Source: Xanthobacter flavus
GTDB taxonomy: Bacteria; Pseudomonadota; Alphaproteobacteria; Rhizobiales; Xanthobacteraceae
Length of the DNA: 64,000 nucleotides
Assembly: GCF_017875275.1 (NCBI RefSeq)
Contig: NZ_JAGGML010000001.1
Coordinates: forward strand, 4,051,001-4,115,000
Direction of reading: 5' to 3'
Part shown: one piece after another, positions 1 through 64,000 of the stretch
Layout: the number at the start of each line of letters is the position of its first letter
Numbering within the stretch: position 1 is the stretch's first letter
Program-made: the position numbers and the translations under genes
The notes under the pieces: model-generated
The model's input: only the letters and a program-made list of their open reading frames with translations
Told to the model about the DNA's origin: nothing
The model's database searches: none

Positions 1-768
1 CGAGCGGCCGAGCCCGCCGATGACCGTTGCAATGAGCAGAGAGATGGTGAGGCGGATGTTGAACGCGTCGGAGGAGACGAAACCGCTCTGGTGGGCGAAC
101 AGAACGCCGGCCAGGCCCGCCAGCGCAGCGCTCGCGGCAAACACGCCGATGCGCCAGAGCGGCACGTTGAGCCCCACCGTCGCCGCGAAGGATTCGCTCT
201 CCTTCACCGCGTTGAGGCGGCGGCCGATGGACGAGCCGAACACGTAGTCGCTGGCGATCTGCACCATCAGGAGGATGCCGGCGGCCACCCAGAAGAAATA
301 GGTCGGCCCCATGCGGAAGTTGCCGAAGTCGATCTGCGGCACGCCCATGAGGCCCATGGTGCCGCCGGTGACGCTCACCCAGCGCTGGGCCACGATCTCC
401 ACGATGAAGCCGAAGGCGAGCGTCGCCATGGCGAGGTAGAGCCCGCGCGTGCGAAGCGCCACCGCGCCCACCAGCAGGCCGGCGAGCAGACAGGCAGCGA
501 GCGCCACACCCATGGAGAGGGTGAGCGGCCAGCCATAGGTGGTGGTGAGAATGGCGGAGACATAGGCGCCGACCGCGTAGAAGCCGCCATGGCCCAGCGA
601 CATCTGCCCGGACAGGCCGAGCAGGATGTTCAGCCCGATCACCGCGATGGCGGTGTAGGCGAAGGTCTGGCCCACATGGACGAAGAACGGATTGGGCGCG
701 ACGAGCGGGAAGACCGCGATGACGGCGGCGGCGAGGCCATAGGCCACGAGGCGCGGGATGCGGGGCAT
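1..768 (-). CDS. livM: Branched-chain amino acid-type ABC transporter permease LivM (partial, C-terminus beyond left edge)
   Basis: This is the inner-membrane permease subunit of a Liv-type (HAAT) importer. The frame is open from the ATG at 768 to the window edge, so the C-terminal part is missing. The translation opens with a hydrophobic segment after MPRIPR and carries the LivM signature region around residues 50-65 (GLSGQMSLGHGGFYAVGAY), then RTRGLYLAMATLAFGF. It starts 12 bases downstream of the livH stop and is the last visible gene of a minus-strand operon led by an acyl-CoA ligase at 5736. The matching LivG/LivF ATPases are not visible and presumably lie to the left. The substrate is unknown. 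The CoA enzymes upstream suggest a carboxylic acid rather than an amino acid, which is inference. Confidence 0.9.
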   Translation of the reverse strand, partial: MPRIPRLVAYGLAAAVIAVFPLVAPNPFFVHVGQTFAYTAIAVIGLNILLGLSGQMSLGHGGFYAVGAYVSAILTTTYGWPLTLSMGVALAACLLAGLLVGAVALRTRGLYLAMATLAFGFIVEIVAQRWVSVTGGTMGLMGVPQIDFGNFRMGPTYFFWVAAGILLMVQIASDYVFGSSIGRRLNAVKESESFAATVGLNVPLWRIGVFAASAALAGLAGVLFAHQSGFVSSDAFNIRLTISLLIATVIGGLGRS

Positions 769-780
769 GATCGAGCCTCC

Positions 781-1677
781 TCAGCGCACGTCGGCGCGTC
801 GCTCGCCGAACAGCCCGGACGGGCGGAAGGCGAGGAGAGCCATGACGAAGAGCAGCGGGTAGAGATCACCGAAGGCGCTGTCCCAATAGTTGGAGAAGGC
901 CTCGGCGACGCCGAACAGGAGCCCGCCCAGCAGGATGCCGACCGGATTGGTGAAGCCGCCCACTGCCGCGACAGCAAGCGCCTTGATGGTGAAGATGAGA
1001 CCCATGTGTGGATGCACCGACACCAGCGGCCCGACGAGCACGCCGGAGATGCCGGCCATGAGCGCGGCCAGCACGAACACCAGCACCACCACGCCGCGCA
1101 CGTCGATGCCGAACAGGGAGGCGGCTTCCGGATTGAAGGCGACGGCATAGACCGCCTTGCCCCAGCGCGAGCCGAACAGGAACCAGTAGAAGGCGCCCAC
1201 GACGACGAAGGCGGTGATGATGATCGCCGCTTCCTCAAAGAAGATGCCGACACCGAGGATGTTGATGACGTTGTCGCGGGTCTTGGAGAACAGGGGCGGC
1301 GCATATTGCGCGGACTTGCCGAAGCCAAGCTCGACGATGTTCTGCAGGATCAGAGCGGCCCCGGCGGTGGTGAGCACCCAGGAATAGGCGCCGGCGCGAT
1401 CGCCCAGCCGGTCGAGGGGGCGGATGGTGAAGCGCTCGAGCAGATAGCCGAGCACGCCCATGAGGACGAGCACGCCCAGCACGGCGAGCGGAGCGGGCAC
1501 CCCCGCGGTCAGCATGCCGATGGAGGCGAAGGCGCCCACCATGAGGAAATCACCCTGGCCAAAGTTCAGCCGGTGGGTCGCAAGATGGGTGATGAACAGG
1601 CCCTTCGCGGTGAGCGTGTAGATCGCGCCCATGGCGATGCCGCTCACGAGCAGCTGGAAGAAATTGAGCAGCGTCAT
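781..1677 (-). CDS. livH: Branched-chain amino acid-type ABC transporter permease LivH
   Basis: A 298-residue polytopic permease, the usual LivH length. It has the LivH motif LNFGQGDFLMVGAF near residues 37-50 and the cytoplasmic coupling loop with AVAFNPEAASLFGIDV near 178-193, which contacts the ATPase in this family. It lies directly before livM on the same strand and about 115 bases after the OB-fold gene, so it is likely co-transcribed with the CoA-pathway genes at 1792-5736. A separate LivK-like binding protein is at 6648-7808 on the same strand and could deliver substrate to this permease pair. That pairing is inferred from position. Confidence 0.94.
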   Translation of the reverse strand: MTLLNFFQLLVSGIAMGAIYTLTAKGLFITHLATHRLNFGQGDFLMVGAFASIGMLTAGVPAPLAVLGVLVLMGVLGYLLERFTIRPLDRLGDRAGAYSWVLTTAGAALILQNIVELGFGKSAQYAPPLFSKTRDNVINILGVGIFFEEAAIIITAFVVVGAFYWFLFGSRWGKAVYAVAFNPEAASLFGIDVRGVVVLVFVLAALMAGISGVLVGPLVSVHPHMGLIFTIKALAVAAVGGFTNPVGILLGGLLFGVAEAFSNYWDSAFGDLYPLLFVMALLAFRPSGLFGERRADVR

Positions 1678-1791
1678 GACGCCCCTCCCGCTCCGGGCGG
1701 ATCGGACGGACGCACTGCGGATGGTCTCTTGGACATGCGTTCTCCCGAAAGTCTTTTCGGGCCGGTCTGGCGCCGGCCTCGTTGCCCGAAC

Positions 1792-2145
1792 TCAGCGCCC
1801 GGAGTCGGCCGGCGCAAACTGGGTGATGCCTGCGGTGTCACACACGCGCATCCGGGCGCCGAGCGGCGGCGCATCGGCGTCGTCCACCGGCACGTGCGCG
1901 AGCCGCCCGGTCAGGCGCACGCCGCAATCGAGGTCCACCACGGCCACGGCATAGGGCCCGTCCGCCTGGAAACGGGTGGGTGGGCGGCGCACCAGCGTCC
2001 AGGAGACGAGGGCGCCGTCACCCTCCACCGTGACCGGCTCCATGTCCGGGCTGTGACAGGTGGGGCAGAGTTCGCGCGGGCCTGCATCGAGCTGCCCGCA
2101 CGCGGCGCAGCGCAGGATCGCGACGGGAAGGGAAGCGGAAGACAT
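1792..2145 (-). CDS. DUF35 OB-fold protein with zinc ribbon, thiolase partner
   Basis: A 117-residue protein with the two parts of the DUF35 family. An N-terminal rubredoxin-like zinc ribbon has two CxxC pairs (CAAC at about residues 12-15 and CPTC near 26-29). A C-terminal OB-fold follows, with VSWTLVRRPP and YAVAVVDLD. The reading frame extends further upstream without a stop, but ATG at 2145 gives the normal family N-terminus. Family members bind SCP2-type thiolases and acyl-CoA; some thiolase/DUF35 pairs are aldolases rather than thiolases. It sits after the hydratase (2184-2978) and the thiolase (3017-4180) on the same strand, consistent with forming a complex with that thiolase. Confidence 0.85.
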   Translation of the reverse strand: MSSASLPVAILRCAACGQLDAGPRELCPTCHSPDMEPVTVEGDGALVSWTLVRRPPTRFQADGPYAVAVVDLDCGVRLTGRLAHVPVDDADAPPLGARMRVCDTAGITQFAPADSGR

Positions 2146-2183
2146 GGGACGGGCGTGATCCTGATGGCGGCGGACAGTGGGGC

Positions 2184-2978
<795 letters not shown>

Positions 2979-3016
2979 GGGATGTGTTCCGATTCGGTCG
3001 CGGGTGCGGCGCGCGG

Positions 3017-4180
3017 TCAGGCGTCGGTGGCGCGCAGGATGTTGACGGTGCAGGCGACGCCCGTGCCGCCGAGATTGTGGGTGAGGGCGATCTTGGCGCC
3101 CTTCACCTGGTTGGTGTGGGTGCCGCGCAGCTGGAGCACGCTCTCGTAGATCTGGCCGAGACCGGTGGCGCCCACCGGATGCCCCTTGGCGAGCAGGCCG
3201 CCGCTGGCGTTGATCGGCCGGTCGCCATTCACGGCCGTGCGTCCCTCCGCGGCGTAGCCGGCACCGGCGCCGCGCGGCATCAGGCCGAGGTCTTCCGCAT
3301 CGATGATCTCGGCGATGGAGAAGCAGTCGTGCAGTTCTACGCAGCTCACCTCGTCTGGGGTGATGCCAGCCTGGGCATAGGCGCCCTGGGCGGCGGCGAC
3401 CGTCGCCTCGAAGGTGCACAGGTCCGGATGGCCGGCGATTCGGGCGCTGCCGCGTGCCTGTGCCGAGGCCAGCACCTGGACCGGCTGCGGGATGACCTCG
3501 CGCAGGCGATCGCCGGCGACGAGGAGCACGGCGGCAGCCCCGTCGCTGGCCGGGCAGCAGTCGTAGAGGCGCAGCGGATCGCAGATCAGGCGGGCGTTGC
3601 CGATCTCCTCGGTCGAGAGGTCAGCGCCCATCTGGGCGAGGGGGTTCTTCAGGCCGTTGCCCTTGTTCTTGCGCACCACGGCGGAGATATCGTCCCGCGT
3701 CGCTCCATAGCGCTGCTCGTAGAGGCGCCAGGCAAGGCCGAACAGGCCGGGGAAGGTGAGGCCGCTCACCCCATCGCTGCGGAAATCCATGGCGCAGTTC
3801 AGCGCCGAGGTGACGGCCGCCGTATCGGCATGGGTCATCTTCTCGGCGCCCACGGCGAGGGCCATGTCGCACAGGCCGGTCGCCACCGCGAGATAGGCAT
3901 GGCGGAAGGCGATGCCGCCGGAGGCGCAGGCGCCCTCCACCTTGGTGCAGGGAATCTGCGGCAGGCCGAGGCCGTCCGCCACCAGTCCCGCCAGCACTTC
4001 CTGGCCGAGGAGGGGGCCGGCGACGAAGTTGCCGAGATAGAGTGCGCCGACATCGCTGCGGTCGAGCCCGGATTCGCGGATCGCCGCATCGGCGGCGCGG
4101 ATGGCGAGGGCCTCGATGGAGGTCTGCGGATGACGTCCGAACGCCGAGGAGCCGATGCCGGCGACGAAGACGGGCCTCAT
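3017..4180 (-). CDS. SCP2-type thiolase family protein (acetyl-CoA acetyltransferase or aldolase)
   Basis: A 387-residue thiolase-fold enzyme of the sterol-carrier-protein-x group. The nucleophilic cysteine is C85 in VEGACASGG, VELHDCFS replaces the NEAFA box of classical thiolases, and GHPVGATG carries the catalytic His. The C-terminus ends with HNLGGTG instead of the usual CxGGG motif, as in SCP2 thiolases. The start ATG at 4180 overlaps the ligase stop by four bases (ATGA), so the two are translationally coupled. The nearby DUF35 partner suggests a hetero-complex that cleaves a beta-keto- or beta-hydroxyacyl-CoA. The residues needed for thiolysis look intact, in contrast to the second thiolase-like protein at 26012. 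Confidence 0.91.
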   Translation of the reverse strand: MRPVFVAGIGSSAFGRHPQTSIEALAIRAADAAIRESGLDRSDVGALYLGNFVAGPLLGQEVLAGLVADGLGLPQIPCTKVEGACASGGIAFRHAYLAVATGLCDMALAVGAEKMTHADTAAVTSALNCAMDFRSDGVSGLTFPGLFGLAWRLYEQRYGATRDDISAVVRKNKGNGLKNPLAQMGADLSTEEIGNARLICDPLRLYDCCPASDGAAAVLLVAGDRLREVIPQPVQVLASAQARGSARIAGHPDLCTFEATVAAAQGAYAQAGITPDEVSCVELHDCFSIAEIIDAEDLGLMPRGAGAGYAAEGRTAVNGDRPINASGGLLAKGHPVGATGLGQIYESVLQLRGTHTNQVKGAKIALTHNLGGTGVACTVNILRATDA

Positions 4181-5736
4181 GAGGCGGCTCCCTGCTGGTG
4201 CGTCCGCGCGGCAGCGTCGTCTTCCGCCAGCCGGCGGCGCAGCTCGGTCTTGAGGATCTTGCCGTAATTGTTCTTGGGCAGCGCCGCCTCGAAGCGATAG
4301 CGCTTGGGCCGCTTGAAGCGGGCGATGTTGTCGAGGCAGAGCTGGTCGAGCGCCGCGACATCGACTTCCGCGCCCGGCCGCACGGCGACGAACGCCACCA
4401 CCTCCTCGCCCCAGTCCGCGTGCGGCGCGCCGATGACGGAGACCTCTAGAACGCCTTCGTGGCGCAGCAGCACCTCCTCCACCTCACGGGGATAGATGTT
4501 GCTGCCGCCGGAGATGATGAGGTCCTTGGAGCGATCGCGCAGCGTGAGAAAGCCGCGCGTGTCGAGGCTGCCCACATCGCCGGTGTAGAGCCAGCCGTCG
4601 CGCAGGGCGGCGGCGGTGCCGGCGGGGTTGTTCCAGTAGCCTTCCATCACGCAGTCGCTGCGGGTGATGATCTCGCCGACCTCGCCGAACGGCAGATCCC
4701 GCCCGTCCTCGTCGACCACGCGGATCTCCTGCCCGGAGCGGGGAAAGCCGCACGAACCGAGCACCGCGTCGTCGGCCGGCGTGCCGTCCGCGTTCACGTG
4801 CAGCGCCTTCGGCAGGGCGGTGATGGTCATGGGGGATTCCCCCTGGCCGAAGATCTGGCACAGCTTCGGGCCGATCACGCGCAGCGCGTGCTTCAGGTCG
4901 GCGACGTACATGGGTGCGCCGCCATAATAGATGGTCTTGAGGTTGGTGAGGTCGGCGGTCAGTGTCGCGGGATGGTTCACCATCCGCGTCAGCATGGTCG
5001 GCGCGGCGAAGAGCGAGACCTTGCTGTAACGCGCGACGGCCTCCAGCACGTCCTCCACGTCGAAGCCGGGCAGCACCACCTGATGCCCGCCCTTCATCAG
5101 GAAGGGCAGGGCATAGAGCCCGGCGCCGTGGGACACCGGCGCGCATGAGATGTGGGTGTCATCGGTATCGACCGCATCGACATCCGCATAATAGGCCAGC
5201 GACATGGCCAGGAGATTGCGATGGCTGAGCATCGCGCCCTTCGGCTTCCCGGTGGTGCCGGAGGTGTAGAACAGCCACGCCCGCTCCCCCGGCGCGGCAT
5301 CCGCGCAGGCAATGGGTTCAGCCGCGACAAGGCGGGCATAGGCCTCGGTGCCAGTGGAGACGACGGCGCGCAACTGAACGAGGGCGTCGGTCTCGGCCGT
5401 GAGCGACGGGTACAGGCCAGGGGTGGTGACGAGCGCTTCGGCGTCCGCATCGGCGGCGATGCCGATCACCTCGCGCGGATGCAGCTTGGCATTCACCGGG
5501 ACGGCGCACAGGCCGGCGATCCAGCAGCCGAGCAGGCACTCGAAGAAGGCGCCGGTGTTCTCCATGAACAGCACAACGCGCGCGCCGGGCGCGAGGCCCA
5601 TCGCCCGGAGGCCTCCGGCGATGCGGGCCGATCGCTCGGCGAAAGCCGCGTAGGTGAGGGTGCCTTCGGCGTCGGTGATGGCGGGATTGTCCGGCAGGCG
5701 TCGCGCAGTCTGCAGGATGAGCTTGGCGATGCTCAT
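4177..5736 (-). CDS. AMP-forming acyl-CoA synthetase (class I adenylate-forming ligase)
   Basis: A 519-residue ligase that activates a carboxylic acid to its CoA thioester through an acyl-adenylate. The P-loop motif [11 protein letters not shown] is present near residues 157-167, along with the GYWNNP, YTGDVG and [10 protein letters not shown] boxes and the C-terminal catalytic lysine region NNYGKILK. It is the first gene of the minus-strand operon ending in livH-livM, and the divergent promoter with the TetR gene at 5906 lies just upstream. The module (ligase, thiolase, hydratase, DUF35, importer) has no acyl-CoA dehydrogenase, so the substrate may already be alpha,beta-unsaturated, for example a phenylpropenoid acid. 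That is inference. Confidence 0.94.
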
Positions 5737-5751
5737 CGGTCCTCCCTACCG

Positions 5752-5773
5752 TTTAGTAGTTATATTTACTAGA
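5752..5773. promoter_or_regulatory. Candidate TetR operator (inverted repeat)
   Basis: An AT-rich inverted repeat, TTTAGTA followed by eight bases and TACTAGA, with six of seven arm bases complementary. It lies 16 bases upstream of the acyl-CoA ligase start on the minus strand and about 130 bases before the TetR gene on the plus strand. Size and position suit a TetR-family operator controlling both genes. The assignment is inferred from symmetry and position. Confidence 0.45.
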
Positions 5774-5905
5774 GAGTCAGGCTAGCTGTTTTGCGAGTTT
5801 TATGCAAGCATGCGAGACAGTATTTGTTTGAAGGTTCTCGGCTGTTCGGGTGTCTTGTCCGGAAAGTCGGCCCTTCGGAGCGCCGAAAGCAGGAATAGTC
5901 GGTTC

Positions 5906-6586
5906 ATGGGTAACTCTCCCACCACGGCGGTCCGCGCCCCCGCGCCGGGGCGCGCGGCCTTTGATCGAGACGAGCAGCGCCGTCGCAAGCGCGAGGCGGT
6001 GCTTCGGGTGGCGGCCTCCGCCTTCAATCGCCGCGGCTTCGCCAAGACGTCCATGGACGACGTGGCCGCGGTGCTCGGCGTGTCGAAGCCGACGCTCTAC
6101 CAGTATTTCAAGAGCAAGCAGGAATTGCTCTATGCCTGCCACCAGGTGGCCATGGACAATGGTGAGGCGGGTCTTGCGCTCGCCGCCGCCCATGACGGGA
6201 GCGGACTGGAAAAGCTCATCATCTACCTGCGCCGGTACATGGAGGGCATCTTCGGTGATCTCGGCAACTGCCCCGTGCTCACCGACGTGGATTCGCTGGC
6301 GCCCGAAGATCGGGAGAACGTGGTGGCCCGCCGCAAGCGCATCAGCGCCGCCACCAAGGAGCTGATCGCCCTCGGCGTCGCCGATGGGTCCATCGGCCCA
6401 TGCGATCCGAAGCTTGCCAGCCTGTTCGCCCTCGGCGTGGTGAACTGGATTCCCGCCTGGTACCGCGATTCCGGCCCCAACACGCCGGAGCAGATCATGG
6501 AAAGCTTCGCATCCCTGCTGATCTCGGGGCTCGCGGCGCCGGCCGCCCCGCCGCGCCCGCGTGCGAAGGCGAAGCCGAAGGCCTGA
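5906..6586 (+). CDS. TetR family transcriptional regulator
   Basis: A 226-residue one-component repressor. The N-terminal helix-turn-helix is at roughly residues 25-70 (AASAFNRRGFAKTSMDDVAAVLG and VSKPTLYQYFKSKQEL), followed by a C-terminal ligand-binding domain. The frame is open to 5810, but ATG at 5906 gives a normal TetR N-terminus and has AGGA about 11 bases upstream. The C-terminus is a basic Pro/Ala/Lys tail. It is divergent from the acyl-CoA ligase operon with a 169-bp shared promoter region, so it most likely represses that operon until an acyl-CoA or acid ligand binds. Confidence 0.9.
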   Translation: MGNSPTTAVRAPAPGRAAFDRDEQRRRKREAVLRVAASAFNRRGFAKTSMDDVAAVLGVSKPTLYQYFKSKQELLYACHQVAMDNGEAGLALAAAHDGSGLEKLIIYLRRYMEGIFGDLGNCPVLTDVDSLAPEDRENVVARRKRISAATKELIALGVADGSIGPCDPKLASLFALGVVNWIPAWYRDSGPNTPEQIMESFASLLISGLAAPAAPPRPRAKAKPKA

Positions 6587-6595
6587 TCCAACTCC

Positions 6596-6643
6596 GCCCC
6601 GCAGCCGAGATGGTCCGGCGGCGGAGCGGCGTGCGGCTGGGGC
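6596..6643. terminator. Candidate bidirectional terminator hairpin
   Basis: An inverted repeat, GCCCC-gc-AGCCG paired with CGGCTGGGGC, lies between the convergent TetR gene and the binding-protein gene. The stem is ten pairs with a two-base bulge and a long loop. There is no clear T-run, so the call rests on symmetry and convergent position. Confidence 0.35.
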
Positions 6644-6647
6644 TGGT

Positions 6648-7808
6648 CTATTTGGGCGCGGGCACCACGGTGTCGCCCTTCCAGATGCCGAGGAAGATAT
6701 CGCCCTGGCCGAGGCATTCGTGATCGTTCGGCCCGAAAGGTTTCGCCGGCGTAGCCGAGATGGCCTGGACGCCGTCGATGGTCTCGATGGCATCGCGCAG
6801 CTTCGCAGGGTCCGACTTGCCGACCTTGTCCACGGCGGCGAACATGATCTGCCCCGCGTCGTACCCGAGCGCGGCCACCACCGGCCAGCGATAATCCTTG
6901 CCGTACTTCTCGGTCATGCGCTTGTTGAAGGTCTGCGCCTTGGGATCGGAGAGGTCGAGAGCCTGGCCCATGGCCGTGCCCTGAATGGCCTCCACGCCTA
7001 CGATGTCCTTCACCTTCAGCGAGGAAAGGCCCCAGTTGCCGGCGAAGGTCGGCTTGTAGTTGAGCCGCGGCAGCGGGCGATAGGGCAGTTCGAACGACTC
7101 GTGGAAGTGCAGGATGAGATCGACGCCGGCGTCGCGCATCTTGATCATTTGCGGTGTCAGGTCGTTGACACCCGGCGCCGCCGCCTCGACGGCTGCGAGT
7201 TCCACGCCGCGCGCCTTCAGGCCGGCCGTGGCCTCCTGCGCGGCAAAATTTCCGTAGCCGGTGGTGGAGTGCAGCAGGCCAATCTTCTTGTAGTTCTTGA
7301 CCGCCCAATCGAGGATCGCGTCGATCTGATACTTCTCGATCATCGAGCAGCGAAAGATGAAGCTCGGCTTCTGGTCGATGAACTTGGTGGTGATGTCCGT
7401 GGCGGCCGATGGTCCGGCGATGAGCGGCACGCCGGCGCGCTGGAGCACGGGCGCAAAGGCCATGACGTTGCCACTCGAGACCGTGCCGATGACGCCCGCC
7501 ACCCCGTCGTTCTGGATCAGCCGCTGGACCACGGAGACGGCCCGCTGGGGATTGGCCTCGTCGTCATAGACCACCAGCTCGATGGGGGTCTTGCCGCCCT
7601 TGGCCTTGTAGTCCTCCAGCGCGAGCTTGATGCCCTGCAGATAGCTCTCACCGAAATCGACGATCGCGGGCGGTCCGCTGAGACCCTCCACGACGCCGAT
7701 CTTCACCGGCGTCTGGGCCAGGGCCGCGCCAGCGGGCCCGAGCAGCAGCGCCAGCGCTGTGGCGGTGCCCCGCAGCAGGGCGCCCTTTACCGATTCCGTC
7801 CGAACCAT
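6648..7808 (-). CDS. LivK-type ABC transporter substrate-binding protein
   Basis: A 386-residue periplasmic binding protein of the type I (leucine/amide) class. The ATG at 7808 is preferred over the ATG at 7814 because GGGGAGGA ends directly against the latter but is spaced 6 bases from the former. A signal peptide is visible at about residues 1-32, ending GAALAQ before TPVKIGVVEGLSGP. The body has the ligand-fold segments KGGKTPIELVVYDDEANP and GVIGTVSSGNVMAFAPVLQ. It stands alone: no permease is adjacent, and the nearest same-strand permeases are livH-livM at 1-1677. It may serve that importer. It appears to have its own promoter, with an AT-rich leader at 7815-7910. Confidence 0.9.
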   Translation of the reverse strand: MVRTESVKGALLRGTATALALLLGPAGAALAQTPVKIGVVEGLSGPPAIVDFGESYLQGIKLALEDYKAKGGKTPIELVVYDDEANPQRAVSVVQRLIQNDGVAGVIGTVSSGNVMAFAPVLQRAGVPLIAGPSAATDITTKFIDQKPSFIFRCSMIEKYQIDAILDWAVKNYKKIGLLHSTTGYGNFAAQEATAGLKARGVELAAVEAAAPGVNDLTPQMIKMRDAGVDLILHFHESFELPYRPLPRLNYKPTFAGNWGLSSLKVKDIVGVEAIQGTAMGQALDLSDPKAQTFNKRMTEKYGKDYRWPVVAALGYDAGQIMFAAVDKVGKSDPAKLRDAIETIDGVQAISATPAKPFGPNDHECLGQGDIFLGIWKGDTVVPAPK

Positions 7809-7859
7809 ACCCATTCCTCCCCATCACCACCCATCGGTTCAGCAGTCAGAGATCGCTGC

Positions 7860-7879
7860 AAAACTCGTGAGTAAGTTTT
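7860..7879. promoter_or_regulatory. Inverted repeat upstream of the binding-protein gene
   Basis: AAAACT, eight bases, then AGTTTT: a perfect 6-bp inverted repeat in the only AT-rich stretch between the binding-protein gene (start 7808) and the amidase. It is a candidate operator or promoter element for the minus-strand gene; the cognate regulator is unknown. Confidence 0.35.
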
Positions 7880-7910
7880 ATATGCTTTTTAGTAGGGCTA
7901 TCGGATCGCG

Positions 7911-8108
7911 CGGCCCTCCGCAAGGGGGCAGTCACCCGAATGCAGGCCGGCCGGGCGCGCGCCGCGTCCGGCCGAGGCCGACCGGCGTTGCAAGATCCGA
8001 GACGCCGCAAGGCGGCTGGAAGCGCCTGGCAGTGCTTGCCGGCGGGCCGATGGTGTTGACGTGAATGTGTGCGTCTTCGGGGCACAAAATGCCCTTGGTC
8101 CGCGGGGG
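7911..8108. other. Intergenic stretch without a recognisable gene
   Basis: About 200 GC-rich bases between the leader of the binding-protein gene and the end of the amidase gene. Reading frames here do not resemble known proteins. A small hairpin, GGGCA-caaaa-TGCCC at 8080-8094, lies just past the amidase stop (minus strand) and could contribute to termination, though it has no T-run. Confidence 0.4.
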
Positions 8109-9290
8109 TCAGGGCCCTTCCATCGCCACGGCGGCGCGCAGCAGGGCGGTGTCGCTGCCCGCCGGCCCCACCAGCGAGAGGCCGAACGGCGCACCGTCGA
8201 GAAGCGCCAGCGGCATCGACACTTGAGGCAGGCCGCCGAGGCCGGCGATGCACAAAAGGTTCATGGCCAGATGACGGGTGGTGACCTCCACCTCGGCGGT
8301 GGCCATGCCGCGCAAAGGCGCGGGGCGCGGCACCGTGGGCAGGAGGAAGGCTGTGCCGGGGCGCAGCAATTCGCCGAGCCGAGTACGGATGGCGGTGCGA
8401 TGGGCCGCGGCGGCCGCGACCGCTGCGGGGGCGATGGCGCAGGCGGCATCGAACCGTTCCTTCACGCCCGGGCCAAAGGCCGGCCGCACCCGCTCGATCC
8501 AGGGTCCCACGGAGGTCCAGATCTCGGCCGCCTGCAAGGTACGGAAGGTCGCGGACCACGCGTCCAGACCTTCGGGCGCAAGCGCGATGTCCTCACAAGG
8601 CGCGATCGTGTCCTGCGCCAGCCGCAGCGCGGGGCCAAGGGCGGCGGCCGCTTCGGGGGACAAGAGGGCGAATGCCTCGCGCGGCGCGAGCAGGCGGGTG
8701 ATGGGCGGGGCGGGCGCGGCATCGGCCATCAGCACGCGGCCCACGCGCTCCAGAAGAGCAGCGTCGCGGGCGAACCAGCCCACGCAATCGAAGCTGGGGG
8801 CGAACGGGGCGATACCATCGAGCGGGATGCGCCCATGGCTGGGGCGCATTCCGAACAGGCCGCAATAGCTCGCCGGCACCCGCACGGAGCCGCCGCAATC
8901 GGTGCCGATGGCGAAGTCCACCACGCCGCCCGCCGTGGCGGAGGCGGAGCCGCTGGAGGAGCCGCCCGGCACGCGGTTGGGCGCCGCCGGATTGAGCGGC
9001 GTGCCGTAATGCACGTTCTCGCCGGTGAGCGAGTAGCACAGCTCGTCGGCGATGGTCTTGCCGTCAAGACTTGCCCCCGCCTCCAGAAGGCGCTCGACCG
9101 CGACGGCGGAGCGCGGCGCGGGCGGGTGGGTCGCCAGCCAGTCGGGGTGACCGTTGCCGGTGGACGTGCCGGCCACGTCCATCACGTCCTTCAGCGCGAA
9201 GGTGAGGCCGGCGAGGGGGCCGGAGGGCGCGCCGGGTCGGGTGAGGCGCGGGCCGGGGATGAAGGCGCCGAGGGCATCGGCCCCGCTCAT
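8109..9290 (-). CDS. Amidase (amidase signature family)
   Basis: A 393-residue amidase-signature hydrolase that would release ammonia or an amine from an amide in the cytoplasm. The Ser-cisSer-Lys triad regions are visible: catalytic Lys in FALKDVMDV near residue 34, the GGSSSGSASATAGG box, and DCGGSVRVPASYCGLFGMRPS. ATG at 9290 overlaps the stop of the upstream amidohydrolase (ATGA), indicating translational coupling; the longer frame upstream is a shadow of that gene. It is somewhat shorter than typical 450-500 residue amidases. It probably hydrolyses the linear amide made by the coupled amidohydrolase, which is inference from coupling. Confidence 0.92.
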   Translation of the reverse strand: MSGADALGAFIPGPRLTRPGAPSGPLAGLTFALKDVMDVAGTSTGNGHPDWLATHPPAPRSAVAVERLLEAGASLDGKTIADELCYSLTGENVHYGTPLNPAAPNRVPGGSSSGSASATAGGVVDFAIGTDCGGSVRVPASYCGLFGMRPSHGRIPLDGIAPFAPSFDCVGWFARDAALLERVGRVLMADAAPAPPITRLLAPREAFALLSPEAAAALGPALRLAQDTIAPCEDIALAPEGLDAWSATFRTLQAAEIWTSVGPWIERVRPAFGPGVKERFDAACAIAPAAVAAAAAHRTAIRTRLGELLRPGTAFLLPTVPRPAPLRGMATAEVEVTTRHLAMNLLCIAGLGGLPQVSMPLALLDGAPFGLSLVGPAGSDTALLRAAVAMEGP

Positions 9291-10528
9291 TGCCCGCATC
9301 CGCAGCCGGGAAAGTGCAGCTTCGCCCGCTCCCGCGTCAGGGTGCGCCGGCCACCCTTGAAGGCCGCGAGCACCGGGGACAGCTCGGCCACCGCAGCGCG
9401 CGGGGAGGGGCTGTCGATGATGACGAAATCCGCCGCCTTGCCGGCTTCGAGCCCGTAGTCGGGAAGGTTCATCAGGCGGGCCGGGCGGCGCGTCACCATG
9501 TTGAAGCACTCGGTCATGTCGTGGGCCGAGCCGACGTGGCAGATGTTGGCGTTGAGGTTCGCCATCCGCAATTGCGAGCAATCGCCGAACGGGGTGAACG
9601 GGTTCAGCACATTGTTGGTGGAGAGCGAGCAGTTCACCCCGTGCTTCAGCAACTCGTGGGCCGGGGTGACGCCGCGCGTCTTGGCGAAGGTGCGGTCCCG
9701 GCCCATGAGGAACAGATCGGTGGAGGGCAGCACGGTGAGCGCGACGCCGGCATCGCGCATGCGGCCCGCGATCTCGGCGAGCCGCTCCGGCTCCACATAG
9801 GCGAGCTTGGTCACATGGCCGATGGCTACCCGCCCGCCCCAGCCGAACCGCTCCGTGAGCGTGCAGACATAATCGAGATCAAGCGCGGTCGGATCGGCGC
9901 CGAAATCGAGGTGCATGTCGATGTCCACGTCGAAATCGCGGGCCATCGCGAACACCCGGTCGATCTGGCCATGGGGGTCGGTGTCCGTGTAGGGCGCCGC
10001 GCCCACCGCCTTCGCGCCGCGCCGAAGCGCCTCCACCATCAGGTCCTCGGTGCCGGGATTGTTGGTGAGGCCCTCCTGCGGGAACACGCAGACCTCGATG
10101 TCGATGGCCCAGCGGAAATCCGCCACCAGTTGCATCACCCCCTCGAACCCGCGCAGGCCGATGCCGGGGTCCACCTCCAGATGGGTGCGCATGTGGGTGG
10201 TGCCCTGGGCGACGGCCTTCTCGATGGTGCGCCGGCCCCGGTCGTAGACATCCTGCGGGGTGAAATCCTTCTTGGCGCGGGCCACCTCGGCGATGGCCTC
10301 CTCAAGGTCCCCACGGCGGGAGGCGCAGCGATCGAGGATGCAGGATTTGTCCAGGTGGATGTGGGTTTCCACGAAGCCGGGCGCGACGAGGCATCCCCCG
10401 GCGTCCACCACCTCCGCGTCGGCCAGGATGTCGGGCGCGATGGCCTCGATGCGGCCGGCGGTGACGGCGATATCGACGGTCTGGTCCGGCGCATCCGGGA
10501 GGCGGGCGTTCTTGACGATCAGATCCAT
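9287..10528 (-). CDS. Amidohydrolase of the cytosine deaminase/AtzC type with altered metal-site residue
   Basis: A 413-residue TIM-barrel amidohydrolase. Family landmarks are H56-x-H58 in VETHIHLDK, H206 in DIDMHLDFG and H238 in GHVTKLAY. At the position of the conserved catalytic, metal-binding Asp (SDNV or HDDV boxes in cytosine deaminases) this protein has STNNVLNPFTPFG, with Asn at 305-306. The C-terminus is cysteine-rich (FPGCGCGQ). The ATG at 10528 follows a LysR gene by 23 bases on the same strand, and the stop overlaps the amidase start. The likely role is deamination or ring opening of an N-containing compound feeding the amidase. The exact substrate cannot be read from sequence, and the Asn may mark a distinct subfamily. 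Confidence 0.88.
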   Translation of the reverse strand: MDLIVKNARLPDAPDQTVDIAVTAGRIEAIAPDILADAEVVDAGGCLVAPGFVETHIHLDKSCILDRCASRRGDLEEAIAEVARAKKDFTPQDVYDRGRRTIEKAVAQGTTHMRTHLEVDPGIGLRGFEGVMQLVADFRWAIDIEVCVFPQEGLTNNPGTEDLMVEALRRGAKAVGAAPYTDTDPHGQIDRVFAMARDFDVDIDMHLDFGADPTALDLDYVCTLTERFGWGGRVAIGHVTKLAYVEPERLAEIAGRMRDAGVALTVLPSTDLFLMGRDRTFAKTRGVTPAHELLKHGVNCSLSTNNVLNPFTPFGDCSQLRMANLNANICHVGSAHDMTECFNMVTRRPARLMNLPDYGLEAGKAADFVIIDSPSPRAAVAELSPVLAAFKGGRRTLTRERAKLHFPGCGCGQ

Positions 10529-10551
10529 GGGGCTCTCGACGGCTGGCAGGG

Positions 10552-11499
10552 TTATTTCGCGGTGGCGCGGGCCTTCTCGCCCTTGAGCTTGGCGCGCCAG
10601 CTTCCGGCTTCGACCATTCCGGCGATGACGTTGGCCATCACCTTCGCCACCGCCTCCGAGCCGCGCGGGTTCATGCTGCGCTGGGAGACGACGACGGACA
10701 GGCGCCAGGATGGCGTGGGATCGACGATGGCGACGGCGACCATCTCGCCGCGCGCCATCTCGTCCATGAAGGCGAAGTGAGGCATCACGCCCAGCGCGCG
10801 GCCCGAGCGCACGAGGCGCGCGATGGTGGGCAGGCTGTCGCAGGCCATGGCGACGGGCTCCACGTCGTTGCGGGCGGCGAACTGCTCGATCACCGTGCGC
10901 ATCACATTGGGCGCGCCGGGCAGAACGATGGGCCACGCGAACATGTCGCGGAACGCGACTGAGCCTTTCGCAGCCAGGGGATGATCCGGCGCCGCGAACA
11001 GCATGAGGTCCTCGACCATCATCTCGGTCCAGGCCACGTGCTCGAACGCCTTGTGGTCATAGAGGAGGGCCACGTCCAGCCGGCCGGCCTGGAGGAGATC
11101 GTCGAGATAGCCGGTCATGGCCTCCACCACATGGAGGGCGATGTTGGGCTGCTGCTCGGCCATGGCCGTGATCAGCGGCAGGCCGAGACCGCGGCAGGCC
11201 GAGGTGGGCAGCCCCACCGACACGCGGCCCGAGGGATTGAGCGACTTGGAGCGGACCTGGTCCTTCACCCGGTCCACCTCCTCCAGGATGCGGCGGGCGT
11301 GGTCGTAGAACTGCTGTCCGAGCTCGGAGGGCGTGACGCCGCGGGCATGGCGCATGAGCAGCTCCACGCCCAGCTCTTCCTCCAGATTCTTCATCTGCTG
11401 GCTCAGCGAAGGCTGAGCAATGCGCAATACCTCCGCCGCGCGGGAGAAGTTCCCGCTTTCTGCAATCTGGACGAAGTATTTGAGCTGACGAAAGTCCAT
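10552..11499 (-). CDS. LysR family transcriptional regulator (NAC/CbbR-like length)
   Basis: A 315-residue LysR-type regulator. The winged helix-turn-helix is at residues 1-65 (MDFRQLKYFVQIAESGNFSRAAEVL and AQPSLSQQMKNLEEELG), followed by a two-lobed effector-binding domain with SGRVSVGLPTSACRGLG near residue 90. It is the first gene of a minus-strand unit continuing into the amidohydrolase and amidase, and is divergent from the livK-led operon at 11797. The 297-bp intergenic region is AT-rich with repeated short motifs. It most likely controls both directions in response to the imported amide or its product. Confidence 0.92.
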   Translation of the reverse strand: MDFRQLKYFVQIAESGNFSRAAEVLRIAQPSLSQQMKNLEEELGVELLMRHARGVTPSELGQQFYDHARRILEEVDRVKDQVRSKSLNPSGRVSVGLPTSACRGLGLPLITAMAEQQPNIALHVVEAMTGYLDDLLQAGRLDVALLYDHKAFEHVAWTEMMVEDLMLFAAPDHPLAAKGSVAFRDMFAWPIVLPGAPNVMRTVIEQFAARNDVEPVAMACDSLPTIARLVRSGRALGVMPHFAFMDEMARGEMVAVAIVDPTPSWRLSVVVSQRSMNPRGSEAVAKVMANVIAGMVEAGSWRAKLKGEKARATAK

Positions 11500-11591
11500 G
11501 GCTCACCTTTGCATGCGATGAAATGGCATTGCTTAAAAGCGATTGTCAAATTGCATGATAAATAGTCATATGCCTAAACTATGAGCGTAGA

Positions 11592-11615
11592 AATCATATA
11601 AATCAATCATAATCA
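11592..11615. promoter_or_regulatory. Clustered AATCA repeats in the LysR/livK divergent promoter region
   Basis: Four copies of AATCA occur at 11592, 11601, 11605 and 11611 in a very AT-rich stretch about 100 bases upstream of the LysR start and 180 bases before livK. Repeated half-sites at roughly helical spacing suit a LysR recognition/activation region or a bent-DNA site. This is inferred; no -10/-35 pair was assigned. Confidence 0.35.
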
Positions 11616-11796
11616 ATGGGTTGATCGCATCATCCGGAGCTCACTTCGGCCTATTATCTCATCCCATAGGAGCAGCCTATAGCTACGATCGGAAAATAAT
11701 CTTTGTCCTGAGGCTGGGCCTATATCAGCTTTGGCTCGCAGATGATTTTCGGGCGGTGATGCCCGGCGCGTCCTGTACACGGCAGGAGAAACAGAC

Positions 11797-12999
11797 ATGC
11801 CTCCCCAGAGCATTTTGCGCGGCCAGCTTCTGGCCGCCACGGTGGCGTTTGGCCTTTGCACCGGCCTTTCGGCCACCCCGGCGCTGGCCGATCAGGAACC
11901 CTGTATCGGCAATTCCGCCGCCGTCACCGGCCCGGCCGCCTTCTCCGGCCTCGCCATCAAGCTGGGCGCGGAGATCGCCATCGAGGAGATCAACGCCGCC
12001 GGCGGCGTGCTCGGCAAGAAGCTGCGCCTGATCCAGTATGACGATGCCGGCGCGCCGCCGCGCGGCGTCGACAATACCCGCCGCATCGCGCTGGCGGACA
12101 AGTGCATCGCCGTGCTTGGCGGCTTCCATTCCACCGTCGCCTTGGCGCAGGTGGACCCGGTGCACGAGATCGGCATTCCCTACATGGGCGTGTGGGCCGC
12201 CAACACCAAGGCGATCGAGAACGGGCGCGATCCCAACTTCATGTTCCGCGTTTCCGCCAAGGACAAGTGGGTCGCCCGCTTCCTGGTGGACGAGGCGCTG
12301 AAGGTGTCCAAGACCGGCAAGGTGGCGTTCTTCTACGAGAACACCGGCTGGGGCAACGGCGCCCTGCCGGACGTGAAGGCCGCGCTCGCCGCCAAGGGCA
12401 AGGAACTCGCCGCAGCCGAGACCTTCAACTGGAACGACCAGGACATGTCGCCCCAGGTGATCCGCGCCCGCGACGCCGGGGCGGACGTGGTCATGGTGTG
12501 GTCCCTCGACCGCGAGGCGAACCAGATCCTGCGGTCCATGGACAAGGCGGGCTGGAAGCCGCCCATCATCGGCGCCTGGGGCATCTCCGGCAATCTCGGC
12601 GAATTGGCCGGGCCGCTCGCCAACGGCGTGCGGGTGATGCAGACCTATTCCTTCCTGACCCCGCAGAGCGACACGGGCAAGAAGCTGCTCGCCGCCATCG
12701 AGGCCAAGACGGGCGTCAAGGACCCGAAGGACATCAAGGCGCCCTCCGGCATCGCGAATTCCTATGATGCGGTCTACGTGCTGGCCGATGCCATCAAGAT
12801 TGCCGGCTCGTATGACTGGAAGAAGGTGCAGCAGGCCCTCTACCAGGTGAGCCGCGACGGCCTCGTCGCCCCCTACAAGCCGGCCTTCGACAAGGCCAAT
12901 CCCGAGCGCCAGGACGCCATCCTGCCGCAATACTACCTGCTGACCGTCTGGCACGACGGCAAGCTCATCCCCCTCAAGGGCTCGCCCTACGACAAGTGA
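11797..12999 (+). CDS. LivK-type ABC transporter substrate-binding protein
   Basis: A 400-residue periplasmic binding protein. The signal peptide runs to about residue 31 (ending ATPALA before DQEPCIG). Type I fold segments include AVTGPAAFSGLAIKLGAEIAIEEIN and RLIQYDDAGAPPRGVDN. AGGAGA lies 8-13 bases before the ATG. It heads a plus-strand operon with livH, a fused livM-livG, livF, a cyclase-family hydrolase and an amidase, so the importer and two hydrolases form one unit. A strong hairpin sits right after its stop (13006-13036), a common way to keep the binding protein in excess over the membrane parts. Confidence 0.93.
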   Translation: MPPQSILRGQLLAATVAFGLCTGLSATPALADQEPCIGNSAAVTGPAAFSGLAIKLGAEIAIEEINAAGGVLGKKLRLIQYDDAGAPPRGVDNTRRIALADKCIAVLGGFHSTVALAQVDPVHEIGIPYMGVWAANTKAIENGRDPNFMFRVSAKDKWVARFLVDEALKVSKTGKVAFFYENTGWGNGALPDVKAALAAKGKELAAAETFNWNDQDMSPQVIRARDAGADVVMVWSLDREANQILRSMDKAGWKPPIIGAWGISGNLGELAGPLANGVRVMQTYSFLTPQSDTGKKLLAAIEAKTGVKDPKDIKAPSGIANSYDAVYVLADAIKIAGSYDWKKVQQALYQVSRDGLVAPYKPAFDKANPERQDAILPQYYLLTVWHDGKLIPLKGSPYDK

Positions 13000-13005
13000 G
13001 CCCGC

Positions 13006-13036
13006 GCGGGAGGCGGTTTCCCTCGCCGCCTCCCGC
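13006..13036 (+). promoter_or_regulatory. Stem-loop between livK and livH (mRNA stabiliser or attenuator)
   Basis: A perfect 11-bp inverted repeat, GCGGGAGGCGG / CCGCCTCCCGC, with a nine-base loop, beginning 7 bases after the livK stop. Such hairpins behind binding-protein genes usually protect the upstream message or terminate part of transcription so that livK exceeds livHMGF. There is no long T-run, only TTCCTT, which favours stabilisation or partial termination. Confidence 0.65.
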
Positions 13037-13113
13037 TTCCTTCTCCCCTTGCCGCAATTTCTCGCCGCGACCGGCCACGGCCGGGCTCGCCTCACACCGA
13101 CAGGTCGCCTGCA

Positions 13114-13989
13114 ATGACCACAGTGGTGCAATACATCCTGTCCGGCCTTGCCATGGGCGGCATCTATGCCCTGGTGGCGCTCGGCTTCCACATCATGTGG
13201 TCATCCGCCAAGGCCGTTAACTTCGCCCATGGCGACACGCTGATGATCGGCGGCTTGCTGGCCGTCTACCTGCTGGCGGCCGGCCTGCCGCTGGGCCTCG
13301 CCTGCCTCCTGGCGGTGGCTGTCGGCGCGCTGTTCGGGCTGGTGCTGGAGCGCATCGCGGTGCGCCCCTTCCTGTCGCAGCAGGGCTCGGTGGGCTGGAT
13401 GCTCACCACCATCGCGGTGGGCATCATGGTGGAGAGCTTCGCCACCATCCAGACCCAGGGCTATGCCCGGCCGCTGCCCTCGCCGGGCGTCAACTCCTCC
13501 GTGCACATCCTCGGCGCCGGCATCTATCCGCAGGAACTGGTGATCCCGCTGGTGGCTGTCGTGGCCATGCTGGGCCTGCGGGCGCTCCAGCGCCACACCC
13601 TCCTCGGCCGCGCCATGCGGGCGGTGGCCCACAACAAGAACGCAGCCGCCCTCATGGGCATCAATGTAAATGCGGTCGTCGCCTTCTCCTTCGCCCTCGC
13701 CGGGCTTCTGGGCGCGGCGGCTGGCGTGCTGGTAGCCCCGGTGGTGCAGGCCTCCGCCGCCATGGGTGTGCTGCCGGGCCTGAAGGGCTTCGCCGTTGCC
13801 ATCATCGGCGGCATCACCTCGGCACCGGGGGTGGTCATCACCGGCCTCGTCTACGGAGTGATGGAGAAGTTCGTCGAGGGCTACATCTCCACCGCCGCGC
13901 GCGAGATCATCGGCTTCTCCCTCATGATCCTCACTCTGCTGGTCTTCCCCCAGGGCCTGTTCGGCAAGCGGGAGGTGATGAAGGTATGA
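13114..13989 (+). CDS. livH: Branched-chain amino acid-type ABC transporter permease LivH
   Basis: A 291-residue inner-membrane permease with the LivH signature VNFAHGDTLMIGG near residues 30-42 and the coupling loop AVAHNKNAAALMGINV near 169-184. Hydrophobic segments cover most of its length. It follows livK after a 114-bp gap containing the hairpin, and its stop overlaps the start of the fused livM-livG gene by four bases. It forms the translocation path with the N-terminal half of the next protein. Confidence 0.95.
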   Translation: MTTVVQYILSGLAMGGIYALVALGFHIMWSSAKAVNFAHGDTLMIGGLLAVYLLAAGLPLGLACLLAVAVGALFGLVLERIAVRPFLSQQGSVGWMLTTIAVGIMVESFATIQTQGYARPLPSPGVNSSVHILGAGIYPQELVIPLVAVVAMLGLRALQRHTLLGRAMRAVAHNKNAAALMGINVNAVVAFSFALAGLLGAAAGVLVAPVVQASAAMGVLPGLKGFAVAIIGGITSAPGVVITGLVYGVMEKFVEGYISTAAREIIGFSLMILTLLVFPQGLFGKREVMKV

Positions 13990-15794
13990 GACACCTCGTC
14001 CGCCATCTCACCCTCCTGGGCTTCGGGGCGTTCCTCGCCCTCCTCGTGGCCGTGCCACTCACCGCCGGCAACGAGTATGAGCTGCGCCTGTTCATGCTGT
14101 TCCTGATCTACGGCATCATCGCCGTGGGCCTGAACGTGCTGGTGGGGCTCACCGGCCTGGTCTCCCTCGGGCAGGCGGGCCTGTTTGCCCTCGGCTCCTA
14201 TACCGGCGCCATCGTGGCGACGCGACTGGGCTTCGACATGATCTCGGCGAGCATCGTCGCCGCGCTGGTGGCGGCCGTGTTCGGCGTGCTCCTCGCCTAT
14301 CCGACGGTGCGGGTGCGCGGCGTCTATCTCGCGGTGGTCACCATCGCCTTCGGCCTCATCGTGGAGAATGTCGCCATCGAGTGGCAGTCGCTCACGGGGG
14401 GCACCACCGGCATCACGTCCATTCCCTCCCCGAATGCGTTCGGGGTGCGGCTCTCGGGCTATGCCTTCTACGGCGTGCTCGCGGCGGTGCTGTTCCTCGC
14501 CACGGCGGCCGCGCACAATCTCAAGGTCTCGCGCTACGGCCGGGCCATGCTGGCGGTGTCGCAGAGCGAGATCGCCGCGCGGGCGCTGGGCGTCGACGCT
14601 ACCTCCATGCGCACGCTCGCCTTCGTGGCGGCGGCGGTGACGGCGGGCCTCGCGGGCACCTTCTACGCCTTCCTCAATTCCTACATCTCGCCCGACATCT
14701 TCACCTTCTCGGACAGCGTGCGCTTCCTGCTCATGGTGATCCTGGGCGGGGCGGCCTCCACCTTCGGGCCGGTGCTGGGCGCCTATATCCTCACCTATCT
14801 GCCGGAGTATCTGCAGGAATTCGCGGTGTGGCAGAAGTTCGCCTATGGCGCGCTGCTGCTCATCGTCATGTTCGTGATGCCGCGGGGCATCATGGGTTCG
14901 CTCGCCGCCGGCCTGAAGCGGCTGGTCCCGGTGCCCCGCGCGGTGCCCGCCTCCGAAGGCCTACCGGCCGAGGACACGCTGCGCCTCGATCCCCGCGCGC
15001 AGAAAGCCGAGCTGGTGGCGCGCGACCTCACCGTGCGCTTCGGCGGGCTCACGGCGCTGGCGAAAGCCTCGCTGCGGGTGAAGCCGGGCGAGGTGCATGC
15101 CCTCATCGGGCCGAACGGCGCCGGCAAGTCCACCTTCGTCAACACCATCTCCGGCTTCTACCAGCCGAGCGAGGGCGCCTTCGAGCTGGACGGCATCCAG
15201 CTCGCCGGCAAGGCTTCCCACGAGATCGCCCGCGCCGGCCTCTCCCGCACCTTCCAGAACACCGAGCTGTTCGGTGAGATGACCGTGCTGGAAAACGTGA
15301 TGGTGGGCTATCAGCAGCGCCTCGGCTACGGGCTTCTCGCCGCCGTGCTGCGCACCGGTGCGATGCGGCGGCAGGACGAGGAATGCCGTCGCGCCGCCAT
15401 CGGTCTGCTCGCGTTCGTGGGGCTTGAGGACTACGCCAACGAGGAGGCCCGCTTCCTGCCGTTCGGCCTCCAGCGCCGCCTCGAGATCGCCCGCGCGCTG
15501 GCCCCCCGGCCTCGCGTGCTGCTGCTGGACGAGCCTGCCGCCGGGCTCACCACCCAGGAGATCGACGAGCTGGAAGCCATGATCCGACGGATCGCGGCGC
15601 TGGGAGTCTCGGTGCTGCTCATCGAGCACCACGTGGAACTCATCATGGCAGTGGCCGACACGGTGACCGTGCTGGATTACGGCCAGGTGATCGCCAGCGA
15701 CACGCCCGCCGTGGTGCAGGAGAACCCGCGCGTCATCGAGGCCTATTTCGGCACCTCCCTCGACCACGCCACCCCCGCCGAGGTGACGGCATGA
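13986..15794 (+). CDS. Fused LivM permease - LivG ATPase of a Liv-type ABC importer
   Basis: A 602-residue fusion. Residues 1 to about 305 are a LivM permease (GLTGLVSLGQAGLFALGSY near 52-70, then VRVRGVYLAVVTIAFGL). After a hydrophilic linker, residues of about 340-600 are a LivG ATPase with Walker A GPNGAGKST, the LivG-type QNTELFGEMTVLENV region, an ABC signature degenerated to LPFGLQRRLEIARAL, Walker B VLLLDEPAAGL and the H-loop IEHHVELI. The reading frame is continuous, so this is a true fusion rather than two genes. Such fusions are common in proteobacterial Liv systems. Its start overlaps livH and its stop overlaps livF. Confidence 0.94.
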   Translation: MRHLVRHLTLLGFGAFLALLVAVPLTAGNEYELRLFMLFLIYGIIAVGLNVLVGLTGLVSLGQAGLFALGSYTGAIVATRLGFDMISASIVAALVAAVFGVLLAYPTVRVRGVYLAVVTIAFGLIVENVAIEWQSLTGGTTGITSIPSPNAFGVRLSGYAFYGVLAAVLFLATAAAHNLKVSRYGRAMLAVSQSEIAARALGVDATSMRTLAFVAAAVTAGLAGTFYAFLNSYISPDIFTFSDSVRFLLMVILGGAASTFGPVLGAYILTYLPEYLQEFAVWQKFAYGALLLIVMFVMPRGIMGSLAAGLKRLVPVPRAVPASEGLPAEDTLRLDPRAQKAELVARDLTVRFGGLTALAKASLRVKPGEVHALIGPNGAGKSTFVNTISGFYQPSEGAFELDGIQLAGKASHEIARAGLSRTFQNTELFGEMTVLENVMVGYQQRLGYGLLAAVLRTGAMRRQDEECRRAAIGLLAFVGLEDYANEEARFLPFGLQRRLEIARALAPRPRVLLLDEPAAGLTTQEIDELEAMIRRIAALGVSVLLIEHHVELIMAVADTVTVLDYGQVIASDTPAVVQENPRVIEAYFGTSLDHATPAEVTA

Positions 15795-16567
15795 CCCCTC
15801 CCAAGACCGGCACCCCTCCCAAGACCGACGCCGCGGACGTGCTGCTCGACATCCAGTCCATGGAACTGCGCTACGGCGCGGCGGTGGCGGTGCGCGACAT
15901 TTCCCTCAAGGTGAAGCGCGGCCAATTGGTGGCGGTCATCGGCAACAACGGGGCCGGCAAGTCGTCCATGGTGAAGGGCGCGACCGGCCTCGTCGCGCCC
16001 TCCGGCGGCAAGGTACTGTTTCGCGGCGCCGACACCACCCGCATGAGCGCGAACACCAAGGTGGGGCAGGGCCTCGTCATGGTGCCGGAAGGCCGGCTGA
16101 TCTTCCCCGACCAGAGCGTGGAGGACAATCTGATCCTCGGCGCCTATGTCCATGGCGGACTGAAGGGCGCGCGGGCGAAGCAGACCCGCGACAAGGTGCT
16201 GGAGCTGTTCCCGCGGCTGAAGGAGCGCCTCGGCCAGCAGGCCGGCTCCATGTCCGGCGGCGAGCAGCAGATGCTGGCCATCGCGCGCGGGCTGATGGCC
16301 GAGCCCGAGCTGCTCATCATCGACGAACTTTCGCTCGGCCTCGCGCCCCGCATCGTCGACCAGCTCATGGGCGTGCTCTCTTCGCTCAACAAGGCTGGCC
16401 TCACCATCCTGCTGGTGGAGCAGTTGGCCTCCTACGCGCTGGCCATCGCCGACCATGCCTATGTCATTGCCAACGGCCGCGTCGCGCGGGAAGGGCCGAG
16501 CCAGGTGCTCGCTCGCGATCCCGAGGTGATGGAAGCCTTCCTCGGCCGCAAGAAACCGGCGGCCTGA
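15791..16567 (+). CDS. livF: Liv-type ABC transporter ATPase LivF
   Basis: A 258-residue cytoplasmic ATPase. Walker A is GNNGAGKSS near residues 53-61, the signature is SMSGGEQQMLAIARGL, Walker B is LLIIDELSLGLAP, and the H-loop is replaced by VEQLASYAL, typical of LivF. The second ATPase of the heterodimer is the C-terminal half of the preceding fusion. The ATG overlaps the fusion stop (ATGA). The N-terminus has a short Pro/Thr repeat (TPPKTGTPPKTD). Confidence 0.95.
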   Translation: MTPPKTGTPPKTDAADVLLDIQSMELRYGAAVAVRDISLKVKRGQLVAVIGNNGAGKSSMVKGATGLVAPSGGKVLFRGADTTRMSANTKVGQGLVMVPEGRLIFPDQSVEDNLILGAYVHGGLKGARAKQTRDKVLELFPRLKERLGQQAGSMSGGEQQMLAIARGLMAEPELLIIDELSLGLAPRIVDQLMGVLSSLNKAGLTILLVEQLASYALAIADHAYVIANGRVAREGPSQVLARDPEVMEAFLGRKKPAA

Positions 16568-16608
16568 GCTTCATCTTTTTGCAAGTCGATCCAGTCCAAG
16601 GAGCCCCC

Positions 16609-17304
16609 ATGTCCAGAATCGTCGACCTCAGCCTGCTCATCGAAGACAACATGCCCGCCCACAAGCTGTTTCAGCGGCCGGTGATCACAACTCACATGAG
16701 CCACGAAAGCTCGAAGGCGCTGGGCCTCGGCGTGCCCGGCGATGCCATGACCTTTCAGACGAATTTCATCGCCATGCTCGACCATGTGGGCACCCACGTG
16801 GATGCCTTCCGCCATGTGAAGCCCGACGGCGCTGCCATCGACGAGATGCCGCTAGAGATGTTCATGGGCAAGGCCGTGTGCTTCGACCTGCGCCACATCC
16901 CCGACCTCGGGGAGATCAACGTCGAGGATATGGAGAAGGCCGAGGCAGCCGCCGGCGTGAAGGTGGACGGGCACATCGTGCTGCTGTGCACGGGCTTCCA
17001 CAACCGCAACTATCCGAGCCTGGATTCCGTATGGAAGAATCCGCTCCTCACGGCGGAAGCCACCAAGTGGCTGTATGACCGCGGCTCGAAAATGCAGGGC
17101 GTGGAAGGTCCTTCCACAGACAAGCCCTCCGACAACATCTTCGCCCAGCACCGCCTGTGCCGCGACCTTGGCATGAGCCACTGGGAATGGCTGGTGAATC
17201 TGGAGGAGTTGGTGGGCAAGGGCGAGTTCCAGTTCTTCGGCGTGCCGCTGAAGTTCAAGGGCGGCTCCGGCTCGCCGGTGCGCGCCTTCGCCATCCTCGA
17301 CTGA
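16609..17304 (+). CDS. Cyclase family protein (metal-dependent hydrolase, kynurenine formamidase/isatin hydrolase-like)
   Basis: A 231-residue member of the cyclase superfamily, which hydrolyses N-formyl or cyclic amide bonds using a divalent metal. The family motif HVGTHVDAFRH is present at about residues 51-61. ATG at 16609 is chosen because AAGGAG lies six bases upstream. It begins 41 bases after livF in the same direction and precedes an amidase, so it probably acts on the imported substrate to give an open-chain amide. Isatin hydrolase, formamidase and other family activities cannot be told apart by eye. Confidence 0.88.
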   Translation: MSRIVDLSLLIEDNMPAHKLFQRPVITTHMSHESSKALGLGVPGDAMTFQTNFIAMLDHVGTHVDAFRHVKPDGAAIDEMPLEMFMGKAVCFDLRHIPDLGEINVEDMEKAEAAAGVKVDGHIVLLCTGFHNRNYPSLDSVWKNPLLTAEATKWLYDRGSKMQGVEGPSTDKPSDNIFAQHRLCRDLGMSHWEWLVNLEELVGKGEFQFFGVPLKFKGGSGSPVRAFAILD

Positions 17305-17312
17305 ACTCGCGA

Positions 17313-17343
17313 ATACGTCTCTTCTGCCCTGACCGAGACGTAT
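17313..17343 (+). promoter_or_regulatory. First of two adjacent hairpins between cyclase and amidase genes
   Basis: A perfect 9-bp inverted repeat, ATACGTCTC / GAGACGTAT, with a 13-base loop, eight bases after the cyclase stop. It is followed after three bases by a second, stronger hairpin. It may separate expression of the amidase from the importer genes or act as an operator, since its AT-containing arms suit a protein-binding dyad. Confidence 0.5.
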
Positions 17344-17346
17344 GGG

Positions 17347-17380
17347 GCTGCTGGATGGTCACTGCCGGCCGTCCAGCAGC
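17347..17380 (+). terminator. Second hairpin between cyclase and amidase genes (attenuator-like)
   Basis: A 12-pair stem, GCTGCTGGATGG / CCGTCCAGCAGC, with one G-U pair and a ten-base loop. It lies 43 bases past the cyclase stop and 48 bases before the amidase start. No T-run follows (GCTCTCGTTG), so factor-independent termination would be partial at best. Confidence 0.5.
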
Positions 17381-17428
17381 GCTCTCGTTGCAATCCACTC
17401 AAAATCCAGCATGCGCCGGAGCCGCCTC

Positions 17429-18835
17429 ATGTCCGACGAGTTCGACACCCTGAGCGCTCTTGCCCTGCGCACGCTGGTGGCCCGGCGGGAGGTCTCGCCG
17501 GTGGAGCTGACGCGCCGCGCGCTCGATCGCGCCATCGCCACCCAGCCCACCCTCAATGCCTTCTTCCTCATCCATGAGGAGGAGGCCATGGCCGCCGCCC
17601 ATGTCGCCGAGGATGCGGTGATGAAAGGCGCGCCGCTCGGCCTCATCCACGGCCTGCCGTTTTCCGCCAAGGACCTGATGGCGGTGAAGGGCGTGCCTTA
17701 TGCCTCCGGCTCCCGCGCCATGGCCGGCAATATCGCCGAGGTGGACGCCCCCGCGGTGGAGCGGGCGAAGGCGCAGGGCGGCATCCTCATCGGCAAGACC
17801 ACCACCAGCGAATTCGGCTGCAAGCCCATCGGCGACAGCCCGCTCACCGGCATCACCCGCAACCCGTGGAACCTCGCCATGACGCCGGGCGGCTCCAGCG
17901 CGGGCGCGGCGGCCTCCGTGGCGGCGGGCATCACCCCGTTCGCGCTGGGCACCGACGGCGGCGGTTCCATCCGCATTCCCTGCGCCTTCAGCGGGCTTTC
18001 CGGCCTGAAGGGCCAGTTCGGCCGCGTGCCCGTATGGCCCACCTCGGCGACGCCGACGCTGGCCCATGTGGGCCCCATCGCCCGCTCCATGGCTGATGCG
18101 GCGCTGCTCTTCTCCGCCGTGGCGGGGTACGACCGGCGCGATCCGTTCGCCGTCGCCGGCCCGGTGCCGGACGTGATGGGCGCGGCGCACGCCTCCGTGG
18201 CCGGCATGCGCGTCGCCTACAGCCCCACCTTCGGCTACGCCCGCCCCGCGCCCGAGGTGCTCGCCGCCACGGATCAGGCCGCCCGCACCTTCGAGGCGCT
18301 GGGCTGCCATGTGGAGCAGGTGGATGCGGTGTTCGACACCGACCCCGCCGATCTGTGGACGGCCGAATTCTACGCCGGCGTCGGCACCCGCCTGCGCGAT
18401 GTGCTGGAGAACCGGCGCGAGCTTCTGGATCCAGCCGTTGCGGACATCCTGATGCCGGCCCTCGGCCAGGAGATGAAGAGCTATTACGCCAGCGTCTTCG
18501 CCCGCTACGCTTTGCGCGAGAAGATGCGCCTGTTCTTCGAGCGCTATGACCTGCTGATTTCCCCGGTGCTGCCGGTAAGCGCGCTGGAGGCCGGGCGGAA
18601 CCTGCCGGAGGGGCTTGAGGATCGCAACCTCGTGTCCTGGGTGTTCTACACCTATCCGTTCAACCTCACCGGCCAGCCCGCCGGAGCGGTGTGCGCCGGC
18701 CTGTCGCCTGAGGGCATGCCCATCGGCCTCCAGATCGTCGGCCGCTCCTGTTGCGAGGACGATGTGGTGCGGGCGGCAGCCGCCTTCGAGCGCGCCCAGC
18801 CCGCCGGCTACAACCGCCCGCCGACCACGGCCTGA
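17429..18835 (+). CDS. Amidase (amidase signature family)
   Basis: A 468-residue amidase-signature hydrolase of full length. Catalytic Lys lies in FSAKDLMAVKG near residue 79, cis-Ser and Ser nucleophile lie in the TPGGSSAGAAASVAAG and TDGGGSIRIPCAFSGL boxes, and PTSATPTLAHVGPIARSM follows. ATG at 17429 is chosen over upstream starts at 17342 and 17411 because GGAG is spaced seven bases from it. It is the last gene of the livK-led unit, separated from the cyclase by two hairpins, and is not closely similar to the amidase at 8109. A serial scheme, cyclase opening then amidase hydrolysis, is inferred. Confidence 0.94.
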   Translation: MSDEFDTLSALALRTLVARREVSPVELTRRALDRAIATQPTLNAFFLIHEEEAMAAAHVAEDAVMKGAPLGLIHGLPFSAKDLMAVKGVPYASGSRAMAGNIAEVDAPAVERAKAQGGILIGKTTTSEFGCKPIGDSPLTGITRNPWNLAMTPGGSSAGAAASVAAGITPFALGTDGGGSIRIPCAFSGLSGLKGQFGRVPVWPTSATPTLAHVGPIARSMADAALLFSAVAGYDRRDPFAVAGPVPDVMGAAHASVAGMRVAYSPTFGYARPAPEVLAATDQAARTFEALGCHVEQVDAVFDTDPADLWTAEFYAGVGTRLRDVLENRRELLDPAVADILMPALGQEMKSYYASVFARYALREKMRLFFERYDLLISPVLPVSALEAGRNLPEGLEDRNLVSWVFYTYPFNLTGQPAGAVCAGLSPEGMPIGLQIVGRSCCEDDVVRAAAAFERAQPAGYNRPPTTA

Positions 18836-18920
18836 GGCGCGCCGCGCCGACCTCGAACGTCGCAATTGCATGTCCGCGCGCGGCCGAGGCGCCGTGGCGC
18901 GCCTCCGCTCGCCTGACCGC

Positions 18921-18947
18921 GCATTGTCTCAATTTTGGAACGGCGCG
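18921..18947 (+). promoter_or_regulatory. Shared 27-bp element, copy 1 (candidate LysR box)
   Basis: The element has core CAATTTTGGAAC flanked by GCAT-GTC on the left and CGCG on the right. It matches the copy at 24092-24118 at 23 of 27 positions. It contains a T-N11-A pattern with partial CCAA/TTGG symmetry, the general form of LysR sites. It lies about 120 bases upstream of the ADP-forming acyl-CoA synthetase, so it probably governs the 19069-23107 operon. Confidence 0.6.
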
Positions 18948-19068
18948 GGCAGTCAATGCGCGCTTTTCCCGCCTCCCGCCGGCTGATACCCAAACCTCCA
19001 GAACTGCAGAAGCAGCCACGCAGCCGGAGCGTTCGGTCCCCGCGAACGGTCCGAAGACGGAGGAAACC

Positions 19069-21225
19069 ATGAACATGCCGTTCATCCCGGCGACGGACGC
19101 GAAGCGCACCAAAGGTCTCGATCGTCTGCTCAACGCGAAGTCGGTGGCCATCGTCGGCATGTCCTCCAAGCCCCAGTCGGCCGGGCACATCGTGCTGAGG
19201 AACCTGCGCGAGAACGGTTTTCCCGGTGCCATCCACCTCGTGGGGCGCACCCCGGGCGTCATCGACGGCCTCACCGTGCTCACCGACATGGCCGAACTGC
19301 CGGCAGGGGTGGACCTCGCGGTGCTCACCGTGCCCGCGTCGAGCGTCGAGGCGACGTTGGACGCCTGCATGGCGCGGGATGTCGGCGCGGCGATCGTCTT
19401 CGCCTCGGGCTTCGCCGAAACGGGCGAGGAAGGGCGGCGGGAGCAGGAGCGGATCGGCGCCCGGGTGCGCGCCGGGGGCATGGTGGTGGTCGGCCCCAAC
19501 TGCCTCGGCTTCACCAATTACGCAGCCGGCTTCAGCATCACCTTCGTGGGTGTGAACAAGGTGCCGGCGATGCCGGAGGGCACGCGCGATGCCGTCGCCA
19601 TCGTGTCCCAGTCCGGCGGCCTCGCCAACCACCTGCGCCACGGACTGAATTCCCGCGGCGTCGCGGTGGCCTACAACATCTCCACCGGCAACGAGATGGA
19701 CCTCGGCCTCGGCGATTTCGTCGACCATCTGGTGGACGATGCGGCGACGCGCGTCATCATGATCTATGCCGAGGACATCCGGCGGCCGGACCTGTTCCTC
19801 GCCGCCGCCGCCCGCGCCCACGCCGTGGGCAAGCCGCTGGTGATGCTGTTTCCCGGCCGCAGCCCCCGGGCGCAGGAGGCGGCCAAGTCGCACACCGGCG
19901 CGCTGGCGGGCGACTATGCCGTGATGAAGGCCATGGTGGAGCGCGCCGGCGTCCATCTGGTCGAGACACTCGACGAATTCATGGATGTGGCGGAGGTTCT
20001 CTCGCGCTATCCGGCGCCGTCCCGCGGCGGCCTCGGCATCCTCACCTTCTCCGGCGCCTTCTGCGGCATCGCGCACGATTTCTGCGCCGATATCGGGGTG
20101 GAGATCCCAGCCCTCTCTGCGGCCACCGAAAGCGAGCTGAAGTCCCTGCTGCCGGCGTTCATCTCGCCCAAGAATCCCATCGATCTCGGCACCGAGGCCG
20201 TGTGGCGGCCGGAGCTGGTCGGCGCGGGCGTCGCCGCTTTGCTCAAGGAGCCGGCCATCGGGGCCGTCGCCATTTCCATTCCCATCGTCTCGCCAGCCCA
20301 CGCCAAGGCCTATGTGGAGCAGGTGGTGAAGGCGCGGGGCGACAGCGTGAAGCCCGTGGCCATGGCCATGCTCGGCGACCAGCTGCCCCTGCCGCCGGAA
20401 TTCGTCGAGATCGCCCGCGCCGGCAAGGTGATCGTCTCGCGCTCCTCCGATCGCGTCCTGAAGGCGCTGGCGCGGATCGTCCGGCAGCCGGACGTGACGA
20501 CGCCGGCACCTGCCACACGGTCGTCCACGCCGCTTCGCGACCTGCCCAAGGGCACGCTGCCCAAGGGTACGCTGCCGGAGTGGCTCGGCAAGAGCGTGCT
20601 CGAAGCAGAGGGCATCCGCATTCCCGGCGGCCGTCTTGTGCGCACCCTCGACGAGGCGCTCTCGGCAGCGGAAGGCATCGGCTACCCGGTCGTCATCAAG
20701 GCGCAGGCGGGCGCGCTGGCCCACAAGACGGAAGCGGGCGGCGTCATCCTCAACCTCGCCGATGCCGATGCGCTCGCCGCCGCCTGGTCCACGCTCAACG
20801 CGAACATCGCCCGCGCCCAGCCCGGCCTCGTGCTGGACGGGGTGCTGGTGGAGAAGATGTCCGCCAAGGGGCTGGAACTGGTGGTGGGCGGCCGGCGTGA
20901 TCCGCGCTGGGGGCCGGTGGTGCTCATCGGCCTCGGCGGCATCATGGTGGAGGCTCTGGGCGACGTGCGCCTTGTGGCGGCCGATGCCAGCCGCGCGGAG
21001 TTCGTCGCCGAGTTCGGCCGGCTGAAGGCGTCCAAGATGCTCTACGGCTTCCGCAACCTGCCGCCGGTGGACGTGGAAGCCGCAGCCGACGTGGCGGTGG
21101 CGATCGGCCGCCTGCTGCAGGCGACGCCCGAGATCACCGACGTCGAGATCAATCCGCTCATGGTCTACGAGCGCGGCCGAGGTGCCGTCGCCCTCGATGC
21201 CCTGATCGTCAGCACCGGCAGCTGA
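19069..21225 (+). CDS. Acyl-CoA synthetase (ADP-forming), NDP-forming CoA ligase
   Basis: A 718-residue single-chain ADP-forming ligase converting an acid, ATP and CoA into acyl-CoA, ADP and phosphate. Domain order is CoA-binding Rossmann domain (residues about 15-145, KSVAIVGMSSKPQSAG), CoA-ligase domain with the phosphohistidine loop (H275 in KSHTGALAGDY), then a C-terminal ATP-grasp domain from about residue 500 (GYPVVIKAQAGALAHKTEAGG). The linker before the ATP-grasp part holds a tandem repeat of PKGTL. ATG at 19069 is preceded by GGAGGAAAC; the longer frame upstream lacks homology. It starts the operon with an enoyl-CoA hydratase and a NitT-type binding protein. Confidence 0.93.
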   Translation: MNMPFIPATDAKRTKGLDRLLNAKSVAIVGMSSKPQSAGHIVLRNLRENGFPGAIHLVGRTPGVIDGLTVLTDMAELPAGVDLAVLTVPASSVEATLDACMARDVGAAIVFASGFAETGEEGRREQERIGARVRAGGMVVVGPNCLGFTNYAAGFSITFVGVNKVPAMPEGTRDAVAIVSQSGGLANHLRHGLNSRGVAVAYNISTGNEMDLGLGDFVDHLVDDAATRVIMIYAEDIRRPDLFLAAAARAHAVGKPLVMLFPGRSPRAQEAAKSHTGALAGDYAVMKAMVERAGVHLVETLDEFMDVAEVLSRYPAPSRGGLGILTFSGAFCGIAHDFCADIGVEIPALSAATESELKSLLPAFISPKNPIDLGTEAVWRPELVGAGVAALLKEPAIGAVAISIPIVSPAHAKAYVEQVVKARGDSVKPVAMAMLGDQLPLPPEFVEIARAGKVIVSRSSDRVLKALARIVRQPDVTTPAPATRSSTPLRDLPKGTLPKGTLPEWLGKSVLEAEGIRIPGGRLVRTLDEALSAAEGIGYPVVIKAQAGALAHKTEAGGVILNLADADALAAAWSTLNANIARAQPGLVLDGVLVEKMSAKGLELVVGGRRDPRWGPVVLIGLGGIMVEALGDVRLVAADASRAEFVAEFGRLKASKMLYGFRNLPPVDVEAAADVAVAIGRLLQATPEITDVEINPLMVYERGRGAVALDALIVSTGS
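20542..20571 (+). repeat. Two tandem 15-bp units inside the acyl-CoA synthetase gene
   Basis: CTGCCCAAGGGCACG is followed immediately by CTGCCCAAGGGTACG, with a third partial copy, CTGCCG. It encodes the linker sequence LPKGT twice and keeps frame. It sits between the CoA-ligase and ATP-grasp domains, where length changes would be tolerated. Confidence 0.8.
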
Positions 21226-21277
21226 GCCGTCCGGCGGCCAACACAGCGACAGTAACGCACACGTATCGGAGCCTGCC

Positions 21278-22063
21278 ATGCCCGCGCTCGTGACCTACGA
21301 GGTCGAGGACAATATCGCGCTGATCGGCCTCAACCGGCCGGACAAGCGCAATGCCATGAATGACGCGCTGCTGATGGAGCTGCGCGACGTGCTGAACGAC
21401 GCCGGTGACAAGATCGACGCCGCCGTGCTCTTCGGCCACGGGCAGAACTTCTCGGCCGGGCTCGATCTCGCCGAACTGTCGAAGCGTCTCACGCCCGAGG
21501 GGCAGGCGCCCCGCAAGCGCAGGCCGCGCCATCTGTGGCATTCCACGTTCGACCTGCTTGCGCGGGGCAACTTCCCGGTGGTCTGCGCGCTCCATGGCGC
21601 CACCATCGGCGGCGGGCTGGAGCTTGCCTCCGCGGCTCACATCCGTGTGGCCGACGAGACCACCTTCTTCGGCCTGCCGGAAGGCCAGCGCGGCATCTTC
21701 GTGGGTGGCGGCGGCAGCGTGCGCACCCAGCGCATCATCGGCTATCCCATGATGGCCGACATGATGCTGACCGGGCGCCTCCTCACCGCCGAGGAGGGTA
21801 GCCGCTGCGGCCTCGCGCAATATGTGGTGCCGGCCGGTGAAGCGTTCGCCAAGGCGAAGGCGCTGGCGCGGGTGATCGCCTCCAACGTGCCCCAGACCAA
21901 CTGGATGATCACCAACGTCCTGCCGCGCATCAACGACCTGTCGCATGACGACGGGCTGTTCATGGAATATCTCAACACGTCCATGACGCGGCCGCCCGAG
22001 GCCCTCAAGCGCCTCGAAGACTTTCTGGAAAAGCGCGCGCCGGCCTTGGCCCGGCCCGAGTAG
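21278..22063 (+). CDS. Enoyl-CoA hydratase/isomerase (crotonase family)
   Basis: A 261-residue crotonase-fold protein. Oxyanion-hole regions are FSAGLDLAEL and ATIGGGLELASAA, and the catalytic Glu region reads FFGLPEGQRGIFVGGGGSVR. GGAG lies six bases before the ATG at 21278, and the gene follows the acyl-CoA synthetase by 52 bases. It probably hydrates the enoyl-CoA produced by the dehydrogenase pair at 27607-29792. That route is inferred from the shared promoter element and gene neighbourhood. Isomerase activity is equally possible. Confidence 0.92.
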   Translation: MPALVTYEVEDNIALIGLNRPDKRNAMNDALLMELRDVLNDAGDKIDAAVLFGHGQNFSAGLDLAELSKRLTPEGQAPRKRRPRHLWHSTFDLLARGNFPVVCALHGATIGGGLELASAAHIRVADETTFFGLPEGQRGIFVGGGGSVRTQRIIGYPMMADMMLTGRLLTAEEGSRCGLAQYVVPAGEAFAKAKALARVIASNVPQTNWMITNVLPRINDLSHDDGLFMEYLNTSMTRPPEALKRLEDFLEKRAPALARPE

Positions 22064-22108
22064 ACCCAAGCCAAAGACAAATAAAATCATAATGTCAGGG
22101 AGGACGAC

Positions 22109-23107
22109 ATGGGCCATTTCGTCGATCGGCGGACACTCCTTCGGGCCGGCCTCGGCGCCGGCGCGGGCGCAATGGCGGGCTTCCCGTTGCGGGCCGCCCG
22201 GGCGCAGGGCGATGCGGTGCGCTGGGCCTATCTGGTGCCCGGCTTCACCGTGCTCATCGCCCGCTACATGCAGCAGAAGAAGCTCGGTGACGCGCCGGGC
22301 GTCGGCCTTGCCGCACCCAGCGAATACGCCACGGTTTCCACTTATTACAACGATTTCGCCGCCGGCAATTACGATGTCTGCATCGGCAGCTGGGATGTGT
22401 TCGCCCAGCGCTTCGAGGCCGGCGTGCCGATCCGCATGCTGTGCACCATCACCACCGCGAGCATGATCTCCATCCTCACCGGGGAGCCCTCCATCAAGGG
22501 CATCCCGGACCTGAAGGGCAAGACGCTGGCGGCGCCGCAGTCCACCGGCACGTTCCGCATGGTGTCGAGCCTCATCAAGGAGCGCTACAGCCTGGAACTG
22601 GGGCGCGACATCAACATCCAGGGCGTGGACAATCCCGCGTCGTCCATGACCATGGTTCTCGCCAACCGGGCGGATGCGGGGCTCTCGTGGGAGCCGAACA
22701 TCAGTTCGGCGATGGCGCGGCGCAAGGACCTGTCGCTGATTTTCAACGCCGGAAATGCCTATCGCGACATCAGCGGCGGCGGGGAGCTGCCCTATTTCGG
22801 CATCGCGGTGCGGCGCGAGCTTGCGGAACGTGATCCGGAGCGGGTGCGCCGTATCCGCGCGGCGTTCGAGGCCGCCATCAACGGCATCATCGCCGATCCC
22901 AAGGAAGCCGTGAGCCTCGTCGCGGATTCGGCCGGGGCGCCGGCCCCGGTGCTGCTCGATGCGCTCACCTCAAAGCGGCTCAGCTTCCGCTTCGGCTCCA
23001 TGGCCTCGGCGGAGGAGCGCGCCCAGATGACGAAGGCCGGCGAGTTCCTGAAGCGGAACGGGCTGCTCAAGCAGTCCATCGATCCCGGCTTCTTCATAGC
23101 GTCCTGA
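22109..23107 (+). CDS. NitT/TauT-type ABC transporter substrate-binding protein
   Basis: A 332-residue type II periplasmic binding protein of the SsuA/NMT1 group. The N-terminus has a twin-arginine-like signal (DRRTLLRAGLGAGAGA, then a cleavage region RAARAQ near residue 33). Body motifs are YYNDFAAGNYDVCIGSWDVF and DLKGKTLAAPQSTGTFRM. CAGGGAGGAC precedes the ATG. The last 14 bases overlap the end of the convergent LysR gene. Its permease and ATPase are not adjacent but lie beyond that LysR gene (24285-25906), so the transporter is split across two transcription units linked by a shared promoter element. Confidence 0.92.
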   Translation: MGHFVDRRTLLRAGLGAGAGAMAGFPLRAARAQGDAVRWAYLVPGFTVLIARYMQQKKLGDAPGVGLAAPSEYATVSTYYNDFAAGNYDVCIGSWDVFAQRFEAGVPIRMLCTITTASMISILTGEPSIKGIPDLKGKTLAAPQSTGTFRMVSSLIKERYSLELGRDINIQGVDNPASSMTMVLANRADAGLSWEPNISSAMARRKDLSLIFNAGNAYRDISGGGELPYFGIAVRRELAERDPERVRRIRAAFEAAINGIIADPKEAVSLVADSAGAPAPVLLDALTSKRLSFRFGSMASAEERAQMTKAGEFLKRNGLLKQSIDPGFFIAS

Positions 23108-24065
23108 GGCGGGGCGGGTCCTTGCGCGCGTCGCCCGCCGGGCGGCGGCGCACGGGCTCGCCCTGCTCACGCCGGTCGAGCCGCGCCGGCCCGTCGGCGG
23201 CCAGAAATGCCTCCACGTGGTCGAGGAACACGCGGGTGCGCTGCGGCACGTGGCGGCCCGCGAAATAGGTCGCCGTCGCCTGCAGCGCGGGGATTTCCTC
23301 CTGCATGTCCAGCCGCACGAGGCGGCCGTTGGCGACGTCGCCACGGCACATCACATTGGGAAGCACGCCCGCCCCGAGGCCCGCAATCACCAGCTCGCGT
23401 GCGACGCCGATATTGTTGACGCGGACCGTGCCGTGCCGGTCCGCCTCGCCCCGCGCCTCCTCCCGCCAGATGCCTTCCGCCACCTGCTGCTCGGTGAGCA
23501 CGCCCTTCACGTCGGCGAGCCGGCGGGGGGGTGAAGCGAGCCGGGCCAGGTACTTCGGGCTGGCATAGATGCCGCGCGTGAGCGCCGTCAGCCGCCGCGC
23601 CGGCACGCCCGGATTGACATGGCTGCCGAGCTGGATGGCGATGTCGTAGGTCTCCTCCGTCACATCCACCCACCGGCCGTTGACGTGCACGTCGAGGTCG
23701 ATCATCGCGTATGTCTCGGCGAAGGACGCGATGGCGCTGCTGATCCAGCCAGTCCCGAAATCGATGGGCATGCTCACCCTGAGCTTGCCGCGCAGGCTCG
23801 TGCGCCGCTGGGTGGTCTGCAGCCCCGCGCTCTCCAGCTCCGCGGCGATGCGGGAGCAATGATCGTGCAGCCGGCGCCCCTCGTCGGTGACCAGAATGCG
23901 CCGGCTGGTGCGCTTGAGCAGCGCCGCGCCGACCTGATCTTCCAGATGCTTGATTTTCCGGCTGACCGTCGACTTGGGCTGGCCAAGTAACCGCGCAGCT
24001 CGAGTAATGTTTTCCTGGTTGACCACCTCGAAGAACACCACCAGCGCGTTAAGGTCGAAGTTCAT
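23094..24065 (-). CDS. LysR family transcriptional regulator
   Basis: A 323-residue LysR regulator of the CrgA/DsdC-like group. The N-terminal HTH is at residues 5-65 (LVVFFEVVNQENITRAARLLGQPKSTVSRKI in two parts), then RGKLRVSMPIDFG and a substrate-binding fold. ATG at 24065 is chosen because GGAGG lies five bases upstream; in-frame starts at 24086 and 24095 lack this. The C-terminal tail is Arg-rich and overlaps the convergent binding-protein gene. A conserved 27-bp element lies 27-53 bases upstream of its start and recurs before the operon at 19069, suggesting that this protein controls itself, the permease/ATPase genes and the synthetase operon. Confidence 0.92.
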   Translation of the reverse strand: MNFDLNALVVFFEVVNQENITRAARLLGQPKSTVSRKIKHLEDQVGAALLKRTSRRILVTDEGRRLHDHCSRIAAELESAGLQTTQRRTSLRGKLRVSMPIDFGTGWISSAIASFAETYAMIDLDVHVNGRWVDVTEETYDIAIQLGSHVNPGVPARRLTALTRGIYASPKYLARLASPPRRLADVKGVLTEQQVAEGIWREEARGEADRHGTVRVNNIGVARELVIAGLGAGVLPNVMCRGDVANGRLVRLDMQEEIPALQATATYFAGRHVPQRTRVFLDHVEAFLAADGPARLDRREQGEPVRRRPAGDARKDPPRLRTL

Positions 24066-24091
24066 CTCTTCCTCCCGGTTCGACATTTCTA

Positions 24092-24118
24092 GCATCGTCC
24101 CAATTTTGGAACAACGCG
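24092..24118 (+). promoter_or_regulatory. Shared 27-bp element, copy 2 (candidate LysR box)
   Basis: Same element as at 18921-18947: GCAT-GTC, core CAATTTTGGAAC, then CGCG, with four mismatches between copies. Here the dyad CCAA-TT-TTGG is complete inside TCCCAATTTTGGA (T-N11-A). It lies just upstream of the LysR start and about 170 bases before the permease gene, the expected place for LysR autoregulation and divergent activation. Confidence 0.6.
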
Positions 24119-24284
24119 CTGCGCGAATCCGCGCTTTGTGCCGTGGGCGGGGGTGCTATGGTCCTGTTCAACGAAGTGCTTCGGCAGCGGGGCTCCGGCT
24201 CCCGCGCCGCAATAGCACCATCCGCCAAGCGCGCGCAGATGCGTGCGCATCCAAGGCGGAAAATGCGGGAGGAAAAGGCACACC

Positions 24285-25112
24285 ATGAGCGAAAACCTTG
24301 TTGCGACAGGGCGGCCGCCCCTGCGGCCGGCGCCCGCCCGCAAGGCTTCGAGGCGCGGCTCGGGACAAAGCGACGTGGTGGCGACGCTGGTCGTGGTCGC
24401 GGCCATGGTCATCGCGATGCAGATCGCCAGCAGCCACGTTCCCGATTACATCATGCCCTCGCCCATGAGCGTGCTGAACGCCACGGGCGACATCCTCTTC
24501 GGCGACCGCATGCACGTGCTGGTGACGCTGGCGCGCCTCGCCGCGGCGCTGGCCTTCTCGCTGGTCGCGGGGGTGATCGTGGGGGCCATTATGGGCATGG
24601 TCCCGCTGGTGCGCCCCTTCCTGCGCGCGATCATCGTGATCGACACCGGCATTCCGGCGCTGTCCTGGATGCTCATCGCGGTGTTCTGGTTCAAGGACAC
24701 CGAGACGCGGATCTTCTTCATCCTCACGGTGATCCTGCTGCCGTTCTACGCCATGAACGTCTACGAGGGCATCCGCGCGCTGCCCAAGGATCTGGTGGAC
24801 ATGGTGGAGAGCTTCCGCCCGAGCCGCTGGCAGATGCTGCGCTACATGATCATGCCGCACATTGTCCCCTACATCTTCATCACCACCAAGTCGGTCGTCG
24901 GCTATGCCATCCGCATGGCGGTGTTCGCTGAACTCGTCGCCTCGGCCATCGGCATCGGCTCGCGCATGAGCCTTGCCCAGTCGAGCTTCCGCATCGATCA
25001 GGTGTTCGCCTGGACCTTCCTGCTCGTCATCCTCAACATCGCCTTGCAGTGGGGCGTCTCGGCCATCGAGAAGCTGTTCCTGAAGTGGCGGCCGGAAGTG
25101 GCGGTGCGGTGA
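24285..25112 (+). CDS. NitT/TauT-type ABC transporter permease
   Basis: A 275-residue inner-membrane permease of the SsuC/TauC type. About six hydrophobic segments follow a basic N-terminus. The EAA loop is at about residues 160-190 (MVESFRPSRWQMLRYMIMPHIVPY). ATG at 24285 is preferred over the GTG at 24243 because a GGGAGGAAAAGG tract is six bases upstream. The stop overlaps the next ATG (TGATG), coupling it to the ATPase. It pairs with the binding protein at 22109. Confidence 0.93.
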   Translation: MSENLVATGRPPLRPAPARKASRRGSGQSDVVATLVVVAAMVIAMQIASSHVPDYIMPSPMSVLNATGDILFGDRMHVLVTLARLAAALAFSLVAGVIVGAIMGMVPLVRPFLRAIIVIDTGIPALSWMLIAVFWFKDTETRIFFILTVILLPFYAMNVYEGIRALPKDLVDMVESFRPSRWQMLRYMIMPHIVPYIFITTKSVVGYAIRMAVFAELVASAIGIGSRMSLAQSSFRIDQVFAWTFLLVILNIALQWGVSAIEKLFLKWRPEVAVR

Positions 25113-25906
25113 TGGGCACGATCGATCCGGTCATCGAGATCCGCAACATCCACAAGAGCTTCGGCGGCTTCGTCGCGGTGGATGACTTCAGCCTGCGCGT
25201 GGAGCCCGGCGAGATCGTCGCGCTTTTGGGACGCACCGGGGCCGGCAAGAGCACCGTGCTCAATCTGGTGATGGGCACCATCGGGCCGGACCAGGGCACG
25301 ATCCGCGTCGCCGGTTTCGACCCTTATGCGCAGTTCCGCGAGCTGAAGGGGCGCATCGCCGTTTCCTTCCAGACGGACAGGCTGCTGCCCTGGCGCACGG
25401 CGGTGGAGAATGCCGAACTCGGCCTCCTCATTCTCGGTGTGCCGAAGGCGGAAGCCCGCACGCGGGCGCTGGCCTGGCTGGAGCGGGTGAATCTCAAGGG
25501 CGCGCAGGACAAGTATGTCCACGAACTGTCGGGAGGCATGCGCCAGCGCGTCTCGCTGGCCCGCGCGCTGGCGGTGGACCCGGCCATCGTGTTCCTCGAC
25601 GAATCCTTCAGCCAGCTCGACCATGCGACGGCGGGCAAGCTGCGGCGCGATTTCCATCGCATCGCCAAGGAGTTCGGGAAGACCTGCCTGTTCGTGACCC
25701 ACCGCATCGAGGATGCGATCGAGATCGCGGACCGGGCCATCGTGCTCAATCCGGGCGCGCGCATCGTGCTGACGGAAGAGATCACGCCCGATTTGCGCGC
25801 CGACCCGTCCCGCGTGCGCGCCTGCCACGCCCGCATCGCCGAGGCCATGGGCGGCGAGGGCGAGGCGGACGATGAGGAAGATGCCGCCCCCGTCATCGCC
25901 GGCTGA
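25112..25906 (+). CDS. NitT/TauT-type ABC transporter ATPase
   Basis: A 264-residue ATPase. Walker A is GRTGAGKST near residues 37-45, the Q-loop is VSFQTDRLLPWRTAVEN, the signature is ELSGGMRQRVSLARAL, Walker B is IVFLDESFSQLD and the H-loop is THRIEDAI. The C-terminus is acidic (GEGEADDEEDAAP), which is unusual but harmless. It is translationally coupled to the permease. The following thiolase-like gene starts 105 bases later in the same direction, with a hairpin between, so the importer and the catabolic genes may be one transcript. Confidence 0.94.
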   Translation: MGTIDPVIEIRNIHKSFGGFVAVDDFSLRVEPGEIVALLGRTGAGKSTVLNLVMGTIGPDQGTIRVAGFDPYAQFRELKGRIAVSFQTDRLLPWRTAVENAELGLLILGVPKAEARTRALAWLERVNLKGAQDKYVHELSGGMRQRVSLARALAVDPAIVFLDESFSQLDHATAGKLRRDFHRIAKEFGKTCLFVTHRIEDAIEIADRAIVLNPGARIVLTEEITPDLRADPSRVRACHARIAEAMGGEGEADDEEDAAPVIAG

Positions 25907-25929
25907 TCGCCCACGCACCCTTCTTCCAG

Positions 25930-25954
25930 CACCGGCGGCCTGATGTCGCCGGTG
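25930..25954 (+). terminator. Hairpin between the ATPase and thiolase-like genes
   Basis: A perfect 8-bp stem, CACCGGCG / CGCCGGTG, with a nine-base loop, 23 bases after the ATPase stop. No T-run follows. It is a likely attenuator or processing point within the 24285-29792 unit rather than a full terminator. Confidence 0.4.
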
Positions 25955-26011
25955 ACCGGCCAGCCGTGCCTTGGGCCGGCCGTCCCAGCTTCATCATCCG
26001 GAGGTGCCAGA

Positions 26012-27178
26012 ATGGCACGGACAGACGTGGTCATCGCCGGCTATGCCGAGACCAAGGTGGTCTACCAGAGCGGCCGGTCCGCCTATGATTTCGCCGGCCT
26101 TGCCTTGAGCGACCTGCTTGAGAAGAGCGGCATCGGGAAGGACGAGATAGACGGCCTCTCGGTGACGCTGGCGCTGAGCGAGGGCACCAATCCCTTCTTC
26201 GCCGTCTACATGGCGGATGCGCTCGGGCTGACCCCCACATGGCTTAACGCAGGCGGCATCGGCGGCTGCTCGGCGGCGGGCGGGGTCGCGCGGGCCATGT
26301 GGGCCATCCGCGAGGGTGCGTGCCGCATCGCGGTGGTCCTCTCCGCCGATGCGCCGAGCACCGCCTTCCGGGCGAACTACGGCGCCTACCGCCCGGAGTT
26401 TCAGGATCCGCAGGGCGTGCAGGGGCCACCGGCCACCTTCGGGCTGCTGATGAGCCGCTACGATCATCAGTATGGGCTCGATCCCCGCGCGCTGGGCAAG
26501 ATCGCGATCACCCAGCGAGAGCACGCGCTGCGCAATCCCAACGCCCTCGACAAATTCCGCAAGCCGCTGACGATGGACGATTATCTGGCGTCCCGATCGA
26601 TCGCCGATCCGCTGCGCGTGCTCGACTGCGTGATGTATTGCGATGGCGCCAACGCCTTCCTCGTGATGAGCGAAGAGGAGGCCCGGACCCGCGGCATCGA
26701 GAAGGTCGCTTATCCCACCGCCTATTCCGAGGTCACCAACCATAACGGCGCCGATCCGCTGGCCGATATCACCGAGAGCGGCTTCTACCGCATCGCGCCG
26801 AAGGTGTTCGCCAAGGCGGGCCTCACCCCCGCCGGCATCGGCATGTTCCAGCCCTATGACGACTTCACCATCGCCGTGCTGATGCAGCTGGAGGCGTTCG
26901 GCTTCTGCGGCACGGGCGAGGGCTCGGCCTTCGTGCGCGACACCGATCTCTCCTTCAGCGGAACCCTGCCGCTGAACACCGGCGGCGGCCAGATCTCGGC
27001 CGGCCAACCGGGGCTCGGCAGCGGAGGGCTGAACCTTGCCGAGGCGGTGCGGCAGCTCTTCGGCGAGGGGGGCGACCGGCAGGTGCCCGGGGTGCGCAAC
27101 GCGCTGGTCACGGGCATCGGCGTCATCCCCTACGGCCGCAACTGGGGTTGCAGCGCCGCGATGATCCTGGAGGTGTGA
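26012..27178 (+). CDS. Thiolase-like protein of the SCP2/Ltp2 type lacking the thiolase histidine
   Basis: A 388-residue thiolase-fold protein. The nucleophile position is present (C86 in GGIGGCSAAGG). Where thiolases have GHPxGATG, it reads AGQPGLGSGG, so Gln332 replaces the catalytic His. A QPYDDFTIAV box with Tyr282 stands where classical thiolases have NEAFA; tyrosines of this kind act in Ltp2-type aldolases. GGAGGT lies six bases before the ATG at 26012. It is followed one base later by an OB-fold protein, as in thiolase/DUF35 complexes that perform retro-aldol cleavage of steroid side-chain CoA esters. Retro-aldolase or scaffold function is therefore more likely than thiolysis, by inference. 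Confidence 0.87.
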   Translation: MARTDVVIAGYAETKVVYQSGRSAYDFAGLALSDLLEKSGIGKDEIDGLSVTLALSEGTNPFFAVYMADALGLTPTWLNAGGIGGCSAAGGVARAMWAIREGACRIAVVLSADAPSTAFRANYGAYRPEFQDPQGVQGPPATFGLLMSRYDHQYGLDPRALGKIAITQREHALRNPNALDKFRKPLTMDDYLASRSIADPLRVLDCVMYCDGANAFLVMSEEEARTRGIEKVAYPTAYSEVTNHNGADPLADITESGFYRIAPKVFAKAGLTPAGIGMFQPYDDFTIAVLMQLEAFGFCGTGEGSAFVRDTDLSFSGTLPLNTGGGQISAGQPGLGSGGLNLAEAVRQLFGEGGDRQVPGVRNALVTGIGVIPYGRNWGCSAAMILEV

Positions 27179-27179
27179 G

Positions 27180-27620
27180 ATGGCCGAAACCGAAGCACGG
27201 CCCGTGCCGGCCGCCAACCGCTACGTGCCCTCGCAGCCGTTCTGGGATGGCGCGCGGGAAGGGCGGCTGATGCTGCAGATGTGTCTCGATACGGGCCGTT
27301 TCCAGCATCCGCCCCATCCGCTCAGCGTCTACACCGGCAGCCAGAATGTCGCGTGGCGGCAGGTGAGCGGCCTGGGCACGATCTACGCCGTGACGGTTGT
27401 GCGCGTGCCGGGGCCTGGCCTTGCCGGCCGGCTGCCGCTGACCGTGGCCACGGTGGAACTGGCCGAGGGCGTCCGTCTCATCGCCAACATCATCGACAGT
27501 CCGCCCGAGCGCGTGGGCATCGGAGCCGCCGTGGAGCTGGCGTGGGACCCTCTCGCCGACGGCACGCCCTATCCCGCCTTCCGGACGCTGGCGCAGGGGG
27601 CGGCCGATGCTCAGGATTGA
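27180..27620 (+). CDS. DUF35-type OB-fold protein with degenerate zinc ribbon
   Basis: A 146-residue protein with the DUF35 architecture: N-terminal helix (SQPFWDGAREGRLMLQ), ribbon region, then an OB-fold (VSGLGTIYAVTVVR, GVRLIANI). Only one of the four zinc-ribbon cysteines is left (C35 in QMCLDTGRFQHPPHP); the second pair is absent, so zinc binding is doubtful. It begins one base after the thiolase-like stop, with GGAGGTG as its ribosome site, and overlaps the next gene by 14 bases. It is probably the obligate partner of the thiolase-like protein, providing the acyl-CoA binding face. Confidence 0.84.
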   Translation: MAETEARPVPAANRYVPSQPFWDGAREGRLMLQMCLDTGRFQHPPHPLSVYTGSQNVAWRQVSGLGTIYAVTVVRVPGPGLAGRLPLTVATVELAEGVRLIANIIDSPPERVGIGAAVELAWDPLADGTPYPAFRTLAQGAADAQD

Positions 27621-28761
27621 GAGCGAGGCGGAGCAGGCGTTCCGCCGCGAGGTGCGCGACTGGTACGCGGCCGAGCTTCCCGAAGAATTGCGCGACCTCA
27701 CTTTTCGGCCCGAGCCGGCGCGGGCGCTCGGCTGGTATCGCCGCCTGTCGCAGCGGGGATGGATCGCGCCCCACTGGCCGAAGACTTTCGGCGGCATGGG
27801 CGCCTCGCCGGTGGAGCAGGTGATCCTGATGGAGGAGGCCGCGCGCATCGGCGCGCCGGAGCTGCCGACCCAGGGGCTCAACCAGATCGGCCCGATCCTC
27901 CAGCGCTTCGGTACGCCCGAGCAGCAGGCGCGGCACCTGCCGGCGATCCTCAACGGGGATGTCATCTGGTGCCAGGGCTATTCCGAGCCCGGCGCGGGTT
28001 CCGATCTCGCCTCGCTGAGAACGCGTGGGCGCGTGGAAGATGACGAGATCGTCGTCACCGGCCACAAGATCTGGACCACATGGGGCCACCATGCGGACTG
28101 GATCTATGCCCTCGTGCGCACCAACGAGACCTTGCCCCGCCGGCAGGGCATCACCTTTCTCCTCATCGATCTGACATCGCCCGGCATCACCCGCCGCCCC
28201 ATCCGCACCCTCGCCGACGAAAACGAGTTCTGTGAGGTGTTCTTTGATGAGGTTCGCGTGCCCCGCGCGAACGTGGTGGGTCCGCTCGACGGCGGCTGGT
28301 CCATCGTGACCGCCCTTCTCGACGAGGAACGCATCCAACTCGGCGCGCCCTCTCACGCCCTGCGCGCGCTGGAGCGCGTGCGCCGCATGGCGCGGGCGCT
28401 GGGGCCGGCGCTGGGGGAAGCCGGGCATCTCATGGTGGCGGAGGCAGAGATGGAGGTGGCGGCGCTCACCGCGGCCTTTCTCCAGATCCTGACGGGCGTG
28501 GCCAGTGGCAAGGCGGGCGATCCCTCTGGCCTCAAGATCCTCTCCACCGAGACCACCCAGCGGGTGCTCGACATCGCCCAGGAGCTGGCCGGCTCCGCCG
28601 CATCGCTGAAGCTGCCCGAGCAGGTCGCGGGCGCGGTGATCGACTTCAGCGAGCTGTTCCTCCAGTCCCGCCGCCTGTCCATCTATGGCGGCACCAACGA
28701 GATCCAGCGCGGGCTCATCGCGGACCGCGTGCTGAAACTTCCAAAGGGAAAGCGGCCATGA
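27607..28761 (+). CDS. Acyl-CoA dehydrogenase, large subunit-like
   Basis: A 384-residue flavoprotein of the acyl-CoA dehydrogenase fold. The FAD/substrate box is WCQGYSEPGAGSDLASLRTR at about residues 121-140, followed by GHKIWTTWGHHADW. The C-terminal SIYGGTNEIQRG has Gly where MCAD-type enzymes carry the catalytic Glu (YEGT). An acidic pair, E240-E241 in LLDEERIQ, lies about where LCAD and isovaleryl-CoA dehydrogenase place their base. It overlaps the OB-fold gene by 14 bases and the next dehydrogenase by four (ATGA). The adjacent short homologue suggests a heteromeric enzyme, as known for steroid-type dehydrogenases. Confidence 0.92.
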   Translation: MLRIESEAEQAFRREVRDWYAAELPEELRDLTFRPEPARALGWYRRLSQRGWIAPHWPKTFGGMGASPVEQVILMEEAARIGAPELPTQGLNQIGPILQRFGTPEQQARHLPAILNGDVIWCQGYSEPGAGSDLASLRTRGRVEDDEIVVTGHKIWTTWGHHADWIYALVRTNETLPRRQGITFLLIDLTSPGITRRPIRTLADENEFCEVFFDEVRVPRANVVGPLDGGWSIVTALLDEERIQLGAPSHALRALERVRRMARALGPALGEAGHLMVAEAEMEVAALTAAFLQILTGVASGKAGDPSGLKILSTETTQRVLDIAQELAGSAASLKLPEQVAGAVIDFSELFLQSRRLSIYGGTNEIQRGLIADRVLKLPKGKRP

Positions 28762-29792
28762 TCGAGCCCACGCCCGAGCAGGTTCTCATGCGGGACAGCC
28801 TGGTCCAGCTTCTCGGCGACGGGGTGGCGCGGACCCGCTCCGCCGGCGAGGCGTGGCCCCGCATCGACCGGGCCCCGTGGGCGGACATCGCCGGCGCCGG
28901 CTGGCCGGGGCTGCTCGTGCCCGAGGCCTCCGGCGGATGGGGCGGCACCGCGCTCGACATGGTGATGCTGCTCGAAGGCGCGGCCGCGACGCTGGCGCCG
29001 GAGCCGCTGCCGGCCGTTCTCGCCATCGCTCCGCTCCTTGCCGCCTGCGAAAGCGCGGCCGCCGCCGCTCTGCTGGGGCAATTGGTCAGTGGGGAGGCGA
29101 TTGTTTTGATGGCCGAATCCGGGGCCTTTCCGCTGTCGCACGAGGCGGGCTTCGTGCTGTTCGACGCGCATTGGGCCGACGAGGTCATCTGCGCAGAAGG
29201 GGAGGGGGACGCCTTCCGGCTGGTTGCAGTGCCGGCCGCGGACCTTGCGGACGCGCCGTTGCGGCGGACCATAGACGGCAGCGGGCAGCGGGTCTTTTCC
29301 CTCCCCGCGGGCGCCGGGCTCGAACTGGCGCGAGGATGCCGGGCGGAGGCGGCCTATCATAGCGCCGTCAACCGTCTGCGCCTCGGCGCTGCCGCCAGCC
29401 TGATGGGTCTCGTACGCGGGGCGCTCGCCCTCACGATCGATTATCTCGGCGTCCGAACCCAGTTCGGCCAGCCCATCGGCTCGTTCCAGGCGCTCCAGCA
29501 CCGGGCGGCGTCCCTCCATGTTGCCCATACGGCGGGATGGGCGCTGGTGTGCGAGGCCGCCCTGAGCGTCGGTGGCGAAAAAGAGGGGATCGCCTGCGCC
29601 ATGGTCAAGGCGAAGGCCTCGTCCACCGCGCGCGACGTCCTGAAGGACTGCGTGCAGATGCACGGCGCCATCGGTTTTTCGGACGAATATGCGCTCGCCC
29701 CCCTGTTCCGCCGCGCCGTGACGCTTGCCTCCGCCTTCGGTACGTCTCAGGTCTGCCTGGGGGAGATCGGCAGCCTTCCGCGGTGCGCCTGA
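28758..29792 (+). CDS. Acyl-CoA dehydrogenase, short second subunit-like
   Basis: A 344-residue acyl-CoA dehydrogenase-fold protein, shorter than the usual 380-400. It retains the C-terminal helices with YLGVRTQFGQPIGSFQALQHR and VQMHGAIGFSDEYAL, but the middle beta domain is reduced and the YxGT box is replaced by SAFGTSQ, so no catalytic Glu is visible there. Its start overlaps the stop of the previous dehydrogenase, which argues for stoichiometric synthesis. It probably supplies half of the FAD or substrate site in an alpha2beta2 enzyme, by analogy with FadE pairs. It is the last gene of the unit, convergent with opgH. Confidence 0.88.
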   Translation: MIEPTPEQVLMRDSLVQLLGDGVARTRSAGEAWPRIDRAPWADIAGAGWPGLLVPEASGGWGGTALDMVMLLEGAAATLAPEPLPAVLAIAPLLAACESAAAAALLGQLVSGEAIVLMAESGAFPLSHEAGFVLFDAHWADEVICAEGEGDAFRLVAVPAADLADAPLRRTIDGSGQRVFSLPAGAGLELARGCRAEAAYHSAVNRLRLGAAASLMGLVRGALALTIDYLGVRTQFGQPIGSFQALQHRAASLHVAHTAGWALVCEAALSVGGEKEGIACAMVKAKASSTARDVLKDCVQMHGAIGFSDEYALAPLFRRAVTLASAFGTSQVCLGEIGSLPRCA

Positions 29793-29825
29793 CGGCCCCT
29801 GATCCCGGCGCTCCGCACGTCGCGC

Positions 29826-31949
29826 CTATCGGAGGGACAGCAGGCGCCCAAGGGCATGATCGTCGGCGAGGGCCGCGGCCTTTTCCCTGGCTGTGAGCAA
29901 CGCGAGCGCCTCGGCCCGCGTGGGCGCGTCCTCCACCTTGGCGCGCGCGACGAGGCGGTCAGGGCGGAAGTCCCCGGGCAGGCGCTTGCCCTGCGCGGGC
30001 AGCGCATCGCGATGGAAATCGAGGAGGTCCGCATCGCCGGCAAGGCGCGCGACGGCCTCCATGGAGCCGCTCGTTCCGGCGAGGCTCGCGCGCAGGTCCG
30101 CTACCGCACGCAGCACCAAAGGCGGCTGCTGCGCCTCCGGCGTCTCAAGAAGCCCCCCGGGAGGGCGTGGGCGGCTGGTCCACACCGCCAGCGGCACCGC
30201 TGTGAGAAGGCCGAGGATCACCGGCGACATCCACGCCATCAGCGGCCAGGCGATGGCGGCGGTCGCCGCCGCGAAGCCGAGGCCGAGGAGGGTGTGGGGC
30301 AGGAAATGGCGAAAGGCCTCCCGCCAGCCGAGGCTGCCATCGTCCCGCCGCTGCGGATTCCAGCCGCCGTCCCGCCCCATGAGGATGCTGAACACCGCGA
30401 AGGACTGGGACACCATGGTCACTGGCGCCATGAGACCCGACAGGAGGATCTCGCTCATCATGCCGAGAAAGGTCCGCCCCGCGCCGCCGAAGCCGCGCCG
30501 GGCGGCGCCATCGCCCAGCATCAGCGCGTAGGCGATGAATTTCGGCAGCAGCAGCACCGCCATGGTGCCGCCGAACACCCAGGCGGCGCGCACGGGGTCC
30601 TGCGCCGGCCAGACGGGGAAAAGGGCGAAGCCGGAGGGAAAATAGTCGGGCGGCACGAAGCGCGCCTGAAGCGAGGTCAGAAGGCCCGCGAGCAGCATCA
30701 TCAGCCACAGCGGCGCCGAGACATAAGAGCCGATGCCGGTGAGCAGATGAATGCGGCTCGCGAAGCTGAGTCCGCGCACCGGCAGCACCGCCCCGTGCTG
30801 GAGATTGCCCTGGCACCAGCGACGGTCGCGGACGGCGAGATCGGTGAGGGAGGGGGGGCCTTCCTCATAGCTGCCGGGAAGGCCGGCCACCATGTGTACG
30901 CCCCAGCCCGCCCGCACCATCAGCGCCGCCTCGACGAAATCGTGGCTCAGGATATGCCCGCCGAACGGCTTGCGCCCCTTGAGATGGGGCAGGCCCGCCG
31001 CGCCGGCGAAGGCGCGGGTGCGGATGATGGCGTTGTGGCCCCAATAATTGCTCTGGGGCCCATGCCACCAGGCAAGGCCCTGGGCGATGAGGGGGCCATA
31101 GAGGCGTCCGGCGAATTGCTGGAGCCGGGCGAACAGCGTGCGCCCGCCGACGATCACGGGCAGCGTCTGGATCAGCCCCGCCTCTGGCGTGCGCTCCAGC
31201 GCGTCGGCGAGGCGGACAATGCAATCGCCGGTCATCACGCTGTCGGCGTCGAGGATGAGCATGGCCTCGTAGGTCGCCCCGAACCGCGTCACCCAATCTG
31301 CGATATTGCCCGCCTTGCGGTCCGTGTTCTGCGGACGGCGGCGATAGAAGAAGCGGCCGCCGGTCCGCTGGCGCAAGGCGAGAAAGGCGGCTTCCTCTGC
31401 CACCCACACGTCCGCGTCGGTTGTGTCGCTGAGGATGAACACATCGAACAGGTCGGCGCGCCCGGTTGCCTCCAGCGAGCGCCATGTGGCCTCCAGCCCG
31501 GCGAAGACGCGGTTCGGCTCCTCGTTGTAGCAGGGCATCAGGAGGGCGGTGCGGATGGTGGGGGCGGGCAGGGGGGCGCCCGGATCGATGCCCAGCACCT
31601 TGCGGCCCGAGAGAAGGCTGATGGCGCCGCCGATCGCGTTGGTGAAGGCAAGGCCGATCCACGCGAAAAGGACGACGAACAGCACCAGCACGGCGTATTC
31701 GAGGTAGGTGAGGCCGCCCACGTCCAGCACCTTGTACATCTCGTAGGCCGCGAGGCCCGTGAGCGCCATGGCGCCGCCGAACACGAAGGCGCGGCGGGCG
31801 ATCAGCGTCGGGCTGAGCCGCGTCCCGGCCCCGACCCGCTCCGGCCTGCGCCAAAAGTCCTGCGCCGGCATGGCGAGGGGCGCTTCGGGGGGCAAAGCAG
31901 GCTCCGGTGCCGGCCGGGTGACCGGAGGCACGTCCGCTAGGGCGTCCAT
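29826..31949 (-). CDS. opgH: Osmoregulated periplasmic glucan glucosyltransferase OpgH/MdoH
   Basis: A 707-residue inner-membrane GT2 glycosyltransferase that polymerises glucose from UDP-glucose for osmoregulated periplasmic glucans. Family motifs are MPCYNEEPNRVFAGL, the substrate box DADSVMTGD, and RRWCQGNLQH (the QxxRW-type site). Two N-terminal membrane segments precede the catalytic domain and about five follow it. It is shorter than the 847-residue E. coli protein, mainly at the termini, as is common in alphaproteobacteria. The ATG at 31949 overlaps the end of the upstream opgD/G gene by 13 bases, so the pair forms one operon. Confidence 0.95.
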   Translation of the reverse strand: MDALADVPPVTRPAPEPALPPEAPLAMPAQDFWRRPERVGAGTRLSPTLIARRAFVFGGAMALTGLAAYEMYKVLDVGGLTYLEYAVLVLFVVLFAWIGLAFTNAIGGAISLLSGRKVLGIDPGAPLPAPTIRTALLMPCYNEEPNRVFAGLEATWRSLEATGRADLFDVFILSDTTDADVWVAEEAAFLALRQRTGGRFFYRRRPQNTDRKAGNIADWVTRFGATYEAMLILDADSVMTGDCIVRLADALERTPEAGLIQTLPVIVGGRTLFARLQQFAGRLYGPLIAQGLAWWHGPQSNYWGHNAIIRTRAFAGAAGLPHLKGRKPFGGHILSHDFVEAALMVRAGWGVHMVAGLPGSYEEGPPSLTDLAVRDRRWCQGNLQHGAVLPVRGLSFASRIHLLTGIGSYVSAPLWLMMLLAGLLTSLQARFVPPDYFPSGFALFPVWPAQDPVRAAWVFGGTMAVLLLPKFIAYALMLGDGAARRGFGGAGRTFLGMMSEILLSGLMAPVTMVSQSFAVFSILMGRDGGWNPQRRDDGSLGWREAFRHFLPHTLLGLGFAAATAAIAWPLMAWMSPVILGLLTAVPLAVWTSRPRPPGGLLETPEAQQPPLVLRAVADLRASLAGTSGSMEAVARLAGDADLLDFHRDALPAQGKRLPGDFRPDRLVARAKVEDAPTRAEALALLTAREKAAALADDHALGRLLSLR

Positions 31950-33448
31950 CGGTAGAGCCAGGTTTCGGTCAGGGGCACGTCGCCCTTGAAGAGGCGCGCC
32001 CTGAGTTCCGAGAGGTTGGCACCCTTGGGCTCGAACGCGAAGGAGAGGCGCGCACCGGAGATTTCCGGATTGGGCTGGAGCACCACATCGCGCACCTCGC
32101 CGGCGCTCGCCGAGACATCGAGCCGGATGCCGTCCGGCGTCAGCCCCGCCATGGGCCCGTCCACCAGATCGATGACGAAGAGCCGACGCTCGTCGGTGCC
32201 GCCCGCCCGCGTTCCGGCGACGCGGCCGAGGGCGGGCGGTGTCGGCATGTCCCAGACCCAGTGCAGGCGATAGGTGTAGGTGTATTCACTGCCCTTGCGC
32301 AGGGTGTCCCTGGGGCGCCAGAAGGCGACGACATTGTCGTGGACCTCCTGCGGGGTGGGAATTTCCACCAGATGCACCGCGCCCTCGCCCCAGTCGCCGA
32401 TGGGCTCCACCCACACGCTCGGGCGCTTCTCGTAGCGCGCTTCCAGATCCTGATAATCGAAGAAGGAGCGCTGGCGCTGCATCAGGCCGAAGCCGCGCAT
32501 GTTAGAGCCGGCGAAGACGCTGATCTGCAGGCGTCCCGGGTTGGCGAGCGGCCGCCAGAGTTGCTCTCCGGTTCCCTCGGAGATGGCGAGGCCCTCCGCG
32601 TCGCGGACGGCGGGGCGGAAATCGTCGAAGCCGGCATGGTCGGCCGGGCCGAACAGGAACATGCTGGTGAGCGGCGCGATGCCCGCCTCGGCGAGATCGG
32701 CACGGGGATAAAGCGCCATCTCCACCGTCATCACCGTGGCGTCGCCGGGCCGGATGGTGAAGCGATGGGCGGCCGTGGCGCTCGGGCTATCCAGCAGGGC
32801 GTGAACGACGATGGAGGGCACGTCCGGGCGCGGCTGCTCCACATAGAAGGCCTTGAACACCGGAAATTCCTCGCCGGAGGCTGCGGCGGTCTTCACCGCA
32901 AGGCCGCGCGCGGAAGTGCCGTAGCCTTGCCCCTTGGCGACGGCCCGGAAATAGCTCGCGCCCTGGAAGACGGCGATCTCGTCGAGATAATCGGGCCGGT
33001 TGAGCGGGCCGTGCAGTCTGAAGCCGGAGAAGCCGAGGTCGGTGCCACCCTGCGGCGCCTTTACGCCGTGCTCGAAGCGGAACAGGCCGGGATCGTAGGC
33101 GATGCGGCTGGCACGGCCTTCGGCCACCACAAAGACATCCACCTGATCGCGGAACAGGAAGCCCCGGTGCAGGAGCTGCATCTCGAACGGCAGCCGCTGC
33201 CCCCGCCAGATGGAGCGGTCCGCGTTGAAACGGATGTTCCGGTAGTCGTCATAGCTGAGCTTGTCGAGTTCCGCCGGCAGGGACTGGTTGCCCTGTTTGA
33301 AGGGCTTGGCGGCAAGCTGGCGCGCCATGTTCCGCACCGTTTCGGCGTCGAACCGCTCGCCCTCCTGGGCGTGCGCGGGAAGAGCCGCGGCGGCCTGAAG
33401 CGCGGAGATCGCGGCCGCGCCCAGCATGAAAGTCCTGCGGTCGAGCAA
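31937..33448 (-). CDS. opgD: Periplasmic glucan biosynthesis protein OpgD/OpgG with Tat-type signal
   Basis: A 503-residue MdoG/OpgG-family protein with its beta-sandwich sequence (FNADRSIWRGQRLPFEMQL, and IEIPTPQEVHDNV-like segments). A TTG start at 33448 is chosen: GGAGGG lies upstream at normal spacing and the resulting N-terminus, LDRRTFMLGAAA, is a twin-arginine signal like that of OpgD. Starting at the ATG at 33427 would remove the arginine pair. The signal ends near ALPAHAQ. It acts in the periplasm on the glucan made by the co-transcribed OpgH. The Tat signal favours the OpgD name over OpgG. Confidence 0.92.
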   Translation of the reverse strand: MLDRRTFMLGAAAISALQAAAALPAHAQEGERFDAETVRNMARQLAAKPFKQGNQSLPAELDKLSYDDYRNIRFNADRSIWRGQRLPFEMQLLHRGFLFRDQVDVFVVAEGRASRIAYDPGLFRFEHGVKAPQGGTDLGFSGFRLHGPLNRPDYLDEIAVFQGASYFRAVAKGQGYGTSARGLAVKTAAASGEEFPVFKAFYVEQPRPDVPSIVVHALLDSPSATAAHRFTIRPGDATVMTVEMALYPRADLAEAGIAPLTSMFLFGPADHAGFDDFRPAVRDAEGLAISEGTGEQLWRPLANPGRLQISVFAGSNMRGFGLMQRQRSFFDYQDLEARYEKRPSVWVEPIGDWGEGAVHLVEIPTPQEVHDNVVAFWRPRDTLRKGSEYTYTYRLHWVWDMPTPPALGRVAGTRAGGTDERRLFVIDLVDGPMAGLTPDGIRLDVSASAGEVRDVVLQPNPEISGARLSFAFEPKGANLSELRARLFKGDVPLTETWLYRWTP

Positions 33449-33604
33449 TGCGTCCCTCCGCCCCCGGTTGTTCGGACATGCCTCGGCGGCCTGCTGGGAG
33501 GAAGCCGCGAAGGACGGTCCGGGTTCCCCGGCGGGAGCGCGACATTGGGTCTCGCTGGCGGGGGCGGGGCGTCAAGGTTCGTGCCGAGCGCGGATTTCGA
33601 CCGG

Positions 33605-35035
33605 CTACCTGGCCTGTGTCGGGGCCGACGAGGCCGCCTCGGCCAGCGCCCGCACGCCCGGCCGGTAGGCCTTCCCGGTCGGTCCGGTGGGGAGCGCGGC
33701 CACCACATGGATGGCGTCCGGCACCTTGAACCGCTCGATGCGCCCCGCGCACCACGCGCGCAGATCCTCGGCAGAGGCCGTGCTTCCCGCGCGCAGCACC
33801 ACGGCGGCGTGGAGCGCCTCGCCGAGGCGCGGGTCGGGCACGCCGGCCGCGAGGGCCTGGGCGACGGCGGGATGGGCGCAGAGCACGGTCTCGATCTCGG
33901 CCGGCGCGATCTTGTTGCCGCCGCGCGAGACGATTTCCTTGATGCGCCCCACGATCTCCACGCACCCGTCCATGCGCCGCCGCGCCACGTCGCCGGTGCG
34001 GAAATAGCCGTCGCGGAAGGCGGCCTGCGTGAGGTCCGGATTGTCGAGATAGCCGAGCATGCCAAAGGGCGTGCGGATCAGCAGTTCGCCCGGCGCGTCC
34101 GGCCCCGACCCAGTGGCGCCGGCAGCGGGGTCGTCCGAGATGAGATAATCGACACCGGGCGTCGGCCGGCCGATGGAGCCGCGCCCGCTCTCGGCCTCGG
34201 CCGGCCTGAGACAGAAGTCGCAGGAGCCGGTCTCGGTGAGACCGTAAAGGTCGAACACGCCGGCATCCGGCAGCTGCGCCGCGATGGCCCCGGCCAGGTG
34301 TGTCCCCAGCCCTTCGCCGCCGGTGAGGATGGCCCGCAGGCGCGGCGCTGGCACATCGCCTTCGCCGAACAAGGTGCGCAGCATGGAGGGGACGGTCGCG
34401 AGGACCGTGGCCTCGGGAAGGCGCGCCTTGAGGCCGGCGGGCGAGAACTTGCCCACGAGATCCAGCCGCGCGCCGGTCTTCAGCGAGAGCAGGGCCACCC
34501 ACAGGCCGAAGATGAAGATGAGCTGGAGTGGCAGCACCACCCTGTCGCCCGACGTTAGGGCGAGCAGGCCCTGAAGCGCATCGAGCTTTCCGGCGAACCG
34601 GTCGTGGCCGAGCACCACGCCCTTGGGCTTGCCGGTGGAGCCGGAGGTGAAGACGATGAGCGCCGCGCCGTCGAGCAGGGGACGGGCGGGCGGTGCCGCC
34701 TCCGCGATGCGGGTCACCGTCGCATCGGACACGAGAAAGCGGGCGCCGGTCTGTTCGAGGATGGCGGCTCGTGTCGTCTCGGCCGCACCGGCGTGGAGCG
34801 GCACCGCGACGCCACCCGCCTGCCAGACCGCGAAGAAGGCGGCAAGATCGGCTGCGCGGTTGGCGACGGCGACGATCACCGGCTCGTGCGGCTCGAGCCC
34901 GTCCGCCCGCAGCCGCGCGGCGAGCGTAGCGGCGGCCGCCCGTAAGGCGTCGGCCGTGTGCATCGCGCCGCCGTCCTCGGCGACGGTGCCGGCCGCTTCG
35001 TCCAGGATGCGGCAGAGCGCGCCCGTCTTCGCCAT
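33605..35035 (-). CDS. AMP-forming acyl-CoA synthetase
   Basis: A 476-residue adenylate-forming ligase. The P-loop motif IVFTSGSTGKPKG is near residues 131-143, with DLYGLTETG, YFRTGDVARR, GRIKEIVSRGGNKI and the C-terminal catalytic region LPTGPTGKAYR. The N-terminus is shorter than in fatty-acid ligases, as in benzoate/ferulate-type and fluorinase-type members. ATG at 35035 is used because GAGGGG is five bases upstream; a GTG at 35038 is too close. It follows the enoyl-CoA hydratase by 9 bases in the same operon, together with an MFS transporter and a LivK-like protein. Confidence 0.92.
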   Translation of the reverse strand: MAKTGALCRILDEAAGTVAEDGGAMHTADALRAAAATLAARLRADGLEPHEPVIVAVANRAADLAAFFAVWQAGGVAVPLHAGAAETTRAAILEQTGARFLVSDATVTRIAEAAPPARPLLDGAALIVFTSGSTGKPKGVVLGHDRFAGKLDALQGLLALTSGDRVVLPLQLIFIFGLWVALLSLKTGARLDLVGKFSPAGLKARLPEATVLATVPSMLRTLFGEGDVPAPRLRAILTGGEGLGTHLAGAIAAQLPDAGVFDLYGLTETGSCDFCLRPAEAESGRGSIGRPTPGVDYLISDDPAAGATGSGPDAPGELLIRTPFGMLGYLDNPDLTQAAFRDGYFRTGDVARRRMDGCVEIVGRIKEIVSRGGNKIAPAEIETVLCAHPAVAQALAAGVPDPRLGEALHAAVVLRAGSTASAEDLRAWCAGRIERFKVPDAIHVVAALPTGPTGKAYRPGVRALAEAASSAPTQAR

Positions 35036-35044
35036 CACGGCCCC

Positions 35045-35866
35045 TCAGCCTTCGCGGGTGGGAAAGCGCGCATCGCGCCAGGCGATGGCGGCGCGCAGCC
35101 CCTCGCGGCGGGCGACGTCGAAGAAGGCGATCTTGTCGGCCGAGCCCGCGCCCTCGATGGAAAGGTCGATCTCCAGCGCGCTCTCCAGCGCCTGCAACAT
35201 GCCCTGCGTCTCCAATGCGCGATTGAGCGCGCGCTTGGTTTCCTTCACAAGGCCGGGGTCGATGGCGCTGATGTGGCGGGCCACCCGCATCGCCTCCGCC
35301 TCCAGCCGGTCGGCGGAAACCACGCGGTTGATCATGCCGATCTCCGCCGCGCGCTGCGCGCTCACCCGGTCCTCGCCGAGCAGGATGATCTCCTTGGCGA
35401 TCTTCGGGCCGACGATCCACGGCAGCAGCATCACCACGATGCCGGCGCCGAACTTCAGCTCCGGCTCGCCGAAGAAGGCGTCGTCCGAGGCGATGGTCAT
35501 GTCGCAGGCGAGCGCCAGCTCGCAGGCGCCGGCAAGGCAGGCGCCGCGCACCATGGCGATGGTGGGCTTCGGGCAGTGCCATAAGCGCATCACCGTGTCG
35601 AAATCCTTGCGCAACACGGGCCGCCACGCATCGACGCCCACCGGGCGCGCCTCCATCTGCGCCTTCAGGTCGAAGCCGGAGGAGAAGGCATTGCCGGCGC
35701 CGCGCACGATCACCGCCTTCACGTCCGCATCCGCCTCGGCGCGGTCCATGGCGGCGTTGATCTCGCCGAGCATCTCCTGGTCGAGCGCATTCGTGCGCTC
35801 GGGCCGGTTGAGCGTGAGAAGGGCGATACCGTCTCGGGTTTCGTAGGCGATCTTGGTGAAGGTCAT
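35045..35866 (-). CDS. Enoyl-CoA hydratase/isomerase (crotonase family)
   Basis: A 273-residue crotonase. Motifs are LLTLNRPERTNALDQEM, the oxyanion region FSSGFDLKAQ and GACLAGACELALACD, and the catalytic-side loop FFGEPELKFGAG. The ATG at 35866 lies 20 bases after the MFS stop; the much longer frame upstream overlaps the MFS gene and is not real. It is co-directional with the AMP-forming ligase, so the pair probably activates and hydrates an unsaturated acid imported by the MFS protein. Confidence 0.92.
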   Translation of the reverse strand: MTFTKIAYETRDGIALLTLNRPERTNALDQEMLGEINAAMDRAEADADVKAVIVRGAGNAFSSGFDLKAQMEARPVGVDAWRPVLRKDFDTVMRLWHCPKPTIAMVRGACLAGACELALACDMTIASDDAFFGEPELKFGAGIVVMLLPWIVGPKIAKEIILLGEDRVSAQRAAEIGMINRVVSADRLEAEAMRVARHISAIDPGLVKETKRALNRALETQGMLQALESALEIDLSIEGAGSADKIAFFDVARREGLRAAIAWRDARFPTREG

Positions 35867-35886
35867 GGAAGCCTCGTGGAGAGGGA

Positions 35887-37116
35887 TCAGCGCCGCCCGC
35901 CGGCCATGCTCGCCGCTTCGGGCCGCAGGCGCAGGCGGAGCATGGCGAGGACGCCGAGGAAGGGGCCGATGGCGAGGATGAGGAAGGCGTAGCGCCAGCT
36001 GAAGGCATCCACCGCATAGGGCAGGAGGTGGATGCTCGCCAGCGTGATGAGGAAGCCGACGCAGGTCTGCACCGTCAGCATGGTCCCGATGAGGCTGCGG
36101 TCGGACAATTCCGTCACCGCGGCGGAGAATTGGGCGGAATCGGAGATCACCGTCACGCCCCACACCAGCGCCAGCGGCAGCACCAGCCAGATCGAGGCGC
36201 CGAACAGGAAGCCGATGCCGACCGCGCAAAGGCCGCTCACCGCCATGGACAGCGCCGTGACGAACGTGCGCCCCAGCCGGTCGGCCGCGAAGCCGCCACC
36301 CAGCGCTCCCACGGCGCCGATGGCGACCACGCAGAAGGTGGCGAAGCGAGGATCGAGGGGCGGGGCGTCGCCATAGCGCGCGGCGAAGCTCGCGGCGAAG
36401 AAGGCGCCGATCCACGCCCACATGGCGTAGAGTTCCCACATGTGGCCGAAATAGCCGAGATTGGCGAGCCTGAGCGCCGGGCGCCGGAACGCATCGAGGG
36501 CGTTGGACAGCTTCAGCGGCGGCGCCTTCGCATGGTTGGGGCCGACCTTGGCGAAGCGGATGAGCATGGCGGCGATGAGCGCGCTCGCCGCCGCGCCCGC
36601 CACCGGCGCCCGCCAGTCGAGCCCGCCCATCGCCGCCATGGCGTGGGGCGAGGCCGAGCCCAGCGTCAATGCCGCCACCAGCATGCCGATGAGCAGGCCG
36701 AGGTCGCCCTTCGCCCAGGTCGCCGCGAGCTTCATGCCCACGGGATAGACCCCCGCCATGCACATGCCGGTGAGAAACCGCAGCAGCGGCACCGCCGGAT
36801 GGGTGGGCTCAAACAGGAGGATGGCGCCGTTGGCCAGCGCCGCGACCAAGGCCGAGACGGAGAACAGCGTCCGGAGATCGGCGCGGTCCGCCAGCGAGAG
36901 CAGCGCGCTGAGGAGGGTGCCGGCGACGAAGCCCGCCTGCACGGAACTGGTCAGCAAGGCCTCCTGAAAGGGCGACAGGCTCCACTGCGCCCGGATCGCC
37001 CCCAGAGAGGCGGTGGTGGCGAACCAGGTCGCCATCGCCGCCACTTCCGCGACCACGAGGATCGCGAGGGAGAAGGCCTTGCCGTCCGTGCGGGCGGCTG
37101 TCGCCAGCGCCGTCAC
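35887..37116 (-). CDS. MFS transporter
   Basis: A 409-residue major facilitator with about 12 hydrophobic segments. The GTG at 37116 overlaps nothing but begins one base after the LivK-like gene's stop, which suggests translational reinitiation. The first membrane segment (SLAILVVAEVAAMATWF) begins near residue 16, and the sequence around ALLSLADRADLRTLF resembles the MFS A-like loop. It would carry an organic acid across the inner membrane by proton symport or export. It lies between a periplasmic binding protein gene and CoA-activation genes. Confidence 0.91.
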   Translation of the reverse strand: MTALATAARTDGKAFSLAILVVAEVAAMATWFATTASLGAIRAQWSLSPFQEALLTSSVQAGFVAGTLLSALLSLADRADLRTLFSVSALVAALANGAILLFEPTHPAVPLLRFLTGMCMAGVYPVGMKLAATWAKGDLGLLIGMLVAALTLGSASPHAMAAMGGLDWRAPVAGAAASALIAAMLIRFAKVGPNHAKAPPLKLSNALDAFRRPALRLANLGYFGHMWELYAMWAWIGAFFAASFAARYGDAPPLDPRFATFCVVAIGAVGALGGGFAADRLGRTFVTALSMAVSGLCAVGIGFLFGASIWLVLPLALVWGVTVISDSAQFSAAVTELSDRSLIGTMLTVQTCVGFLITLASIHLLPYAVDAFSWRYAFLILAIGPFLGVLAMLRLRLRPEAASMAGGRR

Positions 37117-37117
37117 C

Positions 37118-38353
37118 TCAGCCGGCCTTCTTCAGCATGGGGCAGGTCTCGGGCGACATGGGCCGGAAGGCCTCGTCGCCGGGGATGGTCGCCACCAGCT
37201 TCAGATAGTCGTAGGGACCCTTGGACTCCTCGGGCGTCTTCACCTGCCACAGATACATGTCGTGGATGGTGCGGCCGTCGGCGCGGATGTGGCCCTTGCC
37301 AAAGAGGGGATCGTTCGTGGGCATGGCCTTCATCTGGGCAACCACGGCGGCACCGTCATGGGCCTTCGCCTTGTCCATGGCCGCGATGGCCTTCATCCAG
37401 TGCAGCGTGGCGGCATAGGTGCCGGCCTGGTTCATGGTCGGCATGCGGCCGTTGTTGCGCGCCCCGAAGGCCTTGCCGAAGGCGCGGGTGCCGTCGTTGA
37501 GGTCCCAGTAGAAGGCGTTGGTGAGCATGAGGCCCTGCGCGGTTTTCAGGCCCAGAGAATGGATGTCGGACAGGAAGATGAGAAGGCTGACCAGCTTCTG
37601 CTTCTGCGACAGGCCGAATTCCGCCGCCTGCTTGACCGAATTGATGGTGTCGCCACCGGAATTGGCCAGCGCCACCACCTTGGCGCCCGAGCCCTGCGCC
37701 TGGAGGATGAAGGAGGAGAAATCCGAACTCTGGAACGGCGCCAGCGCGCGGCCCATCACCTTGCCGCCATTGGCCTTCACCACCTCGGCCGCGTCGCGCT
37801 CCAGCGCATGGCCGAAGGCGTAATCGGCGGTCAGAAAGTACCAGGAATCGCCGCCCTGCTTGATCATGGCGCGGGCGGTGCCGTTGGCGAGCGCCCAGGT
37901 GTCGTAGGTCCAATGGACCGTATTGGGCGTGCAGGCCTTGGCCGTGAGGTCGGACGTGCCGGCGCTCGCGACCAGGAAGACCTTGTTCTTGTCGCGGCTG
38001 ATATCGGCGACGGCGAGGGCCACCGAGGAGGTGGGCACGTCGACGATGGCGTCCACCTTGTCGAGGTCGTACCAGCGCCGCGCGATGGAGGAGCCGATGT
38101 CCGCCTTGTTCTGGTGATCGGCGGAAACCACCTCCACCTTGAAGCCGTGCTTCTCCGGATTGAAGTCCGCGACCGCCATCTGGGCGGCGGTGACGGAGCC
38201 GGGACCTGCGATGTCGGAATAAAGGCTCGACTGGTCGTTCATCACGCCGATGCGGAACGTCGGCAGATCCTGGGCTGAGGCCCTGTGAGCAGTCGTGATG
38301 GGGACGGCGACGGCGCACGACAGCACGGTCGCCGCTACGAGGGCAGCGCGCAT
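37118..38353 (-). CDS. LivK-type substrate-binding protein without an adjacent ABC permease
   Basis: A 411-residue type I periplasmic binding protein. The signal peptide spans about residues 1-27 (ending HRASAQ before DLPTFRIGVMNDQSS). Ligand-fold segments include AAQMAVADFN, VEVVSADHQNKADI and DVPTSSVALAVADIS. ATG at 38353 has GGGAG ten bases upstream; the frame is open far beyond but runs into the divergent GntR gene. No LivH/M/G/F genes are nearby on this strand; instead an MFS gene follows after one base. It could feed a distant importer or work with the MFS protein, which would be unusual. Confidence 0.92.
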   Translation of the reverse strand: MRAALVAATVLSCAVAVPITTAHRASAQDLPTFRIGVMNDQSSLYSDIAGPGSVTAAQMAVADFNPEKHGFKVEVVSADHQNKADIGSSIARRWYDLDKVDAIVDVPTSSVALAVADISRDKNKVFLVASAGTSDLTAKACTPNTVHWTYDTWALANGTARAMIKQGGDSWYFLTADYAFGHALERDAAEVVKANGGKVMGRALAPFQSSDFSSFILQAQGSGAKVVALANSGGDTINSVKQAAEFGLSQKQKLVSLLIFLSDIHSLGLKTAQGLMLTNAFYWDLNDGTRAFGKAFGARNNGRMPTMNQAGTYAATLHWMKAIAAMDKAKAHDGAAVVAQMKAMPTNDPLFGKGHIRADGRTIHDMYLWQVKTPEESKGPYDYLKLVATIPGDEAFRPMSPETCPMLKKAG

Positions 38354-38439
38354 TTCTTCTCTCCCGGCGTTTCCAGTGTCTTCTTTTTGCCGCGGCATCT
38401 CCGTCCGCGATCTGTAGAACCAAAGGCTCATTTGAAGAT

Positions 38440-38450
38440 TTGTCAAACGA
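38440..38450. promoter_or_regulatory. Candidate FadR/GntR operator
   Basis: TTGTCAAACGA fits the FadR-subfamily consensus TNGTN(0-3)ACNA. It lies in an AT-rich patch 45 bases before the GntR gene and 87 bases before the divergent LivK-like gene. A wider inverted repeat, GTCAAA at 38442 and TTTGAC at 38466, overlaps it. It probably mediates autoregulation and control of the 33605-38353 operon. Confidence 0.5.
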
Positions 38451-38494
38451 ATAATTTTTAGTTGATTTGACGCCGCCGATCTGAGACCAAGGGG

Positions 38495-39265
38495 ATGACC
38501 ACAGGCGTCCCCGGAACGGATCAGATGGAACCGAGCTACGGCCAGATCGTCACCACCAGCGCGGCGAGTCAGATCGCCGATCAGCTCCAGCAGGCCATCA
38601 TGGACGGCCGGCTGAAGGTGGATGAGCGCCTGCCGACCGAGGAGGAACTGGCCGCGCAGTTCGGCGTCTCGCGCCCCACCGTGCGCGAGGCTTTGAAGCG
38701 GCTGGCGGCGCGCCACCTCATCCGCTCGCGGCGCGGCCCGACGGGGGGCACCTTCGTGACCGGCCCGTCGCCGGAAGAACTCGCCACCAGCCTCGGCACG
38801 TCCGTGACGATCCTCGTCGCCACGGGCGGCGTCTCGCTGGAGGAGATGGCGACGGCGCGGCTCGAGATGGAAGCCGTCTGCTGCCGCCTTGCGGCCCAGA
38901 ACCGGACGGACGCCCACCTCGCGGCGCTGGAGGCGGAGATTGCCCTGCAGCGCACGGCGTCCCTATCGGATCAGGATTTCTGCGCCTCCGACGTGCGCTT
39001 CCACCGCACCATCGTGGACGCCGCGGGCAACGCTTTGCTGCGCTTCCTCATGAATGCGGTGGTGGAAGCGCTCATGCCGGTGAGCAACATGATCATCTTC
39101 CGCGTCCGCGACCGGAAGGAGATCGTCGCCCACCACGAGACCCTGCTTGCGGCCCTGAGGGACCGCGATGGCGAGGCGGCGGTGACCGCCCTCGGCGGGC
39201 TCGTGCGCTACATCCGCGCCCAGTACGAGAAGGCCGAAGAGGCCCGCAAGGCCGCAAGGCCCTGA
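38495..39265 (+). CDS. FadR-family GntR transcriptional regulator
   Basis: A 256-residue regulator. The winged HTH is at about residues 20-85 (LPTEEELAAQFGVSRPTVREALKRLAARHLI), followed by an FCD effector domain with FHRTIVDAAGN and HHETLLAAL, whose His residues usually bind a metal. The ATG at 38495 has AAGGGG immediately before it; an alternative ATG at 38525 has better-spaced purines, so the start is uncertain by ten residues. It is divergent from the LivK/MFS/hydratase/ligase operon and followed by an AcuI-like reductase 44 bases later. It likely responds to an acyl-CoA or acid. Confidence 0.9.
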   Translation: MTTGVPGTDQMEPSYGQIVTTSAASQIADQLQQAIMDGRLKVDERLPTEEELAAQFGVSRPTVREALKRLAARHLIRSRRGPTGGTFVTGPSPEELATSLGTSVTILVATGGVSLEEMATARLEMEAVCCRLAAQNRTDAHLAALEAEIALQRTASLSDQDFCASDVRFHRTIVDAAGNALLRFLMNAVVEALMPVSNMIIFRVRDRKEIVAHHETLLAALRDRDGEAAVTALGGLVRYIRAQYEKAEEARKAARP

Positions 39266-39309
39266 GTACACCGCCCGCGCGGTCCACGCACATCACAGGG
39301 AAACGTCCA

Positions 39310-40296
39310 ATGAGCACCGAGACCTTCCGCGCCCTCATGGCGCGCAAGACCGACGCCGGGCAGGCCATCGCCATCGAGACCATCACCGAGGCCGATCTGC
39401 CGGCCGGCGACGTGACGGTGGACGTGGAATACTCCTCCTTCAACTACAAGGACGGCCTCGCGCTGAAGGGCATGAGCCGCATCCTGCGCGCGCTGCCCAT
39501 GGTGCCGGGCATCGATTTCGCCGGCACGGTGCGCGCGAGCGACAATCCCGCCTTCGCCCCCGGCGACAAGGTGGTGCTGACCGGCTGGGGCGTCGGCGAG
39601 AACTGGTCCGGCGGCTTCGCCGAGCGGGCCAAGGTGAAGGGCGAGTGGCTGGTGAAGCTGCCCGCCGGCCTCACCCCGCGCCAGGCCATGGCCATCGGCA
39701 CGGCCGGCCTCACCGCCATGCTCTGCGTGGATGCGCTCGAGCGCTACGGCATCACTGAAGGCGGCGACGTGCTCGTCACCGGCGCGGCCGGCGGCGTGGG
39801 CAGCGTCGCGGTGCGCCTGCTTTCGCGCCTCGGCTACAAGGTGAGCGCGCTCACCGGTCGTCCGGCGGAGGCCGACTTCCTGAAGAGCCTCGGCGCCATC
39901 GACATCGTGGACCGCGCCACCTACGCGGCGGCGGGCAAGCCGCTCGCCGGCGAGCGCTGGCATGGCGCCGTGGACACGGTGGGCGGTACCATCCTCGCCA
40001 ACGTGCTCGCCGCCACCCGCTACGGCGGCGCGGTGGCCGCCTGCGGCCTCGCTGCGGCCACCGACCTGCCGACCACCGTCTTCCCCTTCATCCTGCGCAA
40101 CGTGGCGCTGCTGGGCGTCGATTCGGTGAACTGCCCGACCCCGCGCCGCCTCGCCGCCTGGACACGGCTGGGCGAGATCCTCACAGAGGCCGATTTCGAT
40201 CTCGTCACCCGCGAGGTCACTCTGGAAGATCTCCCGCAGGTGGCGGAAGACATCATCGTCGGCGGCGTGCGCGGGCGCACGGTGGTCCGCATCTGA
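39310..40296 (+). CDS. acuI: AcuI/YhdH-type NADPH-dependent acryloyl-CoA reductase (MDR family)
   Basis: A 328-residue zinc-independent medium-chain reductase. The N-terminal YSSFNYKDGLALKG box and PGIDFAGTV are typical of YhdH/AcuI, and the NADP-binding motif is GAAGGVGSVAV near residues 158-168. AcuI reduces acryloyl-CoA to propionyl-CoA, protecting against this electrophile in 3-hydroxypropionate or DMSP metabolism. It lies downstream of the GntR regulator and may remove a reactive unsaturated CoA intermediate formed by the neighbouring hydratase/ligase pathway. The quinone-oxidoreductase label often given to this family is less specific. Confidence 0.9.
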   Translation: MSTETFRALMARKTDAGQAIAIETITEADLPAGDVTVDVEYSSFNYKDGLALKGMSRILRALPMVPGIDFAGTVRASDNPAFAPGDKVVLTGWGVGENWSGGFAERAKVKGEWLVKLPAGLTPRQAMAIGTAGLTAMLCVDALERYGITEGGDVLVTGAAGGVGSVAVRLLSRLGYKVSALTGRPAEADFLKSLGAIDIVDRATYAAAGKPLAGERWHGAVDTVGGTILANVLAATRYGGAVAACGLAAATDLPTTVFPFILRNVALLGVDSVNCPTPRRLAAWTRLGEILTEADFDLVTREVTLEDLPQVAEDIIVGGVRGRTVVRI

Positions 40297-40374
40297 GCGA
40301 TCCTCATTGAGCCGGAGGCCCCCCTGCACTAGGGTCGGCGGACAGTGACTCGTCCGCCGCAGGGGGCTTGCGAC

Positions 40375-41034
40375 GTGAATTTCGCCGGTATCGATCTGAC
40401 GCTGTCCGCCAAGCTGTTCGCGGCGCTGTTCGCCATCATGAACCCGCTGACGATCATTCCGGTGTTCCTCAGCCTGACGGCGGACCGCTCCCCGGCCGAG
40501 CGGCGCAGCACCATGCTGGTGCTGAACGCGACTGTGGCGCTGGGCTGCCTGATCTGCGCGCTGGGCGGGCGCTTCGTGCTGGGCGTCTTCGGCATCGATG
40601 TCACCCATTTCCAGCTGGCCGGCGGGCTCATCGTGCTGCTTCTCGCGCTCTCCATGCTCAGCGGCGAGGAGCACAGCGCGCACGCGGGCACGGAGGCGGA
40701 AAAGAAGACCTTCAGCTCGGCCTCCAGCATGGGCGTCTACCCGCTGGGCATCCCGCTTTCCATCGGGCCGGGCACCATGACGACGATCATCGTCTTCTCG
40801 GGCTCCAGCGCCACGGCAGGCGGCGCGGCGGGGTTTTATCTCGCGCTCATCGGCTATGTGGTGTTCTTCTCCATCGCAATGGCCGTGGCGCCCGCGCTTT
40901 CCTCCGTCCTGTCTGCCACCGCGCTCAGCATCTCGAAGCGCCTGATGGGCATCGTGCTCGCGGCCATCGCCATGGAGATGCTGACCGACGCGCTGGGCCA
41001 CCTCTTCCCGGCCTGGGTCGCGCACGCGGGATAG
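40375..41034 (+). CDS. MarC family integral membrane protein
   Basis: A 219-residue protein with about six membrane segments. Family motifs are AIMNPLTIIPVFLSL near residues 18-32 and GIPLSIGPGTMTTII near 131-145. GTG at 40375 is preferred over the GTG at 40345 because AGGGGG is eight bases upstream and it gives the normal MarC N-terminus. MarC proteins have no established transport substrate despite the historic multiple-antibiotic-resistance name. No functional link to the neighbours is evident; it is convergent with the XRE gene. Confidence 0.88.
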   Translation: MNFAGIDLTLSAKLFAALFAIMNPLTIIPVFLSLTADRSPAERRSTMLVLNATVALGCLICALGGRFVLGVFGIDVTHFQLAGGLIVLLLALSMLSGEEHSAHAGTEAEKKTFSSASSMGVYPLGIPLSIGPGTMTTIIVFSGSSATAGGAAGFYLALIGYVVFFSIAMAVAPALSSVLSATALSISKRLMGIVLAAIAMEMLTDALGHLFPAWVAHAG

Positions 41035-41043
41035 GACGTTCGC

Positions 41044-41586
41044 TCAGAAGCTCGGCGGCGTGCAGGCGCTGATGACCTCGCAGGGGCGCGGGCCGATGCA
41101 GCGGAAGCGGTGGGGGCGGCGGCTCTCGAAATAATAGGCATCGCCGGGGCCGAGGATGCGCCGCACATCGTCAACCGTCACCTCCAGCCGCCCGGACAGG
41201 ACGACGCCGCCCTCCTCGCCTTCGTGGACGAGCGGCACCACGCCGGTGTCGGCCCCGGGCTGGTAGCATTCCTTCAGAATCTGAAGCTTCCGGCCGAACA
41301 GCCGCTCGCCCACCTGGCGGTAGGAGATGGCGCCCTTGCCGATCTCGGTGAGTTCCTCGGCGGCGTAGAAGGTCTTCTTCGGCGCCTCGGGCTCGAACGC
41401 GAAGAATTCCGCGAGCCCGATGGGGATGCCCTCGAGAATGCGCTTCAGCGCGCCGACCGAAGGGTTGGACGTGTTGGACTCGATCAGCGAGATGGTGGAG
41501 TTGGTCACGCCCGTGCGCTTGGCAAGCTCGCGCTGGGAAATGCCGTGCAGGAGCCGCAACTGGCGCAGCCTGTCCCCGATGTCCAT
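41044..41586 (-). CDS. XRE-family regulator with C-terminal cupin domain (PuuR-like)
   Basis: A 180-residue regulator. The N-terminal helix-turn-helix is at residues 5-60 (RLRQLRLLHGISQRELAKRTG and NSTISLIESN), and the C-terminal cupin is at about 105-180 (HEGEEGGVVLSGRLEVTVDD, GDAYYFESRRPHRFRC). PuuR-type proteins repress polyamine or amino-acid catabolic genes and sense their substrate in the cupin. It is divergent from an omega-amino acid transaminase with a 142-bp shared promoter region, which strongly suggests control of that gene. Confidence 0.92.
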   Translation of the reverse strand: MDIGDRLRQLRLLHGISQRELAKRTGVTNSTISLIESNTSNPSVGALKRILEGIPIGLAEFFAFEPEAPKKTFYAAEELTEIGKGAISYRQVGERLFGRKLQILKECYQPGADTGVVPLVHEGEEGGVVLSGRLEVTVDDVRRILGPGDAYYFESRRPHRFRCIGPRPCEVISACTPPSF

Positions 41587-41728
41587 GGCGAGCCCTGTTT
41601 CGGGTGTTGAATATATCGAAAATCATGCCACTCGGATGAAGAAATATCAATGAGATAGGTGGTTCCAGAAAACGACTTGTTCGGCCTGCGCAATTGGCCG
41701 ATGTGGAGGCAGCCAAGAGGAGAACGGC

Positions 41729-43063
41729 ATGACCCTTCACGTCCGGTCCAACCAGCCCAGTCTCGATAATTTCTGGATGCCGTTCACCGCGAACCGCCAG
41801 TTCAAGGCGGCGCCGCGCCTGCTGTCGGGTGCCAAGGGCATGTATTACACCGACATCGACGGCAACTCGGTTCTGGACGGCACGTCCGGCCTCTGGTGCG
41901 TCAATGCCGGCCATGGCCGCGCCCAGATCGCCGAGGCGGTCGCGCGCCAGCTGGGCGAACTCGATTATGCGCCCACCTTCCAGATGGGCCATCCCATCGT
42001 CTTCGCCTTCGCCGAAAAGCTTGCCGCCATGGCTCCCGGCGGCAAGGACGGCGGCCTCGACCGCGTATTCTTCACCGGCTCCGGCTCGGAATCGGTGGAT
42101 ACGGCCCTCAAGATCGCCATCGCCTACCAGCGCGCCATCGGGCAGGGCACCCGCACCCGCATCATCGGCCGCGAAAAGGGCTATCACGGCGTCGGCTTCG
42201 GCGGCATCTCGGTGGGCGGCCTCGTCAACAACCGGCGGGTCTTTCCGCAGATCCCCGCCGACCATATGCGCCATACGCTCGATATCGAGCGCAACGCCTT
42301 CTCCAAGGGCCTGCCGGCCCATGGCATCGAACTGGCCGAGGATCTGGAGCGGCTCGTCGCCCTGCATGGCGCGGAGACCATCGCCGCCGTCATCGTCGAG
42401 CCCATGGCGGGCTCCGCCGGCGTCGTCCTGCCGCCGAAGGGCTATCTGGAGCGCCTGCGTGCCACGGCCGACAAATACGGCATCCTGCTGATCTTCGATG
42501 AGGTCATCACCGGCTTCGGCCGCCTCGGCACGCCGTTCGCGACGGACTATTTCGGCGTCACGCCCGATATCGTCACCACCGCCAAGGGCCTGACCAACGG
42601 CGCCATCCCGATGGGCGCCGTGTTCGCCTCACGCAAGGTCCACGACGGGCTCATGACCGGCCCGGAGAACCAGATCGAGCTGTTCCACGGCTACACCTAT
42701 TCCGGCCATCCGGTGGCCTGCGCGGCCGGTCTCGCGACGCTGGGCATCTATGCCGAGGAGGGGCTCTTGACCCGCGGGGCGGCGCTTGCCGAATACTGGC
42801 AGGAGGCGCTGCACTCGCTAAAGGATCTGCCCCATGTGGTGGATATCCGCAACCTCGGCCTCGTCGGCGCCATCGAGCTGCGCCCGCGCGATGGTGCGCC
42901 GGGCGCCCGTGCCTACGAGATCTTCGTCGAATGCTTCCGCAAGGGGCTTCTCATCCGCGTCACCGGCGACATCATCGCCTTGTCGCCGCCGCTGATCGTG
43001 GAGAAGGACCAGATCGACACCATCGTCTCGGTCATCGGCGACACGCTGAAAAGCGCCGCCTGA
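41729..43063 (+). CDS. Omega-amino acid:pyruvate aminotransferase (class III, beta-alanine transaminase-like)
   Basis: A 444-residue PLP enzyme of fold type I, class III. The N-terminal FWMPFTANRQFKAAPRLL is characteristic of omega-amino acid:pyruvate (beta-alanine) transaminases. GSGSESVDTALKIA binds the cofactor phosphate, LIFDEVITGFGR holds the cofactor Asp, and the Schiff-base Lys is in TTAKGLTNGAIPMG. AGAGGAGA precedes the ATG. With beta-alanine as donor it would give malonate semialdehyde. The divergent PuuR-like regulator supports an amine or omega-amino acid substrate; the exact donor is inferred. Confidence 0.93.
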   Translation: MTLHVRSNQPSLDNFWMPFTANRQFKAAPRLLSGAKGMYYTDIDGNSVLDGTSGLWCVNAGHGRAQIAEAVARQLGELDYAPTFQMGHPIVFAFAEKLAAMAPGGKDGGLDRVFFTGSGSESVDTALKIAIAYQRAIGQGTRTRIIGREKGYHGVGFGGISVGGLVNNRRVFPQIPADHMRHTLDIERNAFSKGLPAHGIELAEDLERLVALHGAETIAAVIVEPMAGSAGVVLPPKGYLERLRATADKYGILLIFDEVITGFGRLGTPFATDYFGVTPDIVTTAKGLTNGAIPMGAVFASRKVHDGLMTGPENQIELFHGYTYSGHPVACAAGLATLGIYAEEGLLTRGAALAEYWQEALHSLKDLPHVVDIRNLGLVGAIELRPRDGAPGARAYEIFVECFRKGLLIRVTGDIIALSPPLIVEKDQIDTIVSVIGDTLKSAA

Positions 43064-43074
43064 CGCCGGAAATG

Positions 43075-43110
43075 AGCCGCCGCAGGGGCCTTGGGGCACT
43101 TGCGGCGGCT
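43075..43110. terminator. Bidirectional terminator hairpin between convergent aminotransferase genes
   Basis: A perfect 10-bp inverted repeat, AGCCGCCGCA / TGCGGCGGCT, with a 16-base loop, sits in the 54-bp gap between two convergent genes and would serve both strands. There is no T-run. Confidence 0.55.
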
Positions 43111-43117
43111 TGGATCG

Positions 43118-44464
43118 TCAAACCGCCTTCAGCGTCTCGGCCAAGGTGGTGAGGAGGCGGTCCGCGTCCGCCGCCGAGAACACCAGCGGCGGGCGGATCT
43201 TCAGCGTGTTGGCGTGGTAGCCGGTGGCGGAGATCAGCACCCGGCGCTGGCGCAGCCCGTCCACCACGGCGAGGGCGGTGGCGGAATCCGGCGCCTTGGT
43301 CGCTTGGTCCTTCACGAACTCGACGCCGATATAGAGCCCCGCGCCCCGCACGTCGCCGATCCGCCCATCGGACTTGGCGATCTCCCGGATGCCGTCCTGG
43401 ATCATCCGGCCGATGCGGGCGGCATTCTCCTGCAACGCTTCCGAAATCAGCACATCGAAGGTCGCCCGCGCCGCCGCGATGGCAACGGTGTTGCCGCCGA
43501 AGGTGTTGAAATAGCGCATCTCGTTGCCGAAGCGCTCGATGACGTGCGGGGCCACGGCCACGGCGGCGACGGGGAAGCCGTTGCCCATCGGCTTGCCCAT
43601 GGTGACGATATCAGGCTGAAGGCCATGGCGCTGGAAGCCCCAGAGCCGGTCGCCGGACCGCCCGAACCCCGCCTGCACCTCATCGGCGATCATCACGCCG
43701 CCCGCCGCACGCACCACCTCCGCGATGGGGCCGAGGATGTCGGTGGGATCGGCATAGATGCCGTCCGACGAGAACAGCGAATCGGCGATGAAGGCGGCCA
43801 GCCCCTCGCCGCGCCGTTCCAGCTCCTCGATCTCGTATTTCAGCTGGCGGATCATCGTCGCCGCGATCTCCGCAGGGGTCATGCGGTAGGAATCGGGCGC
43901 CGGAATGCGCCGCACCCATTCGCCGAGCGGCGACTTCTTGCCGAGCGACGGCGACAGGCCGGCGGTGAGGAAGGAATTGCCGGTATAGGCCTCGGACGTG
44001 ATGACGATGCCCTTGCGCCCGGTGTGGTGCATGGCGATCCGCAGCGCGAGGTCGTTGGCCTCCGATCCCGTGCAGGTGAACATGATGTGGCGGATGGGAT
44101 CGCCGAAGGTCGGGACGATCTCGTCCGCGAAATCGAGGATGCCGTCCTGCAGATAGCGCGTGTGGGTGCAGAGCGTCTGCATCTGCTCATGCACCGCTTC
44201 GACCACGCGCGGATGGCAGTGGCCCACGGACACGACGTTGTTGTAGGCATCGAGATATTCGTTGCCCGCCTTGTCCCAGAGACGGGTGCCCTTCGCCCGG
44301 CTGATCTCCACCGGATGGGCGTACATGAGGCGATAGGCGGGGCCGAGCAGCGCCTGCCGGCGCGCCACCATGTCCTGCGTCGCGGGGTCGAGGGCGGACA
44401 TGTTGGACGGGTCGAAGCCGTTCACCATGCCGACGTTGATCTTGCGTTCCTTCACTGCGGTCAT
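43118..44464 (-). CDS. Class III PLP enzyme resembling amino-alcohol-phosphate phospho-lyases
   Basis: A 448-residue class III aminotransferase-fold protein. It has NNVVSVGHCHPRVVEAV, CTGSEANDLALRIA, IADEVQAGFGR and the Schiff-base region GKPMGNGFPVAAV. The NNV-GHCHP and GKPMGNG boxes match ethanolamine-phosphate and phosphohydroxylysine phospho-lyases better than true transaminases. It is directly upstream of a kinase-fold gene (44481-45554) in the same orientation, the combination expected for a kinase plus phospho-lyase route that eliminates phosphate and ammonia. Transamination cannot be excluded. Confidence 0.88.
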   Translation of the reverse strand: MTAVKERKINVGMVNGFDPSNMSALDPATQDMVARRQALLGPAYRLMYAHPVEISRAKGTRLWDKAGNEYLDAYNNVVSVGHCHPRVVEAVHEQMQTLCTHTRYLQDGILDFADEIVPTFGDPIRHIMFTCTGSEANDLALRIAMHHTGRKGIVITSEAYTGNSFLTAGLSPSLGKKSPLGEWVRRIPAPDSYRMTPAEIAATMIRQLKYEIEELERRGEGLAAFIADSLFSSDGIYADPTDILGPIAEVVRAAGGVMIADEVQAGFGRSGDRLWGFQRHGLQPDIVTMGKPMGNGFPVAAVAVAPHVIERFGNEMRYFNTFGGNTVAIAAARATFDVLISEALQENAARIGRMIQDGIREIAKSDGRIGDVRGAGLYIGVEFVKDQATKAPDSATALAVVDGLRQRRVLISATGYHANTLKIRPPLVFSAADADRLLTTLAETLKAV

Positions 44465-44480
44465 GTGGGAAACGCCTCCT

Positions 44481-45554
44481 TCAAACGGGCGAGGCCGCGA
44501 CGCCGAGAAAGGTCTCGCTGACCTCCTCGGCGGAGCGGCTGAGGAAATGGTCGAGCTGCGACCAGCTCTGGTGCGTGTTGCGCAGAATGTAGGTCGCGTT
44601 GTCGGGGAATTGTTCGGCCCGCCATGTGGTGATGAGGGCGCGGGCCACCACGCGGGCCATGATCATGTGCGGCAGGAGCTGCAGCTCGTCCTGCGTCAGG
44701 TCCGCGACGCCGAGATAGCCGCGCAGCAGGTCGCGGCCGGCATCGAACATGCGGTCCGAGCCCACCGGACTCAACTGGTTGAGCAGCGCCGTCGACAGGT
44801 CGATGACGATGGCGGTGCGCACCACATCGCCGAAGTCGATGATGCCGGAAATGAACTGGGGCTGACCACGGTTCACCACCACGTTCGAGCGGCTGAAATC
44901 GTTGTGCAGCACCTGCGTGCGGCAGGATGACAGCCGGCCTTCGAGGGCACGGAAGCGATCGAGCCCGCGTTCGAGCTGGCGTCGGCGCGCCCTGTCCTCC
45001 ATCCGCTCCACAAGGAAGGCGAGCTTGGGCAGATGCTGCACGTCCCAGGCGATCTCGCGGGTGTCGTGGGGGTGCGAGAAGCCCGCCATGGCGAGGCGCA
45101 GGCGGGCAAGGATGGCCCCGAGTTTCGCGCGCTCGTCCGCCGTCGCGTCGATCCGGTCGAGCGGCGTGCCGTCCAGATAGGTCAGCACCCGCACGAGCCG
45201 CACCTGCCCGTGTCCGTCCTCATGGGAGAGGAAGGCGTCGCCCGCCGCCGTGCGCACCACGCGCGGCACGGGAAGGCGGGGATCGGTTTTTGCCACGTAA
45301 TCGAGCAGTTCGGCCTGCAGCGATATCTCGCGCGGGTCCTCGTCCGGATTAGAGAATTTGGCGATGTGGCGGCCCTGCGCGCCGTCCACCAGAAAGGTGT
45401 CGTCCTTCTCGGTGTCGAGCCGCGTCAGCGTCCCTGACACGCCGAAATGACGGGCGAGAACGGAGACCGCCTCGTCCGGCGGAATGGAGCGGAAGGCGGT
45501 GGCGAGCCCTCCGGCCATGAGAAGGCGGTCGGGCGCGTGGGAGGGCGTCAGCAT
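44481..45554 (-). CDS. APH-fold phosphotransferase (hydroxylysine kinase-like)
   Basis: A 357-residue aminoglycoside-phosphotransferase-fold kinase. The N-lobe includes DTEKDDTFLVDGAQGRHIAKFSN, the catalytic loop is VLHNDFSRSNVVVN (HxDxxxxN) and the metal Asp is in IIDFGDVVRTAIVIDL. This arrangement matches hydroxylysine kinases that phosphorylate a small hydroxylated amine. Its gene is 16 bases from the phospho-lyase-like gene, which it precedes in the transcript. An antibiotic-resistance role is unlikely in this context. The start has no strong ribosome site; the ATG at 45554 gives the fullest N-lobe. Confidence 0.88.
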   Translation of the reverse strand: MLTPSHAPDRLLMAGGLATAFRSIPPDEAVSVLARHFGVSGTLTRLDTEKDDTFLVDGAQGRHIAKFSNPDEDPREISLQAELLDYVAKTDPRLPVPRVVRTAAGDAFLSHEDGHGQVRLVRVLTYLDGTPLDRIDATADERAKLGAILARLRLAMAGFSHPHDTREIAWDVQHLPKLAFLVERMEDRARRRQLERGLDRFRALEGRLSSCRTQVLHNDFSRSNVVVNRGQPQFISGIIDFGDVVRTAIVIDLSTALLNQLSPVGSDRMFDAGRDLLRGYLGVADLTQDELQLLPHMIMARVVARALITTWRAEQFPDNATYILRNTHQSWSQLDHFLSRSAEEVSETFLGVAASPV

Positions 45555-45606
45555 GTCGTGTCGTTTTTCCTCGCGGAAAGGGCGCGTTGTCGCTTCGGCC
45601 AGGGCG

Positions 45607-46353
45607 TCAGACCTTGGCGATCACGCGCTTCCTCCGGACGGGGGCGGCGGTTTCGGATTGGGGCGTCGCGCGCCCTGAAGCGTCTTGTGGCTTTTCGCCA
45701 TCGTCCTGCGGCCGGTTGGGGGCGCCCTCGGTGAGATAGGCGAGGGTCATGTCGATGATGGTCTTCCTGTGCTGTTCCAGATAATCGGAGCGCATCAGGT
45801 CGCGGTCGAAGATCATCGACAGGGTGAAGCGGTTGGAAATGTAGAAGTAGCCCATCGCTGAAATGGAGATGTAGAGGTCTATGGCGTCCACGCCCGGCCG
45901 GAACACACCCTTGCTCTCGCCCTCCCGCAGGATGACGTCCACGGCGCCGGCGAGGCGGCTGTAGAGCTGCCGGATGATGGGCGACTTGGCGACGTGGCGG
46001 CCCCGATGGATATTTTCCGAGTTCATCATCACGATGACCTCGGGCTCCTCGATGAAGGTCTGGAAGGTCGCGTCGCACAGGCGGCGGATCGCCGCCACGG
46101 GCTCAAGGCCGGTGAGCGGGATTTCCTCCTGCCGGCGGCGCATGGCCTCGTAGGTGCGCTCCAGCACCTTCACATACAGCTCCTCCTTGGAGCTGAAGTG
46201 ATGATAAAGCAGGTTCTTGCTGATCTTCGCCCGGGCGATGATGGCGTCCACCCGCGCACCGTCGTACCCCCGCCGGGCAAATTCCATCTGCGCAGCCGCG
46301 AGGATCTTGTCCTGCGTCCCGATGGAATCACGCTTGCGAGGCTTTTCACTCAC
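45607..46353 (-). CDS. TetR family transcriptional regulator
   Basis: A 248-residue repressor. The HTH is at about residues 12-60 (ILAAAQMEFARRGYDGARVDAI and ISKNLLYHHFSSKEEL), and a long C-terminal ligand domain ends in a disordered Pro/Gln/Arg tail (RRKRVIAKV). GTG at 46353 is preferred over ATG at 46377 because AAGGAAGG is spaced seven bases from it, while the ATG has no ribosome site. The C-terminal domain (TETRAc-type, MNSENIHRG) resembles RutR/pyrimidine-type regulators in length. It precedes the kinase/phospho-lyase genes on the same strand and may control them. Confidence 0.9.
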   Translation of the reverse strand: MSEKPRKRDSIGTQDKILAAAQMEFARRGYDGARVDAIIARAKISKNLLYHHFSSKEELYVKVLERTYEAMRRRQEEIPLTGLEPVAAIRRLCDATFQTFIEEPEVIVMMNSENIHRGRHVAKSPIIRQLYSRLAGAVDVILREGESKGVFRPGVDAIDLYISISAMGYFYISNRFTLSMIFDRDLMRSDYLEQHRKTIIDMTLAYLTEGAPNRPQDDGEKPQDASGRATPQSETAAPVRRKRVIAKV

Positions 46354-46408
46354 GACCGAGCCTTCCTTTTCAACCATGATCCCATGAGGATGCGCGGCAC
46401 CGCTTCCG

Positions 46409-47272
46409 TCAACCGCAAACTGTGGCGCCAGCGCGCGGTGCGACGAACGGCTCGCAGCGTTCCAGGCTGATCCGCGTGGTCTCGGCGGCGTCGCGCGTCC
46501 ACCAGTCGAGCCTGGAGAAGATCTCGATCTCGAACGGGCCGTCGTAGGCGATGTCGTCCAGGAGACGGCGATAGAAGGCGATGTCGATCACGCCGTCGCC
46601 CACCATGCCCCGGTCCTGATAGACATCCCGCGTCGGCACCAGCCAGTCGCACAGATGGAAGGTCAGGATGCGCGCGGGTCCGGCCTCCCTCAGTCCGTCC
46701 GCGAAATCCGGATCCCACCAGCAATGATAGACATCGGCCACGATGCCCGTGCCGGCGCCCATGGTCTCGACCAGATCAAGGCAGTGGCGGAAGGTATTGA
46801 GGCAGGAGCGGTCGGCCGCGAACATGGGGTGCAGGGGTTCGAGGCCGAGGGATACGCCTGCCGCGCGGGCATGCGGCAGAAGCTCGGCGAGCGCGTCCTC
46901 CACACGGTTGCGGGCGGCGCGGATATCCTTCTCGCCGGTGGCGAGGCCGCCGGGCACCACCACGAGGCTCGTCGCGCCGAGATCGTGCGCCGCATCGAGC
47001 CGCCGGCGGTTCTCGTCGATGGCCGCCGCGCGGGCGAGGGGATCGGCGAGGTTTACCCATGCGGTCGTGCACAGGCAGGGCACGAACAGGCCCGCCTCGC
47101 GGATCAGCCGCCCGGCGACGGCGGGGGCGATGCCTTCCAGATACTGGTTCCACACGCCGATGCCCCGCGCGCCGTGGCGCGCATAGGTGTCCACCGCCTC
47201 CGCGAGGGAGAGGGAGGGGGTGGTGATCTGGTTGACGGCGAAGCGGGAGAAATCGCCGGGCACGATGCTCAT
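46409..47272 (-). CDS. Sugar-phosphate isomerase/epimerase-like TIM-barrel protein
   Basis: A 287-residue xylose-isomerase-like TIM barrel (AP endonuclease family 2). Metal-site segments are SLGLEPLHPMFAADRS, GIVADVYHCWWDPD, FHLCDWLVP and GPFEIEIFS, giving the Glu/Asp/His/Glu set of the family. The ATG at 47272 overlaps the HyuB stop (ATGA), so it is made with HyuB and HyuA. A role as an epimerase or racemase that supplies the hydantoinase with one stereoisomer, or isomerises its product, is inferred from that coupling. Sequence alone does not fix the substrate. Confidence 0.87.
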   Translation of the reverse strand: MSIVPGDFSRFAVNQITTPSLSLAEAVDTYARHGARGIGVWNQYLEGIAPAVAGRLIREAGLFVPCLCTTAWVNLADPLARAAAIDENRRRLDAAHDLGATSLVVVPGGLATGEKDIRAARNRVEDALAELLPHARAAGVSLGLEPLHPMFAADRSCLNTFRHCLDLVETMGAGTGIVADVYHCWWDPDFADGLREAGPARILTFHLCDWLVPTRDVYQDRGMVGDGVIDIAFYRRLLDDIAYDGPFEIEIFSRLDWWTRDAAETTRISLERCEPFVAPRAGATVCG

Positions 47273-49011
47273 GACGCGGTCCCCGCCATGGCGCCGCGCA
47301 GCGCGGCCGTCGCCTGCGCATCGACGGCGCCGTCCACCACCAGCACGCCGAAGCCGTCGCGGGCATAGGCGGGGCTGATCTTGCCGTCCAGCACATCCTC
47401 CAGCACGGCTTCCGGCGGGCGCGTCAGGGGATCACCATAGCCGCCGCCGCCGGCCTGCTCGTGGCGGATCACCGTTCCCTTGGTCACGTTGCGCGTGACC
47501 TTGCTGGCCAGAAGCTCGAAATTGCCGGCCTCGGACAGGAGGTTCCGCGAGAGCGCGCCCGGCTTGCCGCCGAACAGGCCGTAGGGCGCATGGGCGTAAC
47601 GGTCCGCGCGCAGCTGCATCACCGCCTCGTCGGCGAGGAGGCGGTACTGGCGGACGACCCCGAGGCCGCCCCGCGTCCTGCCGGCGCCGCAGGAATCGTC
47701 GCGCAGCGCATATTCCTCGATCATGAGCGGGTAGGTCGCCTCCATGATCTCCACCGGCATGTTCGACATGTTCTGCGAGGGGTTCGTCACCGCATCGATG
47801 CCGTCCCGCGTCGCCCGCGCGCCGAGGGCGCCGTTGATCATGTCCACCACGATGAAGGGCTCGCGCGTCTCGCTGTCGTAGCCGCCGAGGCAGACGACCG
47901 TGTTGCCGCCTTCGCCCGCCGCGCACACCCGCTCGGGCACGATGCCGGCGAGGGCGCCGAGCACGGTGTCCACCACCCGGTAGCCGGTCAGGGCGCGGGC
48001 GGCGACGGGGGCGGGGAATTCGGGATTGAGCACGCTGCCCTTCGGCGCGCTCACGTCGACGCAGCGATAGAGGCCGGCGTTGTTCGGCACATCTGGGTCG
48101 AGCACGCAGCGCACGGCGAGATAGGTGGCTGACTTGACGAAGGAGAGCGTGGAATTGATCGCGCCCTTCACCTGCGGCGCCGAGCCCTCGAAATCGACAC
48201 CGATGTGATCGCCCTTGACCGTGATGGTCACATGGATCGAAATCTCGCTCTCGTCGAAACCGTCGCCGTCGATGTAGTCGGTGAAGGAATAGGCGCCATC
48301 GGGCCAGGCGGCGAAGGCCTTGCGCACGAGGCGCTCGCCATAATCGAGGAATTCGGCGAGGAATTTTTCCACCAGCGGAATGCCGTACTTCTCGGTGAGG
48401 CGCAGGAATTCGCGCTCACCAAGGGCACAGGTGGCAAGTTGCGCCTCAAGGTCGCCGATGACCAGATCGGGCAGGCGCACGTTCTTCGAGATGATGTCGA
48501 ACAGGGTCTTGTTGCGCACGCCCTTGTCGAACAGCTTCAGGGGCGGAATGCGCAGCCCTTCCTGGAAGATCTCGGTGGAATCCGAGGCGTTGGAGCCCGG
48601 CACCCGGCCGCCCACGTCGCAATGGTGGCAGATCACCACGGCATAGCCGATGTGCTGCGCCCCGTCGAAGATGGGCTTGAACATGAAGATGTCCGGCAGG
48701 TGCATCCCGCCGTCATAGGGGTCGTTCAGGATGATGACGTCGCCGGGATTGAGGTCGTCGCCATAGTGGCGCTGGATGGCCTCCATGGCGTCCGGCACGG
48801 CACCGAGGTGCAGCGCCACGGTCTTGGCCTGGGCGAGGATGCGCCCCTGCGCGTCGCACATGGTGGCAGAATAATCCAGCACGTCGCGCACGATGGGCGA
48901 GCGGGCGGTGCGCATGACCGTGTAGGCCATGTCATCGACGATGGATTCGAACGCGCTCTTGAGCACCGCGAAGGTGACGGGATCGATGGTCTTGTCGGTC
49001 TGGTCGAGCAT
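47269..49011 (-). CDS. hyuB: Hydantoinase/oxoprolinase family protein, subunit B (HyuB)
   Basis: A 580-residue HyuB-type subunit. Family segments are VRDVLDYSATMCDAQGRILAQ, NDPYDGGMHLPDIFMFKP, CHHCDVGGRVPGS and DSCGAGRTRGGLGVVRQY. With HyuA it forms an ATP-dependent enzyme that opens cyclic amides such as hydantoins or 5-oxoproline, or in related complexes carboxylates ketones. It starts 12 bases after hyuA and is coupled to the TIM-barrel gene. The divergent ABC importer at 51280 probably brings in the substrate. Confidence 0.94.
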   Translation of the reverse strand: MLDQTDKTIDPVTFAVLKSAFESIVDDMAYTVMRTARSPIVRDVLDYSATMCDAQGRILAQAKTVALHLGAVPDAMEAIQRHYGDDLNPGDVIILNDPYDGGMHLPDIFMFKPIFDGAQHIGYAVVICHHCDVGGRVPGSNASDSTEIFQEGLRIPPLKLFDKGVRNKTLFDIISKNVRLPDLVIGDLEAQLATCALGEREFLRLTEKYGIPLVEKFLAEFLDYGERLVRKAFAAWPDGAYSFTDYIDGDGFDESEISIHVTITVKGDHIGVDFEGSAPQVKGAINSTLSFVKSATYLAVRCVLDPDVPNNAGLYRCVDVSAPKGSVLNPEFPAPVAARALTGYRVVDTVLGALAGIVPERVCAAGEGGNTVVCLGGYDSETREPFIVVDMINGALGARATRDGIDAVTNPSQNMSNMPVEIMEATYPLMIEEYALRDDSCGAGRTRGGLGVVRQYRLLADEAVMQLRADRYAHAPYGLFGGKPGALSRNLLSEAGNFELLASKVTRNVTKGTVIRHEQAGGGGYGDPLTRPPEAVLEDVLDGKISPAYARDGFGVLVVDGAVDAQATAALRGAMAGTAS

Positions 49012-49023
49012 GGCGCGATCCCG

Positions 49024-51117
49024 TCAGGCGAGGGTGATCAGGAGATTGGCGTGGGCGTCGGCTTCCGCGGTGGCGCCGGGGGGCACCACGACGGTGCTGT
49101 CCGCCCCCTCGATGACAGCGGGGCCGACGATGCGCGCCGGGCAGCGCGTGCGCACATAGACCGGCGTGTCGATGTGACCCTGCTCCGCGCCGTAATAGAC
49201 CTTGCGGATGCTTTCCGGCTCGCTCGAACCCTCCACCCGCGCATGGGCAGCCCGGAAGTCGATCTTGCCGGGCCGGAGGCCGCGCCCGATGACCCTCAGG
49301 CTCACCACCTCGATGGTGTCGGAGGAGGAGTAGCTGTAGATGGCCTCATAGGCCGCCTTGAAGGCCGCGTGCAGCGCATCCCGGTCCGCCAGATACGGCA
49401 CGGAGAGGGACATTTCCTGGCCACGGAAGCGCATGTCCACCTCGCGCGTCACACTCATCAGGTGCTCGGCCACGGCCTCGCCGGCGAGGGCGGCGCGGGC
49501 ATCGGCCTCCAGCGCGGCGAAGGCCGTCTCCGCCTCGGGCGGCTGGAAATCGGCGAGCTTCACGGCGAACGGGCGGATGAAATAGCGCTCCACATCGCCC
49601 GCCAGCATGCCCATGGCGGTGAACACGCCCGGCGAGGCCGGCACCAGCACGCGGGGCATGGAGAGGAGGCGCGCGATGTCCGCCGCATGCACCGGGCCCG
49701 AGCCGCCGATGGCGACCAGTGTGAAGTCGCGCGGATCGACGCCGCGCTCCACCGTCACCGCCCGGATGGCGCGGGCCATGTTGGCGTTCACCACGTCGCG
49801 CACGCCGCAGGCGGCATCCTCGGGGGTGAGATTGAACGGGTCGGCAAGATCGCGGGCGATGGCGGCGCGGGCCGCCTCCACCGAGAGCGCGCGGGAGCCG
49901 CCGGCGAGTTGGGCGGGCAGATAACCGAGCAAAAGGTTGGCGTCCGTCACCGTGGGCCGCGAACCGCCGCTGCCGTAGCAGGCGGGGCCGGGATCGGCGC
50001 CGGCCGAGACCGGCCCGACGCGCATCAGCCCGCCCTGGTCCACATAGGCGATGGAGCCGGCGCCGGAGCCCACCTCGGCCACGTCCACCGTGGGCACGCT
50101 CATCATGTAGCCGCCGGCCTTGATGAAGCGGCTGGGCGTGGAGATGCCGGCGCGGAACTCGTATTCGCTCACCCGCGTCAGCTCGCCATTCTGCACCAGC
50201 GAGGCGGAGGCGGTGGTGCCGCCCATGTCGAACACCACGAGATCCTTGATATCCAGCGCTTCGCCGAGGCGCGAGCCGCCCACGACACCGGCCGCCCGGC
50301 CGGACGAGATGAAGAACACCGGCTTTTCACGCGCCGTGCCGGAAGAGGCGAGGGCGCCATTGGAATTGCAGACGAGCAAGGGCGCGTCGATGCCGGCATC
50401 GGCAAGGCCGCGCTCCAGCCGCGTGAGATAGGCTTCGAGCACCGGCCGCACATAGGCGTTCACGACGGTGGTGCTGGTGCGCTCGTATTCCTTCGCCTCG
50501 GGCAGCACCGAGATGGAGCTTGTGACGCGCACCTGCGGAAAGTGCTCGGCGATGAGCGTGGCGGCGCGCTGCTCGTGGGCGGGATTGCGATAGCTGTTGA
50601 GGAAGCAGACGGCGAAGGACGAAATGCCGGCATCGACCAGTTCCTGCGCAGCTTCCAGCACCGCCGCCTCATCGAGCGGCACGAGGATGGTGCCATCGGC
50701 TGCGATGCGCTCGGCCACCTCCTTGCGATGGCGACGGGCGACGAGCGGAACCGGCTTTTCCCATTGAAGATCGAACATGGACGGGGTGCGCAGCCGGCCG
50801 ATCTCCAGTACGTCGCGAAACCCCTTGGTGGTGATAAGGCCAGTGGGCGCGCCGACCTTCTGCAGCAGCGTGTTGGAGCCGACCGTGGTGCCGTGCACCA
50901 CCTCCGTCACCTCCGCGGGCGTCAGCCGGGCATCGGCGATGATGGCGGCGACACCCTCCAGAACCGCCTCCTCGGGCGCCGCGGGGGTGGAGGCGACCTT
51001 GCGGTGGAACACCGCGCCGCGTCCATCCGCGAGCACGAGGTCCGTGAAGGTGCCGCCAATATCGACGCCGATGCGCGCGCCTGTCGAGGTGCGCTCCAGG
51101 CCGGTGAGTGTCCCCAC
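49024..51117 (-). CDS. hyuA: Hydantoinase/oxoprolinase family protein, subunit A (HyuA)
   Basis: A 697-residue HyuA-type subunit with an actin/hexokinase-like ATPase fold. The N-terminal phosphate loop is RIGVDIGGTFTDLVLADG, followed by VVHGTTVGSNTLLQK, FDMGGTTASASLV near the middle and GGSGPVHAADIARLL. The GTG start at 51117 is supported by AAGGAG seven bases upstream. It works with HyuB. The divergent 162-bp region to the ABC importer carries iteron-like repeats. Whether the pair is a hydantoinase, an oxoprolinase or an acetone/acetophenone carboxylase type cannot be decided; no gamma subunit gene is adjacent. Confidence 0.94.
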   Translation of the reverse strand: MGTLTGLERTSTGARIGVDIGGTFTDLVLADGRGAVFHRKVASTPAAPEEAVLEGVAAIIADARLTPAEVTEVVHGTTVGSNTLLQKVGAPTGLITTKGFRDVLEIGRLRTPSMFDLQWEKPVPLVARRHRKEVAERIAADGTILVPLDEAAVLEAAQELVDAGISSFAVCFLNSYRNPAHEQRAATLIAEHFPQVRVTSSISVLPEAKEYERTSTTVVNAYVRPVLEAYLTRLERGLADAGIDAPLLVCNSNGALASSGTAREKPVFFISSGRAAGVVGGSRLGEALDIKDLVVFDMGGTTASASLVQNGELTRVSEYEFRAGISTPSRFIKAGGYMMSVPTVDVAEVGSGAGSIAYVDQGGLMRVGPVSAGADPGPACYGSGGSRPTVTDANLLLGYLPAQLAGGSRALSVEAARAAIARDLADPFNLTPEDAACGVRDVVNANMARAIRAVTVERGVDPRDFTLVAIGGSGPVHAADIARLLSMPRVLVPASPGVFTAMGMLAGDVERYFIRPFAVKLADFQPPEAETAFAALEADARAALAGEAVAEHLMSVTREVDMRFRGQEMSLSVPYLADRDALHAAFKAAYEAIYSYSSSDTIEVVSLRVIGRGLRPGKIDFRAAHARVEGSSEPESIRKVYYGAEQGHIDTPVYVRTRCPARIVGPAVIEGADSTVVVPPGATAEADAHANLLITLA

Positions 51118-51177
51118 GACATATCTCCTTCGTTATTGGACTGGATGGTTAGTTATGATCGCCACCTCCGTCAAGAC

Positions 51178-51212
51178 ACGATTTGCACAAACGATTTGCT
51201 GCGATTGGTGCA
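51178..51212. promoter_or_regulatory. Iteron-like repeats and inverted repeat in the hyuA/ABC divergent promoter
   Basis: ACGATTTGC occurs twice with a 13-base period (51178 and 51191), followed by a related GCGATTGGT at 51201. An inverted repeat, TGCAC (51184) / GTGCA (51208), is superimposed. This is the likely binding site of a regulator coordinating hyuAB and the importer; no regulator gene is adjacent, so the TetR at 45607 or a distant protein may act here. Confidence 0.4.
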
Positions 51213-51279
51213 TAAATCCTCTTGCATGACATATTGGACCATATAGTCTCATTTCGATGCCGAAGAGGGGATCGCAATA

Positions 51280-52281
51280 ATGAAGATGACGTCCATCGCC
51301 GCCCGTCTCGTCCGGGCCGCCGCTGCCGCCGCCTTACTGGCCGGCCCGCTCGCCGCCGGTTCCGCCGCGGCAGAGGAGAAGATGACGATCCGTCTCGATT
51401 TCTCGCCCTGGGGCGTGCATGCGGGCATGCACCTCGCCAAGGAGAAGGGCTGGTTCAAGGATGCCGGCCTCGACGTGGATATCCAGGACGGTCGTGGCTC
51501 CGGCAACACGCTGCAGCTGGTGAATGCGGGGCAGGTGGACGTGGGCCAGATCCAGGTCGGTCTCCTGCCGCAGGCGCGCGAGAACGGCTCCACCGCCAAG
51601 GCGTTCGCCGGCTTCGACAAGAGGACCGACCTCGCGGTCCTCGTCGATCAGGATTCGCCCGTCGCCAAGGTCGCCGACTTCAAGGGCAAGAGCCTCGTGG
51701 TCTTCGCCGCGAGCCCCTGGGCGCCCTTCATCGATTACTGGCTCAAGCAGGGCGGGCTCGATCGCACCACGGTCAACGTGATGTTCGTGGACCCGGCCGC
51801 CGTGTGGGGCACCTACACCGCCAAGCGGGCGGACGGCCTCATGTCCACCGAGCCCTCCGCCATTCCCGTCGCCGCCGCGAACCGTCCCTCCAAGGCCATC
51901 CTTGCCGAAGATGTGGGCATCACCTTCCCGAGCTACGGCCTCATCGCCACCGAGAAGACGATCGAGAGCCGCAAGGAGGCGCTGAAGAAGCTGGTCGAGG
52001 TGCAGCAGAAGGCGTGGGCCTACATCCGCGACGGCCACATCGACGAGGCGGCCGACGCCATCATCAAGCAGCGTCCCAACGCCAAGCTGGACAAGAAGGT
52101 GCTGGCCGACCAGATCAAGCTCACCATCGACTTCTTCGACACGCCCAACACCAAGGGCAAGCCCATCGGCTACCAGTCGCCCGAAGACTGGGCGAAGGCG
52201 GCGAAGTCGGCGGTGGATGCTGGCGCCATCAAGCCCGGCACGGACCCCGCCACCTACTTCACCAACGAGTTCATCCAGTGA
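51280..52281 (+). CDS. NMT1/SsuA-type ABC transporter substrate-binding protein
   Basis: A 333-residue type II periplasmic binding protein. The signal peptide covers about residues 1-31 (basic start, hydrophobic Ala/Leu run, ending SAAAEE). The NMT1/THI5-like core has RLDFSPWGVHAGMHLAKEKGWFKDAGL near residues 38-64 and GQVDVGQIQVGLL. Such proteins bind pyrimidine precursors, aliphatic sulfonates or hydantoins. It heads the importer operon with ATPase and permease and is divergent from hyuA, so a cyclic ureide or similar N-compound is the likely ligand. Confidence 0.93.
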   Translation: MKMTSIAARLVRAAAAAALLAGPLAAGSAAAEEKMTIRLDFSPWGVHAGMHLAKEKGWFKDAGLDVDIQDGRGSGNTLQLVNAGQVDVGQIQVGLLPQARENGSTAKAFAGFDKRTDLAVLVDQDSPVAKVADFKGKSLVVFAASPWAPFIDYWLKQGGLDRTTVNVMFVDPAAVWGTYTAKRADGLMSTEPSAIPVAAANRPSKAILAEDVGITFPSYGLIATEKTIESRKEALKKLVEVQQKAWAYIRDGHIDEAADAIIKQRPNAKLDKKVLADQIKLTIDFFDTPNTKGKPIGYQSPEDWAKAAKSAVDAGAIKPGTDPATYFTNEFIQ

Positions 52282-52298
52282 ACGCGCACGTCGCCTCG

Positions 52299-53096
52299 AT
52301 GACGGACGCCAAAACCATGGCCTATCTCTCCATCTCCGGCGTGCGCAAGACGTACGGCTCGCCGCGCGGCGCGGTCACCGCGCTGAAAGGCATCGACCTT
52401 GAGGTCAACGAGGGGGAATTCGTCTCCATCCTCGGGCCGAGCGGCTGCGGGAAATCAACGCTGCTCAAGTGCATCGCCGGACTTGAAGGCACGAGCGCCG
52501 GGACGATCCGCGTGGGCGGCGACGTCCTCACGGCCCCGCCCCGGGACATGGGCATCGTGTTCCAGCGCGACGTGCTGCTGGACTGGCGGACCATCCTGGA
52601 CAACGTGCTCATCACCGCGGAATTCGCCGGCCTCAAGGGGCCGGCGGTGCGCGAGCGCGCGCTGGCGCTGCTGGGGCGCTTCGGGCTCGGCGGATTCGAG
52701 AGCCGCCATCCCTGGGAACTCTCCGGCGGCATGCGCCAGCGCGCCGCCATCTGCCGGGCGCTGCTCTGCGATCCCAAGCTGCTGCTGATGGATGAGCCGT
52801 TCGGCGCTCTCGATGCCATGACGCGCGACGACCTCAACCTCGAGCTCGCGCGCATCTGGCAGGACACGCGCAAGACCGTGGTGTTCGTGACCCACGGCAT
52901 CACCGAGGCCATCTTCCTTTCCGACCGCGTGGTCATCATGGATCGTAATCCGGGCCGGATCGTCGAGATCATCGACATCGACCTGCCCCGGCCCCGGCAC
53001 CTCGCCATGCGGGAAAGCCCGGAATTCGGCCGCTATGTCGCCCGTGTCCGCCACCTCTTCGCCAGCCTCGGCGTGCTGAAGGACGATGCCCCATGA
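52299..53096 (+). CDS. NitT/TauT/SsuB-type ABC transporter ATPase
   Basis: A cytoplasmic ATPase of about 265 residues. Walker A is GPSGCGKST, the Q-loop is IVFQRDVLLDWRTILDN, the signature is ELSGGMRQRAAICRALL, Walker B is LLLMDEPFGALD and the H-loop is THGITEAIF. The start is uncertain: GTG at 52278 would overlap the binding-protein stop, ATG at 52299 or 52317 also fit, and none has a strong ribosome site. The long open frame upstream is a shadow of the binding-protein gene. The stop overlaps the permease start. Confidence 0.92.
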   Translation: MTDAKTMAYLSISGVRKTYGSPRGAVTALKGIDLEVNEGEFVSILGPSGCGKSTLLKCIAGLEGTSAGTIRVGGDVLTAPPRDMGIVFQRDVLLDWRTILDNVLITAEFAGLKGPAVRERALALLGRFGLGGFESRHPWELSGGMRQRAAICRALLCDPKLLLMDEPFGALDAMTRDDLNLELARIWQDTRKTVVFVTHGITEAIFLSDRVVIMDRNPGRIVEIIDIDLPRPRHLAMRESPEFGRYVARVRHLFASLGVLKDDAP

Positions 53097-53926
53097 GCTC
53101 CGGGAACAGCGCTACCGAAAATCTCGATCCGCCCATGCCGCAGCGGCTGCCTGCCTCGCTGGTGGAGGCGGGCATGGTGGTGGGCCTGCTGATCGCGGTG
53201 CTCGTCCTCTGGGAGGTGGCGGTCTACGTCTTCAAGCCGGCGCCCATCATCCTGCCGCCGCCCAGCGTCATCTGGCAGGAATTCCTGCTGTCGCCGGGCT
53301 ATTTCCTCCAGATGTCCGCCTTCACGCTCTACACCACCCTCGCGGGCTTCGGCCTCGCCGTGGTGCTGGGGCTGGCGCTGGCGGTGGGCATCGTCCACTC
53401 GAAATTCATCGAGCGCACGGTCTATACGCTCCTCGTCGCGCTCAACAGCGTGCCGAAGGTGGCGCTGGCGCCGCTGTTCGTGATCTGGATGGGCACCGGC
53501 GTCGAGCCGAAGATCGCCATCGCGCTCATGCTCGCACTGTTCTCCGTGGTCATCGACGCGGTGCTCGGCCTGCGGTCGGTGGATCCGGACATGGTGAACC
53601 TTGCCCGCGCCAGCCGCGCCTCGTCCTTCGCCATCCTGCGCAAGATCCGCTTTCCCAACGCCCTGCCGAGCATCTTCGCGGGCCTGAAGGTGGCGATTTC
53701 CTTCGCGCTGGTGGGGGCCATCGTCGGCGAGTTCGTGGCGGGCTCCGAGGGGCTGGGCTTCGCCATCCTGACCGCGCAGGGCCAGTTCGACACGCCGCGC
53801 GTGTTCGTCTGCCTCCTGCTGCTCGGGCTGCTCGGCACGGCGCTGTTCTTCGTGGTCGAGGCGTGCGAGCGCCTGCTGCTGCCGTGGCATGTGTCCCAGC
53901 GCGGTGGTGGCGGATCCGGTCACTAA
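53093..53926 (+). CDS. NitT/TauT/SsuC-type ABC transporter permease
   Basis: A 277-residue permease with about six membrane segments. The EAA loop lies at about residues 165-195 (MVNLARASRASSFAILRKIRFPNALP), followed by FAGLKVAISFALVGAIVGEF, a typical family segment. The ATG overlaps the ATPase stop (ATGA). It completes the importer begun at 51280. The next gene, a DMT-family permease, starts 3 bases after its stop. Confidence 0.94.
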   Translation: MSSGNSATENLDPPMPQRLPASLVEAGMVVGLLIAVLVLWEVAVYVFKPAPIILPPPSVIWQEFLLSPGYFLQMSAFTLYTTLAGFGLAVVLGLALAVGIVHSKFIERTVYTLLVALNSVPKVALAPLFVIWMGTGVEPKIAIALMLALFSVVIDAVLGLRSVDPDMVNLARASRASSFAILRKIRFPNALPSIFAGLKVAISFALVGAIVGEFVAGSEGLGFAILTAQGQFDTPRVFVCLLLLGLLGTALFFVVEACERLLLPWHVSQRGGGGSGH

Positions 53927-53928
53927 AG

Positions 53929-54873
53929 GTGGCGGCCGCGGCGAAGGCGCCCCTTTCCGCCATCCTCGCCCTTCTGGCCACGGCCCTCCTGTGGGGCAGC
54001 AACCACACGGCGGCACGGGCGATCCATGACGCCCTACCGCTGCCCGCGCTGGTGTTCTGGCGCTGGGCGATCGCGCTCACGCTCCTGCTGCCCATCGCTT
54101 TGCCCGGGCTCCTGCGGGAGCGGGCCGCGATCCGCCGCAACGCCGGGCGCATCGCGCTGCTGGGACTGGTGGGCGTGGGGCTCTTCTCGGTGAGCCTTTA
54201 TGCCGGCGCCTATCTGAGCCCGGCGCTGGAAGTCGGCCTGCTGAATGCGACCACGCCCATCTGGGTGCTGCTGATCGCCACCTTCGTCGGGCACATGCGC
54301 CCGAGGCTCGCGCAGATCGGCGGCATCCTCATCGCCATGGCCGGCGTCACGCTGGTGCTGATGAAGGGGATGCCGACGGGGCTCGCGGGCTTCCATTTCG
54401 GCGCGGGGAATCTGTTCTCGATCACCGCCGCCGTGCTGTTCGCCTTCTACACCTACAGCCTTGGGCAGAACCCCATCGGCATCTCGGCCCTGAGCCTGAC
54501 GGCGCTGACCGCGCTCGCCGGCTTCGTGCTGGTCTTCTGTCCCGTCTATGCGGTGTTCCTTGGCCTCGGCGGGCAGGATCCGTTCACCAGCGGGTTCAGG
54601 GTGGAGCCCGTCACCCTGACGGTGCTGTACATCGCGGCCGGGCCGACGCTGCTCGGCAACCTCTTCTGGATCTACGGCGCAGCGCGGGTGGGCGCTGCAC
54701 GCGCTGGCCCCTTCCTCTACTTCTCGCCATTGGCGACGGTCGCGCTGTCCGCGACGCTCCTCGGCGAGACGATCACGCCGCTGCAGTTGGTGGGCGGGGC
54801 GGCCATCCTCGCCGGACTGTGGATCTCCACCCAGACGGGGGCAGGGCCGGCGAAGGCGGCGCCGAGCCCTTAA
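53929..54873 (+). CDS. EamA/DMT-family transporter
   Basis: A 314-residue drug/metabolite-family permease with two EamA repeats and about ten membrane segments. The first repeat opens with ALLATALLWGSNHTAARAI and the second with the SITAAVLFAFYTYSLGQNP region. GTG at 53929 is the only sensible start after the ABC permease, three bases beyond its stop; the frame reads open through that gene but is a shadow there. It probably exports a product or intermediate of the imported compound, inferred from its place at the end of the importer operon. Confidence 0.88.
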   Translation: MAAAAKAPLSAILALLATALLWGSNHTAARAIHDALPLPALVFWRWAIALTLLLPIALPGLLRERAAIRRNAGRIALLGLVGVGLFSVSLYAGAYLSPALEVGLLNATTPIWVLLIATFVGHMRPRLAQIGGILIAMAGVTLVLMKGMPTGLAGFHFGAGNLFSITAAVLFAFYTYSLGQNPIGISALSLTALTALAGFVLVFCPVYAVFLGLGGQDPFTSGFRVEPVTLTVLYIAAGPTLLGNLFWIYGAARVGAARAGPFLYFSPLATVALSATLLGETITPLQLVGGAAILAGLWISTQTGAGPAKAAPSP

Positions 54874-54885
54874 GGCCAGGCCGTC

Positions 54886-55860
54886 CTATGCTAGGCCCAT
54901 GAGCCGTGCGCCGCCGGCGAGCACGCGGGCGCGCACCTCCGTGCTCTGCTGATCCAGCGCGGCGAGGGCCTTGGCCCCTTCCGCATCGCCGATCTCGAAC
55001 GGAAAATCGGTGCCGAAGACCACGCGCTCGGGACCGACCAGATTCAGCAGGAAGTCCAGCACGGTGGGGTGCGCCACCACCGTGTCGTAATAGAGCTGGC
55101 CGAGATAGTGCGATGGCGGCCGGCAGATGTTGGCGCGGCACGCCGGGTTCGCCTCATAGAGCGGCGCCTCATAGGCGAGGTCGAGGCGGCCGGCGAGCAT
55201 GGGCAGCGTGCCGCCGCCGTGGGCCAGCACGAGCTTCAGCCCCGGATGGCGCTCCAGCACGCCGGAGAAGATGAGGCGCGCCACGCACAGCGCGGTCTCG
55301 GACGGCCAGCCGACGAGCTGGAGCATGGTGAAGCTGCCGAAGGCCGGCCGGTCCACGCCGGAGGTGGGGTGCATGAACACGATGCAGCCCTGCCGCGCGC
55401 ATTCCGCCCACATGTCTTCGAAGGCCGGATCATCGAGTGGGCGCCCCGCCGCCGAGGTGGGCAGGGCGACACCCACATGGCCCTCATCCAACGCGCGGCG
55501 AATGGCGTCCGCGCAGCGCTCGGGCTCGGCGATGGGAGGCACGGCGAGGCCGCCGAGCCGCTGTCCGCCGTCCCGCGCGGCGGCGAGCGTCTGCGCATTG
55601 AGCCGCCGCGCGAACGCGCCGTCCGCCGCCCAGCCGGCATGGGAGACCACGCGCGGCGGCGGCGAGACGAGCTGGAGCGAGATGTTCCGCCGCGTCAGGC
55701 TTTCCAGCCGCCCGGGCATGTCGAACAGCAGCGGATCGAGCGGGCCGTAGCCGGCGAAGCGGAAGCCTTCGGGACAGGTCTCGATGCCGAAGGCGCCCTC
55801 CCGCGCGAGTTCGCCGAGGAAATCGCGCGAGAGGGTATGGGCGTGGACGTCGACGATCAC
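54886..55860 (-). CDS. Amidohydrolase 2 family protein (ACMSD/gamma-resorcylate decarboxylase-like)
   Basis: A 324-residue amidohydrolase-2 TIM barrel. Zinc-site residues are visible: HxH in DVHAHTLSRDF at residues 6-8, His in IVFMHPTSG, His in LVLAHGGGTLPML and the catalytic Asp in VVFGTDFPFEIGD. This set is shared by 2-amino-3-carboxymuconate-6-semialdehyde decarboxylase and related decarboxylases or hydrolases. The GTG start at 55860 overlaps the LivK stop (GTGA), so it is translated with that binding protein. Decarboxylation is the commonest activity in the family, but hydrolysis is possible. Confidence 0.9.
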   Translation of the reverse strand: MIVDVHAHTLSRDFLGELAREGAFGIETCPEGFRFAGYGPLDPLLFDMPGRLESLTRRNISLQLVSPPPRVVSHAGWAADGAFARRLNAQTLAAARDGGQRLGGLAVPPIAEPERCADAIRRALDEGHVGVALPTSAAGRPLDDPAFEDMWAECARQGCIVFMHPTSGVDRPAFGSFTMLQLVGWPSETALCVARLIFSGVLERHPGLKLVLAHGGGTLPMLAGRLDLAYEAPLYEANPACRANICRPPSHYLGQLYYDTVVAHPTVLDFLLNLVGPERVVFGTDFPFEIGDAEGAKALAALDQQSTEVRARVLAGGARLMGLA

Positions 55861-57071
55861 GGGAAGGGCTTGCGCGGATAGACCACCGGCGCCGCCGCGA
55901 TGGCCGCGGGATAGACCGGCACGGCCTTGCCGCCCTGCACCTGCGCGACCACGGCGGAAGCCTTCACATCGACGCCGGCATCGTTGAATTTCACCGGGCC
56001 GAAGAAGGTTTCGGTGTCGAGCTGGAGCATGGCCTCGCGCACTTTCACCGGGTCGATGCTGCCGGCCTTCTCGATGGCGAGCTGGAGCGCCAGCGCGCCC
56101 GCCGTGCCGGCGGCGGTGATGTAGGTGGGCGTCTCGCCGTTGAACTGCTTCTTGAAGGTCTCCACATAGGTGGCGCTGTCCGCCACCACCGCGCCCTTGT
56201 AGGTGAGCGCCGGGTCCCAGATCTGCACGCCGAACAGGTCCTCCGCCGCCGGGCCGAGGGCGTTGAGGAAGTCCGGGATACCCACCGCGAAGGCGAAGCC
56301 GATCAGCTTGGGGTTCACCTTCAGCGTCTGCAGCGTCTTGATGAGCAGGATGGAATCCTGGACGTAGCCGGTGAGGATCAGCACGTCCGGGTTGCTCTCC
56401 TTCAGCGCGGTGGCGACGGAGGAGAGGTCGGCGGAGCCCTTCGGATACTTGGTGGTGTAGACCACCTTCAGGCCCTCGGCCTCCGCCTTCTTCTGGGCGG
56501 CGCCGGCGAACACGTTCGGGAACAAGTCGTCAGGCCCGGCGATGGCGATGGTCTTGGGCGGCTCCTTCACCGTCTTCAGCAGCGCCAGCATCGGGTCGAG
56601 GGTGGTGGAGGCGAGGGGCGCCGGGCAGAAGATGTATTTGTAGCCGCGCTGGTAGAGGCTGTCGGCCGTCGCCATGGGGGTCATGGTGATGACCTTGTAC
56701 TTCTCGCTGATCGCCGCCGTGGCGGTGGCGATGCCCGAGGAATACGGGCCGAGGATGAAGCCCACGCCGTCCTCGGTAATCAGCTTCTCGGTGAGGCGGG
56801 CGGAGGTCTGCGGCTTGCTCTCGTCGTCGTAATAGATGACCTCGACGGGCATCTTCTTGTCGCCGACCTTGATGCCGCCGGCGTCATTCACCAGCTTTTC
56901 CCAATAGGCATAGCCGTTCTTCAGGAGATGCCCCTCGCGGGCGAAGTTGCCGGTGAGGCTGACGGCGGCGCCGATCTTGATCTTGTCCTGCGCGGCGGCT
57001 GTGCCCGCGCCGAGAAGGGTGGCAAGGCCGAGGGCGGCCACGCTCTTCACCAGAGTTCGTCTGTGCATCAT
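55857..57071 (-). CDS. LivK-type ABC transporter substrate-binding protein
   Basis: A 404-residue periplasmic binding protein. The signal peptide runs to about residue 28 (MHRRTLVKSVAALGLATLLG, ending TAAAQ). Ligand-fold segments are GAAVSLTGNFAREGHLLKNG, VEVIYYDDESKPQTSARL and ILGPYSSGIATATAAIS. AGGAG lies four bases before the first ATG and seven before the second. It is co-directional with the dihydropyrimidinase-like gene and livF-G-M-H, so it is the binding component of that importer, and it is coupled to the amidohydrolase at 54886. Confidence 0.94.
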   Translation of the reverse strand: MMHRRTLVKSVAALGLATLLGAGTAAAQDKIKIGAAVSLTGNFAREGHLLKNGYAYWEKLVNDAGGIKVGDKKMPVEVIYYDDESKPQTSARLTEKLITEDGVGFILGPYSSGIATATAAISEKYKVITMTPMATADSLYQRGYKYIFCPAPLASTTLDPMLALLKTVKEPPKTIAIAGPDDLFPNVFAGAAQKKAEAEGLKVVYTTKYPKGSADLSSVATALKESNPDVLILTGYVQDSILLIKTLQTLKVNPKLIGFAFAVGIPDFLNALGPAAEDLFGVQIWDPALTYKGAVVADSATYVETFKKQFNGETPTYITAAGTAGALALQLAIEKAGSIDPVKVREAMLQLDTETFFGPVKFNDAGVDVKASAVVAQVQGGKAVPVYPAAIAAAPVVYPRKPFP

Positions 57072-57112
57072 CTCGCTCCTGCTGGTCCGGAAGGTTTGGT
57101 TTTGTGGATGTC

Positions 57113-58504
57113 TCAGGCGGATGCGGCGGTGCCGGGCACGAAACGCCCGAAGCCCGGCGCGCCGACGAGCTTGCCGTCCTGCGCGACGATGGTGCCGCGC
57201 ACGATGGTGTGGGTGGCCGCGCCCTTGGTGGCCATGCCCTCCCAGCTGGAGAAGCCGGTGCGCGAGAGCATGTCCTCATTGCGGAAGACACCTTCGCGGC
57301 TCATGTCCACGATGGTGAAGTCGGCATCCGCGCCGGGCTGGATCACGCCCTTGCGGGGAAAGATGCCGAAGCGCCGGGCGGGGGCCTCGGCGGCGAGGCG
57401 GGCCACGTCGTTGAGGGTGAGGCGCCCTTCGTTCACGGCGTTCATCAGCAGCGGGATGTATTCCTGCGCGCCGGTGACACCGAGCGGCACCGAGAACAGG
57501 TCTTTCCAGCCCGGGTCCACGTCCTCCTTGGTATGGGGGGCGTGCTCCAGCACGATCATGTCGGCGGTGCCGTCCTTGATGGCGTCCCAGCCGGCCTCGG
57601 GGTCGTAGGCCCAATTGTAGGTGCGCGGCCCCACCTTCTCCATCTGCGCCCGGCTCATGAACATGGTGCCGAGCTCCAGCTCGCACGACACGTCCTGCCC
57701 CAGGTCATACTTGGCGTGGTGGATCATCTCGTTGGCGCCCTTGGGCATGACGCCGAGATGCAGCACGTGCAGCTTCACCCCGCAGATGCGCGCGTAATAG
57801 AGCGAGGCCGCGAGGCCCGCGACCATGCCGTGGCCGTACATGTAGCCCTTCGAGAAGCTCTCGTGATAGGCCATGGCATCGGTGCGGCCCTTGTCGATGT
57901 AATCGCGGAAGGTGAGCCGCTTGCACCACTCAGGGTCATCGTGGTGAACCGAGGCGACCAGCCCCATGTCCCGCGTCGCCTCATACAGCTCGAACAGGAT
58001 GCCGTGGTCGAGCACGCCGAGTTCCGAGATGTAGGGATAGACTTCCTTGATGTGGCGCGTGTTGAAGATCTTGATGCCGATGGCACCCGCCTTGGCCAGC
58101 GCCTCCACCGTGCGCGGATAGAGTCCGCCGCCATAGAGCGCGTAGTCCACATGGGCCTTGGGCGCGACCAGCGCCTTCTTCATCTCATAGTCTTCGAGCG
58201 TGGTCGGGTGCGGCGTGTTGTTGGTCATGTCGATGCACATGGTCACGCCGCCGACCGCCGCCGCCGCGGAGCCGGTCTGGAAATCTTCCTTGTAGGTGTG
58301 GCCCGGCTCGCGGAAGTGGCAGTGGACGTGCCACAGGCCCGGCAGCACGGCGAGCCCCTTGGCGTCCACGCGCTTCGCTGCCTCCGTGAACGGTCCGCCG
58401 ATGGCGACGATCTTGCCGTCGAGCACTGCGATGTCCGCCTTGTAGGAGGAGGACGGCGTGTGGATCGTGCCGTTTTCGATCACGAGGTCATAGGGTCGGG
58501 ACAC
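57113..58504 (-). CDS. Dihydroorotase/hydantoinase-family cyclic amidohydrolase with altered active-site acids
   Basis: A 463-residue cyclic amidohydrolase. Metal-site landmarks are H61-C-H63 in HVHCHFREPG, the carboxylated-lysine position K145 in GIKIFNTRH, H187/H188 in SVHHDD and His246/249 in LHVLHLG. The catalytic Asp of the (S/T)DHAPHT box is replaced: the sequence is VLEHAPHTKED with Glu320. The Asp normally two residues before the HxH pair is His59. The GTG start at 58504 has GGAGAG seven bases upstream. It lies between LivK and LivF genes, so the imported compound is probably a hydantoin-, allantoin- or dihydropyrimidine-like ring. Exact substrate unknown. Confidence 0.92.
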   Translation of the reverse strand: MSRPYDLVIENGTIHTPSSSYKADIAVLDGKIVAIGGPFTEAAKRVDAKGLAVLPGLWHVHCHFREPGHTYKEDFQTGSAAAAVGGVTMCIDMTNNTPHPTTLEDYEMKKALVAPKAHVDYALYGGGLYPRTVEALAKAGAIGIKIFNTRHIKEVYPYISELGVLDHGILFELYEATRDMGLVASVHHDDPEWCKRLTFRDYIDKGRTDAMAYHESFSKGYMYGHGMVAGLAASLYYARICGVKLHVLHLGVMPKGANEMIHHAKYDLGQDVSCELELGTMFMSRAQMEKVGPRTYNWAYDPEAGWDAIKDGTADMIVLEHAPHTKEDVDPGWKDLFSVPLGVTGAQEYIPLLMNAVNEGRLTLNDVARLAAEAPARRFGIFPRKGVIQPGADADFTIVDMSREGVFRNEDMLSRTGFSSWEGMATKGAATHTIVRGTIVAQDGKLVGAPGFGRFVPGTAASA

Positions 58505-58523
58505 GTCACGCTCTCCGAACAGG

Positions 58524-59236
58524 TCAGTTGAGGCCGAGATAGGCGGCGCGGATGTCCTCGCGTCGCAGGAGGTCGTCCGCCGGGCCGTCGATGGTGATGC
58601 GGCCGGTGTCCAGCACGTAGCCGCGGGTGGCGATCTCCAGCGCGAGGCCTACGTCCTGCTCCACCAAGAGCACGGTGATGCCGCGCTCGCGGTTGACCTG
58701 GCGCACCGCGTCCGCGATGCGGTCGACGATCACCGGGGCGAGGCCCAGCGACATCTCGTCGATGAGCAGGAGGCTCGGGCGTGCCATCAGCGCGCGGCCG
58801 ATGGCACACATCTGCTGCTCGCCGCCGGACATGAGGCCGGCGAGCCGTCCTTCCAGCCGAACCAGCTCCGGGAAGAGCTGGAAGACGAAGGCGAGGTCAT
58901 CCTCCTCGCCTTCCCGGCTCGGGCGCGCGGTGGCGCCGAGCTTGAGGTTCTGGCGCACGGTGAGGCCGGCGAACAGGCGCCGGCCCTCCGGCACCATGGC
59001 GATGCCGCGCCGGGCGCGCTCATAAGGCTTCAGCGGGTTCAGGTCCGCGCCGGCGAAGCGCATCTGCCCTGAGCGCACCGGGATGAGGCCGGTGAGGGCG
59101 CGCAGGAGCGTCGTCTTGCCGGCACCGTTCGCGCCGACGAGGGCGACGATCTCGCCCTCCGCCATGTCGAAGCCCACGTCCCACAAGACGCGGCTGTCAC
59201 CATAGGCCACGGCGAGGCCTTCGACCGAGAGAAGGC

Positions 59237-59240
<4 letters not shown>
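58524..59240 (-). CDS. livF: Liv-type ABC transporter ATPase LivF
   Basis: A 238-residue ATPase of normal LivF length. Walker A is GANGAGKTT near residues 35-43, the signature is LMSGGEQQMCAIGRAL, Walker B is LLLIDEMSLGLAP, and VEQDVGLAL replaces the H-loop as in LivF. ATG at 59240 overlaps the livG stop by four bases; the longer frame upstream is a livG shadow. It is followed 19 bases later by the cyclic amidohydrolase gene. Confidence 0.95.
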
Positions 59241-59981
<741 letters not shown>

Positions 59982-59995
<14 letters not shown>

Positions 59996-60962
59996 GGCGC
60001 GACCTCCACCGCTGGATCAGGGAACGCCCGGCCACCAGCATCCCGTTGGGGGCGACGAGGCAGATGACGACGATGAGCACGCCGAACACGATCTGGTGCG
60101 CCTGCAGGAAGCCGCCCCACACCAAAGTGGAGAGGAATTCCAGCACGAAGGCGCCCAGCACCGGCCCGATCACCGTGCCCATGCCGCCGAGGATGAGCAT
60201 CATGTAGGCCTTGACGCCGATGGCGGGATCGAACGCGCTGGCCGGCTCGATGAAGGTGATCCAGAAGGCCCACACGCCACCGGCGAAGCCGGTGATGCCG
60301 GCGGAGATGGCCCAGGCGGCGACCTTGGTGGCGGTGGTGTCGATGCCCATCACCCCCGCCGCGCGCTCGCCATCGCGGATGGCCCGCAGCGCATAGCCGA
60401 AGGGCCGGGTGAGGATGAAGGCCACCAGCAGGGTGGAGACGACCATCCCGGCCAGCATCACCAGATAGATGGCGCGGTAGAGCGGCCCCGGCGGCAGGTC
60501 CGAGAGCGGCAGCGGCAAGCCCTCGGCGCCGCCGGTGACGCCGCCCACCTGGATGACCAGCTGGATGGCGGCAAGATTTAGCGCGACGGTGGCGATGGCG
60601 AAGTAGTGCCCCCTCAGGCGCAGGATGGGCCAGCCGATGATGCCCGCCACCAGCGCCGAGAAGGCAACGGCCGCGACGAGCGCCACGGGAAAGGGCGCCC
60701 CCAGCGTCATGGCGACGCCTGAGGCATAGGCGCCGAAGCCGAAGAACACCGCATTGCCGAAGGCATGGTAGCCGGTGAGGCCGACGATGACGTTCAGCCC
60801 CTGCGTGACCGTGGCGTACATGAACACGGTCGTCAGCACCCGCAGCCAGTAATTGTTGAGGGCGAGGGGCGCGAGGGCGAGGACGACCGCGCCGGCGGCG
60901 AAGAACGCCCAGAAGAGAAGCGCGCGGCGCCGCGCGCCCGAGGGGGGAGAGGGGGAGATCAT
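59982..60962 (-). CDS. livM: Branched-chain amino acid-type ABC transporter permease LivM
   Basis: A 326-residue permease. The LivM motif GLTGYHAFGNAVFFGFGAY lies at about residues 59-77, followed by RLRGHYFAIATVALNL; the coupling loop is AIRDGERAAGVMGID. Classical LivM has SLGHA at the position of AFGNA here, a moderate departure. ATG at 60962 overlaps the livH stop (ATGA) and has a GGGGGAG-rich purine tract after the start only, so translation probably relies on coupling. The upstream open frame belongs to livH. Confidence 0.93.
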
Positions 60963-61831
60963 GCGTGCTCCCCGAAGAAGGCGCGGCCGAATAGGCCCTG
61001 AGGCCGCAGCGCGAGCACCAGCAGGAACAGACCGAAGCCGACGATCTCCTGATAATTGGCGCCGAGGAAGTAGCCGGCCCAGGCCTGTACCAGCCCATAG
61101 ATGAAGCCGGCGACGATGCACCCCTCCACCGATCCGATGCCGCCCAGCACCGTGATGACGAAGACCGCGCTCAGGAAGGTGACGCCCATGCCCGGCATCA
61201 CCGGAAACAGCATGGAGGCGAGAGAGCCCGTGGCACCGGCCAGCGCCGCGCCGGCCCCGGCGGTCAGCGCGTAGATCCGCTCGGGATTGATGCCCATGAG
61301 GGAGGAGACCTCCCGGTCGAGCGCGGTTGCGAGGATCATCTGTCCGGCGCGGGTGAAGCGCAGGAAGGCGAAGAAGGCGATGCCGAGGGCGATGGAGAAG
61401 CCAGCCGCGATGAGGCGCACCACCGGCACGAGAATGCCGAAGATCTCGATGGAGCTCGCCGCATAGGACGAGTTCACCGAGCGCACGTCGGAGGTGAAGG
61501 CGATGGAGACCGCATCCACCATCACCAGCTCGATGCCGAAGGTCACCACCAGCGACAGCAGCAGGCTGGTGCGGATGATGCGGTTCAGCACCAGCACCTG
61601 CAGCGCATAGCCCAGCGCGAACATCGCCACCATGGACACCGGGATGGAGGCGATGGGGTCAAGCCCCGCGAACCGGAACAGGCCGTAGGTGATGTAGGCC
61701 CCCAGCATGATGAAGCCGGTGTGGGCGAGGTTGATCACCCCCATGACGCCCCAGACCATCGAGAAACCGATGGTGGCGATGCCGTAGAGACCGCCCAGCA
61801 GCAGCCCGTTGGCGGTGGCTTGCCAAAGCAC
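60959..61831 (-). CDS. livH: Branched-chain amino acid-type ABC transporter permease LivH
   Basis: A 290-residue permease with the LivH motif INLAHTGFIMLGAYI and the coupling loop ATALDREVSSLMGINP. GTG at 61831 is chosen because GGAGGGG lies five bases upstream and it gives the normal N-terminus (LWQATANGLLLGGLYG); the frame open to 61951 runs through the promoter. It is the first gene of the livH-M-G-F-amidohydrolase-livK unit, divergent from a GntR gene with 99 bases between. The binding protein is at the distal end of the operon, which is not the usual order. Confidence 0.93.
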   Translation of the reverse strand: MLWQATANGLLLGGLYGIATIGFSMVWGVMGVINLAHTGFIMLGAYITYGLFRFAGLDPIASIPVSMVAMFALGYALQVLVLNRIIRTSLLLSLVVTFGIELVMVDAVSIAFTSDVRSVNSSYAASSIEIFGILVPVVRLIAAGFSIALGIAFFAFLRFTRAGQMILATALDREVSSLMGINPERIYALTAGAGAALAGATGSLASMLFPVMPGMGVTFLSAVFVITVLGGIGSVEGCIVAGFIYGLVQAWAGYFLGANYQEIVGFGLFLLVLALRPQGLFGRAFFGEHA

Positions 61832-61852
61832 CGTTACCCCTCCAAATCGTTG

Positions 61853-61909
61853 ATTTTGCGATGTTATATGCTTGACGGAAGGCTTATTTATACATATTTT
61901 ATGCAAAAT
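61853..61909. promoter_or_regulatory. Divergent promoter region with inverted repeat (GntR target candidate)
   Basis: A perfect 7-bp inverted repeat, ATTTTGC (61853-61859) and GCAAAAT (61903-61909), brackets a candidate sigma70 promoter for the GntR gene: TTGACG at 61872-61877, 17 bases, TATTTT at 61895-61900. The arms flank the promoter, suiting repression by a dimeric regulator of both livH and the GntR gene. Confidence 0.45.
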
Positions 61910-61930
61910 AAATCGAGTCATGCAACAACG

Positions 61931-62713
61931 ATGTCTGAACGAAACGCACAAAGAAGCCGCACCCGTGCCTCCGCACGCGGCAGCCTTTCGGCGCCGGCCG
62001 TCCCCAAGGCCGGAATCTCCAAGGGGGGGTCGAGCGAATTCGCCTATCAGGTGATCCGCGCCGAGATCGTCTCACTGGCGCTTGCTCCCGGCTCGGACCT
62101 CGACGAGGCGGCGCTGGTGAGCCGCCTCGGCCTCTCGCGCACGCCGCTGCGGGAGGCGCTGGTGCAGATCCTGCCCAATCGCGGCACGCGCGTCGCGCCC
62201 ATGGGCTGGAACGACATTCGCGAGCATCTGGAGGCCTTCGACCTCTCCCAGCGCCTCGTCACCCGATGGGCTGCCCTGCGGCGGACCGAGGCGCAGATCG
62301 CCGCCATCGACGCCCAGCGGGAGGCGTTCGAGGCGGCGGCGGCGCAGCGGGATTCCGAGGCCATGCTGGAGATCAACTGGCGCTTCCATGCCGCTATCGC
62401 CGCCTGCTGCCGCAACAGCGTGGTCGAGCGCTTCTATCTCCAGCTGCTCACCACCAATTTGCGCATCTCGCGCCTTGCCATGACCTACGACTGCTTCGCG
62501 ACCGAGGAGGCGTACGACGCGCACATCGGCAACATCATCCGCGAGCACCGCGAGATGGTGGAGGCGATCCGCGCCCGCGATGCCGACCGGGCCGACGCGC
62601 TGGGCAGTTCCCACGCCGGGCTCGCGCGCAAGCGCGTGTCCGAATGCCTCACCCAGAGCATGCTGTCGGACATGGAATTGCCGCTCGGCGGCGCGCCCGA
62701 CAGCCTCGCCTGA
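61931..62713 (+). CDS. FadR-family GntR regulator with apparent deletion in the winged helix
   Basis: A 260-residue GntR protein. The HTH begins normally at about residues 35-75 (FAYQVIRAEIV, LDEAALVSRLGLSRTPLREAL) but after REAL only two residues (VQ) precede ILPNRGTRVAPM, where relatives have about ten (pattern REAL-xRLxxEGLVx-xxPNRG). About eight residues of the recognition-helix end and turn are absent. The FCD domain follows with its metal-type residues (FDLSQRLV, FHAAIAACC, EHREMV, SSH). ATG at 61931 is chosen; an ATG at 61901 is possible. It is divergent from the livH operon. It may bind DNA poorly or with altered specificity. Confidence 0.88.
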   Translation: MSERNAQRSRTRASARGSLSAPAVPKAGISKGGSSEFAYQVIRAEIVSLALAPGSDLDEAALVSRLGLSRTPLREALVQILPNRGTRVAPMGWNDIREHLEAFDLSQRLVTRWAALRRTEAQIAAIDAQREAFEAAAAQRDSEAMLEINWRFHAAIAACCRNSVVERFYLQLLTTNLRISRLAMTYDCFATEEAYDAHIGNIIREHREMVEAIRARDADRADALGSSHAGLARKRVSECLTQSMLSDMELPLGGAPDSLA

Positions 62714-62734
62714 ATTTCAGAAGGAGAAGCCCGC

Positions 62735-63070
62735 ATGTGCGAGGTCTGCGCGATCTTCGGCGCCGGCGAGCACTGGAGCGATTTCGCCCGGCAGCGCGAC
62801 GCGCGTTTCCCGTTCGAGGACATCCTGCACTACCGGGCGGAACGCCGGCGGCGCATCGCCATGCTGAATGCGCTGGTCGGCCCGCTCGGCCTCGTCTGCG
62901 AGGACTGGGACGGGGAGGCGCTGGCGCTCACCGACGCGCGCGGCCGCACCAAGATCGCGCCGACCCTCGGAGACGTCTGGCCCATCGCGGAAAGTCTCTC
63001 GGGTCGCGGCATCGACCCCTTGTCCGAGGATTTTATCGCGCCCGCGCGGGAGGCTCCGGCCCATGGATGA
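62735..63070 (+). CDS. Small protein of unknown function preceding a CobW GTPase gene
   Basis: A 111-residue protein. I do not recognise its family. It has an N-terminal CxxC (MCEVCAIFGAGEHW), a charged middle (YRAERRRRIAMLNAL), then a segment LVCEDWDGEALALTDARG. AGAAGGAG lies eight bases before the ATG, and the stop overlaps the CobW start by eight bases, so the two are made together. An N-terminal Cys/His-containing segment beside a metallochaperone gene suggests a metal- or target-binding partner, which is inference. Confidence 0.75.
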   Translation: MCEVCAIFGAGEHWSDFARQRDARFPFEDILHYRAERRRRIAMLNALVGPLGLVCEDWDGEALALTDARGRTKIAPTLGDVWPIAESLSGRGIDPLSEDFIAPAREAPAHG

Positions 63071-64000
63071 ACGCCTGCCCCTGATCGTCGTGACCGGCTT
63101 TCTCGGCTCGGGCAAGACGACCCTCATTCGCCGCTTCATCGAAACGTCGGAGGGCGGCGATTCCGGGCTCATGGTCAACGAGTTCGGCGAGGCGGGCGTC
63201 GATCATCGCCTGCTGGTGCATGCCAGCGAGGCGATGGAACTGATCGACGGCGGGTGCCTCTGCTGCGCCCGCCGCTCCGATGTCGCCAAGGCGATGCACG
63301 ATCTGGTGCGCATGGCGAAGGACAGTTCCCGGGCCGGCGGCGGCTTGCGCCGAGCCATCCTGGAAACGTCGGGCCTTGCCGACCCGGCTCCCGTCATCGC
63401 GACCCTCGCCCGTGACCCCTGGCTGAAGGCGCATGTGCGCCTCGCCTCCGTCGTGGCGGTGGTGGACGCGGTGGCGGGCCTGCGCAATCTTGAAAACCGG
63501 CCGGAGGCGCGCCGGCAGGTGGCCATCGCCGATACGGTGGTGATCACCAAGGGCGACATGCGCGCCGCCGAGCCGACGGCCCACCTCGCCGCGGCGGTGC
63601 GCGCCATCTCTCCCGACGCGCGCATCCTCGACATTCAGGACGAGACGTTCCGGCTGGGCGACGTGCTGGCCGGGCGAGAAAGCCTGCATGCCCCGCCGTC
63701 GCCATTCCTGGCCGATGCGCCGGAGCATGATTCCGAGGTCTCCTCCTTCACGCTCCCCATCGAGGGGGCGCTGGACTGGCCGGCCTTTACGCTCTGGCTG
63801 TCGGCGCTGCTCCACGCCCATGGCGACCGCATCCTGCGGGTGAAGGGGCTGCTGCGGACAACATCCTCTAACAGGCCGCTGGCCATCCACGGCGTGCAGC
63901 ATGTGATGCACCCGCCGACGCACCTCGGCGCGGACGACGGCGGGCCGTCCTTCCTCGTCTTCATCGCCCGCGGCATCCGCAAGGCGGAGATCGAGCGCAG
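63063..64000 (+). CDS. CobW/P47K-type GTPase metallochaperone (partial, C-terminus beyond right edge)
   Basis: The first 312 residues of a CobW-family G3E GTPase. The G1 loop is GFLGSGKTT at residues 12-20. The metal-binding CxCC motif is GCLCC at 64-68, followed by the switch/Walker B region ILETSGLADP and the guanine-recognition segment VVITKGDM (TKGD instead of NKxD). The CobW C-terminal domain has begun (LRVKGLLR). These GTPases deliver Zn, Co or Fe to client enzymes. The nearby metal-dependent cyclic amidohydrolase (57113) or others in the window could be clients. Confidence 0.92.
   Translation, partial: MDERLPLIVVTGFLGSGKTTLIRRFIETSEGGDSGLMVNEFGEAGVDHRLLVHASEAMELIDGGCLCCARRSDVAKAMHDLVRMAKDSSRAGGGLRRAILETSGLADPAPVIATLARDPWLKAHVRLASVVAVVDAVAGLRNLENRPEARRQVAIADTVVITKGDMRAAEPTAHLAAAVRAISPDARILDIQDETFRLGDVLAGRESLHAPPSPFLADAPEHDSEVSSFTLPIEGALDWPAFTLWLSALLHAHGDRILRVKGLLRTTSSNRPLAIHGVQHVMHPPTHLGADDGGPSFLVFIARGIRKAEIER

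Follow-up and report, generated by a model that had tools for sequence, protein, structure and literature searches.

A thiolase-like protein, its DUF35 partner and two acyl-CoA dehydrogenases in Xanthobacter flavus as a putative retro-aldol module for an imported acid

Four adjoining genes in a 64,000-nucleotide stretch of the Xanthobacter flavus genome (the window) encode a thiolase-like protein, a DUF35/OB-fold partner and two acyl-CoA dehydrogenases, A and B. Together with a neighbouring importer, ligase and crotonase, they probably serve the catabolism of an imported organic acid that ends in retro-aldol cleavage by the thiolase-fold protein and DUF35, a reading to which we lean on sequence grounds. 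Relatedness, motif conservation and gene linkage can be read directly from the sequence. The four genes overlap or abut, as the first-pass annotation of this DNA had described, with a gap of 1 nt between the thiolase-like and DUF35 genes and overlaps of 14 nt (DUF35 and A) and 4 nt (A and B), and Pfam and NCBIfam scans recovered the ADP-forming ligase and the NMT1/SsuA-type importer that it had placed beside them. The module comprises the following genes:

19069..21225, + strand: ADP-forming acyl-CoA ligase (PF13549, PF13607, PF13380)
21278..22063, + strand: crotonase-type enoyl-CoA hydratase (PF00378; NCBIfam PRK08150, exceeding the cut-off; the two catalytic Glu positions hold Glu115 and Glu135)
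22109..23107, + strand: NMT1/SsuA-type substrate-binding protein (PF09084)
23094..24095, - strand: LysR-type regulator (PF00126, PF03466)
24285..25112, + strand: ABC importer permease (PF00528)
25112..25906, + strand: ABC importer ATPase (PF00005; start from the ORF call, scanned as 25118-25906)
26012..27178, + strand: thiolase-fold aldolase-like protein (388 aa; Y282-D283-D284-F285, Q327, Q332, G85)
27180..27620, + strand: DUF35/OB-fold partner (146 aa; 1/4 zinc-ligand cysteines, C35; PF01796, PF12172)
27607..28761, + strand: acyl-CoA dehydrogenase A, catalytic-type subunit (384 aa; Glu241 on helix G, Pro84/Pro87)
28758..29792, + strand: acyl-CoA dehydrogenase B, non-catalytic-type partner subunit (344 aa; no Pfam middle-domain match)

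Residues and kinship of the thiolase-like protein

The nearest solved chain to the thiolase-like protein, as found by phmmer, is the bile-acid aldolase CtSal (31% identity), and its nearest named relative, among the best 80 of 219 relatives kept from a genome scan (79 loci, L032 and L076 being one and the same locus), occurs in Xanthobacter sp. YC-JY1 (95% identity). Its group, mostly from Proteobacteria, carries a Tyr-Asp-Asp-Phe/Tyr motif and two Gln residues. In alignments that follow the published numbering, Tyr302, Cys304, Gln347 and Gln352 of CtSal correspond to Tyr282, Asp284, Gln327 and Gln332 of the window protein, while Tyr294, His296 and Tyr344 of TcLtp2 correspond to Tyr282, Asp284 and Gln332. 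The two histidines of SCP2-type thiolases (in HDCF and GHP) are absent from the window protein, which has Tyr282 and Gln332 instead, whereas three other thiolase-like proteins of the same genome contain both HDCF and GHP. Both replacements, as well as Asp284 in place of the Sal-type Cys, occur in 81/81 copies of an alignment restricted to more than 45% identity and more than 300 residues, and in 32/32 close relatives gathered without motif selection, all of which also share YDD[FY], Q327 and Q332. The presence of YDDF in 81/81 copies is partly due to selection, since one of the two scan patterns contains it, and the set of 32 (matches of more than 300 residues and more than 120 bits in 31 loci) leaves more distant motifs outside because its loci were fetched from close matches. 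The invariance of these substitutions in the close relatives examined rules out degenerate enzymes.

The Sal-type Y-D-C-Y signature reads YDDF in the window protein, with the Tyr kept and the Cys changed to Asp, and the equivalents of the Sal-type Gln347 and Gln352 are present; the Ltp2 signature (YDHF plus the second Tyr344) is replaced by YDDF and Gln332. Judged by the defining residues of Sal and Ltp2, the thiolase-like protein is a member of neither. A phylogenetic comparison with the Ltp2-type families, proposed at the outset, places the thiolase-like clade beside the Sal group (99/97) and separate from TcLtp2. IpfD is ruled out as the nearest kin, as it reads YDAF and is distant in the tree.

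Cys86 and Gln332 are present as first described, but the view that Cys86 is the retained nucleophile was not borne out. In two MAFFT alignments, the thiolase nucleophile Cys falls opposite Gly85, whereas phmmer pairs the Cys of BbsB with Cys86 by means of a one-residue gap, so that the register at this position is not beyond doubt. Moreover, residue 86 is Cys in just 51/81 copies of the larger alignment and in 8/32 close relatives, several of which are near-identical plasmid copies, and this variation rules out Cys86 as a conserved nucleophile. The nucleophile position is most likely Gly85, and Cys86 probably does not act as the nucleophile of a thiolase. An ordinary thiolase, performing thiolysis of a 3-ketoacyl-CoA, would be in keeping with the thiolase fold, with the annotation 'thiolase family protein' and with a Cys86 that adjoins the nucleophile position, or occupies it according to phmmer. 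True thiolases are close in Z in the fold comparison, and fold alone cannot settle whether the protein is an aldolase or a thiolase. However, the replacement of both histidines in all 81 and 32 relatives, a nucleophile position that is most likely Gly and a residue 86 that is not conserved make this explanation unlikely.

The DUF35 partner and the dehydrogenase pair

The best solved chains for the DUF35 partner are 6ok1_B (ChsH2) and 9myr_B (Shy DUF35). It retains one of the four zinc cysteines, as had been noticed, but it cannot be called degenerate, since three of the four zinc-ligand positions are non-Cys in 77/77 DUF35 partners examined, and the loss is, in these sequences, a family-wide trait. 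IpfE likewise lacks most of the zinc cysteines. The window gene is free-standing, without a MaoC fusion, and has neither the Cys3His1 site nor the DUF35-MaoC arrangement of the Sal type.

At the MCAD Glu position, dehydrogenase A reads YGGT (360-363) and B reads AFGT (326-329), in agreement with the first-pass annotation; its conclusion that both lack the catalytic Glu is not valid for A. The best chain for A is 4x28_A (ChsE4, E 4.4e-55), and Glu241 of A aligns with the Glu at chain position 247 of ChsE4, which we take to be the catalytic base of that enzyme; the MCAD site of ChsE4 reads GGGT instead of EGT. Glu241 is kept in 21/21 A orthologues, and so are both Pro84 and Pro87. In published work, the catalytic base of LCAD and IVD is placed on helix G, alpha2beta2 ACADs are described as having one catalytic subunit, and a Pro at one of these two places of A is linked to the cavities with which LCAD and ChsE4 accommodate bulky substrates (PMC11153573).

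For dehydrogenase B, the chain with the best E-value, 5ol2_C, matches residues 203-332 only, and near-full-length matches are 6wy8_A (Tcur3481; 25-340, E 1e-17) and 4x28_D (ChsE5; 27-329, E 4.7e-5). Window B lacks a Glu at both known base positions, where Leu207 and AFGT are found instead, and in many B rows of the alignment the second of these positions falls in a gap. The pair shows the ChsE-type two-gene pattern, with a helix-G Glu in A and none in B, and dehydrogenase B looks like the usual non-catalytic subunit. As with ChsE4-ChsE5 and Tcur3483-Tcur3481, the A and B genes adjoin, A has the Pro pair and a Glu in register with that of helix G in ChsE4 but lacks the EGT Glu, and B is base-less; unlike those systems, A and B are fused in one relative, on a Sphingobium baderi plasmid, as a natural B-A protein of 748 residues with the Glu in its A half. 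This fusion provides indirect support for a putative alpha2beta2 assembly in which A and B would share FAD.

The substitutions had been taken for unusual losses, a view that is not sustained: Gln332 is the counterpart of Sal-type Gln352, A keeps its helix-G Glu, B resembles the usual non-catalytic type and the loss of zinc ligands is shared by the family. The idea of a retro-aldol reaction, with its analogies to Sal/Ltp2 and ChsE, fared better, since the nearest solved relatives are CtSal, ChsH2, Shy DUF35 and ChsE4.

A candidate pathway and its gene neighbourhood

We infer the reaction, the roles of Tyr and Asp, complex formation and the substrate as follows. The acid would be taken up by the NitT-type ABC importer, activated with CoA by the ADP-forming ligase, whose place is taken in most relatives by an AMP-forming one, desaturated at the alpha,beta position by the two-gene ChsE-type acyl-CoA dehydrogenase with Glu241 of A as the putative base, and hydrated by the crotonase to a 3-hydroxyacyl-CoA. 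The thiolase-fold protein and DUF35 would then perform a retro-aldol cleavage, instead of oxidation plus thiolysis, yielding an aldehyde or ketone together with acetyl-CoA or a different short acyl-CoA. Tyr282 would be the base acting on the 3-hydroxyl, and Asp284, near Gln327 and Gln332, could replace Cys304 of CtSal as the proton donor to the enolate. In its course, the pathway would most likely resemble the degradation of steroid side chains.

The closest known system is CtSal-CtShy(DUF35), the bile-acid side-chain aldolase from Comamonas testosteroni (PDB 9MYR), which shares with the window pair the thiolase fold, the DUF35 partner, the Tyr base position, both Gln residues (347, 352), a preceding hydratase step and probably the lack of a nucleophilic Cys at the thiolase position, which is most likely Gly85 in the window protein. 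In CtSal, this position is a Gly, and Tyr302 and Cys304 are essential (PMC12329534); the aldehyde dehydrogenase Sad is described as acting after it (PMC11321319). The window module differs in having Asp284 in place of that essential Cys, a crotonase instead of a MaoC hydratase, a DUF35 devoid of the CCCH zinc site and its own NitT-type importer. TcLtp2-ChsH2(DUF35) (PDB 6OK1) is alike in fold, partner type and Tyr position but has His296 and Tyr344, where the window protein has Asp284 and Gln332, and belongs to a separate clade. DUF35-bound thiolase-fold relatives such as PhlABC and the archaeal thiolase/HMGS are also on record (PMC12329534), and the pair could in principle work in the condensing direction or form C-C bonds by acyl transfer, like PhlC or the HMG-CoA synthase complex. 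This is very unlikely, given that scans of the ten module proteins revealed no HMGS and no partner resembling PhlA among them, that the neighbours are of catabolic type and that the nucleophile position is most likely Gly.

Across the 79 loci, a DUF35 gene lies near the thiolase-like gene in 77 (identity thresholds applied), a crotonase-type hydratase gene occurs in 44, the substrate-binding protein, permease and ATPase genes stand together near the pair in 27, a LysR gene in 26 (together with the importer in 23) and both dehydrogenases in 17. The importer, hydratase, aldolase-like pair and both dehydrogenases are found together in 16/79, which agrees with the earlier expectation that the module recurs with its importer. 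Both Glu positions, which are catalytic in crotonases, are kept in 48/48 hydratase copies. According to cluster counts, which cover 78 of the 79 scan loci, an AMP-forming ligase is present in 61/78; an ADP-forming ligase is near the pair in 3/79 loci (L057, L080, L087), as well as in the window and on a Bosea vestrisii plasmid (L026), whose copy of the module spans ligase through dehydrogenase B and is 58-89% identical.

No 3HCDH-type dehydrogenase gene was found in any of the 79 loci (2.1 expected; four queries, two of them identical), although, as a positive control, the queries match the other 3HCDH genes of the genome at 34-36% identity and E 1e-25 or better, and this absence also argues against an ordinary thiolase. 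Taking this genome's gene density as the reference and with loci that are not independent, ALDH is near 20/79 loci vs 6.1 expected, UbiD near 24/79 vs 0.8 and SDR near 20/78 vs 15.9. A ligase, desaturation and hydration, with no 3HCDH and with an ALDH nearby, is the pattern that the retro-aldol route predicts. UbiD and ALDH are absent from the window itself. The occurrence of UbiD near the pair hints at aromatic acids, and in the one member scanned, VdcC was among the best NCBIfam kin, below the cut-off; the substrate may be ring-bearing (aryl- or alicyclic-propanoate-like). A steroid substrate is provisionally disfavoured; the module has a crotonase and not a MaoC hydratase. Five pure MaoC queries had no match in the 79 loci, and a Shy query matched 77 of them solely via its DUF35 half.

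The wider group and its copies on 2,4-D plasmids

Tentatively, the YDD[FY]/GQxG proteins may form a separate class of retro-aldolases with a thiolase fold, uncharacterised to date, that is marked by a Tyr-Asp pair and, for the YDDF branch, by a zinc-less DUF35. These enzymes would be coupled to crotonases, would shorten ring-bearing acids at their side chains in many Proteobacteria and would be misnamed thiolases, also on 2,4-D plasmids. In searches of the open-licence PMC literature, neither a YDDF aldolase nor the importer-linked module came up; 'YDD' is absent from the Sal paper (PMC12329534), and the available parts of PMC3877037 and PMC2842291 hold nothing on the pair. If the proposal is true, a sizeable group annotated as 'thiolase' (219 relatives in one genome scan) would cleave by retro-aldol reaction without a 3-keto intermediate, which would change pathway predictions for many bacteria and 2,4-D plasmids. 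Moreover, the Asp in place of the essential Cys304 would provide a natural replacement for testing the newly described aldolase mechanism.

Another improbable explanation is that the pair cleaves a ring-hydroxylated aryl-acyl-CoA instead of a side-chain 3-hydroxyacyl-CoA, removing the acyl chain as IpfDE does in ibuprofen degradation (pIBU218), where it is reported to release propionyl-CoA (PMC9195938). IpfD-IpfE resembles the window pair in its thiolase fold, DUF35 partner, CoA ligase and zinc-cysteine-poor IpfE, a Rieske-type cluster occurs in 7/78 loci, and on five 2,4-D plasmids the pair has Rieske genes next to it. However, the ten module proteins include no Rieske-like one, the presence of a crotonase and an ACAD pair suggests chemistry on the side chain, and IpfD, with YDAF and no equivalent of Gln332, stands apart in the tree. 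Chemically, such a cleavage would presumably still be a retro-aldol reaction.

A tfdA-type gene and an acyl-CoA synthetase gene precede the pair on pJP4, pEMT1, pEMT3 and pDB1, and likewise on a plasmid of C. oxalaticus, which has two copies; on 2,4-D plasmids the protein goes under the name of thiolase. The pJP4 copy has been predicted, from gene context, to be a beta-ketoadipyl-CoA thiolase (PMC6449761), which would make beta-ketoadipyl-CoA the substrate if the plasmid copies were ordinary thiolases; the YDDF motif argues against thiolysis there. The tfdA-linked thiolase/COG1545 pairs on 2,4-D plasmids, pJP4 among them, share 55-57% identity, the YDDF/GQPG motif and a one-cysteine DUF35 with the window pair, whereas they lack an adjoining ACAD pair and have an AMP-forming ligase as well as TfdA and Rieske neighbours.

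Plasmid-borne relatives

On five 2,4-D plasmids (L027, L028, L029, L031 and L052), the YDDF pair, that is, the thiolase-fold aldolase-like protein with its DUF35 partner, lies in a block with tfdA and an acyl-CoA synthetase gene; the C. oxalaticus plasmid carries two copies of this block:

L027:9548-13604, tfdA-acyl-CoA synthetase-YDDF pair block

For this plasmid-borne pair, one paper predicts a beta-ketoadipyl-CoA thiolase (PMC6449761). The ibuprofen plasmid encodes a second protein, Ltp2-like and bearing YDHF, which adjoins the ipf genes and is accompanied by OB-fold, hydratase-like and CaiB genes (L136:5939-9557).

Other relatives

In six loci from alphaproteobacterial relatives (L085, L086, L090, L093, L095 and L098), UbiD, TPP-enzyme and SDR-like genes, assigned by cluster labels with a TPP domain scan in L095 only, lie downstream of the pair, and molybdopterin-oxidoreductase-like genes lie upstream in most. 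In Sulfitobacter, the gene after that of the YDDY relative encodes an SDR protein that begins with a DUF35 domain (L054:8977-11390), and Rieske oxygenase and ALDH genes are close by.

Other loci of the window

A second thiolase/DUF35 pair has canonical HDCF and GHP motifs and four zinc cysteines; the large ORFs and the binding protein listed below it are described from an impression of the sequence only:

1843-4180, minus strand, second thiolase/DUF35 pair
47269-51117, minus strand, two large ORFs, apparently hydantoinase/oxoprolinase subunit-like
51280-52281, another apparently NMT1-like binding protein, close to these large ORFs
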